From NCBI GenBank assembly GCA_027451445.1, contig DAIDJG010000167.1, positions 1-44,441 of the forward strand: 44,441 bases of DNA, read 5' to 3'. The stretch's first letter is position 1; each line of letters opens with the position of its first letter. The DNA comes from Singulisphaera sp. GTDB taxonomy: Bacteria > Planctomycetota > Planctomycetia > Isosphaerales > Isosphaeraceae. The notes under the pieces are model-generated. The model was not told where the DNA came from and ran no database searches. It worked only from the letters and a program-made list of their open reading frames with translations. Below, piece by piece: positions 1 to 44,441 of this stretch. Both the position numbers and the translations under genes were made by a program.

Positions 1-1143
<1,143 letters not shown>

Positions 1144-1265
1144 TTATCCCTTGCGCTGGGGGTGAAATCCGGGGCGTTCGCCACGAAGAATCGGAGTTTG
1201 TAGTAATACTGAAAAAAGCAGAAGGCGACCGAGGTCGCGTCCGCGTGGCAAATCCGTGGAAACGG

Positions 1266-2189
1266 TTATTCGAGCGCCGCGGCACCGCCGATCAGTTCGG
1301 CCAGCTCGCGGGTGATTTGTGCCTGTCGGGCACGGTTATACAGTCGCGTGAGCGACTTGATCATGTCGTCGGCATTCTCCGTGGCTCCTCGCATGGCAAC
1401 CATGCGCGCGATCTGCTCGCTGACGGCCGCGTCGAGGAAGCACTTGAAGAGCCGGACCTTGAACGAAACGGGAACGATCTCTTCAAGGATGCTCTTAGCA
1501 TCCGGTAGAAATTCGTAAGGCGTCCGCTCGCCCCGGGTCGGTGGCGGAGCCGCCGCGCCTGTGGGCTTGGCCTGTCGCACCGAGGCTACGGCCTGAGCCA
1601 CACTCGCCGTCGACATCGGCAAGAGCGTCTGGACCACCGCCTCCTGGCGGGCACTGTTGATGAATCGCGTGAAGGCCACGTCGAGACGGTCGATCTTGCC
1701 GTTGATGTAGAGGGCGATGTAGCGGTCTGCCAGCTTCTCGACATCGTCGAACTGCGGCCGGTCCTCGTAATGGGTGTAGCTGGCGTCCATCGGGGTCCCG
1801 CGGAACCGGAAATAGTTGATTCCGCGCTTACCCGCGACTTCCAGGCTCGTCGCGATCCCTTCTGTCTGGTCGTCGTGTAGAACGCGGGTGGCCACGCGCA
1901 GAACGTTGCCGTTGTAGCCGCCCGCCAGACCGCGATTACTCGTCAAGACGAGCAACAGCGAGTTCTTGACCTTCTCGCGGCGCTCCAGCAGCGGATGCGA
2001 CACATCGAGTGACGTCGACCCGAGGTCGGCCACCAACTCGGCGATCTTCCGCGTGTAGGCTTCCGCCTCGGTCGCGCGGTCGAGCGCCTTCTTGAACCGC
2101 GCGGTTGCGATCAACTCCATCGTCCGCGTGATCTTGCGGATGTTCTGCACCGCCTTGCGGCGCTTGACGATCGCTCGTGCTTTGGCCAT
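1266..2189 (-). CDS. atpG: ATP synthase F1 subunit gamma
   Basis: Central rotor shaft of ATP synthase, which couples c-ring rotation to the alpha/beta head. The 307-residue protein opens MAKARAIVKRRKAVQNIRK followed by the ITRTMELIATARFKKA helix, and ends with the conserved partner helix (NADDMIKSLTRLYNRARQAQ, then ITRELAELIGGAAAL); these two helices form the coiled-coil shaft. Length is slightly above the usual 285-295. It lies between atpA and atpD in the standard order. The 112-base gap to atpA is filled by an inverted repeat (2211-2298), unlike the tight or overlapping junctions upstream, which could affect message stability or stoichiometry (inference). Confidence 0.96.
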   Translation of the reverse strand: MAKARAIVKRRKAVQNIRKITRTMELIATARFKKALDRATEAEAYTRKIAELVADLGSTSLDVSHPLLERREKVKNSLLLVLTSNRGLAGGYNGNVLRVATRVLHDDQTEGIATSLEVAGKRGINYFRFRGTPMDASYTHYEDRPQFDDVEKLADRYIALYINGKIDRLDVAFTRFINSARQEAVVQTLLPMSTASVAQAVASVRQAKPTGAAAPPPTRGERTPYEFLPDAKSILEEIVPVSFKVRLFKCFLDAAVSEQIARMVAMRGATENADDMIKSLTRLYNRARQAQITRELAELIGGAAALE

Positions 2190-2210
2190 CGTGAACTCTT
2201 ATCCAATGCA

Positions 2211-2298
2211 AATTGGGCCACAGATACACACAGATGGACACAGTGGAGTCTAGATAAATCTCTTATCCATGCTCATCTGTGTTCATCTGTGGCCAATT
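2211..2298. repeat. GATG-unit inverted repeat between atpA and atpG
   Basis: The left arm reads AATTGGGCCACAGAT then ACACACAGATG. The reverse complement of the right arm reads AATTGGCCACAGATG then AACACAGATG. The arms (about 24 bases each) are nearly identical and each contains two CACAGATG-type units about 10-12 bases apart. The loop is about 38 bases and AT-rich. Similar architecture with different units occurs at 21164-21264 and 40249-40322. Confidence 0.8.
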
Positions 2299-2301
2299 CT
2301 C

Positions 2302-4008
2302 TCAGGCTTTTGCTCCCGCCAGGGCCGGTGCGGGCTTGGCGGTGGACGAACGGAACTGGGCCTTGAAGTCGGTCAGAGCGGCCTTGAGATCGGTTAGAAT
2401 CTTGTCGGTCAGCTTCTTCTCGCGGCCGAGCGCGTCGCGGACGGACGCGCGGTGCTCACGCATGAAGCGGTGGAACTCCTGCTCCCAGCGCTGGACTTCC
2501 TTGACGGGGACATCGTCGAGGTAGCCTTCCGAGCCGGCGTAGATGCTCATGACCTGGTCTTCGACGGACATCGGCTGGTACTGGGGCTGCTTCAGCAGCT
2601 CGACCATGCGGTAGCCGCGGTCAAGCTGGAGCTGGGTGGCCTTGTCGAGCTCGGTACCGAGCTGGGCGAAGGCTTCGAGTTCGCGGAAGGCCGCGAGGTC
2701 GAGCCGCAGACCGCCGGCCACCTTCTTCATGGCGGGCGTCTGCGCCTTGCCGCCCACGCGAGAGACGCTAATACCGACGTCGACCGCCGGCCGGACGCCG
2801 GCGAAGAAGAGGTCGGGCTGAAGGTAGATCTGACCGTCGGTGATCGAGATCACGTTCGTAGGGATGTACGCGGACACCTCGCCTTCGAGCGTCTCGATCA
2901 ACGGCAAAGCGGTCAGCGAGCCGCCCGAGGTCGTCGTCTTGACCACCTTATGGCCGGTGGGGTAATCGTGCTTGAGCGCGTGGCTCGCCTCTTCGGCGCC
3001 GGGGACGCCGATGTAGACTTTCCCGTTGACACCCTGGCTCTCGGTGACGTTCTCGGTCGACGCACTCTCGGGGAGGATGACGTACTTGTTGGCAAGCTTC
3101 GCCGACCGCTCCAGCAGGCGCGAGTGGCAGTAGAACACGTCGCCGGGATAAGCCTCGCGGCCAGGAGGACGGCGGAGCAGGAGCGACAGTTCGCGGTAGG
3201 CGACGGCTTGCTTCGAAAGGTCGTCGTAGATGACGAGCGTTGCGCCACCCTTGTCGTACATGAAGTACTCGGCCATCGCACAGCCGGCGTAGGGGGCGAG
3301 GTACTGGAGCGGAGCGGGGTCGCTCGCACCGGCGCTGACGACGATCGTGTAATCGAGGGCGCCGTTGCGCCGGAGGATGTCGACAAGACCGGCGGTCGTC
3401 GATTCCTTTTGAGCAACCGCGACGTAGACGCAGATCACCCCCTGGCCCTTTTGGCTCAGGATCGCGTCGATGGCGATGGCCGTCTTGCCCGTCTTCCGGT
3501 CGCCGATGATCAGCTCACGCTGGCCTCGGCCGATCGGGGTCATGGCGTCGATCGCCTTGATACCGGTCTGCATCGGCTCGTCAACCGGCTGGCGGTCGGC
3601 GATGCCCGGGGCAGGGGAGTCGACCAAACGGGTATTCTCGGTGAGGATCGGCCCCTTGTTGTCGAGCGGCTGACCGAGCGGATTGACCACGCGGCCGACC
3701 ATGGCGTCACCCACCGGCACGCGGAGGAGCTGGCCCGTCGCGGTGACGGTCTCGCCTTCGTGAATGTCGGTGTACTCGCCCAGGATGATCACGCCGACGG
3801 ACGACTCTTCCAGGTTGAACGCCAGGCCCTTGACCCCGTTCTGGAAGGCGACCATCTCGCCGGTCATCACGCCCGACAGGCCGTGGACCCGCGCGATGCC
3901 GTCGCCCACCTCGAGGACACGGCCGACCTCGGACTTGGTGACGCCCGCGTGAAACTGCTGGATCTCACGCTGAATGACTGAAGTGATCTCGTCGGCTTTG
4001 AATTTCAT
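2302..4008 (-). CDS. atpA: ATP synthase F1 subunit alpha, with a long internal insertion
   Basis: Non-catalytic nucleotide-binding subunit of the F1 head. It has the P-loop GDRKTGKT at about residues 169-176, the [13 protein letters not shown] motif, and the C-terminal [20 protein letters not shown] segment. At 568 residues it is about 55 longer than a typical alpha. The extra length is an insertion at about residues 306-361, between RLLERSAKL and [20 protein letters not shown], two stretches that are usually separated by only a few residues. The ATG at 4008 overlaps the 3' end of atpH by 44 bases and is preceded by AAGGGAAG, suggesting translational coupling. The insertion is seen directly; my recollection is that other planctomycetes carry a similar one. 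Confidence 0.96.
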
Positions 4009-4603
4009 GCGTCTTCCCTTCGATCAGGCGCTGGCGAAGCTGTTCGAGTTGGTGGCGCACCGAAGCGTCGTACACATGGTCGCCCACCTGAACGATCAAG
4101 CCCCCGAGCAGCGAGGGATCGACCGTGACTTGGAGTATTGGAGTCGCTTGGAGCATTTGCGCGAGACGGTCACGCAAGGAGGCTTGCTGCGCATCGTCGA
4201 GCGGCACAGCCGAGCGAACGAAGACGGGACGCCGGTTCTGCTTGCGATCCCACGTCGCACGAGCCGTCCTGGAGACCGAGGCAATCAGACCGAGCCGACC
4301 GTGCCGGTTCAGGACCCGGAGGAACTGCACGACGGTCGGCCGGGCTCGTCCCTCGAACGTTTCGACGAGGATCCTGTCCTTGTCGTGCTGGGGCATGAGC
4401 GGCGAGCCGAGCAGGGCCGCAAACTGGGGATTTGCCACAAGCACATCGGCGACGATCGCGTCGAGCTCGTCGAGAACCGGCTCGACCTCACCCTGAGCCT
4501 CCGCCGCGCCCACGAGGGCCTCGGCGTAGGTGCGCGAGAGTTCGGGCGAGTTGTCCTCGAAAACCGTCCCGGCGACTGAGGTGGGGTCGGGGGAAGCCGT
4601 CAT
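3965..4603 (-). CDS. atpH: ATP synthase F1 subunit delta
   Basis: Peripheral-stalk subunit linking the top of F1 to the b subunits so that the head does not spin with the rotor. The 212-residue protein has the typical delta/OSCP layout: an N-terminal helical half ([19 protein letters not shown]) and the conserved C-terminal segment [20 protein letters not shown], followed by [13 protein letters not shown]. It starts at 4603 with an ATGA overlap on the atpF stop codon and ends inside atpA, so atpF-atpH-atpA are packed for coupled translation. The N-terminus is about 20 residues longer than usual. Delta sequences diverge strongly, but the C-terminal motif and gene position make the call firm. 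Confidence 0.94.
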
Positions 4604-5253
4604 GCGCTCAGGCTCCCTGTGCCAGGGGCGGGCTGCGCCGGCAGCTCATGGAGCGCCGAGGCAACGAGCCGCTTGTGATCGTCCGGACCGAGTTCCTTGG
4701 ACAGAACGCGCCCAGCCACCGAGACGGCCAGGTCGGCAGTCTTCTGCCAGATTTCCGACAGCGCCTGGTCACGCGCTGTCTCGATATCGTGCTTGGCACG
4801 CTGACGCTCGGCGTCGGCCTCGGCGCGGGCCTTCTGAAGCATGTCGTCGGTCAGCGCCTGAGCCTCGCGCCGGGCGGTATCGAGGATCGCCCGTGCTTGC
4901 TCCGCCGCTTCATTCATTTGCTTGCGATGCTCGGCCAGAAGCTGCTCGCTCTCGTTACGAGCACGCTCGGTTTCGTGGAGCACGTGCTCGAGGTGCTCTT
5001 CGCGCTGATGAAGCGCGTTGAGGAGCGGCTTCCAGGCGAACTTGCCCAGCACGAACATCAAGCCGAGGAAAACCACCACGGTCCAGATGGCCAGAGAGGG
5101 CTGAGGATCCAGAATGTTGGGGTCCGCGGCGGGCGCACCCTCGTGGCCAGGAGCGGCCGCATGAGACTCCTCCGCCACGACCGTGCCGGTGAAAGAGCCG
5201 AACGCGAGCACCACGGTCAACAGTCCGAGGACCAAGAGCGATAGTCGGGGCAT
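4600..5253 (-). CDS. atpF: ATP synthase Fo subunit b
   Basis: Membrane-anchored peripheral stalk of ATP synthase. I chose the ATG at 5253 (MPRLSLLVLGLLTV), giving 217 residues, because the frame upstream of it is an arginine-rich run without b-like character. The N-terminus looks like a signal peptide, followed by a short Ala/Pro/His-rich linker, then the membrane helix (LAIWTVVVFLGLMFVLGKF) and KPLLNALHQRE. The rest is a long charged Ala/Glu/Arg coiled coil, as expected for the dimeric stalk. Signal-peptide-bearing b subunits are known in planctomycetes and some other phyla. The 3' end overlaps atpH by ATGA. The gap to atpE is 111 bases. Confidence 0.93.
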   Translation of the reverse strand: MPRLSLLVLGLLTVVLAFGSFTGTVVAEESHAAAPGHEGAPAADPNILDPQPSLAIWTVVVFLGLMFVLGKFAWKPLLNALHQREEHLEHVLHETERARNESEQLLAEHRKQMNEAAEQARAILDTARREAQALTDDMLQKARAEADAERQRAKHDIETARDQALSEIWQKTADLAVSVAGRVLSKELGPDDHKRLVASALHELPAQPAPGTGSLSA

Positions 5254-5364
5254 GGGGGCGGGACCTCGCGATCCGTGGAAATCAAGAAATCGAGCGAGTG
5301 GACCATCGCGACGACGCGGGGACCGGCGACCACGTCGGCCGCCGATCACCATCCCGATCCGCCG

Positions 5365-5709
5365 TCACCAAGGCGACGTGAAGAGCATGATCACGATGAG
5401 CGCGAAGAAGGTCACACCTTCGATGAGCGCGGCCGAGATGATCATCGCCGTCTGCACCTGGCCCGCCGTCTCCGGCTGACGCGCCATGCTCTCAACGGCC
5501 GACTTGGTCAGGCCGCCGATCCCGAGGGCCGCACCGATGATCACAAGCCCGACGCCAATCGCGCGGGAGTCGGAGAAGGCGTTGTGCGGCGACTTGGCGT
5601 ACTCCAGCTCCGCAGCCTCCTTGACGTTCGCGGGTTGCTGAGCGTGCACGGAACCCTGCGCGATCAAGAGCAGTCCCAGAGCCAGAACGGCGGACTTGAC
5701 GAGTTTCAT
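5365..5709 (-). CDS. atpE: ATP synthase Fo subunit c (rotor ring)
   Basis: Forms the oligomeric ion-translocating ring. The 114-residue precursor has an N-terminal signal-like helix (MKLVKSAVLALGLLLIAQG, with an AHAQ-like end at VHAQ), then a helical hairpin with the polar loop ARQPE at about 77-80 and the essential carboxylate Glu97 in SAALIEGVTFFALIV. Ion type: the residue after the Glu is Gly, not Ser/Thr, and the helix-1 position that carries Gln in sodium-type rings (GQG) reads GIGGL. Both point to a proton ring (inference from the known sodium signature). Mature length would be about 90, normal for subunit c. Confidence 0.95.
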   Translation of the reverse strand: MKLVKSAVLALGLLLIAQGSVHAQQPANVKEAAELEYAKSPHNAFSDSRAIGVGLVIIGAALGIGGLTKSAVESMARQPETAGQVQTAMIISAALIEGVTFFALIVIMLFTSPW

Positions 5710-5868
5710 CGGACCTTAGACTCCTAAGCTGGTCAAACGGTTGGGGGAGGACGCCGCGGAACCTAGAAGGCCCGCCAGAAGGAGCGAGGAAACACAGATC
5801 CCCGCCCCGGTAGAAATCGTTACCCATCGACAACACGGATCGCACACCCGCGTCTCAAAGCTCGACGC

Positions 5869-6690
5869 TCAGTGAGGGTGGACCGACGCACCGATGAACA
5901 GCGCGGACAGAAACGTAAAAATATAAGCTTGCAAAAACGCGACAAACAATTCCAGGAGGCTCAAGGCGATCAGACCCAGCACGCTCGCCCCGGCGATCGG
6001 GTAGAACGCCACGGAATGACGCGCCATGAGGATGAAGCCCAAGATGACGGCCAGGACGATGTGTCCGGCGAACATGTTGGCAAACAAACGAACGGCCAGC
6101 ACGATGTGCTTGATCAGGAGCCCCGCGAGCTCGATCACGAACAACAAGGGCCACAGAAACGGCAAGATCCACTTCGGGACGTCCATGTGCGGAACGAGGC
6201 TGAGCCAGAACTTCCCGGGGCCCACCTCGCGCATCCCGGCGAGGATCACGGTTGCCAGCGTGAACATCGCGAGCACGCCCGTGACGTTGATGTTGCCCGT
6301 CGCCGAGGCCATGCCGGGGATGAGACCGAGCAGGTTGTTGAACAGCACGAAGAAGAAAACCGTCCACAGGTAGGGCAGGAAGTGATCGGCGCCATGCCCT
6401 CCGATCGCCGGCCGCGCGACCTGGTCGCGAATGAACAGCAGGAGCGTCTCGAACAGGTTCATGAACCAGCCGCGACTGACGTGCCCCCGCGCCATGTGAC
6501 GCGCCACGGGAATCATCACCGCGAGCACCAGAACGGAGGCCACGATCTCGGTCACCATGAACTTGGTCAGATGAAGGCCGAGAACGTGAGGCAGCTCGAT
6601 CTCGAGGTTGTAAGGAAACTGCCAGTGAGGCAGCTCCAAACTGTGCGAGTCGACCACGTGATGAAGCGGGCTATCACCGTGTCCAGCCAT
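5869..6690 (-). CDS. atpB: ATP synthase Fo subunit a
   Basis: Membrane stator subunit carrying the two ion half-channels. The frame runs further upstream, but the ATG at 6690 (MAGHGDSPLHHVVDSH) gives a normal 273-residue protein; the upstream extension overlaps atpZ and lacks family character. Diagnostic sequence: LAVRLFANMFAGHIVLAVI, which includes the essential arginine facing the c-ring, and a C-terminal helix ELFVAFLQAYIFTFLSALF. Several hydrophobic segments fit the five- or six-helix fold. The His-rich N-terminus is common in this subunit. It lies 37 bases after atpZ and 159 bases before atpE. Confidence 0.95.
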   Translation of the reverse strand: MAGHGDSPLHHVVDSHSLELPHWQFPYNLEIELPHVLGLHLTKFMVTEIVASVLVLAVMIPVARHMARGHVSRGWFMNLFETLLLFIRDQVARPAIGGHGADHFLPYLWTVFFFVLFNNLLGLIPGMASATGNINVTGVLAMFTLATVILAGMREVGPGKFWLSLVPHMDVPKWILPFLWPLLFVIELAGLLIKHIVLAVRLFANMFAGHIVLAVILGFILMARHSVAFYPIAGASVLGLIALSLLELFVAFLQAYIFTFLSALFIGASVHPH

Positions 6691-6727
6691 CGCCGCGTTG
6701 TTCCCAAAGTTTGGTCGAATGACCCGC

Positions 6728-6973
6728 TCATTTGGAGCGGTTCGCACCGCCGCCCTGTTTCGGCCGCTCGCGGGCGATTCGAAGGATGTGCCACATCCCC
6801 ACCGCGAACCCCAGGACGACGCCCACAAGCGTCACTAACGGACTCGTATGCGTCCTGGAATCGATGTACGCTCCCACGAGCGGCGGCAGGGCGAACTCCA
6901 GGCCCACCGTCGAGATTCGTGAGGCCCACTCAATTCCAATCGACAAATTCGAGCGGTCTTCGGGCTTCGACAC
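6728..6973 (-). CDS. atpZ: AtpZ/AtpI-family assembly protein of the ATP synthase operon
   Basis: Small membrane protein at the head of the atp operon. Members of this family help assemble the c-ring or move divalent cations near Fo. There are two hydrophobic helices: STVGLEFALPPLVGAYIDSR and SPLVTLVGVVLGFAVGMWHI. The pattern of Gly, then an Asp-bearing loop, then TSP, then Gly-rich helix fits AtpZ (ATPase_gene1). Start: the frame opens with a GTG at 6988, but a second GTG at 6973 (VSKPEDRSN) has GGGAG six bases upstream and is preferred. A promoter lies about 130 bases upstream. The product is short and divergent, so identity rests on topology, motif and position. Confidence 0.82.
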   Translation of the reverse strand: MSKPEDRSNLSIGIEWASRISTVGLEFALPPLVGAYIDSRTHTSPLVTLVGVVLGFAVGMWHILRIARERPKQGGGANRSK

Positions 6974-7102
6974 GCACGTCTCCCGCACCTCTCACATGTG
7001 GTGAAAAGTGCCACGCCGCCCTTCCGCCAACGGGAAGGACAACGCACGGAACCGAAGCTCAAAACCGGAAATTCCGAGCGTGGATTCCGCCCGGGAGAAC
7101 CA

Positions 7103-7130
7103 TTTATACTCTCCCCCCGCGCGATGTCAA
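7103..7130 (-). promoter_or_regulatory. Sigma-70-type promoter of the atp operon
   Basis: On the minus strand TTGACA (7130-7125, 6/6 to consensus) is followed by a 16-base spacer and TATAAA (7108-7103, 5/6). Transcription would start near 7096, about 120 bases before atpZ. It is the only strong promoter I see ahead of the operon. Confidence 0.65.
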
Positions 7131-7499
7131 CCACCCACTCGACCGGTTCGAGAAATTTTTCACAAAGTCAGGTGTGAAGTCAACCGTGCGGAGGGACTTG
7201 GTGTTCGTCAGGGGTATCGGACGTGATGGGCAAGGCGATTGGAACGGCCGGAAAGCTGGCAAATGCGAATTGGTCAATGGGTCGATGCGAGATGGCGAAT
7301 GTCATATGCAAGATGACAAATGTGAGGTGAGGGATGGGGAATGATAGGTGTAGAGATTACGAGAGGGCAGGGCAGGGTGGGTTGCTGAAAAGGCGTGCTC
7401 CGCGCAGCGCTCGAGCCACGTTCCCGGACGCCGTTTTTGTTGCGCTCGGTCAGTTCTCCGCGCTCTCCTCCTGCGAAACAGACGGAGTGCGGAGGAAGT

Positions 7500-7561
7500 G
7501 GATGAGGATGAGGACGGAAGAAAGCGGCGCTCAGCTCTTGCCCTAATCTTCATCCTCATCC
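7500..7561. repeat. GGATGA tandem units in inverted orientation
   Basis: The left arm GGATGAGGATGAGG (7500-7513) is matched by TCATCCTCATCC (7550-7561), and a further TATCCTCATCC follows the right arm. The stem is at least 12 bases with a loop of about 38. Arms built of short GATG-containing units resemble the other GATG palindromes in the window. Confidence 0.6.
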
Positions 7562-7993
7562 TTATCCTCATCCCGTTGGGCTTTCCCAAGCAACGATTCC
7601 AATTCTTTTTCCACAGCGTGTGTAGGGGACCGCTCTCAAAAACGCAGCGTGTTTCGGCGTAAACGTTCCGGTGGGAAGCCTTTCGGCCAGTGAGGCCGCC
7701 GTTTCAACTTTCCAGCGCAGGTGCTCTCACCGACATCTCCGTCTCAGCTCGTTCAAACCCAAAGGAGTCCGCCAGCCTCCAGACTCCTCAAGCGCGGCCG
7801 ACCCAGAACACAACCGCGCCCAGTGACCCGAACTCGCATGTTCTGACACCGGGCCTTCTACCAGATCGCATTTGCGCATCTTGCGTCGGCCATCCTCGGA
7901 ACTCATCCCGTCCAAGCGATGGGTCCATGCGTGCTGGAATCGTTACAAAATACTCCATCTGTCCGTGGCCGGACACTTCGGAAGAATTTTTGA

Positions 7994-8022
7994 TTGACAG
8001 TGCGCGAGCGATTTGTTATTAC
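7994..8022 (+). promoter_or_regulatory. Sigma-70-type promoter of a candidate small RNA
   Basis: TTGACA (7994-7999, 6/6), a 17-base spacer, and TATTAC (8017-8022, 4/6). The predicted start is near 8029. No protein gene begins in the next 300 bases; a terminator-like hairpin follows at 8120-8162. Confidence 0.55.
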
Positions 8023-8028
8023 CTACGA

Positions 8029-8165
8029 AGCTACTTGTTATGCCTTCTGAATCGGCTCGAGCCAGAGCGGGGACCTGCCATGCTGTCGCCCTTGCGCTCC
8101 GCGTCCGACCCTTATACTGGGCGGCGTCTTCCCGGAACCTAGCGGGAAGACGGCCGCCTTTTGTG
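8029..8165 (+). ncRNA. Candidate small RNA or leader with its own promoter and terminator
   Basis: Bounded by the promoter at 7994-8022 and the GC-rich hairpin plus TTTT at 8120-8162, giving a transcript of about 135 bases. Inside is a short palindrome GGCTCGAGCC (8054-8063). I do not recognise an RNA family: the conserved SRP GGAAG/AGCA loop is absent and there is no tmRNA or RNase P core. It could be an independent regulator, or an attenuated leader for the DUF4912 gene 190 bases downstream. Confidence 0.4.
8120..8162 (+). terminator. Intrinsic terminator-like hairpin
   Basis: The left arm GGCGGCGTCTTCCCG (8120-8134) pairs with CGGGAAGAC-GGCCGCC (8143-8158) with a single one-base bulge; the loop is GAACCTAG. 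It is followed by TTTTGTGTTT. The long, nearly perfect GC stem is unlikely to be chance. Confidence 0.65.
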
Positions 8166-8354
8166 TTTGGTGGACATCGAGGAGTGGCGAGGGCGTTGTC
8201 GTCGTTAGGCTGACCGCCGGTCAGACTGGGTGTACCCCTTGCAATCCGGGAGGCATGGAGTTTTCCGGATCGGCCCACTCACGGATGAACCACGCGTTCC
8301 TTGTCCGACTCGCATGCAAATGCTTTGCCGCGAATCGAGACGGAGTGGCCCCGC

Positions 8355-9428
8355 ATGACCGTCAATACGCTCAAGGATTGCAATAAGAAAGCGCTTGCGC
8401 AGTTGGCGAAAGATCAGGGGGTCGTGGGCTGGCATGCGATGCGGAAGGATCAACTGATCCGCGCATTGTCGGCCGCCACCACCTCAAAGAAGAAGAAGGC
8501 CGCCAAGCCCGCGACGCCCAAAGCCAAGGAGGCCGCCGAGGCGCCGCCCCCCAAGCGCAACCCTCCACCGCCGCCCACGCCCATTCGCACCTTGACGGTG
8601 ATGCCTCCCCGAGCCCTCGATCACGGCTGCGTGAAGGACCGGATCATTGCCATGGTCCGCGACCCTTACTGGCTCCACGTCTACTGGGAACTTAGCCGAT
8701 CAACGCTCGACCGGGCCAAGGCCGCACTCGGGCAGGAATGGCACACCGCCCGGCCGATCCTGCGGGTGATGGACGTAACAAGTGAGGACACCACGTCGGC
8801 GACTGAGCGGCATCTGCGCGATATCGAGGTCCACGGCGGTGTGAATAACTGGTACATCGACGTGACGACTCCTCCGCGGTCGTACCGCGTCGACCTCGGC
8901 TACGTGGCGCGTCGGGGCAAGTTCTTCATCCTGGCGCGGTCGAACGTCGTGAGCACGCCCAAGGCGGGCTCGTCCGACGTGCTCGATGAAAACTGGTCGA
9001 GCGTACAGGAGCAGTTCCAGAAGATCTACAGCCAGTCGACGGGCGGCTCGAACGGGTCCACCACGTCGCACGACCTCCGCGACCTCTTCGAGGAGCGGCT
9101 GCGCCGGCCAATGCACGGTCTCTCGCTCCAGTCGCTCGGGACGGGGGCGCTTCCCTCCCTGGGACGTGACTTCCACTTCGAGCTGGATGCCGAGCTGATC
9201 GTCTACGGGACCACGGAGCCAAACGCGAAGGTGACTCTGCAGGGCGAGCCGGTGCAGCTCCGCTCCGACGGCACGTTCACCGTTCGTTTCGCACTCCCCG
9301 ACTCGCGGCAGATCATCCCTGCGGTCGCAGCGAGTCCCGACGGAGTCGAGGAACGCACGATCGTCCTCGCGGTGGAGCGGAACACGAAAGAGCTCGAGCC
9401 GATGATCCACGACGGCAACGAGCTTTAA
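8355..9428 (+). CDS. Rho_N-like / DUF4912 domain protein
   Basis: Unknown function. Residues 1-40 (TLKDCNKKALAQLAKDQGV, then a MRKDQLIRAL helix) match the small Rho N-terminal/SAP-like fold, suggesting nucleic-acid binding. A Lys/Ala/Pro-rich linker follows. Residues about 90-230 are a DUF4912 domain (IIAMVRDPYWLHVYWELS, ending near RGKFFILARSNVVSTPK). The C-terminal 80 residues (IVYGTTEPNAKVTLQGEPV and after) look like an Ig-type beta domain. Start: the ATG at 8355 has GGAG nine bases upstream and begins exactly at the Rho_N domain; a TTG at 8301 in the same frame is less likely. No signal peptide, so probably cytoplasmic. It stands alone on its strand. Confidence 0.8.
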   Translation: MTVNTLKDCNKKALAQLAKDQGVVGWHAMRKDQLIRALSAATTSKKKKAAKPATPKAKEAAEAPPPKRNPPPPPTPIRTLTVMPPRALDHGCVKDRIIAMVRDPYWLHVYWELSRSTLDRAKAALGQEWHTARPILRVMDVTSEDTTSATERHLRDIEVHGGVNNWYIDVTTPPRSYRVDLGYVARRGKFFILARSNVVSTPKAGSSDVLDENWSSVQEQFQKIYSQSTGGSNGSTTSHDLRDLFEERLRRPMHGLSLQSLGTGALPSLGRDFHFELDAELIVYGTTEPNAKVTLQGEPVQLRSDGTFTVRFALPDSRQIIPAVAASPDGVEERTIVLAVERNTKELEPMIHDGNEL

Positions 9429-9540
9429 GGTTCGATCGGTTCCGGCCTCACGAGCGGGAACCGCTGAAGACTGGACGCCGTTCGGTCCTTCCGATGCGCA
9501 ATTCGGATGGGCTGGGCGGCGTCTTTCGTTGCCCGTCGGT

Positions 9541-9546
9541 TATAAT
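9541..9546 (+). promoter_or_regulatory. Perfect -10 box of the UVR-motif gene
   Basis: TATAAT lies just upstream of the TTG start at 9581. A transcript would begin near 9553, so an in-frame ATG at 9545 lies inside the promoter and is excluded as the start. No clear -35 box. Confidence 0.5.
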
Positions 9547-9580
9547 GCAGAGAAAAGACCCTGACACGGAGGCGCCGCGT

Positions 9581-10351
9581 TTGAGCAAGGACATCACGTC
9601 GATCCTGGCCGGTTGGGATCACGACCCGGACGACGTTCAGGTCCGGATCGTGGCCGGTGACGACGGGAACGACAAGATCCAGATGAGACTGGACCTCGGC
9701 CTGATCCAGATGGAACTATCGGGCCGGCCTGACGGCGCGCGCCCCGGGGGCCAGGAGTCGCTCCTGGACGAGCTCGAGGCCCAGGCGCATGCAGCGGAGA
9801 GCCTCGGCGAGGAATTCTCGCTCGACACCGAGGCGTGCGCGGGCTTGATGCGCGAAGGGATCCAGTACTACCAGCGCTACCTTGCCGCGTTTCACCTTCA
9901 ACGCTACGACCTGGTGGCGCGCGACACCGCGCGGAACCTTCGACTCTTCGCCTTTGTCGTACGCTTCGCGAAACGCCAGCGCGACCGGCTTCAGTTCGAT
10001 CAATATCGGCCTTATGTCCTCATGATGAACACGCGAGCGCGCGGTTTACAGGCGCTGGCGCGCGAGGACTATCGCCAGGCACTCGCGTTGATCGACGAGG
10101 GGATCAAGAACATCCGGCGCTTTCTCGCCGACTATGAGCGCGCGGACGCCGAAAACGAGTGCGCCGAGCTCGGATTCCTGCTGCGCTGGCGGCAGGAGAT
10201 TGAGAGCGAGCGGCCTGCCGGGCCTGTCGAGCGGCTCGAACAGCAGCTCGCGCTGGCCGTGGCACGCGAGGAATTCGAGGAGGCCGCGCGCATCCGCGAC
10301 CAGCTCAAACGGCTCCTCGGACGCGAGGCCGCTCCCGAAGGGGCGTCGTGA
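9581..10351 (+). CDS. UVR-motif (UvrB/UvrC) containing protein
   Basis: The C-terminus carries a UVR motif (LEQQLALAVAREEFEEAA, then RIRDQLKRLL), the helical hairpin by which UvrB and UvrC interact and which also occurs in Clp-linked regulators such as McsA. The rest (about 210 residues) is a helical, Arg-rich domain with TPR-like spacing (ARGLQALAREDYRQALALI) that I do not recognise. The start is set at TTG 9581 (LSKDITSILAGW): it has GGAGG eight bases upstream, whereas the earlier in-frame starts lie in or before the TATAAT box. That gives 256 residues. No transmembrane segment or signal peptide. A role in protein-protein interaction or proteolysis control is possible but unproven. Confidence 0.75.
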   Translation: MSKDITSILAGWDHDPDDVQVRIVAGDDGNDKIQMRLDLGLIQMELSGRPDGARPGGQESLLDELEAQAHAAESLGEEFSLDTEACAGLMREGIQYYQRYLAAFHLQRYDLVARDTARNLRLFAFVVRFAKRQRDRLQFDQYRPYVLMMNTRARGLQALAREDYRQALALIDEGIKNIRRFLADYERADAENECAELGFLLRWRQEIESERPAGPVERLEQQLALAVAREEFEEAARIRDQLKRLLGREAAPEGAS

Positions 10352-10748
10352 TTGACGGCGGAATCGAGCATGAGACCGTAAACGTTGAAATGGCGCTCGG
10401 GATCGGTACGCGACATTTTCCGCATCGCAAGCGATAGAACATATTAACTCCCCCCCTTGGGAAGGGGGGGTTGGGGGGGTGGGCATGGGCCTCCGCCCAC
10501 GGCAGAGTGGCTGCGATTCTAGCGATCGTGTCATCGTTCGAAAAAACGACGGCCATCCTCCATGCGATCGCAGGCGCGCAGGCATTGGCCAAGGTCACTC
10601 CCCCCCCCTTCCCAAGGGGGGGAGTTATATATTGCGCTGTTTGAGACGTGGAGGGTGCTCACCGAGCTGACGGGTCGTTTGGAACACGATCCCGATCGGC
10701 TCCAGAACTTGCGGTCAATCGGAATCCGACCGTTTTTTTCGGACGGCC
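10352..10748. other. Intergenic region with a palindromic repeat doublet
   Basis: No coding sequence supported. It contains the C/G-run repeat doublet at 10445-10628 and a hairpin-like GTTCGAAAAAACGA stretch near 10533. The 6S RNA promoter begins at 10749. Confidence 0.6.
10445..10628. repeat. Inverted doublet of the C7TTGGGAAG7 repeat
   Basis: Copy 1 (10445-10483) is TAACTCCCCCCCTTGGGA followed by AGGGGGGGTTGGGGGGGTGGG. Copy 2 (10597-10628), inverted, has the same core without the TTGGGGGGGTGGG tail. The core is a palindrome with a GGG loop, and the tail has four or more G-runs, so a quadruplex could form on one strand. The same repeat recurs as a doublet at 35231-35402; the spacers between arms are unrelated. 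Confidence 0.85.
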
Positions 10749-10777
10749 TTGAATACGATCCCGGGCGCGGCTAGACT
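10749..10777 (+). promoter_or_regulatory. Promoter of the 6S RNA gene
   Basis: TTGAAT (10749-10754), a 17-base spacer, TAGACT (10772-10777). The predicted start near 10784 coincides with the 5' end expected from the 6S closing stem. Confidence 0.5.
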
Positions 10778-10783
10778 CGTGAT

Positions 10784-10968
10784 CGTTCGGTTCTGGCCGA
10801 ACAAGCCTCTGCCATGTTCGACACGGCGCGGTCCTTTTGGCGAACCAGTGAAAGCCCGTTGGGAGCCGAATCACGACCTCCTGGCTGGTCCTTGAAGGTC
10901 TCAGGCACCCACTTATTAACTGCGGGTTCTCAAAAGCGCACCAACGGCATAACGGTGGAGGTTCTCGA
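10784..10968 (+). ncRNA. ssrS: Probable 6S RNA
   Basis: 6S RNA mimics an open promoter and sequesters the housekeeping RNA polymerase in stationary phase. Support: (1) position immediately upstream of the 5-formyltetrahydrofolate cyclo-ligase gene, the classic ssrS-ygfA arrangement; (2) length of about 180 bases; (3) a closing stem CCTCTGCCAT (10806-10815) with ACGGTGGAGG (10952-10961), eight consecutive pairs including two wobbles; (4) 6S-like conserved bits in order: TGTTCG just after the 5' stem, GGCACCCAC, GCGGGTTC, and CGGCAT just before the 3' stem; (5) its own promoter and a terminator hairpin at 10973. A perfect GTTCGG/CCGAAC hairpin forms the extreme 5' end. The match is by eye; a covariance search would decide. 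Confidence 0.68.
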
Positions 10969-10972
10969 TTCT

Positions 10973-11022
10973 GCCCGTGCCCTTCCCGGCTTGCCGGAAA
11001 GGGACACGGGCTGAATTGTTTT
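10973..11022 (+). terminator. Terminator hairpin of the 6S RNA gene
   Basis: GCCCGTG-CCCTTCCCGGC pairs with GCCGGAAAGGGACACGGGC (one bulge, one mismatch, TT loop), followed by TGAATTGTTTT. It separates the RNA gene from the cyclo-ligase start at 11039; read-through could still feed that gene. Confidence 0.65.
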
Positions 11023-11038
11023 AGGTGATTCCCTTCTG

Positions 11039-11623
11039 ATGGATTCTGCACAACAAAAACGACAACTCCGACGCACCATGGTTGCGCGCACCCTCGCGCT
11101 CGAGCCCACCGAACGAGCACGTCAAGAGAGCGTGTTGATCGAGCAGTTCCCGCTTTTACCAGGCTTCGAACGCGCGGGAACAGTGTTACTCTATGTGTCC
11201 GTGTTTCCGGAGGAGTTCGCCACAACGCCCCTGCTGGAGCACTCGCTCAAGCTCGGAAAGCGGCTCCTCTGCCCGCGCGTGGATCGCGCCGCGCGCCGGC
11301 TCGTGCTCTACGAAGTCGCGGATCTGGCGAGGGACCTCGTACCCGGGACGAAAGGGATTCCAGAGCCTCGGCTCGACGCTCGCATGGCCGATCCCGTCCA
11401 GGTGGACTGGGTTCTCGTCCCGGGCATTGCCTACGACGAACGGGGCTTTCGGCTGGGCCGGGGAGCCGGTCATTACGACCGGCTGCTCCCGACCCTGCGG
11501 CCGGATGTGATGCGCTGGGCGCTCGCCTTCGACTGCCAGTGGGTCGAAGCGCTCCCCGTCGAGCCACACGACATTCCGCTCGACGGGGTCGTCTCACCGG
11601 GCAAGAAGTTCACTCGGACGTGA
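11039..11623 (+). CDS. 5-formyltetrahydrofolate cyclo-ligase (YgfA/MTHFS family)
   Basis: Converts 5-formyl-THF to 5,10-methenyl-THF using ATP, returning the storage form of folate to one-carbon metabolism; cytoplasmic. The 194-residue protein has the normal family length. It starts with the basic helix QQKRQLRRTMVARTLAL, has LLYVSVFPEEFATTPLL in the middle, and the signature VPGIAYDERGFRLGRGAGHY followed by DRLLP near 136-160 (glycine-rich ATP/folate loop). ATG 11039 follows the 6S RNA terminator by 17 bases, the conserved ssrS-ygfA linkage. Its 3' end overlaps the convergent DUF6807 gene by 14 bases. Confidence 0.92.
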   Translation: MDSAQQKRQLRRTMVARTLALEPTERARQESVLIEQFPLLPGFERAGTVLLYVSVFPEEFATTPLLEHSLKLGKRLLCPRVDRAARRLVLYEVADLARDLVPGTKGIPEPRLDARMADPVQVDWVLVPGIAYDERGFRLGRGAGHYDRLLPTLRPDVMRWALAFDCQWVEALPVEPHDIPLDGVVSPGKKFTRT

Positions 11624-12842
11624 CTTCGACGCGTGGCGGTTTCGCGTAGGACTCGAAGGCTTGCGGCACACGCGCGGAGTCGGTGTCGCCCGAATGCAGG
11701 ATGACCCGGTAGCGGAAGCGGATCGACTCGCCTGCGGGGACGGTGTGCTCGCCCGACTTCTTGAGGCCGAAGTCGTGCCAGCCGAACGGGTTGGCGGCGA
11801 AGAGACCGTAGTCGCGCACGTGCCAGGTTGTGGGGTAGCGGAAGCTCTCCGGGTGGTTCAAGATCGCCACGCCAAGGGTCTCTCCTTCCACTGGCCCAGT
11901 GTAGTCGACCCAGGGAGACGCTTTGCCCCAGGCGGCAACGTCGGTGATACCTTCGGCGTTGGTGATCTTGCCACCTTTTTTGGCTTTCACGTCCATCGTG
12001 GAGGCGATCCGGAGACCGAACATACCTTCCTTCGTGTCGCCGAACGTGACGGGGCCAGCGGTGGCCTTGACGGCAACGTCAAAGTCAAAGACCCGGTGTG
12101 TGCGAGTCTTGTAGACGGTCAGCACGCGCTCGTCCTCGCAGACCTTCTTACCGTCCGGCCCGAGCCAATCGTCGGTTGTCCGTACGACGCCGACAACGGG
12201 ACCCTCGACCGCCGTCGTTCGCGCGGTCTCCTTGATGGTGCCGTATTTCGGGCTCGGCTTGTTGAGAGGATCGGAGGCCCAGAAATCGAATCCGTTCACG
12301 TTTCCATGCGTGAACCACATGGAGCGCTGATGGGGATGGTCCTTGTCGTCAGTCGCACCCGGCTCCATGGGATAGCCACGCGTGATGGGCGTGCCGGTGG
12401 GACCGATCACGGGGTAATAATAAGGCTTCGGCCCATCGTTGACTCGCTCGGTGATGAATGGCTTGCCACCGATCTCGATTGCAATGTTCGCACCATCGCG
12501 GCGGAGTGAGACACCGTCCTTCTCGGACTTCGTCGCGAGGGGTTGTAGCGTAAATGTCTCGGGAACGCTGCCGTTCACGCGATCAAGCACCGTGGCGAGG
12601 TAGGTGGTTCCGTTGTCGACGAACACCTGGGCGCGCGCCGCGGCGTCCTGTGCGGGACGCAGTTCGTATGCTCCCGCAGGCGGGGCATTCTTGAGCGGGA
12701 CAATGACGGGTGTCTCACCCAGGTCGGGGCCTTGTCCCTGGATCCGGACGCGCCAGGTGTCCGCCCAGGCCGGGCTCGCGAGGAGCAAAAGGAACGTCCA
12801 ACTGAGCCACCGGATCCTGGTGATTCGCGGCAAAACGGGCAT
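11610..12842 (-). CDS. DUF6807 (PmoA-like) secreted protein
   Basis: Secreted protein of the family Pfam labels 'methane oxygenase PmoA' / DUF6807, abundant in planctomycetes and Bacteroidetes. The name is misleading: it is not the membrane subunit of particulate methane monooxygenase, and no activity is assigned. The N-terminus is a signal peptide (LSWTFLLLLASPAWA, cut about residue 27). Conserved stretches: PYYYPVIGPTGTPITRGYPM, DHPHQRSMWFTHGNVNGFDF and GMFGLRIASTMDV; HPHQRSMWF is the hallmark. The His-rich HPH motif and beta-rich fold resemble galactose-mutarotase-like sugar-binding proteins (inference). The ATG at 12842 has GGAG nine bases upstream. Convergent with the cyclo-ligase gene, divergent from the NifU-like gene. 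Confidence 0.85.
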   Translation of the reverse strand: MPVLPRITRIRWLSWTFLLLLASPAWADTWRVRIQGQGPDLGETPVIVPLKNAPPAGAYELRPAQDAAARAQVFVDNGTTYLATVLDRVNGSVPETFTLQPLATKSEKDGVSLRRDGANIAIEIGGKPFITERVNDGPKPYYYPVIGPTGTPITRGYPMEPGATDDKDHPHQRSMWFTHGNVNGFDFWASDPLNKPSPKYGTIKETARTTAVEGPVVGVVRTTDDWLGPDGKKVCEDERVLTVYKTRTHRVFDFDVAVKATAGPVTFGDTKEGMFGLRIASTMDVKAKKGGKITNAEGITDVAAWGKASPWVDYTGPVEGETLGVAILNHPESFRYPTTWHVRDYGLFAANPFGWHDFGLKKSGEHTVPAGESIRFRYRVILHSGDTDSARVPQAFESYAKPPRVEVTSE

Positions 12843-12969
12843 GGCACCGACTCCGAAGGGCAGATTGCGGCCGAGATCGTACGTTTTCCGGCTCCGTCGT
12901 ATACGGCCAATCGCTGCGTTTCAAGAAAAATCCGCTGGCGCCGCGTGGTTCAGCGATCCGCCAGTTTGC

Positions 12970-12998
12970 TCGACCCCCTCGAGTCGCCCCGCTAGAAT
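12970..12998 (+). promoter_or_regulatory. Possible promoter of the NifU-like/hemW pair
   Basis: TCGACC (12970-12975, 4/6), a 17-base spacer and TAGAAT (12993-12998, 5/6), giving a leader of about 44 bases. Plausible but not distinctive. Confidence 0.35.
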
Positions 12999-13048
12999 AG
13001 ATTGGGCTCAGGGCCGTTCGACAAGCAGCAAACTCCTGGAAAATCACG

Positions 13049-13309
13049 ATGGAAGCGAATAGCGAGTCCCGGGCTTATGATCTCCGCACACGCATCGAGG
13101 CCGTGCTCGACGAGCACATTCGTCCCGGCCTGCGCGCTGATGGGGGCGATGTCGAGGTGGTCGGCATCGACGCCGACCGGATCGTGCAAGTGAGGATGCA
13201 GGGCGCCTGTCAGGGCTGCCCGTCGTCGGCGATGACTCTGACGATGGGAATCGAGGCCGTCCTGAAAACGCACGTGCCCGAAGTTCGGTTTCTGGAAGCG
13301 GTCGTCTGA
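13049..13309 (+). CDS. NifU C-terminal-domain iron-sulfur carrier
   Basis: Stand-alone NifU C-terminal domain (Nfu type), which carries a 4Fe-4S cluster bridged between two subunits and hands it to target enzymes; cytoplasmic. The 86-residue protein matches family length and has the motif GACQGCPSSAMTLTMGIE with the cluster cysteines C54 and C57, and IRPGLRADGGDVEVVGID upstream. Its stop codon abuts the hemW start with no gap, so the two are surely co-transcribed. Since HemW is a radical SAM 4Fe-4S protein, the carrier may load it (inference). Confidence 0.93.
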   Translation: MEANSESRAYDLRTRIEAVLDEHIRPGLRADGGDVEVVGIDADRIVQVRMQGACQGCPSSAMTLTMGIEAVLKTHVPEVRFLEAVV

Positions 13310-14488
13310 ATGACTTCTCACTCAATCGCTCATGAACCGCAGGTGACGGATGCACCGCCGTGGGTCTGGCCGCGTGCGGCGTACGTCCACATCCCCTTTT
13401 GTGCCCACAAGTGCGGTTACTGCGATTTCGCCTCCCTGGCCGGGGCCGACCACCTGGCCGAGCGCTATCTCAACGCCCTCGAGCGTGAGATGGCCATGAT
13501 GGGCGAACCACAGGAGGTTGGGACGATCTTCATCGGCGGAGGGACGCCGACGCGTTTGGACGCCCGGCAGCTCGAACGCCTGCTCGAGGCGGTCCGGAGA
13601 TGGTTCCCGCTAGCTCCCGGAGGCGAGTGGACCGTCGAGGCAAACCCCGGCACGATCGATGCGGAAAAGGCTGACGTGCTCCAGGCTGGCGGCGTCAATC
13701 GGGTCAGCCTCGGGGCCCAGTCATTTCAGCCGGAGCTGCTCCGCGCCCTCGAGCGTAACCACGCGCCCGACGAAGTGGTCAAGGCGCTCGAGCTCGTCCG
13801 CCCGCGCTTCCCGCGCTGGTCGTTCGACCTGATCTTCGGCGTACCCGGCTCGACACCCGAGATGTGGGCGACCGACCTGGAAATCGCCCTCGAGCTCGGC
13901 CCTTCGCATCTCTCGTGTTATGGGCTCGTTTACGAGAAGGGAACCGCGCTCTGGAAGCAGTGGCAATCGGGTGTGGTGCGGTCCGTTGATGAAGAGTCGG
14001 AGCGCGCGATGTACGCGCACACGATTAACCGCCTGGAGGGCGCAGGCCTCGAGCTGTACGAGATCTCGAACTTCGCGAGGCCCGCGCACGAGTGCCGGCA
14101 CAACCTCGTGTACTGGGCCAACGACGCGTATTTCGGCGTCGGCCTGGGCGCAGCACGTTATGTCGAAGGGGTGCGCTCGACCAACACGCGCGATCTGCCG
14201 GCCTACCTCCGGCGGATCGAGGCCGGCGAACCGGCGACGGGACCGACAGAACGGCTCGAACCCGAGGCTCGCGCACGAGAGACCGCGGTGCTCATGCTGC
14301 GACGAACGGTCACCGGCATCGACCGGGTGGACTTCCAGCGGCGCACGGGCTTCGAGCTCGACGCGTTGGCAGGCGCCGAGATCCTCCAAAATGTGCGACA
14401 CGGCCTGCTCGAAGACACCGGTGAGCGCGTGCGATTTACGCGCGAGGGCCTTTTCGTCGCCGACAGCGTCCTCTGCGATTTGCTGTAA
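13310..14488 (+). CDS. hemW: HemW-like radical SAM protein (heme chaperone family)
   Basis: Radical SAM protein of the coproporphyrinogen III oxidase-like branch. HemW binds heme and inserts it into respiratory enzymes; it is not the true oxygen-independent CPO. The 4Fe-4S/SAM motif is HIPFCAHKCGYCDF (C31, C35, C38). The sequence continues with IFIGGGTPTRLDARQLERLL, TVEANPGT, GVNRVSLGAQSFQPELLRAL, and the C-terminal SYYGL-like and HNLVYW(A)NDAYFGVGLGA segments. The length of 392 residues fits HemW. Older annotations call such genes hemN; the short N-terminus and absence of the extra HemN cysteine favour HemW. The ATG directly follows the NifU-like stop codon. Confidence 0.9.
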   Translation: MTSHSIAHEPQVTDAPPWVWPRAAYVHIPFCAHKCGYCDFASLAGADHLAERYLNALEREMAMMGEPQEVGTIFIGGGTPTRLDARQLERLLEAVRRWFPLAPGGEWTVEANPGTIDAEKADVLQAGGVNRVSLGAQSFQPELLRALERNHAPDEVVKALELVRPRFPRWSFDLIFGVPGSTPEMWATDLEIALELGPSHLSCYGLVYEKGTALWKQWQSGVVRSVDEESERAMYAHTINRLEGAGLELYEISNFARPAHECRHNLVYWANDAYFGVGLGAARYVEGVRSTNTRDLPAYLRRIEAGEPATGPTERLEPEARARETAVLMLRRTVTGIDRVDFQRRTGFELDALAGAEILQNVRHGLLEDTGERVRFTREGLFVADSVLCDLL

Positions 14489-14632
14489 ACCTGTCGGAGG
14501 CGGAGCTTCCAGGAGCAGCCAGAAGCGCAACCAACGCTCGCTAGAAACGATCGCGATGGCTGCGCTTCGGGTTCGTATCGAGAAACTCGGTGAGATCCAA
14601 GGTGACTCTCCAAAACCACGGCTTCGGTGAGA

Positions 14633-15496
14633 TCACATCTTGCGCAACTGGTCAGCCCTGGCCGCCAGTTTGATCACGGCGGTCTGGAAGAGACCGCGGG
14701 CGTTGCCGCTCGCCGAGCGATAGGCGTCGGTGAACCCGTCGGACTGGGTCCAGGTGATCACTTCCATCACCTGCTTGGCCATCAGGTGGAGCATCTCGTC
14801 GATCGTGGGCGCCGCGGGCGCAACCGGTTCGGCGAGGGCGGCCTGCTTGTGGTCAGGGACCTCCCAAGGGGCCGATTCCTTGGCCTTGGCCGGGGCGGCT
14901 TTCGGCTCTTCCCAGGCGGGCTCGGCCGGGCGTCGAGGGGCCGGTTCATCTTCTTGGGCGATCGGTTTGCCCTTCGGGAGCCGCTCGTTCGGGTCCCTGG
15001 GGATGCCGGCCGACGAGTACGTCTTGCCGTCCGCGCCGATGCGGCCAGGATTGTTCGGGATTTGCTTGCCTTCGATCAAGGCGCGCCGGGTCTTCGCGAC
15101 CAGCTCGCGGCTGACGGCCAGTTCCTCCGCCATGCGGCGGTCGGACCAATCGAAGTGAATCTTCATCTTCACCTCGACCGCACGCCGGCGCTCGGCCCGG
15201 GTCAAGGGAAGGCCGTGAAACAGGTTGACGCTCGACACGAAGTCGAGAGCGTCCGTCATCGATCCTTCGCGGACTTCCGCTCGGACCGTCCGGCGCCCCA
15301 TGAGCACCGCGGCCGCATGTCGGTGGAACCCGTCGGCCAAAAGCCACTGCCCATCCACCTCGTAAACGGTGATCGGTGGAAGCCGTTCCCACGCGTCCGC
15401 GTAACGCTCAACCGTGAAGTCGTCGAGCCGATCCCGTAGATTCAGATTCGGGTCGAGGACGATCTCGTCCAGCGGCAACTCCCGAATGTTAATCAT
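14633..15496 (-). CDS. ParB/Sulfiredoxin-fold N-terminal domain protein
   Basis: A ParB-like nuclease domain occupies residues 1-75 (IVLDPNLNLRDRLDD; the box DGFHRHAAAVLMG corresponds to the ParB GxxRxxA nucleotide-binding motif). A helix-turn-helix-like stretch follows (WSDRRMAEELAVSRELVAKT, about 116-135). The middle is a low-complexity Pro/Ala/Glu linker, and the last 65 residues form a helical tail (TIDEMLHLMAKQVMEVITW). There is no ParA neighbour, so this is an orphan, not the chromosomal partition protein. Likely a DNA-binding regulator (inference). Convergent with hemW across 144 bases, divergent from the RmlD-like gene. The ATG at 15496 is the only sensible start. Confidence 0.8.
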   Translation of the reverse strand: MINIRELPLDEIVLDPNLNLRDRLDDFTVERYADAWERLPPITVYEVDGQWLLADGFHRHAAAVLMGRRTVRAEVREGSMTDALDFVSSVNLFHGLPLTRAERRRAVEVKMKIHFDWSDRRMAEELAVSRELVAKTRRALIEGKQIPNNPGRIGADGKTYSSAGIPRDPNERLPKGKPIAQEDEPAPRRPAEPAWEEPKAAPAKAKESAPWEVPDHKQAALAEPVAPAAPTIDEMLHLMAKQVMEVITWTQSDGFTDAYRSASGNARGLFQTAVIKLAARADQLRKM

Positions 15497-15634
15497 GGCT
15501 GCGCCCTTTCCAGAAGCCCGCGCCCAGTTTGATGCCTCCCAGGAAGCCCTGTCGGGTTATGATCGGTCGAGACCCACACGCTCTTGCGTCAAAAACAAAA
15601 ATACGTAGATCACAAGGTTTGGGATAAATGCGTT

Positions 15635-16513
15635 ATGCGAGTTGTACTCACGGGAGCAAGCGGCCAGCTTGGCGCGTATTTGCTGGAGGCTCTGATTGGG
15701 GCGGGACATGAGGTGTCGGCGTGGAGCGGACGCGCGGTTGGGGAACGTTGTGGGATCAAGCTACGTCCCGTAGAGCTGACCGACAAACGGGCGTTGGAAG
15801 CGGCGTTGGCGAGCGACGATCCCGAAGTCGTGATTCACGCCGGGGCCATCAGCGCGGCGGAGGCGGTCCGTCGCGATCCCGAGCGGGGCAGGGCGGTCAA
15901 CGTCGGGGCGACCCTACGGCTGGCAGACTGGTGCGCCGAGCGCGACCGCCGTCTGGTGTTTACCTCGACCGATCTGGTGTTCGACGGGTCGCGCCCGTGG
16001 TGGCGCGAGGACGATCCGGCAAACCCGATCCTGGAATACGGCCGGACGAAGCGCGCGGCGGAGCCGTCGGTGCTGGCGGTTCCACGCGGCCTGGTGGCGC
16101 GGGTGAGTTTGCTTTACGGCTTCTCACGTTGTGGTCGCGACGGGTTCTTCGATCGAGCCATCAACGCCTTGCGCTCAGGCGAGCCCCAGGTTTTCTTCAA
16201 CGACGAGTTTCGTACACCGCTCGATTACGCCTCGGCCGCGGCGGTTCTCGTCAATCTGGCCGGCTCGGATGTGACGGGAGTGCTCCACGTCGGGGGGCGC
16301 GAGCGGGTCAGCCGATACGATTTGATGCGCCGCGCGGCAGCGGCCTTGGGGCACAATACCGACCTGGTGCGAACGAACAGCCGGGCGGACGTGGTCCTAC
16401 CCGAGCCGCGACCGGCGGATGTGTCACTCGACACGTCACGACTGGCGCAGGTCTGGCCCGAGTGGGAACCGCCAAACATCGAGCAAGCGTTGCGCACGTC
16501 TCGCGGAGCGTGA
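15635..16513 (+). CDS. RmlD-like NAD(P)-dependent sugar-nucleotide reductase
   Basis: Extended short-chain dehydrogenase of the RmlD (dTDP-4-dehydrorhamnose reductase) type. It has the Rossmann motif TGASGQLGAYLLEAL at the N-terminus, VIHAGAISAAEAVRRDPE, the strand RLVFTSTDLVFDGS, and the catalytic Tyr-x-x-x-Lys as EYGRTKRAAE. The ATG at 15635 starts directly before the Rossmann strand, giving 292 residues, the usual length; an earlier start (15584) would add 17 residues not found in the family. No other rhamnose genes are nearby, so the substrate is uncertain; the subfamily also includes MAT2B-like proteins and other NDP-sugar reductases. Confidence 0.85.
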   Translation: MRVVLTGASGQLGAYLLEALIGAGHEVSAWSGRAVGERCGIKLRPVELTDKRALEAALASDDPEVVIHAGAISAAEAVRRDPERGRAVNVGATLRLADWCAERDRRLVFTSTDLVFDGSRPWWREDDPANPILEYGRTKRAAEPSVLAVPRGLVARVSLLYGFSRCGRDGFFDRAINALRSGEPQVFFNDEFRTPLDYASAAAVLVNLAGSDVTGVLHVGGRERVSRYDLMRRAAAALGHNTDLVRTNSRADVVLPEPRPADVSLDTSRLAQVWPEWEPPNIEQALRTSRGA

Positions 16514-16644
16514 CTCCATCAGAAAAAGCCGCTCGGCTTGCCAGTCGACGGCTCCTCGGCGCTCGGAAAGATGAAACCGCTCCATTGTGATCGCGTGTAC
16601 TAAGTGGTATCAGGGTAGCGTTCACAGGCTTACGAGAATCAACG

Positions 16645-18054
16645 ATGCGTTACGCCCTCGGCGGTGCTCTCCTTGTGTGCTGCGGCTGGATTGGCGCCGA
16701 GTCGGTCCATGCGGCGTCCCCAACCTATCACCGCGAGGTCGCGCGGATCCTGCAGAAGCATTGTCAGGACTGCCACCGTCCCGGCCAGGTCGCGCCGTTC
16801 TCATTATTGACGTATGACCAGGCCCGCAAGCGAGCGTCGGATCTCGCGGACGTCACGGAAAGCCGCAAAATGCCCCCCTGGCCCGCCTCGACTCACGATG
16901 GAGGGCCGTTCCGCGACGCGCGACTGCTGAACTCCGACGAGATCGCAACGATCACGGCGTGGGCCGAGGCGGGCTGCCCCGAGGGAGATCCGAAAGACGC
17001 CCCGCCGGCGCGAACCTGGAGCTCGGACTGGGCCCTGGGCAAGCCCGACCTGGTGGTTCAGGCACCTGAGCCTTACACCCTGGGCGCCGAGGGGCGCGAC
17101 GAGTTCCGCGTGTTCGTCATCCCGACGGGTTTGACCGAGGGAAAATGGATCTCGGCCATCGACTTCAAGCCGGGGAACCCGAAGGTTGTCCACCACATCC
17201 TGTCCGCATTTGACGTCACCGGCCAGGCGGAGAAGCTTGATCAGAAGGATCCGAAGCCTGGCTACCAGGTTTTCGGCGGATTCGGGCTCTTGCCCTCGGG
17301 GAGTCTCGGCGGCTGGGCACCGGGGAAACGTCCCAAGGCGCTGCCGGACGGGGCCGGCCGGTATCTCCCCAAAGGTGCGCAGATCTTGCTCCAGGTCCAC
17401 TACCATAAGAGCGGCAAGTCCGAGAGCGATGCCACGGCGATCGCGCTGTACTTCGCCAAGGCACCGGTCGACAAGCTCGTGCGCGGCGGTGCCGTGTTCC
17501 CGCCTCGCGATTTCGACACATTCCGTCCCAAACTCCTCATCCCCGCGGGCGACGACCATTACGAGATCAAGGGAACGTGGAACGTACCGTACGACGCCCA
17601 CGCGGTCGCCGTGGCGCCTCACATGCACTGGCTCGGTAAAGACTTCGTCCTCAAGGCGACCCGTCCCGACAAATCAACGGCCACGCTCATCAGGATCGAC
17701 GACTGGAACTTCAACTGGCAGGGCACCTACGACTTCGTCACGCCGCTCGCGCTTCCCAAAGGAACGCGGATCGACATGCTCGCCCATTTCGACAACTCAG
17801 CCCGGAACCCCAACAACCAGAGCAGCCCGCCCGTCGACGTCCACTGGGGCGAGCAGACCACCGACGAGATGTGCATTGGTTTTCTGCAACTCACGCGTGA
17901 CGACGAACACCTCAATAACAAGCCTCCCGTTCGCTTCAGCCCGCTGGCCAACTTCGAGGGTGCCGACGGCGCCCGTGCCCTCGAGCTGTTCCGGCGGTTC
18001 CGCGCCCGCAACCAGGGCCAGGGAAATGCAGCGACGCCCCGGAATGCTCGGTAA
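16645..18054 (+). CDS. Secreted cytochrome c / copper monooxygenase-like (PHM fold) protein, copy 1
   Basis: Signal peptide (residues 1-24) followed by a c-type cytochrome segment with heme motif CQDCH (C40, C43, H44) and likely axial Met76 in KMPPWP, then a domain resembling the two-domain copper ascorbate-dependent monooxygenases. All six copper ligands of peptidylglycine hydroxylating monooxygenase have counterparts: H183-H184 (VVHHIL) and H252 or H254 (VHYHKSG) for CuH, H326 and H328 (PHMHWLG) plus M409 (DEMC) for CuM. Exported, probably periplasmic. Electrons could pass from heme to copper (inference). The substrate is unknown. Followed 230 bases later by a close paralogue. Confidence 0.82.
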   Translation: MRYALGGALLVCCGWIGAESVHAASPTYHREVARILQKHCQDCHRPGQVAPFSLLTYDQARKRASDLADVTESRKMPPWPASTHDGGPFRDARLLNSDEIATITAWAEAGCPEGDPKDAPPARTWSSDWALGKPDLVVQAPEPYTLGAEGRDEFRVFVIPTGLTEGKWISAIDFKPGNPKVVHHILSAFDVTGQAEKLDQKDPKPGYQVFGGFGLLPSGSLGGWAPGKRPKALPDGAGRYLPKGAQILLQVHYHKSGKSESDATAIALYFAKAPVDKLVRGGAVFPPRDFDTFRPKLLIPAGDDHYEIKGTWNVPYDAHAVAVAPHMHWLGKDFVLKATRPDKSTATLIRIDDWNFNWQGTYDFVTPLALPKGTRIDMLAHFDNSARNPNNQSSPPVDVHWGEQTTDEMCIGFLQLTRDDEHLNNKPPVRFSPLANFEGADGARALELFRRFRARNQGQGNAATPRNAR

Positions 18055-18284
18055 TCTGGGAGGGAGACAAGTTTTGCTTGCCATCCCAGTTTTCCCAGAA
18101 TACGATGGTTTTGGCATGATGGACGCATTGGGGAGGCGTTTTGGCTCCCTGACGCGGCCCATCGCCCGAGGGGGCTCCATGGAGCGCGTGAGCCGACGAC
18201 GGCTCGAGCGATTCGAAAGCGGGAGCAAGCCACCGCACTCCAAAGCCCTCGGACTCCGACAGCGACGGCTGGGGGAAACCATCG
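18055..18284. other. Spacer between the two paralogues with a hairpin
   Basis: After the first stop codon, CTGGGA...CAAG pairs with CTTG...TCCCAG (about 18054-18103), an interrupted stem with loop TTTTG. The rest (18120-18280) has no coding character and includes a phrase (GGGAGCAAGCCACCGCACTC) that I recall from planctomycete intergenic repeats; no second copy was noticed here. Confidence 0.35.
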
Positions 18285-19595
18285 ATGAGACTTTGGGTCG
18301 CAGCGTTTTTGGTCTTCGGCGGCTGGCTGGGTGCATCGCGAGTGCAGGCCGGCTCTCCGACTTATCATCGGGAAGTCGAGCGTATCCTTCAAAAGCATTG
18401 CCAGGATTGCCACCGCCCGGCTCAGATTGCGCCCTTTCCGCTTTTGACCTACTCGCATGCGCGCAAGCGAGCGGCGGATCTTGCGCGTGTGGCCCGTACC
18501 CATGCGATGCCTCCCTGGCCGCCCTCGGCCGAGGAAGGGGGACCGTTCCGGGGTGCACGCGTGGTCTCTGAGGAGGAGATCGCCACGCTCGAAGCTTGGG
18601 CCAAGGCCAACGCGCCCAAGGGCGACCCGCACGACGCGCCCGCAGCGCGCACGTGGGACTCGGAGTGGACGCTCGGAACGCCGGACGTGATTCTGAAGAT
18701 GCCCGAGCCCTACTCCATCAGCAGTGAGGGGGACGATGAATTCCGGGCGTTCGTGATTCCCTCGGATCTGTCAGAAGGCAAATGGATCTCGGCGATCGAC
18801 TTCAGGCCGGGGAATCCGCGGGTCGTTCACCACGTCATTGTCGCGTTCGACACCAAGAAACTGGCGCGGATCCTCGACAAGGCCGACCCCAAGCCGGGCT
18901 ACAAGGTTTTTGGCGGGTTCGGGATCGTTCCCGCCGGGACGCTCGGCGGCTGGTCCCCGGGCAAGCGTGCAATGCTTGCGCCCGAAGGGACGGGCTATTA
19001 CCTGCCGCCGGACTCCGACATCCTGTTGCAGGTTCACTACCACAAGAGCGGCAAGGCCGAGACCGATTCCTCGTCACTGGGGCTGTACTTCGCGAAGACG
19101 CCGATCGACAAAGAACTGCGCAACAAGACGGTCACGCCGCCCGTGGAAGGCATCCTGGAGATCCCGAGCCTGCTGATCCCCGCGGGAAAGAAGAACCAGG
19201 AAATCACCGGATCGCTCCAAATTGATGAAGATGTGCACATGGTCGGTGTGACGCCTCACATGCACTGGCTCGGGAAAAACTTCCTCCTCCAGGCGACCCG
19301 GCCCGACGGCACCATCGTGCCGTTAATTCGCATTGACCGATGGGACTTCAACTGGCAAGGGAGCTACGAGTTCGAAACACCAGTTGCGCTGCCCAAAGGC
19401 ACGCGTGTGGAGATGGTCGCCCACTTCGACAACTCGGTCTTCAATCCCTACAACCCACGCAAGCCACCGCTCGACGTGCGCTGGGGGGAACGGACCTACG
19501 ACGAGATGTGCATCGCGTTCCTCACCATCACGTATGACGATGAACATCGCGAGAATTCGGTTCCAGGACGCTTCCGCACAGCCAAGGCAAAGTGA
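18285..19595 (+). CDS. Secreted cytochrome c / copper monooxygenase-like (PHM fold) protein, copy 2
   Basis: Paralogue of the preceding gene along its whole length, 436 residues versus 469, lacking the 30-residue C-terminal tail. Signal peptide, then the heme motif CQDCH (C39, C42, H43), axial Met75 in AMPPWPP, and the same copper ligand set: H182-H183, H251/H253, H325/H327 and M408. Tandem duplication is plain from shared phrases such as SPTYHREV, LQKHCQDCHRP, PGNP(K/R)VVHH, LLQVHYHKSGK and TPHMHWLGK. Both copies keep every ligand, so neither looks decayed; they may differ in substrate or expression. GGGGGA lies nine bases upstream of ATG 18285. Convergent with the permease gene, only 30 bases apart. 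Confidence 0.82.
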   Translation: MRLWVAAFLVFGGWLGASRVQAGSPTYHREVERILQKHCQDCHRPAQIAPFPLLTYSHARKRAADLARVARTHAMPPWPPSAEEGGPFRGARVVSEEEIATLEAWAKANAPKGDPHDAPAARTWDSEWTLGTPDVILKMPEPYSISSEGDDEFRAFVIPSDLSEGKWISAIDFRPGNPRVVHHVIVAFDTKKLARILDKADPKPGYKVFGGFGIVPAGTLGGWSPGKRAMLAPEGTGYYLPPDSDILLQVHYHKSGKAETDSSSLGLYFAKTPIDKELRNKTVTPPVEGILEIPSLLIPAGKKNQEITGSLQIDEDVHMVGVTPHMHWLGKNFLLQATRPDGTIVPLIRIDRWDFNWQGSYEFETPVALPKGTRVEMVAHFDNSVFNPYNPRKPPLDVRWGERTYDEMCIAFLTITYDDEHRENSVPGRFRTAKAK

Positions 19596-19625
19596 CGCAC
19601 GCCGATTCAAGGGTCGGGCCGCCGA

Positions 19626-21095
19626 TCACTCGACCGGCGGCGAATTGCGTTGTCGTGAGAAGAACGCGTACGCAGGAAGCCCCATCAGGATGATCCCAAC
19701 CCCGGCCAGGGATTCGATCCGGCTCTGGGAATCGGCGAGCATGTTGCCCATCAACAGAAGCGACGCCGCGACGAAGAGCAGGGGGGTGAAGGGGTAGCCC
19801 AAGGTGTGATACGAGCGAGGCGCATCGGGCATCGTGCGTCGCAGGACGAACACGCTGGTGATTGTCAGCAGGTTGAAAACGATGGCGCCGAAGATCACGT
19901 AGGTGAACAGCACGTCGTAGAGGGGCGTGTGGTTCAGCTTCGTCCATGCGGCAACGACCCACGACGGTAACCCGCCGTCGGACGGTGGCGCGGGGGCGAC
20001 AATCAGGAGCGTCCCCACCACCGTGAGCGCGATCGCCCATGCGCCCTGTGCGATCACCGCATTCGCCGGTGTGCGAAAGCGGTGATTGATGCGACAGAGG
20101 GTCGTGGGGAAGAGTCCGTCGCGCGCCATCGCGAAATACGCGCGCGGACCCGTGAGGGCATTGCCATTTAGTGAGATGAATGTCGAAATCATCACCAGGA
20201 TCGAGATCGCTCGGACCCCCGTCTGGCCGAGGAGCGTCCGGCAGTAGCTCGCGGCGACGGCCTTGCGGATCCCCTCCGACCCGCTGGCGGAGGTAATTTC
20301 CGGGAACGGCAGGACGAGGTGGTAACAGAGCGTCATCCCCACATAGACCGAGATCAGGATGGCCATGCCCAGCCCAAGGGCCCTTGGGATGCTTCGCTCA
20401 GGCTCGTGAACCTCTTCACCAAGCGAGGCGAGGTTGATCCAGCCGTCGTACGCCCAGAGGACGCCCACCATCGCCGCCATCATCCCTTTGAAGATCGACC
20501 CTTTGAACACTGTCGGCCAAACCGGCGAGAGCCGGTCCACGGACGCACCGCCCGAGAGAAACGGCAGCATCATCAAGGTGGCGACTCCGCCGACCTTGAT
20601 GAACGTTCCCGCAACCTGGAGCCGCCCACCGAGCCCGGTCCCCACGACGTTCACGGCGGTAACGAACGCAATCGCCCCGACGGCGGCCACCATCTGCCAG
20701 AGCTCGAGCCGGATTCCCGCCGGTGAAGGCACAAGCTGGGCGAAGTAGCGCGCGAACGCCGCGGCGAGCGTTGCCATCGAGCCCGCGCGAAGGATCAAGA
20801 ACTCGGTCCAGCCGAACAAGAACGCGGGCAACCGTCCATAGGCGGCACGCAAGTAAACATAGGGCCCGCCGGCATGAGGCAACGTTGCCCCCAGTTCCGC
20901 CACCGTCAACGCCCCCGCTGCGCTGAACAGCCCGCCAACAATCCAGACCAGAATGATCCCGCCCATGAACGGTACGGATCGCGCCACCGTCGCAGGCACC
21001 AGAAAAATCCCCGACCCGATGACCGACCCGACAACCACGCACAATGCCGTGAAGGGGCTCAGCACACGGGGGAGAACGGTCGATTCCTTCGTCAT
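19626..21095 (-). CDS. APC-family amino acid permease
   Basis: Inner-membrane transporter of the amino acid-polyamine-organocation superfamily with about 12 membrane helices over 489 residues. The first helix carries the substrate-binding motif GSVIGSGIFLVPATVA typical of LAT/APA-type permeases. Other family marks: ELGATLPHAGGPYVYLR, VLWAYDGWINLASLGEEVHE followed by PERSIPRAL, and GPRAYFAMARDGLFP. The substrate cannot be fixed; proton-coupled uptake or exchange of neutral or cationic amino acids is likely. It follows the M28 peptidase gene on the same strand across a 176-base gap holding an inverted repeat, so peptide breakdown and amino-acid uptake may be linked (inference). Confidence 0.9.
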   Translation of the reverse strand: MTKESTVLPRVLSPFTALCVVVGSVIGSGIFLVPATVARSVPFMGGIILVWIVGGLFSAAGALTVAELGATLPHAGGPYVYLRAAYGRLPAFLFGWTEFLILRAGSMATLAAAFARYFAQLVPSPAGIRLELWQMVAAVGAIAFVTAVNVVGTGLGGRLQVAGTFIKVGGVATLMMLPFLSGGASVDRLSPVWPTVFKGSIFKGMMAAMVGVLWAYDGWINLASLGEEVHEPERSIPRALGLGMAILISVYVGMTLCYHLVLPFPEITSASGSEGIRKAVAASYCRTLLGQTGVRAISILVMISTFISLNGNALTGPRAYFAMARDGLFPTTLCRINHRFRTPANAVIAQGAWAIALTVVGTLLIVAPAPPSDGGLPSWVVAAWTKLNHTPLYDVLFTYVIFGAIVFNLLTITSVFVLRRTMPDAPRSYHTLGYPFTPLLFVAASLLLMGNMLADSQSRIESLAGVGIILMGLPAYAFFSRQRNSPPVE

Positions 21096-21163
21096 CGATC
21101 AACCGCCACGTAAGAGGCCAAACGAAGAATCCGCAGAGAACACGCAAAAAAAATGAAGAGGTC

Positions 21164-21264
21164 TATCCGCAGATGTCGCAGATGAACGCAGATCAACCCG
21201 GTTAGGATTCAATATAATTCAAACAAATTTCTTTATCTGCGTAAATCTGCGACATCTGCGGATA
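21164..21264. repeat. GATG-unit inverted repeat upstream of the permease gene
   Basis: The arms (21164-21193 and 21235-21264) are 30 bases and match at 28 positions. Each arm is made of CGCAGATG/CGCAGAT units about 9-12 bases apart, starting TATCCGCAGATGTCGCAGAT. The loop is AT-rich (about 41 bases). Same design as 2211-2298 and 40249-40322, with a different unit sequence. Confidence 0.85.
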
Positions 21265-21271
21265 GGATGAT

Positions 21272-23686
21272 TTAGTTTTCTTTTGCCGTGGTTTCGGCCG
21301 TTTTCATTGCTTGCGCCGCCGCTTCGATCCGGCCGACGAGTGCCGCCACCTGGGTCGAAAACATCCCGGTGTCATTATCGAGAATTGCCTGGCGCACGCC
21401 TGGCATGGGCCAGGACGCGTAACCCGTTGTGACGCCCGGGGCGTAGATCGCGTGCTTGAACCAGGTGCGGTCCGGGAGACCGTCGCGGAGCAGGAACGTG
21501 CGCTCCACTCGCATCAGGGCGTCGTTGACGCGAGCCAGACGGGCGCCGGGGACGCCGTCGCGCCCCGACAGGGCGTCCGTGGCTCGGTCCAGGGCCAGGG
21601 CCTGCGTCTGGAATGCGCGGACCGCCTTCACGATGCGGAGCAAGCCCTCGCGCACGGGCGCGAACTTGTCGGCTTTGGCACCCGACGCGCGGGCGCGGCG
21701 CTCGACGATCCGGCGCAGGTCGTCCACGTGGTCGCGGAGCGCCTCGCCGTAGGCCACGAACTTGAGCGGTACCACGTCCGCTCCCGCCGCTCGCATGGCG
21801 ATCGCTGTGTACAGACGAGCCGCTGTCGCGTGCGTCAGGAACTCGGGGTCGCCGAATTTCTCCATCCAGGTGAAGTCGTCGTAGATCGAGTGATAGACGC
21901 CGTACTTGCCCCGAAACCCCACATCGATGGCCGGCACTCCCAGGTGGTCCACAAACGCCGTGTAATCCGAGCCCGATCCGAGCCAATTCATCTGCGGCAC
22001 GAAGCGCGACGACGAGGCCGGCCTGGTTGCATCGGGGGACGTTGAGTGCGCAGAGTCGACGTGCACGGTATCCCAGGCCGGGTCGAACCAGTCGAGCGGC
22101 CCGTGGTTGGCCCAGTCGTTCCGCCGTTGCTCGGTCCACACCTGCCGGAGCGACTTGCCGGAACGCACGTCAAGCACCGCGCCGGCGGCGTCGAGCGTGA
22201 GGTCGCGGAGCGACGGGACACCGTCGAGATCGAGCTCATGCCCGCCGACCGCGGAGTCGACGTTGAGCATCAGCACGGCTTTCTCGTCGAGCTCCTTCGC
22301 ATGGTCCTCGGCCCACTCGGTTGAGCCCACGAGCCCGTATTCCTCGGCGTCCCAACTGGCGTAGACCAGCGTCCGCCGCGGTTTCCAGCCGGCCTTCACC
22401 GCCTCGCCCAGCGCGCGACAGGTCTCGAGTGTGGCGGCCGTGCCGCTCCCTGGATCGACCGCGCCATAGACCCAGGCATCGCGATGGTTGCCGATCATGA
22501 CCCAGCGGTCGGGTTCCGCCGTACCCTGGATCGTGGCGATCACGTTCCAGACCGGCCGGACCTTGTATTCCATGTCGACCGAGAACATGACCTCGGCCGG
22601 ACCGGGGCCGACGTGGTAAGGAAGCGGCAGACCCCCTTGCCAGCCAGACGGCACGTTCGGCCCGGCGAGCGCCTCGAAGATCGGCCGGGCCGCGCTGTAG
22701 CTGATCGGCAGCGCGGGGATCATCGCGAAATAATCCTCGCGTTTCAGGCCGGTCGCTTTCTCCCACTGATCGACGGAGAGCACGCGCTCGGTCTTGGTCT
22801 GCAACTGCCCCGTCGCGTCGAGCACCCCCGCGCTCCGTTCGAAGGCCTCCGGGCTGATCGTGAAGCCATTCGAGCCGTCGATCGGCAGCCGTTTCGCGCC
22901 TTTGACCGAAGCGCCGTTCGGCGTGGAGGGGTCGCCAGGCCCGAGCGAAATGAACTGCACACTCCCGCGCTGGAGCGACGAGGCCGACCGGTAAGGACCG
23001 TTCGGATAGACATCGCCCTTGCCATAGCCGTCGTCCGCAGGGTCCGAATAAATCAGAATCCCCTTCGCCCCGCGCTTCTGGGCGTTGCGCACCTTCAGGC
23101 CGCGGAAGAGCTCGCCATAGCGGACCAGGACGATCTTGTCCTTGACGCTCACGCCCATCTTTTCGAGCGTCGCGAAATCCTCCGGCCGGCCGAAATTGGC
23201 ATACACCACCTGGCCGCTCGCGACCCCCGACACCCCATAGCCGTTAAACGCGCCGAATGCGTCGGGACTTGCGGAGTCCTTGTCCGAAAGGATCGGATCC
23301 TCAGCGATGGGCAATTCCTTCTCCTCAGGACGCGAGAGCGAAAGCGACGGTGCCGCACTCGGATAGTTGAGCAGGACCTCGTACTCCTCGATCTCCGCCT
23401 TCCATCCCCATTCGCGCAGCTTGTCGCGGACAAATAGCGCCGTGGCGCGATCGGCCGGCGTGCCGGCGACGTGCGGCTCTTCGGTCAGTTTTCGCAACCA
23501 CGTGCGTGCGTGCTCCGGGCTCGGCACCGCGAGCGCTTTGGCCTCCGCCTTGGCATAGGTCGCGCGGACGCCACGGGCAAAACCGAGCGGCGATCCGGCA
23601 TCCTCGTCTTGCCCAAAGCCCGCCGTTATCGCAGTCCCCATCAAAGCAGCAACTCCGAAAAACGTCAAAGACAAACGTCGCAACAT
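21272..23686 (-). CDS. Secreted M28 peptidase, glutamate carboxypeptidase II-like
   Basis: Zinc metallopeptidase with the three-part layout of human PSMA/GCPII: an M28 catalytic domain interrupted by a PA domain (VASGQVVYANFGRPEDFATL, then IVLVRYGELFRGLKVRNA), and a C-terminal transferrin-receptor-like dimerisation domain. All di-zinc ligands are visible: H401 (NHRDAW), D411 (AVDPGSGTA), E448 (base) and E449 (DAEEYGLVGSTEW), D477 (NVDSAV) and H599 (YHSIYDDF). Signal peptide at residues 1-25 (ending AGFGQ). 804 residues, slightly longer than GCPII. Expected to trim C-terminal acidic residues or small peptides outside the cytoplasm; the exact specificity is unknown. Divergent from the DUF2961 gene across 185 bases. 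Confidence 0.9.
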   Translation of the reverse strand: MLRRLSLTFFGVAALMGTAITAGFGQDEDAGSPLGFARGVRATYAKAEAKALAVPSPEHARTWLRKLTEEPHVAGTPADRATALFVRDKLREWGWKAEIEEYEVLLNYPSAAPSLSLSRPEEKELPIAEDPILSDKDSASPDAFGAFNGYGVSGVASGQVVYANFGRPEDFATLEKMGVSVKDKIVLVRYGELFRGLKVRNAQKRGAKGILIYSDPADDGYGKGDVYPNGPYRSASSLQRGSVQFISLGPGDPSTPNGASVKGAKRLPIDGSNGFTISPEAFERSAGVLDATGQLQTKTERVLSVDQWEKATGLKREDYFAMIPALPISYSAARPIFEALAGPNVPSGWQGGLPLPYHVGPGPAEVMFSVDMEYKVRPVWNVIATIQGTAEPDRWVMIGNHRDAWVYGAVDPGSGTAATLETCRALGEAVKAGWKPRRTLVYASWDAEEYGLVGSTEWAEDHAKELDEKAVLMLNVDSAVGGHELDLDGVPSLRDLTLDAAGAVLDVRSGKSLRQVWTEQRRNDWANHGPLDWFDPAWDTVHVDSAHSTSPDATRPASSSRFVPQMNWLGSGSDYTAFVDHLGVPAIDVGFRGKYGVYHSIYDDFTWMEKFGDPEFLTHATAARLYTAIAMRAAGADVVPLKFVAYGEALRDHVDDLRRIVERRARASGAKADKFAPVREGLLRIVKAVRAFQTQALALDRATDALSGRDGVPGARLARVNDALMRVERTFLLRDGLPDRTWFKHAIYAPGVTTGYASWPMPGVRQAILDNDTGMFSTQVAALVGRIEAAAQAMKTAETTAKEN

Positions 23687-23871
23687 GAAAACCGGCCTTT
23701 CCGGAAAGACACGCTTGACAGGTCCGTGGCGGCGGGGCCAGACTCAGTGCGGCGCCTCGGCGCTGGGTTGAGAGGATACGTTGCATCGGCGCGCGAATCC
23801 AGCACCCAGCGTGCGAAGTTGACTCGTCCTTTCCGGCGCGTGTCTGCTCGGCATCTCAGAGAATTGCACCG

Positions 23872-25404
23872 ATGCTTGCCTTGCCGCTCTTATTCGGCTG
23901 GCTCGTGCTCGCCGCCGATCCGTCTCCGTCTCCATCCCAGGCTCAGGCGGCGTACACGCCGCCAGGCAAAGCGGTGGAGTTGTACGAGCTCGGCAGGGCG
24001 GCCCTGCTGCGAGACCCTCGCGCCCATCTCATTGGCTTCAATCAGAGCAGCCCTCATCGCGAAAACGGGGACGAGACGGTCCTCGCGGACGCGAAGGGGC
24101 CAGGTATCATCCAGCGGCTCTGGTTCGAGGCACCCAACTCCAAGGATGCGACCTCTCGCGAAACCGGCCGGTTGGTGATCCGGCTCGACAACGCGTCGAA
24201 CGCCGTGCTCGACATCCCGTTGGCGGAGCTCTTCGCAGGTAAGAACCCTCGGCTTCCTGGTACGCTGATGAGCCGGACGACGGGTGGGTTCACGGGTTAT
24301 GTCCCGATCCCGTTTCAGAACGGCTGTGTCGTCTCGTTCCGTGGGACGCTGCCGCCACACTACGCGATCTCGATCGTGAGCCTCCCCGGCACCGAGGGCT
24401 TGACGACCTTCCGTGCCGACATCAACGCCGAGGAAGCAAAGGAGCTCGAACTCGCACGCGCCCTCTGGCAGGAACCCGAAGCGCTCTTCGAGAACGTCCC
24501 GCCGTACTCTCCTCAGCGGAACTGGCGCTTGCTCTCGATCCGGAAACAGGTCGAGGAAGCGGAGTATCCGGTCGATGGCAGTGAGCAGAGCACGCACCTG
24601 TTCGCGCTTCCCGCGGGTCCCCGCACGATCCGCTCGCTGGATGCGATCATCGACCCCAAGACGACGGAAAACTGGCGCACGGCCCGGCTGCGGATCGTCT
24701 GGGACGGCGATGACATCGCGCACCCCGACATCGATTTGCCGGTGAGCGAGTTCTTTGAGCAGGCGGTGCACTCGTTCCCGTATCGCTCGCTCATGGCGGG
24801 AGCCAACGAGAACGTCTGGTCCAATCGCTTGCCGATGCCCTATCGCGAAGGCGGATCGCTTCAAATCGACGCGCGCGGCCCCATCAAGGGGGCGATTCGG
24901 GTCCGTACCGTCCGAGGGGCCGAGCTCGGCGCGGGTGAGCTCCGGGCCCTCGGCCGCAGTGTAACCTCGAACGCGGCTGGCAGACCCGCCGAGTGGGCAA
25001 GCGTCCAGGGGCGCGGTCACCTCGTCGGTACGTTTCTTACCGCGCACGGGCGTGGCAACAGGGCGGCGTGGCTCAAACAGTCGTTGACAATCACGTCGGA
25101 CGGCGAGACGTCGGTGCCAGCGGGCACGGCGCTCGCGCACGAGTTCAACGTGGCGCAGCCCGATGTGGCGGGGGGGTTCGACCGGGCGGCGGTGACACCG
25201 CTGTCAGGGTTCCCGGTGTTTCGCCGCGAAGGGGATGAGTGGAGTCTCGCGGCGTACCGCTGGCGTGTGAGTGATCCGGTTCCGTTCCGCGAATCACTCG
25301 CGCTGCGGGTTGAGCCTGATGATGTGCACGCGCTTGCGGACGCGGTCCGCGTTGTTATGTTCTGGTACTCCGAGCGACCCGGCCCAGTCCGCGCCGGCAG
25401 GTAG
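23872..25404 (+). CDS. DUF2961 (GH172-type) secreted protein
   Basis: The N-terminus is a signal peptide (LPLLFGWLVLAADPS). The hallmark of DUF2961 is GDETVLADAKGPGIIQRLWF near residues 65-85 (Asp-x-x-GPG followed by a Trp/Phe strand), then ETGRLVIRLDN and a jelly-roll-like beta pattern over the remaining 400 residues. Some DUF2961 proteins form glycoside hydrolase family GH172 (fructofuranose and arabinofuranose-acting enzymes), so carbohydrate cleavage is a reasonable guess, not shown. Length 510 is within range. ATG 23872 begins right at the signal peptide. The unknown gene at 25449 follows after 44 bases on the same strand. Confidence 0.78.
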   Translation: MLALPLLFGWLVLAADPSPSPSQAQAAYTPPGKAVELYELGRAALLRDPRAHLIGFNQSSPHRENGDETVLADAKGPGIIQRLWFEAPNSKDATSRETGRLVIRLDNASNAVLDIPLAELFAGKNPRLPGTLMSRTTGGFTGYVPIPFQNGCVVSFRGTLPPHYAISIVSLPGTEGLTTFRADINAEEAKELELARALWQEPEALFENVPPYSPQRNWRLLSIRKQVEEAEYPVDGSEQSTHLFALPAGPRTIRSLDAIIDPKTTENWRTARLRIVWDGDDIAHPDIDLPVSEFFEQAVHSFPYRSLMAGANENVWSNRLPMPYREGGSLQIDARGPIKGAIRVRTVRGAELGAGELRALGRSVTSNAAGRPAEWASVQGRGHLVGTFLTAHGRGNRAAWLKQSLTITSDGETSVPAGTALAHEFNVAQPDVAGGFDRAAVTPLSGFPVFRREGDEWSLAAYRWRVSDPVPFRESLALRVEPDDVHALADAVRVVMFWYSERPGPVRAGR

Positions 25405-25448
25405 GTGATCCTGACCCGGCGGGGCCTCAATGGTGAGAGAGGTTCATC

Positions 25449-25970
25449 ATGGGATTATGCGTCACGGTCGGTGGCACGAGGGGGACGTTCGAGGATCAAT
25501 TCGCGCAGGAAGTCGCATGTGTCCTGGATAATGCGTTCGGCGCCGAGGGCGATTGGGAAGGGGCCCCGCCGCAGAATTTCGGTGAGCTCCACGACCTCGG
25601 CCTGGCCGACCTACAATCGCGTGCCTCGCTCGAACTCGGCCCGGAATTCGCGCCTAATCTGCTGGCGCTGGGCGCGGACGGCCGCGCGGTCTACTTGCCG
25701 ACACACGTGCGCGCGGTGGACCTACCGCTGCCGAAAGGTCAGTCCCTCCGCTGCGCCAGCCTGCCGGGTCTGCGTGGTGAGCTGGCCGAGCTCGCCGAGC
25801 GCTGGCAGCTCCCGCTCGATGATGAATCCCTGAACGACTTGCTGCACGTCTACCGCGACCCGGACGACGGCTGGGTCGCCGATTCGCCCGATGTCCTCGC
25901 GTTTGCCCGGCTCGTCCTCGCGGCGAATGAGGCCGTCCGGCGCGACTGTCCGCTCTGGGTGCTGGTATAA
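25449..25970 (+). CDS. Small protein of unknown function
   Basis: No family recognised. The 173-residue product has no signal peptide or membrane helix; it is acidic and Leu/Asp-rich, starts MGLCVTVGGTRGTFEDQF, and ends VLAANEAVRRDCPLWVLV. Codon use is normal for the window and the ATG is preceded by GAGAGAGG about ten bases upstream, so the gene is real. It lies 44 bases after the DUF2961 gene and may share its transcript. No function proposed. Confidence 0.65.
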   Translation: MGLCVTVGGTRGTFEDQFAQEVACVLDNAFGAEGDWEGAPPQNFGELHDLGLADLQSRASLELGPEFAPNLLALGADGRAVYLPTHVRAVDLPLPKGQSLRCASLPGLRGELAELAERWQLPLDDESLNDLLHVYRDPDDGWVADSPDVLAFARLVLAANEAVRRDCPLWVLV

Positions 25971-26425
25971 GCGGCCGAACGCGCTCTGCGGTCAACCCGC
26001 AGGGATAGGAAGACTGGGGAGGCACCGTTCGACCTTTCCGTGCAGCTTCAACGGTCCCGTCCGAGCCGGCCGTTACGCTCTATCTGCGGGCGGACCCGGC
26101 AGTTAGCGTGCTCGCCCGCGCTGCGAGGCCGACACGATCGCGCTACGCCGTCGCCTTCGCCCTTCACGTTTTTGCAAAACCCAAAAGCTGGAAGGATTTG
26201 TTAAAGACCGAGCCGGCAAGCGAGAGATTTCGGCAAAACCGGTCTCGATCTTTGGTCAAAAAAACGTTAGAAGGCGGGCGTGTCGCCGTCGTCCCATGGA
26301 TGGGATGGGTGGCGACCCGCGACCCCATCTCATCTCGGATGGTCGTAATCTCGGCACATTCTCATCTCTGCTGCAACTGACGCCGAACGGGTCGCGCGCT
26401 GACGAAGTCTCCGTAGGAGCCCGGA
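25971..26425. other. Intergenic region, mostly featureless
   Basis: A short perfect hairpin CTGCGG-TCAAC-CCGCAG just follows the upstream stop codon. A locally AT-rich patch lies at 26165-26275. No coding frame or confident promoter seen; the 3' end carries the AGGAG that serves the lipoprotein gene. Confidence 0.5.
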
Positions 26426-28924
26426 GTGACTCCAGTCCTCATTCCATACGGTCGGTCGTGGACCCATCGGGCAAGACGCCCGGCGGGCACTCTCTGCGCC
26501 TTGGCCCTGGTGCTCTGGCTGCTCGGAATGTCCGGGTGTGCCACAATGCCGAGAGATTCGTGGCCCAGCGAATCCTCGACCTCGACGCGCCCGTCCGTGA
26601 GTGCGCTGGCCCGCGTTTCGCCGCAATCGCCAAACGCGAAACTTCCCCCCGCTCAGGATCTCCCGCCCCTCGACACGCCGACGAACCTTCCGACTCCGTC
26701 GCCGGAAGCCGTGCAAAAGCTGCGTGCGCTCGCGGCACAGGCGCAGCGCAAAGGAGCCGACCCCAAGCCCAAATCGCAGGAACCAGCGCTGGCCGCTCCG
26801 CAGCCTGCTGCGGGCGAGACTGCGAAGGAGTCGCTGAGTGCGATCGCACCGCCCGGCCAGTCCACTCCGGAGCCTGTGGCGCCGGCGAAGCCGGACATCG
26901 TTGTGCTCGACGCTCCGCCGCCGGCTCAGCCTGCGAGCGCCACGCCCACCACGATGGACACGCCGAACCCGGAGATGCCACCACCCGTACCGTTGGCCGG
27001 GGCTACCCCGAAACCGCCTGCGATCGCCCTCGAAACACGGGCCGCCAGCGGTTCGCCGACGTCCATTTCGAAGCCGAAGGAGGACTCGCTTCCGCTGGTT
27101 ATGGTCGACACGCAGGCGCCGACACCTGGAACGAACGATCAGCCACTCTCGCTCCCGCCTGAGGCCATGCCCGCCCCCTCGGCGACGACCGGCGAAGCGC
27201 CTGGTGACGGTGCATCCTCGCCCGCGAATCCTGATGTCAAGGTGCCGGCGCCGGTTCGGCTCCCGGATCCGCCGGCGGAACCCCGCGTGATCCCGAGCGA
27301 GCTCCCGAAGGAACCCGCACCTACGGCCCCGATCGTACCCCCGACCGGCTCCTCGCCTATGGGGAACATCGATCGGGAAGCCGCGATGGCGCCGCCTTCG
27401 CCGGCACCCGCCGCGAAGGCTGCCGACGAGAAGCCAATTCTGCCCCCGCTGCCGCCAGGCCTGTCGGACCCGCCCGCGCTCGACTTCGACTTGCCCATCC
27501 CGGCGATCCCCACGGGCGAATCGCACGTGATCCCGCTGGACGTCGAGCCCGCGACCGGAATGGCCGCAGGCTCGCGTGAAAAGGATCCGAACGCGCGCCC
27601 GGCCAATACGGCGTCGGCGACGGACCCGAAGAGCATCCCTCTCGAGATCGTCATCCCACCCCCAGCGCCAACGGCCCTGGCACCTGCCGACGACGCGGTG
27701 GAACCGGCGGAGTGTGCGTCGTGCGGCAGGAATCTGGCAGGGAACGAGGTGCCGTACTTCATGGGCGGTGACGGCCTCCCAAGGTGCGCAGAGGGTAAGT
27801 GCATACCCGGCCGCGCGGAGTGCAGCCACCTCGACGCCGATACGGCCGTGGGCCGCTTCTTCGCAGGGTTATATGAATGCCTGTGCTGCCCCGACCCGTG
27901 CTATGAGCCGAAGTGGATCCCCGTCGCCAACGCCGCGTTCTTCGTCGACTACGCCCGTCCGCAAACGTTGATGCGGCTCCGCATCGACGAGGGGATCGAC
28001 ATGATCTATCCCGACCGTTCGGAGTTCTTCTGGGCTCGGAATGACGGGAAGGGCATGGGCCCCTCGCCTCCGTCGTTCACGGTCCCCGCACGTAGCACCA
28101 CCCCGCACGTGCCGGTTCCGCACAATCCCTCCGGGCGCCCCCCGGGGCTCTCCGGCCCTCTCGGCCACCACGTCTCACCACGACCGCCGGGGCTCGGCCC
28201 GGTCGGCGGCACGCACACGACCCATGCCTCGCATCGGATGCCCCTTTCGCCGGGTGTACACAAGCTCTTCGCGCAGCCGACTCTCGACTACCACCAGCTC
28301 AACTACTACACCGAGATCGCCTCACCACGAGCGGCGTTCTTCTTCGAGATCCCCTATCGCTACATTGAGCCGGCGCTCGGGCCGACGCACTCGGGCTTCA
28401 GCGACATGAACCTCGGTACCAAGTCGCTCCTGCTCGACTGCGAGCTGCTCCAGCTCACATTCCAGTTCCGCACGTACCTGCCGATGGGCAATGCCATGCA
28501 GGGACTCGGCACCGGACACGTTTCGCTCGAACCCTCGCTGCTCTCATCGCTGAGACTGTCGCCGAACGCCTACATGCAGGGGCAGCTTTCACAGTGGATC
28601 CCGCTGGGAGGCGACCCTGGCTACGCCGGTGCGCTGCTCCACTATCACATGAGTCTGAACCAGGTCCTCTGGCGCTTGACTCCCGACTCGCCTCTGATTG
28701 GAACGGCCGAGTTCAACGGCTGGTCGTTCCAGGCCGGTCAGTACACCAACCCGCTCGTCGGACCCTACCAGCAGTCCAGCGGACAGACCTACGCCTCGAT
28801 CGGCCCTGGCCTTCGTATGGTCATCTGCAATAAGTATGACTTCGGCCTGGGCACCGCCTTCGCGGTCACCAACCCGCACTGGACGAGCACGCTCTACCGC
28901 ATCGAGTTCCGCGTCCGGTTCTGA
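26426..28924 (+). CDS. Proline-rich lipoprotein with barrel-like C-terminus
   Basis: Start GTG 26426 with AGGAG six bases upstream. Residues 15-38 form a lipoprotein-type signal (LCALALVLWLLGMSGC; lipidated Cys38). Residues about 40-425 are a long Pro/Ala/Thr-rich unstructured region. A Cys-rich patch follows at about 428-475 (ECASCGRNLAG, then CAEGKC and CLCCPDPCYEPK), possibly metal-binding or disulfide-linked. The C-terminal 200 residues have alternating beta strands ending in an aromatic residue (IEFRVRF), as in outer-membrane barrels, with many QLS/LEPS-type strands. This suggests a surface anchor spanning peptidoglycan: lipid at one end, barrel at the other (inference). I recognise it only as a planctomycete-type protein without assigned function. 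Confidence 0.75.
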   Translation: MTPVLIPYGRSWTHRARRPAGTLCALALVLWLLGMSGCATMPRDSWPSESSTSTRPSVSALARVSPQSPNAKLPPAQDLPPLDTPTNLPTPSPEAVQKLRALAAQAQRKGADPKPKSQEPALAAPQPAAGETAKESLSAIAPPGQSTPEPVAPAKPDIVVLDAPPPAQPASATPTTMDTPNPEMPPPVPLAGATPKPPAIALETRAASGSPTSISKPKEDSLPLVMVDTQAPTPGTNDQPLSLPPEAMPAPSATTGEAPGDGASSPANPDVKVPAPVRLPDPPAEPRVIPSELPKEPAPTAPIVPPTGSSPMGNIDREAAMAPPSPAPAAKAADEKPILPPLPPGLSDPPALDFDLPIPAIPTGESHVIPLDVEPATGMAAGSREKDPNARPANTASATDPKSIPLEIVIPPPAPTALAPADDAVEPAECASCGRNLAGNEVPYFMGGDGLPRCAEGKCIPGRAECSHLDADTAVGRFFAGLYECLCCPDPCYEPKWIPVANAAFFVDYARPQTLMRLRIDEGIDMIYPDRSEFFWARNDGKGMGPSPPSFTVPARSTTPHVPVPHNPSGRPPGLSGPLGHHVSPRPPGLGPVGGTHTTHASHRMPLSPGVHKLFAQPTLDYHQLNYYTEIASPRAAFFFEIPYRYIEPALGPTHSGFSDMNLGTKSLLLDCELLQLTFQFRTYLPMGNAMQGLGTGHVSLEPSLLSSLRLSPNAYMQGQLSQWIPLGGDPGYAGALLHYHMSLNQVLWRLTPDSPLIGTAEFNGWSFQAGQYTNPLVGPYQQSSGQTYASIGPGLRMVICNKYDFGLGTAFAVTNPHWTSTLYRIEFRVRF

Positions 28925-28929
28925 TCTCA

Positions 28930-29104
28930 GAGTCTGTCCCGGAAGTGGAGCGGAGCCGGAAAACGGGGACTGGCTCCGAGTCTTCGAGGTGCCTGTCCCC
29001 GTTTTCCGGTGGAGCGGGAAGCGTGGAAATGGGGACAGGCACCGTGCGAAGACGTCCGGAGCCAGTCCCCATTTCCACGCTTCCCGCGCTATTGGGACAG
29101 ACTC
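28930..29104. repeat. Nested REP-like palindrome between convergent genes
   Basis: Three inverted repeats are arranged together. The outer arms are GAGTCTGTCCC (28930-28940) and GGGACAGACTC (29094-29104), a perfect 11-base pair. Inside are hairpin 1 (28956-29009; arms CCGGAAAACGGGGAC and GTCCCCGTTTTCCGG) and hairpin 2 (29014-29087; arms GCGGGAAGCGTGGAAATGGG and its complement). The two hairpins share the GGGGACAGGCACC / GGAGCCAGTCCCC theme in opposite order. It sits between the convergent lipoprotein and Calx-beta genes, so it may also stop transcription from both sides. Confidence 0.85.
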
Positions 29105-29133
29105 CCAGCAATCACGAACTGTCGAGACGATCA

Positions 29134-32100
29134 CTACTTCACGTGAGCGCCGCGACGGTGCGCGACGTGGAACGGCTTGAGGTGATTGCCCTTCACCACC
29201 GTCCCCGGATGCCCCGTGAGGCTGCGCACAATGGCCACACCGCCGTTCGGCAATACGGCTGTTCCCGCCGCGTTGATGCCGATGAAGTTCTGGAAGATCC
29301 GGTCCCGTGTTGAACCCAGACCCCGAACTTGCACGCCGTTGCCGTCATTGCCCGAGATCACGTTGTTGGGGCCGATCAGGTTGTTCGGAGCATTGTCGAC
29401 ATAAACACCATTTAGATTGTTGGGAACGCTCGCCGTGCCTGCGGCATTGGTGCCAATGAGGTTGCCGGCCACCTTGTTGCCCGCGGACCCCGCGAACCCG
29501 ACGTAAACGCCGCCGAGCCCGTTCCCGGAAATCACGTTGCCCTGCGAGCGCGAGCCGCCGATGAGGTTGCTCGGCGAGTTGTCCAGAAGGATTCCGTAGT
29601 AGCGATTGCCGGCGATCTGCTGGCCGTCGGGAGCGATGCCGAGGTAGTTGTTCTGGACGACGTTGCCGCCCAGGTTCTTGAGGAAGATACCCGCATACGT
29701 GAAGTCGTCGATGGCAAGGCCTTTGATCGTGCTGTCGCCTCCCGCGACCGTGAGGCCGCTCACGCTGGCACCCGCAGCGCCGCCTTCCAGCACGACGAGC
29801 GGCGCACCGTTGTAGCCCGGCTGGCTGGTCCCATCGATCGTGATGGGGCGGGTGAGCGTCGGCAGCGGCGAGAGAACGTCGATGACAAACGGCCCAGTGC
29901 CTGGGAAGTCGAATGTAATCGTGCTCGGCCCTGTCCCTGCGTCCGCCTGGAGGATCGCCTGGCGGAGTGAGCCGGCCCCGGCGTCTGCGGTCGACGTCAC
30001 CGCGAACGGATTAAAGAGTCCAAGCGTGGCGATACCTTCCGCCTTGACGATCGAGGCATTGATCGCCGCGGAGAGTTCGAGGGCAAACGTGACGACGCCA
30101 TGGGCGGTCGTGTTCAGAATCGGCACGGTCACTGTTTCCTGGGTCTGCCCGGGCGCAAACGCGAGTGTCCCGCTTGTGGCGACATACTCAACGCCGGCGA
30201 CGGCCGTCTGGTCGGCCGTTTGGTAGTTCACCTGGGTGATCGTGCCGCTAGCGGTGGAGAGTGTGACGACAAACGTGGCGGACGTCGCGCCCGGTGGGAC
30301 CACGACGTTGCTCACGGACAGCAAGGGTGCGCCGATGGTCGAATTGATCGTGGCGGTCCCCTGGGCCTGGCCGAGCGAAGCGCCGGTCGGGTCCGTGAGG
30401 TTGACGAAGAACGTGTTGCCGGTCTCGAACAGCGACGTCGCGGGGACCGGGACCGTGATCGTCTGCTGGGTCTGGCCAGGGTTGAACGTGAGTGTTCCGT
30501 TGGTCGGGGTGTAAGCCCCGGAAGCCGCGGTCGCGCTGCCGTCGGCCGTGCTGTAATTCACGGTGACGGGAGCGCCGCTGGGCGCGGAGAGCGAGACGGT
30601 GAAGCGTGCGAGGTTGGTCCCGATCTCCGGCTGCGTCACGTTGACGTCGTTGATGGAGACCGAAGGCTGAGCCACCGGGCTGAGGATCGTACCCGTTCCC
30701 TGGCTCGTGCCGAGGGTTGCGTTGCCTGGATTGCTCAGGGTCAACAGGTACGTGAGCGTCGGCTTGTAGACGGTCTGCGACGGAACCACCACGTTGATCG
30801 TCTGCGACGTCTGGCCGGGGGCGAACGTCAGCGTTCCGCTGACAGGCTCGTAATCCACACCCGCCAGGGCGGTAATGTCCGAGGTGGCGTAGTGCACCGT
30901 GATCGGCAGGGCGCTTGGGCCCGACAGGCTTACCGTGAACGCCTCATTGACCGAGCTCGCGGAGGGCGCGGTGACGCTGGGGTTGCTGACGGAGACCGTG
31001 GGAGGCGGATTCTGATCGAGGATCGTGCCGGTCCCCTGCGGGACCGCAATCGTCGCGTTCGTGGCACCGCTGAGCGTAACGTTGAAGTTCGTATCGGGGC
31101 CAGGCAGGTTGCTCCCGCTGATCGTCACGGGAATCGTCTGAACGGTCGTACCGGCGGGGAACTTGAGGATCCCGCTGGCGGCGGTGTAATTGGTTCCCGC
31201 CAGCGCCGTGCCATTCGACGTGGCATAGTTGACGGTCACATCGACCGGGCTCACCGAAGAAAGGGTCACATTGAAGGTCGCGGTCGACGTCGATCCTTGC
31301 GCGGCCTCAGGTGCGCTCACGTTATTGATCACCAGGAACGGCGCAGGGTTGTCATTGAGGATCGTGCCCAGTCCCTGTCCCGCGGAGATTGTCGCGTTCG
31401 AAGGGGCACTGAGGGTCACGGCAAAGATCGTGTTCCCATTGAGCGGGGACTGGGGCAGGACGGGGACCGTAACCGTCGCCGTGGTCGTCTGTGAAGCCCC
31501 GCCCAAAGTCGCCGTGCCGGTCGTCGCCGTGTAGTCGGCGCCAGCCTGGGCCGTCACGTTGGACGTCGCGTAATTGACGGTCACCGGCAGCGTGGTCGGG
31601 CTCGAAAGGCTGATGGTGAAGACCGCGTTGACGCCCGTCGTCGGATTCCCCACGACCTGGACGCTGTTGATGCTCAGGGTGGGCCCCGGCACGTTATCGA
31701 CGATCGTGCCCGTGCCCGTCGCCGCGGTGATCATCGAGTTCACCGGGTTGGTCAGCCCGAGCGTGAATTGCGTCGTCGGACCCGGTCCCACCGCGGGCAG
31801 CACCGTGACGGGCACATTCTGACTGGTCACTCCCGGCTGAAAGGTCAGCGTGCCGCTCGTGGCAAGATAGTTCGTACCGGCCTTGGCGGTGCCGTCGGCC
31901 GTCGCGTACTGCACGGTGACCACCTGCGCACTCGGCGAGGCGAGTGAAACGGTGAAGTTCTCCGTGGTGGACGTGGATGAGTTTTGCGTCGCCGACGCGT
32001 TGCTGACCGAGAGTCCCACCGGGTTGTTCGCGTCAATGATGGTGCCGATCGCCTGGTTCACGGCGACCGTGGCGTTCGTGGCCGAGCTGATGTTGACTGC

Positions 32101-32802
32101 GAACGTAAGGTTCCCCTTCGGAATGCTGCTCCCGATGATCGGAATGCTAATGTTCTGCGACGTCTCACCCGGTGTGAGCGTGACCGTGCCGCTCATGGCC
32201 GTATAGTCGACCCCCGCGTGCGCGGTCAGATCGGCCGTGCTGTAACTGACCACCACGGGCAAACCACTCGCCGTCGAGAGTGAGATCGTCGCCGTGGCAT
32301 TCACGATCCCGCTGGTCGTCTCTTTCTGGCTGAAGTTTGCGATGCTCACCTGGGGCGGCAGGTTGTTGTCGATAACAGTTGCGGTGCCGACTCCGCCTCC
32401 CGGGGCGATGGTGTCGCCGATGGGGTTGATCAGGTTGAGCGTGAAGTTGGTCGACGGCCGGAAGAGCTTGTCGTCCAGGATCGGCACCATCACCACCTGG
32501 GCCGTCTGACCCGGGGCAAACTTGACCGTTCCCGTCGTCGACGTGTAGTCGATCCCCGCGACACCCGTACCGTCCGCGGTGAAGTAGTCGACCGTGACCT
32601 GCTGCGTCAGCGGTGCCGAGAGCGAGACGACGAACAGAGCGTTCGTCCCGCCCGCGATCTCGGTGACCGTCGTGTCCCCCACGGAGATCGTGAGCAGCGT
32701 GCGCGTTTCCAGCCCTTCGAGCTGCGGGCGCAAACGCGAGCGAAGCGATGCCGGGCCCGTGCGACGAGGTCGATCGAGGCGACGTCCTTGTCCGGCTGGC
32801 AT
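29134..32802 (-). CDS. Calx-beta repeat surface protein with C-terminal beta-helix
   Basis: Large exported adhesin-like protein. ATG 32802 is chosen because GGGAGG lies eight bases upstream and the N-terminus (MPAGQGRRLDRPRR) leads into the planctomycete export motif LEGLETRTLL at about 28-37; the frame extends 94 residues further upstream without family character. Eight Calx-beta repeats of about 110-120 residues follow, each with variants of NYATADGTA-AG-DYT--SGTLTFAPGQT; such domains usually bind calcium and form rods. The last 270 residues are a right-handed beta-helix typical of parallel-helix surface proteins (NNVISGNDGNGVQVRG and similar NxxxGN turns). 1222 residues. The C-terminal ending RRGAHVK is basic and short. 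Regulation unknown. Confidence 0.88.
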   Translation of the reverse strand: MPAGQGRRLDRPRRTGPASLRSRLRPQLEGLETRTLLTISVGDTTVTEIAGGTNALFVVSLSAPLTQQVTVDYFTADGTGVAGIDYTSTTGTVKFAPGQTAQVVMVPILDDKLFRPSTNFTLNLINPIGDTIAPGGGVGTATVIDNNLPPQVSIANFSQKETTSGIVNATATISLSTASGLPVVVSYSTADLTAHAGVDYTAMSGTVTLTPGETSQNISIPIIGSSIPKGNLTFAVNISSATNATVAVNQAIGTIIDANNPVGLSVSNASATQNSSTSTTENFTVSLASPSAQVVTVQYATADGTAKAGTNYLATSGTLTFQPGVTSQNVPVTVLPAVGPGPTTQFTLGLTNPVNSMITAATGTGTIVDNVPGPTLSINSVQVVGNPTTGVNAVFTISLSSPTTLPVTVNYATSNVTAQAGADYTATTGTATLGGASQTTTATVTVPVLPQSPLNGNTIFAVTLSAPSNATISAGQGLGTILNDNPAPFLVINNVSAPEAAQGSTSTATFNVTLSSVSPVDVTVNYATSNGTALAGTNYTAASGILKFPAGTTVQTIPVTISGSNLPGPDTNFNVTLSGATNATIAVPQGTGTILDQNPPPTVSVSNPSVTAPSASSVNEAFTVSLSGPSALPITVHYATSDITALAGVDYEPVSGTLTFAPGQTSQTINVVVPSQTVYKPTLTYLLTLSNPGNATLGTSQGTGTILSPVAQPSVSINDVNVTQPEIGTNLARFTVSLSAPSGAPVTVNYSTADGSATAASGAYTPTNGTLTFNPGQTQQTITVPVPATSLFETGNTFFVNLTDPTGASLGQAQGTATINSTIGAPLLSVSNVVVPPGATSATFVVTLSTASGTITQVNYQTADQTAVAGVEYVATSGTLAFAPGQTQETVTVPILNTTAHGVVTFALELSAAINASIVKAEGIATLGLFNPFAVTSTADAGAGSLRQAILQADAGTGPSTITFDFPGTGPFVIDVLSPLPTLTRPITIDGTSQPGYNGAPLVVLEGGAAGASVSGLTVAGGDSTIKGLAIDDFTYAGIFLKNLGGNVVQNNYLGIAPDGQQIAGNRYYGILLDNSPSNLIGGSRSQGNVISGNGLGGVYVGFAGSAGNKVAGNLIGTNAAGTASVPNNLNGVYVDNAPNNLIGPNNVISGNDGNGVQVRGLGSTRDRIFQNFIGINAAGTAVLPNGGVAIVRSLTGHPGTVVKGNHLKPFHVAHRRGAHVK

Positions 32803-33132
32803 CAGCGTGACCTCCCTGCGCAACCCGAACCGACACCGGCGGCATGGCGCGCCGGCGCGGGAGCTCGGACCATGAGCTTCCTCCGAAACATACACGCCAA
32901 ATGGCAGTGAGGCCGGAGGGCGAGCGCGTTTTCTGCGGATTCTCGTCCGGTTTCGCCAACTTACGCGATTGCAATGCGCCCGCCGCCTGAAGCGGGTACG
33001 TTCACAAACGAGCGGAAATGACGTTTCCGGGGAGAAATCGGGGCCAAGGAGGTACGGCGATGTGAGAGAGAATATCTCATACATCGTATTCGGCTCTGGT
33101 GCAACGTGAAGTTAAGTCGGAACCGGAAAAAT
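32803..33132. other. Intergenic region upstream of the Calx-beta gene
   Basis: It contains the GGGAGG ribosome site of the Calx-beta gene and an AT-rich part at 33050-33160. A weak promoter-like pair on the minus strand (TTGCAC, 17 bases, TATGAG, near 33080-33105) is possible but poor. No gene supported. Confidence 0.4.
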
Positions 33133-35301
33133 TCATAAGTTTTTTTCAAGGGCGGGAGCACTGAGCCCAAACGTCGCCGCGGAGATGGATTCGTGCGCAC
33201 TCGCCAGGCGCACGTTGTAGTAGGCCCGAAGCACCTCCTGAGCCGTCTGGTCCTCGTCGATTTCCTCGCCCCGGCGCTGGCTTGCCAGCCGCTCCGCGAC
33301 CCGCGCGGCAGAGCGTGCGCAGACCGAAAGTCCGACGGCATCCGCGCGCTTTGCGAGCGCCTGTAGCTCGTCGATCCGCCGAAATGCCGCCAGGCCGCCG
33401 GCCCCGATTCCTTCGAGCCGCAGGGCAAGCTGCCCCAGGAGCTGCCCGAGCGCTGTCGACGAGTCTCCGGCATCAAACTCCTCGTCAACTTCCTCAGACT
33501 CCTCGGGAGCACTCGGGAACACGCTGCCGGAGGCCGGTCGAATCGCCGTCTGTGCCTTGTCCGAATCGAGGGTCAGGTTCAGAGTCTTCGTCCCCGCATG
33601 GACTGCGATCGGCTCCACGACGAGACGGCCCGCCTCGAGACGAAGCTGACCCAGCACCGTTTGCGCCTGGGCAGGGTCGAGCGTCTCTAGAAGGCGAATC
33701 GCCCCTTCGGTCTCCGGCGTATTCGGCAGCACCAGCGGAAGCATGCGACCCTCCCCATCCACGACGAGCCGGACGAGCTCCTGGCGAACCTCATCAAACT
33801 GACCGGGGAGCCACACCTTGGGCGCAATCAAAACGATCGCTTCGCGCTCGTCGCGGTCGCCGAGCCCCCCGCCGAAGAGCCGCACCGCCCGCGAAACAAG
33901 GTCGGACCACCGATCCAGCAGCGGCGCCTGGCTCGGGTCGCTGGGCCCCGTGGCAAACCCAAGAGTCGATGGCCGGCCCGAGAACCTCCCGTTCCGGTTG
34001 CGCCACGCATTCGAAAGGCGGATCGACTGCCGGCTCGCGAACGACGGCGAGTCAATCCCGGACCAGGGTCCTTCGCCGTCGTAACGAATTTGGGGATCGA
34101 AGTCGCTCACGGTGGTAGGCCGGGCGTCGGTCCAGGTCGACCACGAGCGCGCGGAGACATCCCAGAAGTAAAGCGTCAGACCCGCGAACCCGCTCCGAGC
34201 CCTCCAGCGCCGGGCACCGAGACCGATGAGCGTCAGCTCACCCACCGCTTCGTAAGACGTGCGATGTTCCCCCACCAAGGCATGGGTCGGACGAACTTGC
34301 AGCGCGTGCCGCAAGGCCTCGAGACGGGCAGCCACCGACAGCAAGCGTGCCGAGTCCGACTGGGCGTTGCGCGCCAGGCTGAGCTCGACCTCATCGGCAA
34401 GCGTGTTGAGCGAGCGCTCCAACCTCGGCAAGTCCACCCCGTGCGCCGAGACGGCCAGCGTACGGAGGCGTTCGGCCGTCGCTCTCGAGAGCCGTGATGA
34501 CCCGGTCGCGACGAGCGAAGTGAGGACGTGTCCGACCGACGCGAGGATCTCTTCCCGAGTCCGCGGCGCATCCGTTGATTCCTCGCGCATCAACGACTCG
34601 GATCCGGCCAGGTCGCGCGCGCCTCGCGAGGCCTGAAAGGCGAGGACGGCGGCGACCTTGTGCTCGCAGGCGCCCGTAGCGTGACACGAGCACACCATCC
34701 CCGCCAGGCCCGCGCCCGGCATCCAGCGGCACTGCACGTTGCGGGACGGGAAGCGAATGATCAAGGCACTCGCGAGTTCAAACTCGGCGGTCAATCCCAG
34801 CGCCAGCGCCTTCGAAGCCTTGGCAGCAAGTGGCTTGCCGGCCCACTTCGTCAGCTCCTCGTCGGTGATCGCCAGGATGTCGTCGCCGGTGGCTTGGGTG
34901 GGTTCCGAGGGCGGAGCATCCGTCGCCTCCGCCGGGGCCGACTCGCGCACAAAGATCAAGGCGCTGAGAATGTGCCGGCAGATCCCGCCCGCGGGGCAGT
35001 TGCACGTCGATTGAGCAGGCGGCAAGGCGAGCCGCACCACACCGTCGCCGACCTCCATCTGGAGGCGTTCGCCGTCGGCGTCGAGATTTGCTGGCTGCGA
35101 CGTCTCAAGGTCCTTGCGTGCGCGGCGCACGAGACCCTTGTTCGCAAGCGCCGCCAGAGCGTCGTCATCAAACGCGGCGAGGGCCGCGCGAAAGTGAGCG
35201 AGAGCACCTAACGTAAGGAGGGAAACCTCATAACTCCCCCCCTTGGGAAGGGGGGGTTGGGGGGGTGGGGATTGGCGGTCCGATGTGTCCAACTCAGCCA
35301 T
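33133..35301 (-). CDS. Tandem SWIM zinc-finger protein
   Basis: Two SWIM fingers with identical C-x-C-x5-C-x-H spacing: CNCPAGGICRH (C100-H110) and CSCHATGACEH (C204-H214). SWIM fingers bind DNA or proteins. The remaining 500 residues are helical N-terminally and beta-rich C-terminally, with no catalytic motif I know. It is the fourth and last gene of the MoxR-DUF5682-vWA-SWIM operon, 165 bases after the vWA gene. The ATG at 35301 has a strong AGGAG six bases upstream, so it is the likely start; consequently residues 12-24 (PPPQPPLPKGGSY) are encoded by a palindromic intergenic-type repeat (35231-35270). The conserved domain probably begins near LGALAHFRAALAAFDD. Similar SWIM genes accompany this operon type in other bacteria (recollection). 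Confidence 0.83.
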   Translation of the reverse strand: MAELDTSDRQSPPPQPPLPKGGSYEVSLLTLGALAHFRAALAAFDDDALAALANKGLVRRARKDLETSQPANLDADGERLQMEVGDGVVRLALPPAQSTCNCPAGGICRHILSALIFVRESAPAEATDAPPSEPTQATGDDILAITDEELTKWAGKPLAAKASKALALGLTAEFELASALIIRFPSRNVQCRWMPGAGLAGMVCSCHATGACEHKVAAVLAFQASRGARDLAGSESLMREESTDAPRTREEILASVGHVLTSLVATGSSRLSRATAERLRTLAVSAHGVDLPRLERSLNTLADEVELSLARNAQSDSARLLSVAARLEALRHALQVRPTHALVGEHRTSYEAVGELTLIGLGARRWRARSGFAGLTLYFWDVSARSWSTWTDARPTTVSDFDPQIRYDGEGPWSGIDSPSFASRQSIRLSNAWRNRNGRFSGRPSTLGFATGPSDPSQAPLLDRWSDLVSRAVRLFGGGLGDRDEREAIVLIAPKVWLPGQFDEVRQELVRLVVDGEGRMLPLVLPNTPETEGAIRLLETLDPAQAQTVLGQLRLEAGRLVVEPIAVHAGTKTLNLTLDSDKAQTAIRPASGSVFPSAPEESEEVDEEFDAGDSSTALGQLLGQLALRLEGIGAGGLAAFRRIDELQALAKRADAVGLSVCARSAARVAERLASQRRGEEIDEDQTAQEVLRAYYNVRLASAHESISAATFGLSAPALEKNL

Positions 35302-35402
35302 GGGCCGCTCCTCTTCGCTTGACGGTTGAGGGGTACGGTACCAGCCGGTTGCGAGCGCTCACTCCCCACCCCCCCAACCCCCCCTTCCCAAGGGGGGGAG
35401 TA
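35231..35402. repeat. Inverted doublet of the C7TTGGGAAG7 repeat straddling the SWIM start codon
   Basis: Copy 1 (35231-35270, forward) lies inside the SWIM coding sequence; copy 2 (35361-35402, inverted) lies upstream of it. Both have the full core plus TTGGGGGGGTGGGG tail and are nearly identical. The start codon (35301) and its ribosome site fall in the 90-base loop between the arms. On the mRNA the arms are complementary over about 38 bases. Same repeat as 10445-10628. Confidence 0.88.
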
Positions 35403-35466
35403 ATATGTTCGCGCATTGCGAACGGGGATTGACGATCGCTGATGTGCAGCCCAACAGTGAGGCAAT

Positions 35467-36726
35467 TTAGGACAGCACCCGGGCCATCCATTCGGCGAGC
35501 CTCCTCGGAGTCAGTGCCGCCACTTCGGCCCCCGCGTCAACGCAACGTTCGGCCATCTGGCGGTCGTACGCCGCGTTCGCCTCCGAGTCGAGCGCTGCCA
35601 GGCCCAGCACGCGCGCGCCCGATTCCCGCAGGCGCCGGATCGCCGCGATCATTCGCTCGGGGGGACCGCCTTCGAAGAAGTCGGTGACGAGGACGAGAAT
35701 GGTTCGCGTCGGCGAGCGGACCAGGGTCTCGCAGTAGCCGAGGGCCCCCGCGATGTCGGTGCCCCCGCCGAGATGAACGCTCATCAACACTTCCACGGGG
35801 TCGTCCACCTGGTCGGTCAGGTCGACGACCGCCGTGTCGAAAGCCACCAGGCTCACCCGAAGCGCCGGCAACCCCTTGAAAATCCCCGCCATCACGGCGC
35901 TATGGATCACGGAGTCCATCATCGAGCCGCTGCAATCGACGGCCATGATGATATGCCAGGGCATGTGGTGCTCGACCCTGGAGAAGAACAGGAGCGACTG
36001 GAGAATGATCTGCTTGCGCTCGGCATCGTAGTGCTTCAGGTTCTCGCGAATCGTGCGGTGAAAGTCGAGGTTCCGCGCGACCTTGAGCCGGCTCCGCCGC
36101 TGGCGATTGAGACGTCCCCAGAGCACCTGGCGAACATCCTTCGCGATCTTCCGGCGCAGCTCCTCGACAACCTGCCGGACGATCTTCCGAGCCACCTCCA
36201 ACACCTTCGGGCTCATCAACTGCCGAAACGACAACACCGCCTTCAGCAGCTCGTAGTTCGGCTCCAGCTTTTGGAGGACCTGCTCGTCGGTCACGAGCTC
36301 CGTCATCCCGTACCGTTCGAGCGCGTGCCGTTCGAGGACCTCGACCGTCTCCTTGGGGAAGAGCTCGCGCACGTCGTGCAGCCACTCCGGAATGGCCAGC
36401 ACGCTCTCTCCCGGCCCGCCCTGTCGATCCGTACGGACGCCTCGCCCGCCGTATTCGCGACCGTAGAGATAGTCGAGCACGCGCTCCATGCGATCGTAAC
36501 GTCCTTTGCCGTCGAGACCACCCCCGGCGCCGGTCCCTCGGCCGGACGTCGGTCGCCCCTGCCCCCCGGCACCTCGCCCCTGGCCTTGACCCTGACCCTG
36601 GAACTGCCCCGAGGGCCCCTGGCAGCCTCCAAGCGCAGGGTCCGAGAACCGGCCCAGCACGAGCCGCCAGCGCGCCAGCGCAAGCTCATCACGCTCGTCA
36701 GCGGGCAAAGTAGTCCTCCAATCCAT
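35467..36726 (-). CDS. CoxE-like vWA domain protein
   Basis: Partner protein of MoxR AAA+ ATPases. The C-terminal vWA domain has a complete MIDAS: DCSGSM (D264 onward), Thr323 in GGGTDIAG, and Asp349 in LVTDFFEGG, so it should bind a divalent metal and a ligand. The N-terminal half is helical and basic (about 110-245), preceded by a Gly/Gln-rich low-complexity stretch (QGQGQGQGRGAGGQG, about 43-57). ATG 36726 (MDWRTTLPADERDE) is preferred over an upstream TTG at 36747. It overlaps the DUF5682 gene by 29 bases, indicating coupled translation. Such vWA proteins typically bridge a MoxR chaperone to its client. Confidence 0.87.
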   Translation of the reverse strand: MDWRTTLPADERDELALARWRLVLGRFSDPALGGCQGPSGQFQGQGQGQGRGAGGQGRPTSGRGTGAGGGLDGKGRYDRMERVLDYLYGREYGGRGVRTDRQGGPGESVLAIPEWLHDVRELFPKETVEVLERHALERYGMTELVTDEQVLQKLEPNYELLKAVLSFRQLMSPKVLEVARKIVRQVVEELRRKIAKDVRQVLWGRLNRQRRSRLKVARNLDFHRTIRENLKHYDAERKQIILQSLLFFSRVEHHMPWHIIMAVDCSGSMMDSVIHSAVMAGIFKGLPALRVSLVAFDTAVVDLTDQVDDPVEVLMSVHLGGGTDIAGALGYCETLVRSPTRTILVLVTDFFEGGPPERMIAAIRRLRESGARVLGLAALDSEANAAYDRQMAERCVDAGAEVAALTPRRLAEWMARVLS

Positions 36727-39076
36727 CACTGCGCAACGAATCCGCAACGCGCCGATTCACCTCGACGGCTTGCAACAAGTCGTGCTCGGAGAATCCCGCG
36801 AGATCCATCCGGCCCATCCGCCCGGGCGAAACGCACGCACGCGCTGCGATGGTGTCGGCGACGACGTCGCACTCGCGCGGTGTTAGATCGGAGAAGGCGA
36901 GCCGAAGCTCGGGCAACACCTGAATGAAATGGTCCTCATCCCAGTCGCGGAGGACTTCCTGGAACGGGTCGAGCAGCTCCGGCACTTCCCACAAGGCATT
37001 CCGCGCCGAACGCAACAGGCCCCGCACAAAGGCGGCACCCGCGCGTCCGCGATCGCTCGGGCTCAGCAAGTGACCGCGAAGCTGGACGACCAGCTCCGAC
37101 GGTTCCGCCTGCCCATCGCCAAACAGCATCCCCAGCACCGCACCTCGGATCGCGGCCGCCCCGCTCGGAACCGCGAGCAGATCACGCAGCCGGGCCCACC
37201 GCAGCTCGCGACGGCTCGGCGTATCACCCAACGTCCGCGCCACCTGCGCCAGTGCGTTCAACGCATCGAGCACCGGTTTCTCATCCGCCTCGGCGGTTCC
37301 GGCCAGACCGGGAAGCAGATAGCACGCGCGGTCGTACGCCGCGCCGGCGAGCTCGACCGGCCCGACAAGATCATGAGCCTCGAGCGGCTCTCGAGACACA
37401 TGCAGCACCAGCAGCAGCTCGGCCGCTTCCACGAGCGAGACGAACGACGCATCCTCGGCGACGAGCCGGCCGGTCCTCGCGATCAGGTCATGCGCCTGGC
37501 GGTGCAGACCCATCCGGCAGGCCTCCAGCACCAGCCGCGCCGCGACGTCCGCGCGCCGTCCCTGTCCTTTGCGCTCGGCTTCCTCGAACCGCTCCAGCAC
37601 CAGCGCGGTGGCCGCTTCCTCCAGGGTCGAGCCATAGAGCGAGCGTTCGATGAGGCTCGACTCGGCGGCGGGGGTCCAGCGGTACTTCCAGACCTCGTGG
37701 ATCCGCTCCAGCCGCTCGCCCGTGACGTAGTCGGGACCGGTCACATACTCGGCAAACGGGACCCCCAGGAACTTGAGCCGGTGGAAGAACCGGCTTGTGT
37801 CGCGGTCCTTGGCCTTGCGGTAGAGATCGAGCTTCACCTCGCGCGCCTCGATGCGCTCGACGTCGATCTTGAGCCGCGTAGCCGTGCGCCGAAAGTCCTC
37901 GACGATCGGCGGTACCCCGGCCTCCGGGGGGACATCGCCAATCCGGTCGCCCGCGAGCAGCTTGCGCGCCTGCGCCAGGATCGCGACTCCCTCGACGTCC
38001 GCGGCCCCTTTGATGAAGACCGAGCGCACGCCGTCCATCACATCTTCGCGCGAAGGTTTCGCGTGCCCCCGGAGTTGCGCGAGCCGCCGCGACTGCTCCA
38101 GCGCCGCGATCGCCTCGGCCGACGACGCCCCCGACCACCGCTTGCGGCACGCACGCGCCAGCTCGACCACGAGCGAGGCGGCGTCCTTCCCCTCCCAGCG
38201 ACGCTGGTAGAACTCCGGCGCCGGCATGCCGCTGGCGTACCCGTTGAGCCTGTCGAGCTGCTCGAACCCGTACCGCATCAACGCAACCAGCGCATCCGCC
38301 GGCGCCACCTTCACCGGCCGAGGCAGGGCAGGGGAAGTCGTCGGCAAGGCCAACGTGTGGAATCCCCCGGTCACCACCACGACGCGACCCTTCTCCTCCT
38401 CCACCGCCGCAGCCATCGCCGCCTCGCGCGTGTCGCATCCCTCGGCCGCGAGCATCTCCGGCGTGTAGTCGCGCCGGGCGAGAGCGCAATACGCGAGCAC
38501 GTCGCGCATGAACGTCGCCGTGTCTCGCTGCTCGTAATCCACTTCGTAAAGGTGATCCCACAAGTCGTCGGGATCGCGTGCCCCGGTGCGCTCGCAGGTT
38601 TCGCGCAAGAGCCGGCTGTGGGCGAGATAGTGATCCTCGAGCAGGCTCAACGGTTTCGACCCGCCATGCTCCCGGCCCGCGAGCACCATCTCCGGAAACG
38701 TCAAATCGACGAACCGCGCCCTTGCCCCGACGGCCGCCGCCGCGCGGATCGCAGCCAGCTCGGGCGAGTAGTCGCAGAGCGGATAATAGGCCGAATGCCG
38801 GATCGGCCCGATGTCGCCTTCAATCCGCTGGACGAACGTCGTGAAAACCGCGACGGGAAGCCGGGTCTTCGGATGCGTCAACAGCGGGATCAGGAAGCTC
38901 GCATCGCGCGGACCTTCGATCAACACCGCCTCAGGCCGGCGCTCCCGGATCAACCGATCGACGTGCCAGGCGCACGCCGGGCTGTGATGCCGGACCGGGA
39001 AATAGATCACGCGGGCGTCGAGGTCGACGTCCACGTTCAAGGAAGGCTCTTGCGGGCCTCGAGCAGCTCGGTCCAC
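36698..39076 (-). CDS. DUF5682 family protein
   Basis: Large (792 residues) protein of a family without known function. The N-terminal 260 residues carry conserved polar motifs: PVRHHSPACAW (28-33 core), VLIEGP (E54) and VTGGFHT (GGFH 237-240). The order His - Glu - GxxH recalls the TIKI/TraB/ChaN/EreA superfamily of putative metal-dependent enzymes, so this part may be catalytic (inference). The C-terminal 500 residues are long, helical and Arg/Glu/Leu-rich, resembling a TPR-like or HEAT-like scaffold. The GTG at 39076 has AAGGAGGGAGG just upstream, supporting that start despite a 40-base overlap with the MoxR gene; the 3' end overlaps the vWA gene by 29 bases. Confidence 0.78.
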   Translation of the reverse strand: MDRAARGPQEPSLNVDVDLDARVIYFPVRHHSPACAWHVDRLIRERRPEAVLIEGPRDASFLIPLLTHPKTRLPVAVFTTFVQRIEGDIGPIRHSAYYPLCDYSPELAAIRAAAAVGARARFVDLTFPEMVLAGREHGGSKPLSLLEDHYLAHSRLLRETCERTGARDPDDLWDHLYEVDYEQRDTATFMRDVLAYCALARRDYTPEMLAAEGCDTREAAMAAAVEEEKGRVVVVTGGFHTLALPTTSPALPRPVKVAPADALVALMRYGFEQLDRLNGYASGMPAPEFYQRRWEGKDAASLVVELARACRKRWSGASSAEAIAALEQSRRLAQLRGHAKPSREDVMDGVRSVFIKGAADVEGVAILAQARKLLAGDRIGDVPPEAGVPPIVEDFRRTATRLKIDVERIEAREVKLDLYRKAKDRDTSRFFHRLKFLGVPFAEYVTGPDYVTGERLERIHEVWKYRWTPAAESSLIERSLYGSTLEEAATALVLERFEEAERKGQGRRADVAARLVLEACRMGLHRQAHDLIARTGRLVAEDASFVSLVEAAELLLVLHVSREPLEAHDLVGPVELAGAAYDRACYLLPGLAGTAEADEKPVLDALNALAQVARTLGDTPSRRELRWARLRDLLAVPSGAAAIRGAVLGMLFGDGQAEPSELVVQLRGHLLSPSDRGRAGAAFVRGLLRSARNALWEVPELLDPFQEVLRDWDEDHFIQVLPELRLAFSDLTPRECDVVADTIAARACVSPGRMGRMDLAGFSEHDLLQAVEVNRRVADSLRSDGLEDYFAR

Positions 39077-40185
39077 AGCCCTCCCTCCTTCTGGCTTCGC
39101 TGTTTCACAACGACGTCGAAGTACTGCCGGAGCTTCTTCAGGTCGTCTGGATTATCCTTGAGCACCGCTCCCGCGAGATGCCTCGCGACGTGTCCCGGGT
39201 TGAGCCGCCCGTCGCCGTAGTAGTAGGCATCCAGACCCGCCGCCATGCTCACCGACACCGCCTCCGCCGTCGACATCACCGTACTCGGCTTCTCGAGCTG
39301 GATCCCCTCGGACGAGACCCCCTCGCGCAGGTCGTGGAACACCGTCACGAGCAGTTCCACCACCGACCGCTCGACCGTCGCTGGCGCCTGTGACTCGCGC
39401 AAGAGCCGGTCGCACTCGCGGCTCACCAGGTCGATTTCCTGCTTCAGCTCTCGAATCGGGTGCACCGTCTCGAAATTGAACCGTCGCTTCAACGCGCTCG
39501 ACATCTCGTGGACCCCGCGGTCCCGGATATTCGCCGTCGCGATCACGTTGAACCCCGGCTTCGCGTGCAGGACCCGCTCGGCCCCGTCGAGCTCCGGAAT
39601 GATCATGACCTTCTCGGACAGGACACTCACCAACGTATCCTGGATCTCCGGCGGACAGCGTGTGATCTCCTCGAACCGCACGAGCAACCCGTCGCGCATC
39701 GCCACGTACAGCGGCGAGGCCACCAGGGCGCGCTGGGTCGGCCCTTCGGCCAGCAGCAATGCGTAGTTCCACGAATACTTGATATTGTCCTCGGTCGTCC
39801 CCGCGCTCCCCTGGATCGCGTTGACCGACGTCCCCGAGATTGCCGCCGCGAGCAGCTCGGACAGCATCGACTTCGCCGTCCCCGGCTCACCGACGAGCAT
39901 TAGCCCTCGGTTGCTGCTCAGCCCGATAATCGCCCGTTCGACCAGCACGTCGTCGCCAAAGAACTTGCGGCCGACGTCCGGCTTCTTCCCACCGCAGATA
40001 AACGTCCTTATGGCCCGGGGCGACAACTTCCATCCCGGCGGCCGAGGCCCCGTATCGGCTTCGGCCAGCGCCCGCAGCTCCGCCTCGTACAACATCTCGG
40101 CCGAGGGTCGCAACACCGGCGCCGCGCCGTCCTGCGCCACTGGGGCCGGTGCCGCCTCTCCTTCGCTACGTTGCCGCTTGGCCAT
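39037..40185 (-). CDS. MoxR-family AAA+ ATPase
   Basis: First gene of the four-gene operon. Walker A GEPGTAKS (99-106), Walker B-like LLVRFEEI (167-174), sensor-1 Asn219 in IATANIRDRG, and the arginine segment ALKRRF (231-236). The pattern GLMLVGEPGTAKSMLSELLA is typical of the MoxR branch of AAA+ proteins, which act with vWA partners as chaperones that mature or remodel specific complexes. The N-terminal 50 residues are Ala/Pro-rich, the C-terminus a helical lid. ATG 40185 is preceded by GAGGG. It is preceded by the palindrome at 40249-40322. 382 residues, longer than the usual 310-340 owing to the N-terminal extension. Confidence 0.9.
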   Translation of the reverse strand: MAKRQRSEGEAAPAPVAQDGAAPVLRPSAEMLYEAELRALAEADTGPRPPGWKLSPRAIRTFICGGKKPDVGRKFFGDDVLVERAIIGLSSNRGLMLVGEPGTAKSMLSELLAAAISGTSVNAIQGSAGTTEDNIKYSWNYALLLAEGPTQRALVASPLYVAMRDGLLVRFEEITRCPPEIQDTLVSVLSEKVMIIPELDGAERVLHAKPGFNVIATANIRDRGVHEMSSALKRRFNFETVHPIRELKQEIDLVSRECDRLLRESQAPATVERSVVELLVTVFHDLREGVSSEGIQLEKPSTVMSTAEAVSVSMAAGLDAYYYGDGRLNPGHVARHLAGAVLKDNPDDLKKLRQYFDVVVKQRSQKEGGLWTELLEARKSLP

Positions 40186-40248
40186 TCCCGTGGACCCTCA
40201 GATTGTGGACCCGTCAGACGATCGGCCTCTGACGAGGGAGGAGAGTTT

Positions 40249-40322
40249 GGCCACGGATGAAACACGGATTTAAAACTCAAAGGATCTCTTATCCGTGTTT
40301 CATCCGTGTTTCATCCGTGGCC
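40249..40322. repeat. GATG-unit inverted repeat upstream of the MoxR operon
   Basis: Left arm GGCCACGGATGAAACACGGA (40249 on); right arm 40291-40322, its complement, with one additional CCGTGTTTCAT unit. Units are CACGGATGAAA about 11-12 bases apart. Loop about 21 bases. It lies 64 bases before the MoxR start codon, inside the likely leader. Confidence 0.82.
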
Positions 40323-41176
40323 CTGTTCTCGGGCTTTTCTCATGGTACCGAAGCCGCTATTCGGAATCGAAGACCCCTTAGTTTTCAAGGGGTTCCGAAT
40401 TTCCGAATTTCCGATAAGCGATGTCGACGAAAGTGAAGACTTCGGAATCATTCGCCATTTGATGCCCAGTTCTTGGGCAGTAGGGTTGGCACGAATCAGT
40501 CCAAGATTAGAGGCAGAGAGCGTTACCCGAGTTGCGCACCGCGCACAAGCATGCGCAAAACGCTTCGACAAAGACGTTCCGAGATTTACGAAATATCCGA
40601 AATATACTCTCTGAGGGTTGCCCTGAGAGGAAACTCCCGATCTCGTACGGTTCCGTTGTTCGAACGGCGATCGTCGAAGTTTCAGGGTTAATATGGCCAT
40701 CGACGCCCCGTAACACGATTAGAGGGCGATTCGTGGTTTCCCCGCCTGACGTGAGCCAGACCGACCCATGCGTGGTGCAATGGACTGAAGAGGAGGAACG
40801 GGCCTTGCTGAGAAGTGTTGGCGACATGGTGCACCCACCCTTCACTACTTCTTCCCACCGACCAACCCGGAGTGAGTTGGCGGACGCAAACGGGCCGACC
40901 TGAACCTTAGCCACTCAGTGTACGCCCGTCAGCTCCAAGTGTTCAAGGAAAAAATGGGGCGCCCTCGGTATTTTCGTAGGCTCGTGCCCGGTCACCCCGG
41001 GCCGCTTCGAGTTCACGGACGATTTCATCGACCCGACGACCGTGGCGGGCAGCGGAAGTCGAGGCGGTCAGCGATCGAGTCGAGCGGTTCATGGAATAGT
41101 CCATGGAACCCCAGCGACACCAATTCCTATCCGGGAGCGGTGCGATCCTCGTTCCCCGGCGCCTCGTTTGACGGAG
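40323..41176. other. Decayed intergenic region
   Basis: No intact gene. It holds a hairpin ATTCGGAA...CCCCTT / AAGGGG-TTCCGAAT (40359-40400, seven-base bulge), direct TTTCCGAA repeats next to it, a GAGGG/CCCT hairpin near 40605-40632, and a possible gene remnant at 40955-41053. Base composition is lower in GC than the flanking genes. Confidence 0.5.
40955..41053 (+). pseudogene. Possible gene remnant
   Basis: One frame reads WGALGIFVGSCPVTPGRFEF then TDDFIDPTTVAGS with G or C in the third codon position in 27 of 31 codons (40961-41053), as in real genes here. There is no start codon or ribosome site upstream, and beyond 41053 the frame turns into Arg/Ser-rich sequence. Family not recognised. 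Chance cannot be excluded for so short a stretch. Confidence 0.2.
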
Positions 41177-42241
41177 TCACTTGGCGACGAGCGGCTGGGT
41201 ATAGGCGGACACGTTCCAAACCTTGAACTCGCCCCATGTCGTGAGGTTGCCGGCGGCCGAGGCGAGAATCTTGCCGTCGGGAGTGAAGGCCACGCCGTGA
41301 ACTCGCGAGTCCTTATGCGCGGGGAACGCGCCCCGCGGCTTGCCCGTGGCCATGTCCCACATGCGGATCTTGCCGTCCTGACATCCGGCCGCCAGCACCC
41401 GGCCGTCGGGCGAGAACGCCAGGGTCCAGGCCTGCGTCCGACTGCCCGGCAGCCGGGCGCGCACCTTGTTCGTGGTCAGGTCATAGATCACGATCGAAAA
41501 GTCTCCCAGCGCACAGGCGAGAGTCTTCTCGTCGGGAGAGAGGACAAGCGAATTCGTCATCTTCCCCCACCCCCACGCGGGGAGCGTGGTGCGGACGGTT
41601 TTCGTCTCGAGATCCCAAATTCGGACCGACCCGTCAAAGTAGCCCCCGTACAGCGTCTTGCCATCAGAGCTGATCGCCAGCGCATTCGAGAGCAGCGTCT
41701 TGCCGTCCTTCGCCAATCCGGGATCGAGGGCACCCACTTCGTGGCCGGTGGCGATCTCCCAGATCTTGATCGGCCCCGGGCCGCCGGTGATGACCGTTCG
41801 GTTATCGGGGCTAAACGTCATGCACGTCACGGGGAACGGCGCGGGGACGGTGTATTCAACCTTGATGGTGCGTATTTCCGTACCTCGGTTCGCCTTCCAC
41901 ACCTTCACAAACGGGTTGCCCACCGACGAAGCGATCATGCTGCCGTCGCGGCTGTACGCGAGCCGCTCAACGCTTCCGCCTCCCTCCAGGGTGAAAAGAG
42001 GCTGTCCCGACGCCAGGTCCCAGACCTTGACCTTGTCGCCGCATTCCGACGTCGCGACGGTCTTCCCGTCGGGTGCGATCGCGAGTGTCTCGACCAGACG
42101 CGTGCGCCGATCCAGGAGTGACACCGGCTTCGCGGTCTCGGTGTTCTCGGCAGCGGCCAAGGGTCGTTCCTGGGCCGCGAACAATCCCGACACAGCGACC
42201 AATAACCATAAGGGCCATCCGCCACGCTGAACGAATCGCAT
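41177..42241 (-). CDS. Secreted seven-repeat WD40 propeller protein
   Basis: ATG 42241 (MRFVQRGGWPLWLLVAVSGL) gives a signal peptide, cut near residue 30; an earlier in-frame start adds 23 residues ahead of it and is rejected. Seven WD40-type blades follow, each ending in a W-D-like dipeptide: KVWDLASG, KVWKANRG, KIWEIATG, RIWDLETK, VIYDLTTN, RMWDMATG and KVWNVS, with SPDG/SPDN turns before each. Seven blades suffice for a closed propeller. WD40 proteins are interaction platforms and are unusually frequent in planctomycetes. 354 residues, no additional domain. No operon partner. Confidence 0.87.
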   Translation of the reverse strand: MRFVQRGGWPLWLLVAVSGLFAAQERPLAAAENTETAKPVSLLDRRTRLVETLAIAPDGKTVATSECGDKVKVWDLASGQPLFTLEGGGSVERLAYSRDGSMIASSVGNPFVKVWKANRGTEIRTIKVEYTVPAPFPVTCMTFSPDNRTVITGGPGPIKIWEIATGHEVGALDPGLAKDGKTLLSNALAISSDGKTLYGGYFDGSVRIWDLETKTVRTTLPAWGWGKMTNSLVLSPDEKTLACALGDFSIVIYDLTTNKVRARLPGSRTQAWTLAFSPDGRVLAAGCQDGKIRMWDMATGKPRGAFPAHKDSRVHGVAFTPDGKILASAAGNLTTWGEFKVWNVSAYTQPLVAK

Positions 42242-42789
42242 TGTTCCGCTTCCCCTGAACCCGAGAACCGACGAAGTTCGGACAGATCCAACCCGGGGCG
42301 CATGCATCACGCGCGCACGAAAACCCGCAGCCCTTGCACTCGGAGCGAAGCGATGCCCGCGGCGTCGGACCCGAAGCTCGTAACGCGCGCAACGGTGAGG
42401 CGGATCACGAACGGCGTATACCGCCGAGTGCTATCTCAAACCTAGTCCCGACTTCGCCACGATGCGCGGCACCAGTTCAAGTGACTTGGGAAGCGGTGGA
42501 AACGGACCACGCACTCAATAGAGGACACTTGAGCAAATTCCAAGGACCTTGTTGCGTCTGACACAGCGAGATGAGGAACCGGAAAAACAACGCCGTCCTC
42601 GCAAACTGCCGCGATTTCATGCCCGGTCAGAGTCCGCGTTGGCGTCATATGCTCCCAAGCAGAATCCTCGACCTCACAGGGTTTCCCCTTCACTCATGGG
42701 GACGACCCAGACTGCGCTCGCGCAGCGCATTTGGCACACCACTTGCAGCCCGAGGCGCTCAACCTCTAAGTCATTGAGAGGGCGAGACC
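42242..42789. other. Intergenic region containing a sigma-54 promoter
   Basis: Between the divergent WD40 and holin-like genes. The only clear element is the sigma-54 promoter at 42731-42747. The rest has no supported gene; enhancer sites for a sigma-54 activator would be expected in 42550-42680, but I could not recognise a palindrome there. Confidence 0.5.
42731..42747 (+). promoter_or_regulatory. Sigma-54 (RpoN) promoter
   Basis: TTGGCAC-ACCAC-TTGCA matches the -24/-12 consensus TGGCAC-N5-TTGC(A/T) in every defined position, with the required ten-base spacing between GG and GC. Transcription would start near 42758, about 32 bases before the TTG start at 42790. Such promoters need an AAA+ enhancer-binding activator. 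Confidence 0.72.
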
Positions 42790-43182
42790 TTGGCACAGCA
42801 AGAATCCTTTCTGGAGCGACTCGGACCGGTCGCCCACGACGCAGAACGACTGATTCAACTCCACGGCGATTTGCTACGGAGCGAACTCCGACAGTCGGCC
42901 CACCAGGCGGCGCCCGGCCTGGCGAGTGTTGGAACAGGGGCCGGGCTTGCCCTTGCCAGCGGGCTGCTCGGCTCTCTGACGCTCGTTCATGGCTTGCACC
43001 GTGCGACGCGTCTGCCACTCTGGGGATGCTACGGCCTCGTAAGCGGCGTACTCGGCGTTTTGGGCGTTGGGCTCATGGCGTCGGGGACACGTCGTCTTTC
43101 CGAGGTGAGTTTCATTCCGTACGAGACGCTGGCAACGCTTAAGGAAGATCTCCAGTGGGTCAGGGAAACGACGAAGCCGTGA
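42790..43182 (+). CDS. Holin_3_6 / YqjE-like membrane protein
   Basis: 130-residue protein: an N-terminal amphipathic helix (ERLGPVAHDAERLIQLHGDL), two membrane helices (about 43-66 and 76-99) and a charged C-terminus. This matches the Phage_holin_3_6 / YqjE family (DUF1469), which despite its name is mostly chromosomal and found in stress-related sets with DUF883 or DUF3618 proteins. Start is TTG at 42790, about 32 bases after the sigma-54 start site; GAGAGGGCGAG lies upstream. The 3' end overlaps the next gene. No other phage genes are near. Confidence 0.75.
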   Translation: MAQQESFLERLGPVAHDAERLIQLHGDLLRSELRQSAHQAAPGLASVGTGAGLALASGLLGSLTLVHGLHRATRLPLWGCYGLVSGVLGVLGVGLMASGTRRLSEVSFIPYETLATLKEDLQWVRETTKP

Positions 43183-43724
43183 AGTCGCCTTCCCAACTCC
43201 GGGAGGCGATTGCGGAAACTCGAGCCGCGCTCGGGGCGCATCTGGGCGCCCTGATCGAACCTCAACATCCTAGCGACGGAGACGAATCGATGCCGGGGAA
43301 ATCCGCGACGACACCAAGCGCGAAAAAGAAGCACTCCGCGACGCCGAGCGTGAAGAAGCCGGCGGCCAAACCGAAGAAGACGGACGAGGCCGTCGCCAAG
43401 AGTGACAAAAAGACCAAGCCGGCCAGGAAAACGGCGGCTAAAAAGAGCACGGCCGCGCGTGTGGCCAAGGGCGCGGCCGTCCAGGCGGCGCAGGCTCTCG
43501 ACACGATGGCCGCCGGTGCCGTGGTGGGCGCGGTGAAGGCCGCGGCGGAGTCCGTCAACGAAACCGAAGCAAAGGGACGACGCAAGCCGGCTTCCACCGG
43601 CAAGGTGTTGCGTGAGATCGCACCCGACGCCGCCATGGGAGCGCTCGCTGGAGCCGCTCGAGCGATGATTCCCGAAGGCACCAAGCCCGCAAAGCCGAAA
43701 GCCGCGAAGAAGTCCCATCGGTAA
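43155..43724 (+). CDS. DUF3618-like protein with a histone H1-like basic tail
   Basis: Starts with a short helix (SPSQLREAIAETRAALGAHL) like that of DUF3618 proteins, which accompany YqjE-type membrane proteins. Residues about 45-105 are Lys/Ala/Thr/Pro-rich (KKPAAKPKK, KTAAKKSTAARVAKGAA), as in histone H1-like nucleoid proteins, and the end is again Lys-rich (AKPKAAKKSHR). Between them is an Ala/Gly-rich helical segment. Start: GTG 43155 has AAGGA nine bases upstream; a second GTG at 43179 forms a GTGA overlap with the previous stop codon and is also possible (181 residues). Co-transcribed from the sigma-54 promoter. DNA binding is inferred from charge. Confidence 0.7.
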   Translation: MGQGNDEAVKSPSQLREAIAETRAALGAHLGALIEPQHPSDGDESMPGKSATTPSAKKKHSATPSVKKPAAKPKKTDEAVAKSDKKTKPARKTAAKKSTAARVAKGAAVQAAQALDTMAAGAVVGAVKAAAESVNETEAKGRRKPASTGKVLREIAPDAAMGALAGAARAMIPEGTKPAKPKAAKKSHR

Positions 43725-43900
43725 GTCGGCATATTCCTGTACCCATGAACCGCGACGGTTTCATGCGCGGCCAGAATTCGCGATTCCACGCCGGGATCCG
43801 TCAAGGGGCGGCGAAGCTCGGAGGATTGTCGGGGAACCGCAGCCCGCGTCCACCGTGCGGCGCCTTGCGTCACTGTGGGATCGACGGCTAAACTCCGACG

Positions 43901-44326
43901 ATGATGATCGTTCAACGGCTCATCCCCCGGTTCCGTATCACGATCAAGTCCGCGATGCTCTTCGTGGCGCTCGTTGCCCTGATTATGAGCTTCGTCGTGG
44001 GCCCCAACCCAATCGGAGTCTTTGTCTACACGTACCAACTCTATGAAACGAGCGACTGGTGCTCGTCGGGTGTTCACGATTTTCTGGACATACATCGCTG
44101 GGACCAGTCCGTCGAAGCGCCGGTTCCGTTGCCCGATCATTTTGCTACATCCTCCGTACCCTGCTTGATCAAGCTGGCCTATGTGCATTCACCGAGATAT
44201 AATGGCGCCGACTGGGGTTGCGACGTTGATCATGTATCGGTCGCGGTCGATGGCCGTCGCGGGAGCATGACAGATATTTTCAGTTATGCCACTCAAGGAG
44301 CCTACTTTCCGCAGGTCGCGCTCTGA
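43901..44326 (+). CDS. Small membrane-anchored protein of unknown function
   Basis: Begins RLIPRFRITIKSAMLFVALV followed by ALIMSF, a basic-then-hydrophobic anchor that I have seen at the start of many planctomycete hypothetical proteins. The remaining 105 residues are soluble, with three Cys and several aromatic residues (WCSSGVHDFLDIHRWDQ), facing either side of the membrane. Two consecutive ATG codons at 43901 and 43904. No clear ribosome site and no recognised family. The last 115 bases of the window after it show nothing I can name. Confidence 0.6.
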   Translation: MMIVQRLIPRFRITIKSAMLFVALVALIMSFVVGPNPIGVFVYTYQLYETSDWCSSGVHDFLDIHRWDQSVEAPVPLPDHFATSSVPCLIKLAYVHSPRYNGADWGCDVDHVSVAVDGRRGSMTDIFSYATQGAYFPQVAL

Positions 44327-44441
44327 ATATCGTTGAATTTCCAACTCTCTTTCTGCCAAGGGCTTACGACGAAACGCACTTAGTGTGCTTCCGTCTATGT
44401 CGCAAATATGGAGCGGGGATTATATCGCCGAACTCATTGTG

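Follow-up and report, generated by a model that had tools for sequence, protein, structure and literature searches.

A 44,441-nucleotide stretch of Singulisphaera sp. DNA (hereafter, the window) carries genes for a MoxR-type ATPase, a DUF5682 protein, a CoxE-like vWA protein, and a SWIM protein, all four on the minus strand between positions 33133 and 40185. The locus raises the question of what these four proteins form together and on what such an assembly would act.

Layout of the operon

The four-gene, same-strand set reported by the first-pass annotation was present in full, and the family of each ORF was confirmed by Pfam (Table 1). The 40-base overlap read between the MoxR and DUF5682 genes holds with a DUF5682 start at GTG 39076, which is preceded by a purine-rich, ribosome-binding-like sequence; similarity to relatives begins only near 39037, not at this GTG. 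Likewise, the 29-base overlap between DUF5682 and vWA holds with the vWA start at ATG 36726, while the longest vWA ORF, from TTG 36747, gives an overlap of 50 bases. The window MoxR has the Walker A motif GEPGTAKS, and the vWA MIDAS, described as complete, could be read at every residue (D-C-S-G-S, T, and D). Both zinc fingers ascribed to the SWIM protein were also found, with Pfam reporting only the first. The SWIM gene does not overlap the vWA gene, a point absent from the first-pass annotation: a MITE-like element separates the two, and the SWIM start codon lies inside it. In the nearest relative, L005, the SWIM start apparently falls within the end of the vWA gene. The arm of the repeat upstream of MoxR has 46 matches in the genome at two or fewer mismatches.

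Table 1. Features of the operon and its surroundings, in window coordinates
Feature	Position	Strand	Details
MoxR-type AAA+ ATPase, YehL counterpart	39037..40185	-	382 aa; Pfam AAA_5 7e-36
DUF5682 protein, YehM counterpart	36698..39076	-	792 aa from GTG 39076; PF18934 9e-110
CoxE-like vWA protein, complete MIDAS, YehP counterpart	35467..36747	-	VWA_CoxE 7e-52; likely start ATG 36726
SWIM zinc-finger protein, YehQ counterpart	33133..35301	-	722 aa; Pfam SWIM 3e-4
Proposed Tiki-superfamily domain of DUF5682	38183..39037	-	residues 1-285 counted from 39037; profile match
DUF5682 H17	38987-38989	-	invariant 39/39
DUF5682 E41	38915-38917	-	invariant 39/39
DUF5682 R204	38426-38428	-	invariant 39/39
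DUF5682 H227	38357-38359	-	invariant 39/39
First SWIM motif CxCx5CxH	34972..35004	-	residues 100-110; Pfam SWIM match
Second SWIM motif CxCx5CxH	34660..34692	-	residues 204-214; pattern search and alignment with relatives
MITE-like element, 167 bp	35234..35400	.	terminal inverted repeats, 39/40 bases identical
Interspersed repeat, inverted 19-base arms	40251..40320	.	upstream of MoxR

Relationship to E. coli yehLMPQ

The first-pass annotation had left the arrangement unnamed and had missed its counterpart, the E. coli set yehL-yehM-yehP-yehQ, which is alike in families, order, and one-strand layout, with identities of 50, 30, 47, and 27%, respectively. The window MoxR aligns with YehL, which passages of PMC3893208 give as the namesake of a MoxR subfamily, at 50% identity over 357 aa (E 3e-119, 338 bits), versus 23% over 102 aa (27 bits) with RavA; between the two subfamilies compared, YehL and RavA, it is by alignment nearer to YehL. 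The SWIM protein and YehQ share 27% identity over 374 aa (E 6e-13), and the window DUF5682 falls inside a 15-row yeh clade of the DUF5682 tree (support 98/96). Judged on these sequence comparisons, the window operon belongs to the yehLMPQ type. Of 5426 complete E. coli genomes, 5162 carry 80% or more of yehLMPQ, and no function for it was found in the literature searched.

Linkage of the genes across DUF5682 loci

We tallied 51 DUF5682 loci, omitting L070 (a contig-end fragment below the 200-bit cut). Because every locus was retrieved with DUF5682 as the query, its own constancy is built in. The loci span Planctomycetota, Armatimonadota, Pseudomonadota, Actinomycetota, Deinococcota, Bacteroidota, and Fusobacteriota. 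A MoxR gene lies within 1.2 kb upstream of DUF5682 in 49 of the 51, the remaining two ending at a contig end; a vWA gene is in the cluster at all 51 (one is broken) and adjoins or is fused to DUF5682 in 50, with a single DUF4132 gene intervening at the last. The pattern named beforehand as counting against a joint system, DUF5682 mostly lacking MoxR and vWA neighbors, is thus not what the loci show. All 78 MoxR or vWA HMM matches in 709 kb of fetched stretches adjoin a DUF5682 gene. In the 10.9-Mb source genome, VWA_CoxE matches strongly just twice (at 179 and 178 bits, the next best being 36), and each of these genes adjoins one of the only two DUF5682 genes, a pairing far above chance.

The distance matrices of MoxR, DUF5682, and vWA correlate with r of 0.90-0.91 over 42 loci (L047, L070, L079, L057, L058, L006, and L075 omitted), and none of 1000 permutations reached as high. 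DUF5682 is fused to vWA at six loci, and starred branches of the tree, which omits L070 and L079 (the second E. coli copy), place the origin of these fusions at two or more points. The two independent fusions, a direct observation like the orthology and the near-universal linkage, give indirect support only to a physical interaction among the proteins. That the four proteins form one unit is well supported.

The Walker A pattern fits 48 of 49 MoxR proteins and the Walker B pattern 29 of 49, and 7 of 51 vWA proteins miss the MIDAS pattern; of four inspected, L050 and L054 are without the usual Thr, and L059 and L061 keep it. In a PDB sequence search, MoxR matched Midasin and AFG2 homologs, and neither vWA nor SWIM had a match. 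A genome-contig search with a single protein returned only two loci, and three viral-contig searches returned no DUF5682 relatives. One 14-kb record labeled bacteriophage encodes MoxR-DUF5682-vWA; its phage origin is putative, and it is no sign of phages using the system.

A candidate hydrolase domain in DUF5682

The guess that DUF5682 is an enzyme, made originally from its His/Glu/GxxH motifs, gains support from profile comparison. The N-domain scored 38.3 against ChaN (E 6.7e-5, HHalign probability 63.6%) and 36.1 against TraB (E 2.5e-4, probability 42.9%), beside 37.9 for ChaN against TraB, an accepted pair. In controls with this domain, the best of 100 column shuffles reached 24.5 (ChaN) and 25.0 (TraB), reversed profiles 17.5, and six other families at most 16.2; ChaN itself scored up to 23.8 against those six. 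The ChaN profile set was drawn from the wider phylum, and no ChaN or TraB genes were found in 21 near relatives. With the full-length DUF5682 profile, ChaN was matched at a probability of 34.7% (E 4.1e-4) and vWA at 99.7%, the latter probably because fused members are in the alignment, so the N-domain alone was used thereafter. Under default settings, only residues 4-117 (~100 columns) align with ChaN, the second motif being reached only under a permissive setting. With the yeh-type subset, the match shrinks to 27-34 columns around the second motif, and the DUF5691-type subset scored 33.7 against TraB and 26.5 against ChaN, the latter barely over the 24.2 of its shuffles and the 23.9 of a vWA decoy.

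The Tiki precedent, as given in passages of PMC6254334, comprises two His, two Glu, and a basic residue. In DUF5682, two His (in GxxH or PxxH, then GxxH), one Glu, and one Arg are invariant in 39/39, and V or I stands in place of the first ExH Glu of Tiki proteins, again in 39/39. R204 aligns with an Arg in TraB and a Trp in ChaN and is equated with the Tiki basic residue by position alone. AlphaFold models from three-sequence input, of DUF5682 (775 aa, pLDDT 50.3) and its N-domain (290 aa, pLDDT 39.6), are too poor for fold claims; the predicted C-terminal helical region, at about residues 470-700, has pLDDT mostly of 70-90. Foldseek with the first DUF5682 model gave no match at E ≤ 0.001, the weak matches being mostly helical repeats, and an HMM search of PDB sequences gave no Tiki protein. 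Collectively, the profile matches suggest a place for the DUF5682 N-domain within the Tiki/ChaN/TraB hydrolase superfamily, a link that would be new here, and the enzyme class is moderately supported.

Genomic neighborhood and alternative readings

Two earlier remarks on the neighborhood stand: no oxidoreductase was found among the neighboring ORFs scanned, and a Pfam and ORF scan found no DUF5691 gene beside the operon. Related clusters do include DUF5691, as stated in the first-pass annotation, at 15 of the 51 loci; one is a second MoxR-DUF5682-vWA version in the source genome, on contig C283. Outside the operon lies a WD40 gene (41177-42310). We consider it unlikely that MoxR and vWA mature a remotely encoded enzyme, as NorQD and RavA-ViaA do, with DUF5682 and SWIM as specificity adaptors and neither client nor enzyme. 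Pairs described in passages of PMC9976466 and PMC3893208 do serve a metalloenzyme or a respiratory complex, the large helical part predicted for DUF5682 would be of scaffold type, and the window has metal-enzyme candidates, the nearest being two weak Cu2_monooxygenase matches and a HemN-like radical-SAM gene, 13-20 kb off on the other strand. However, no metalloenzyme was seen among 10 flanking ORFs from 9 loci, and of four gene kinds checked there for recurrence, only a ligase-like gene recurs in non-close relatives (two). The double fusion of DUF5682 to vWA and the invariance of the proposed catalytic positions also count against this reading.

Less probable than a remote client, in our judgment, is a DNA-damage remodeling machine with SWIM as its DNA-binding part and DUF5682, which lacks one Tiki Glu, as a scaffold devoid of catalytic activity. 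A DUF4132 gene within 12 kb, frequent but not universal and hence not diagnostic of the yehLMPQ family, marks 12 of 15 yeh-clade rows versus 0 of 35 others (L070 and L079 omitted from the count), and molR, beside the E. coli operon, is listed as a LexA-regulated or SOS gene in passages of PMC11039860, PMC4576408, PMC8533742, and PMC3978071. DNA-repair genes adjoin loci singly (a glycosylase fusion at L004, a ligase at L037 and L053, and MutL at L006), but these are isolated cases. Moreover, molR is a pseudogene (yehH) in K-12, and a 27-kb E. coli stretch has no LexA-box-like site above chance (one at two mismatches, inside yehM, with 0.28 expected). Least probable of the three is a conflict or anti-phage system with logic akin to the vWA-MoxR ternary systems, themselves proposed as conflict systems in passages of PMC7159879 and PMC10910872. 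Its appeal lies in a patchy spread, with a DUF5682 match in 38 of 392 Planctomycetota genomes (flanks were taken from 36, omitting the fragmented G089 and G067, below the family cut-off), and in three plasmid copies near restriction-modification, toxin-antitoxin, nuclease, recombinase, or IS genes (10 of the 31 plasmid records with a DUF5682 match were examined). Yet 10 proteins compared with the PADLOC models (2023 library) gave no match, and the bpMoxR ternary model stays under its cut-off (20.4 versus 27 bits), with no other ternary-system model among the Pfam matches listed for the window. The E. coli operon is a stable chromosomal locus by the genome count above, and the window vWA is without a C-terminal effector, as its vWA domain stops five residues short of the protein end.

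A proposed ATP-driven machine

The reading we prefer, to which we give just under an even chance, is a yehLMPQ-type machine in which a MoxR ring and a vWA adaptor control a Tiki-type DUF5682 hydrolase, with SWIM providing the targeting. MoxR (YehL-type) would form the ATP-driven ring, and vWA (YehP-type) would serve as its MIDAS-bearing adaptor, as NorD does for NorQ. DUF5682 (YehM-type) would be the dedicated partner, its helical scaffold bearing a putative hydrolase domain of the Tiki superfamily, and the ring and adaptor may activate, load, or gate this hydrolase. Recruitment to the target, which is probably a nucleic acid or a protein bound to DNA, would fall to SWIM (YehQ-type), and the machine perhaps acts in DNA-damage stress. 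Within this scheme, we infer the hydrolase activity, the direction of control from motor to hydrolase, the substrate, the trigger, the SWIM role, and the link to DNA damage. A bolder version, which we hold to be rather doubtful, makes DUF5682/YehM an overlooked Tiki-superfamily hydrolase and the first under a MoxR-vWA motor; with SWIM, and with SOS-linked DUF4132 in the yeh branch, it would form an ATP-driven hydrolytic machine whose targets are damaged or bound to DNA and which occurs in most E. coli and at least seven phyla. The yehLMPQ set is a gap in E. coli annotation, and the suggested Tiki link would make a family of unknown role a candidate enzyme whose named residues can be tested in E. 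coli. If a MoxR-vWA pair does come with its own hydrolase partner, the known scope of these chaperones would widen.

Comparison with known systems

At the E. coli yeh locus, DUF4132 genes (the pseudogene yehH, and yehI) adjoin the operon, whereas a scan of the window found none and the two DUF4132 genes of the source genome lie on contig C126; the MITE-like element between vWA and SWIM is a further difference of the window from yehLMPQ. The SWIM-DUF5691-MoxR-DUF5682-vWA clusters of Rhizobium, Deinococcus, and Methylosinus plasmids and of contig C283 share the MoxR-DUF5682-vWA core, but in these SWIM comes first and matches another HMM, DUF5691 is added, no DUF4132 gene lies within 12 kb, and DUF5682 forms a clade separate from the yeh type. 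The vWA-MoxR-VMAP and related ternary systems also combine MoxR, vWA, and a third protein; their VMAP, iSTAND, FtsH, or beta-propeller partners were not found by Pfam in the window operon, the partners there being DUF5682 and SWIM only, and the text of PMC7159879 contains no word beginning with yeh, SWIM, or DUF568. RavA-ViaA is likewise a MoxR and vWA pair, though RavA belongs to another MoxR subfamily, as its short alignment with the window protein indicates. NorQ-NorD, a MoxR ATPase and a MIDAS-bearing vWA protein that insert iron into cNOR according to PMC9976466 and PMC13036017, resembles the window pair in both components; its client is nitric oxide reductase, whereas in the window no oxidoreductase adjoins and the linked partner is DUF5682. 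With the Tiki/ChaN/TraB proteins, finally, DUF5682 shares a profile match and invariant His and Glu positions, and it differs from them in the V or I at the first ExH Glu, in its long helical extension, and in being tied to a MoxR-vWA pair.

Gene content and surroundings of the operon

The window comprises an entire 44,441-base contig of a 10.9-Mb genome in 622 contigs. Re-reading it bore out the coordinates, overlaps, vWA MIDAS and two SWIM zinc fingers that the first-pass annotation had described for a four-gene operon. The MoxR, DUF5682 and vWA ORFs overlap while the SWIM ORF does not, and third-position G+C is 0.78–0.86 across all four genes. The vWA-SWIM overlap, present in the nearest relative, seems to have been broken in the window by a MITE-like element. 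Its end repeat has 210 genome matches (≤3 mismatches), and of eight further sites that were aligned, most keep both ends and vary in the interior. The repeat upstream of MoxR has 46 genome matches, some overlapping (≤2 mismatches), and the reversed control had no match. Judged by Pfam matches of 20 further ORFs, the remainder of the window is unremarkable. It has ATP synthase genes at its start and also carries a permease, an M28 peptidase, a HemN-like radical-SAM gene, the two ORFs with weak Cu2_monooxygenase matches and several ORFs without a match. None of the Pfam-matched genes in this set adjoins the operon, whose direct neighbours encode a Calx-beta and a WD40 protein.

Features of the operon and its surroundings in the window
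Feature	Position	Strand	Remark
MoxR	39037–40185	minus	first in transcription order
DUF5682	36698–39076	minus	second in transcription order
CoxE-like vWA	35467–36747	minus	third in transcription order
SWIM	33133–35301	minus	fourth in transcription order
MITE-like element	35234–35400		167-bp; holds SWIM start codon
Repeat with inverted 19-base arms	40251–40320		upstream of MoxR
1316-aa protein, eight Calx-beta stretches, possible beta-helix region	29134–33084		adjoins operon
WD40 repeat protein	41177–42310		upstream of operon
Two neighbouring ORFs, weak Cu2_monooxygenase C-domain matches	16645–19595	plus	Pfam

Linkage of MoxR and vWA genes to DUF5682

A single-protein scan of genome contigs returned two loci with the same four genes, in a Planctomycetales MAG (DUF5682 68% identical to the window) and an Armatimonadota MAG (57%, with MoxR split over two ORFs). 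Of 392 Planctomycetota genomes, 38 had a DUF5682 match, and in 37 it exceeded the family cut-off. Flanks were taken from 36 of these 38 genomes, from E. coli K-12, from 10 of the 31 matching records in a plasmid collection, from a single phage-labelled record and from two other contigs. With a 200-bit cut, this yielded 51 DUF5682 loci, E. coli being counted twice. As loci were picked by DUF5682 alone, adjacency of MoxR and vWA was not built in. In 49 of 51 loci a same-strand MoxR gene lay at most 1.2 kb upstream, the other two having contig ends 185 and 425 bases away, and vWA was downstream of or fused to DUF5682 in 50; in the remaining locus, from Agrobacterium, a DUF4132 gene separates the two. 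The refuting condition named in the first-pass annotation, DUF5682 homologues mostly lacking MoxR/vWA neighbours, does not hold. Of the 51 loci, 42 had a SWIM protein no more than 12 kb away (three weakly scored, at 42–46 bits), and 15 had DUF5691. In planctomycete, Armatimonadota and window sequence totalling 709 kb, every one of the 78 MoxR and vWA HMM hits was beside DUF5682. Pairwise distances of the three proteins correlated at 0.90–0.91 over 42 loci (0 of 1000 permutations as high), a value to which shared species history contributes. The vWA gene of a Methylosinus plasmid cluster, in three ORFs (L075:10232–11400), is probably broken. The phage-labelled record (MT835988.1, 14 kb, faecal, label unverified) carries MoxR-DUF5682-vWA and is perhaps a bacterial contig.

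The E. coli counterpart

The four families recur in E. coli K-12, in unchanged order, as yehL (MoxR), yehM, yehP (vWA) and yehQ (SWIM), to which the window proteins are 50, 30, 47 and 27% identical (E-values 3e-118 to 6e-13). The window MoxR scores 338 bits to YehL versus 27 bits to RavA, and YehL gives its name to one MoxR subfamily (PMC3893208). E. coli annotation already shows this type of operon, so the window locus counts as one of its members. Among complete E. coli genomes, 5162 of 5426 have at least 80% of yehLMPQ. Such retention is more in keeping with a maintained role in housekeeping or stress than with a defence gene of rapid turnover. The operon lies inside a 29-kb deletion of a genome-reduced strain and is hence dispensable there (PMC10652928). 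A transcriptome paper includes yehM in its list of biofilm genes with expression in colonic fluid (PMC12114223). An E. coli plasmid typed as conjugative (NZ_CP103756.1) carries the whole operon in an IS26-flanked block resembling the chromosomal yehI to mlrA region.

Two branches, fusions and DUF4132

A second cluster of the window's genome, on contig C283 (L004:6542–15745), encodes SWIM, DUF5691, MoxR, DUF5682, vWA and an HhH-GPD/uracil-DNA-glycosylase fusion on one strand, the last ORF overlapping that of vWA by 29 bases. The earlier remark that related clusters include DUF5691 is therefore right for this sister type. The two DUF5682 proteins are 28% identical over 496 aa, and the genome's two strong VWA_CoxE and two best AAA_5 matches are those of the two operons. 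A maximum-likelihood tree was built from 50 DUF5682 rows, with branches labelled by gene content. The 15 DUF5691-type rows form a single branch (100/100) together with one locus where DUF5691 was not found; the yeh-type branch holds 15 rows, the window and one fused row among them (98/96). Of the 15 rows in the yeh clade, 12 had DUF4132 no further than 12 kb away, versus none of the 35 other rows (Fisher p 3.7e-9, a nominal value given the relatedness of the rows). The window has no DUF4132 gene; contig C126 of its genome carries, away from the operon, two tandem genes, each HEAT plus DUF4132 (L084:9094–15422), resembling the E. coli tandem yehH-yehI. DUF5682 and vWA form a single ORF in six loci (L047, in its second copy, and L049, L057, L058, L059 and L061), for which the tree requires at least two origins. 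That fusion happened repeatedly is good, though indirect, evidence of the two proteins working in contact.

In the literature covered, which excludes subscription papers and preprints, we found no paper naming DUF5682 and, among the matches listed, no functional study of a yehLMPQ-type operon; the only papers sharing at least two of the four yeh names were one with a table on genome reduction and one listing Shigella deletions. Within that literature, no earlier report is known of the proposed hydrolase assignment, of the two branches, of repeated DUF5682-vWA fusion or of the link with DUF4132, which the present analysis adds.

A proposed Tiki/ChaN/TraB-like domain in DUF5682

Invariant residues among 39 diverse members include R16-H17, E41, D111, W160, E165, R188, R204, M208, G224 and H227, and we take the pattern RExxM...VVxGxxH to be reminiscent of ChaN/TraB proteins. 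At a lax Pfam threshold, 4 of the 39 members matched ChaN (PF04187; best 0.11) and one matched TraB (0.007); families besides these and DUF5682 never matched more than two. Against profiles of 30 ChaN domains and 8 TraB-family proteins, the N-domain scored 38.3 (E 6.7e-5, probability 63.6%) and 36.1 (E 2.5e-4, probability 42.9%), respectively, compared with 37.9 for the accepted pair ChaN and TraB. The best of 100 column shuffles reached 24.5 and 25.0, reversed profiles 17.5 and six other families at most 16.2. The ChaN alignment covers residues 4–117 by default and extends to 235 at a permissive setting, which places H17 on the GExH histidine, E41 on the ChaN Glu and H227 on the second ChaN histidine. 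R204 aligns with Arg in TraB and with Trp in ChaN. The yeh-type subset scored 37.7 (ChaN) and 31.7 (TraB), limited to 27–34 columns round the second motif, and the DUF5691-type subset 26.5 against ChaN, close to shuffles at 24.2, and 33.7 against TraB.

From these profiles, the N-domain likely belongs to the Tiki/ChaN/TraB superfamily, and we lean slightly towards retained catalysis; we are cautious on both, given how short the subset matches are and that R204 meets no basic residue in ChaN. A Tiki structure paper reports that endopeptidase activity depends on two His and two Glu together with a conserved basic residue (PMC6254334). DUF5682 keeps two His, one Glu and a candidate basic residue, but has V/I for the first Glu in 39 of 39 members.

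Competing explanations and proposed mechanism

A possible link to DNA damage comes from the DUF4132-type gene molR (yehH, a pseudogene in K-12), which adjoins the E. coli operon and is listed as LexA-regulated or SOS in four papers (PMC11039860, PMC4576408, PMC3978071, PMC8533742); the last also has DUF4132 and WGR genes rising when the Deinococcus repressor DdrO is depleted. DNA-repair genes, namely the glycosylase fusion, a ligase (two loci) and MutL, sit beside single loci. The ATP-dependent DNA-ligase-like genes (L037:16226–17695, L053:4815–6392) are 31.8% identical to each other. A 27-kb E. coli stretch held no LexA box above chance, and with these observations together a DNA-damage role is a tentative lead. 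The narrower proposal of a DNA-damage remodelling machine, with SWIM binding DNA and DUF5682 as a catalytically dead scaffold, would draw on the same neighbours and on the missing first Glu; we consider it improbable. A MoxR-vWA motor acting with a Tiki-type DUF5682 hydrolase, targeted by SWIM, is our best explanation, at just short of an even chance. Both estimates reflect the short subset matches and the R204 discrepancy with ChaN.

In the simplest form of this motor-hydrolase explanation, DUF5682 would be what the motor acts on or with: MoxR-vWA may load metal into it, open its active site or feed it substrate, and the SWIM protein may supply the target. MoxR rings work together with a vWA protein that binds the client through its MIDAS, and NorQ-NorD inserts iron into nitric oxide reductase in this manner (PMC9976466, PMC13036017). 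Whereas nitric oxide reductase is the client of NorQ-NorD, the linked partner in the window operon is DUF5682.
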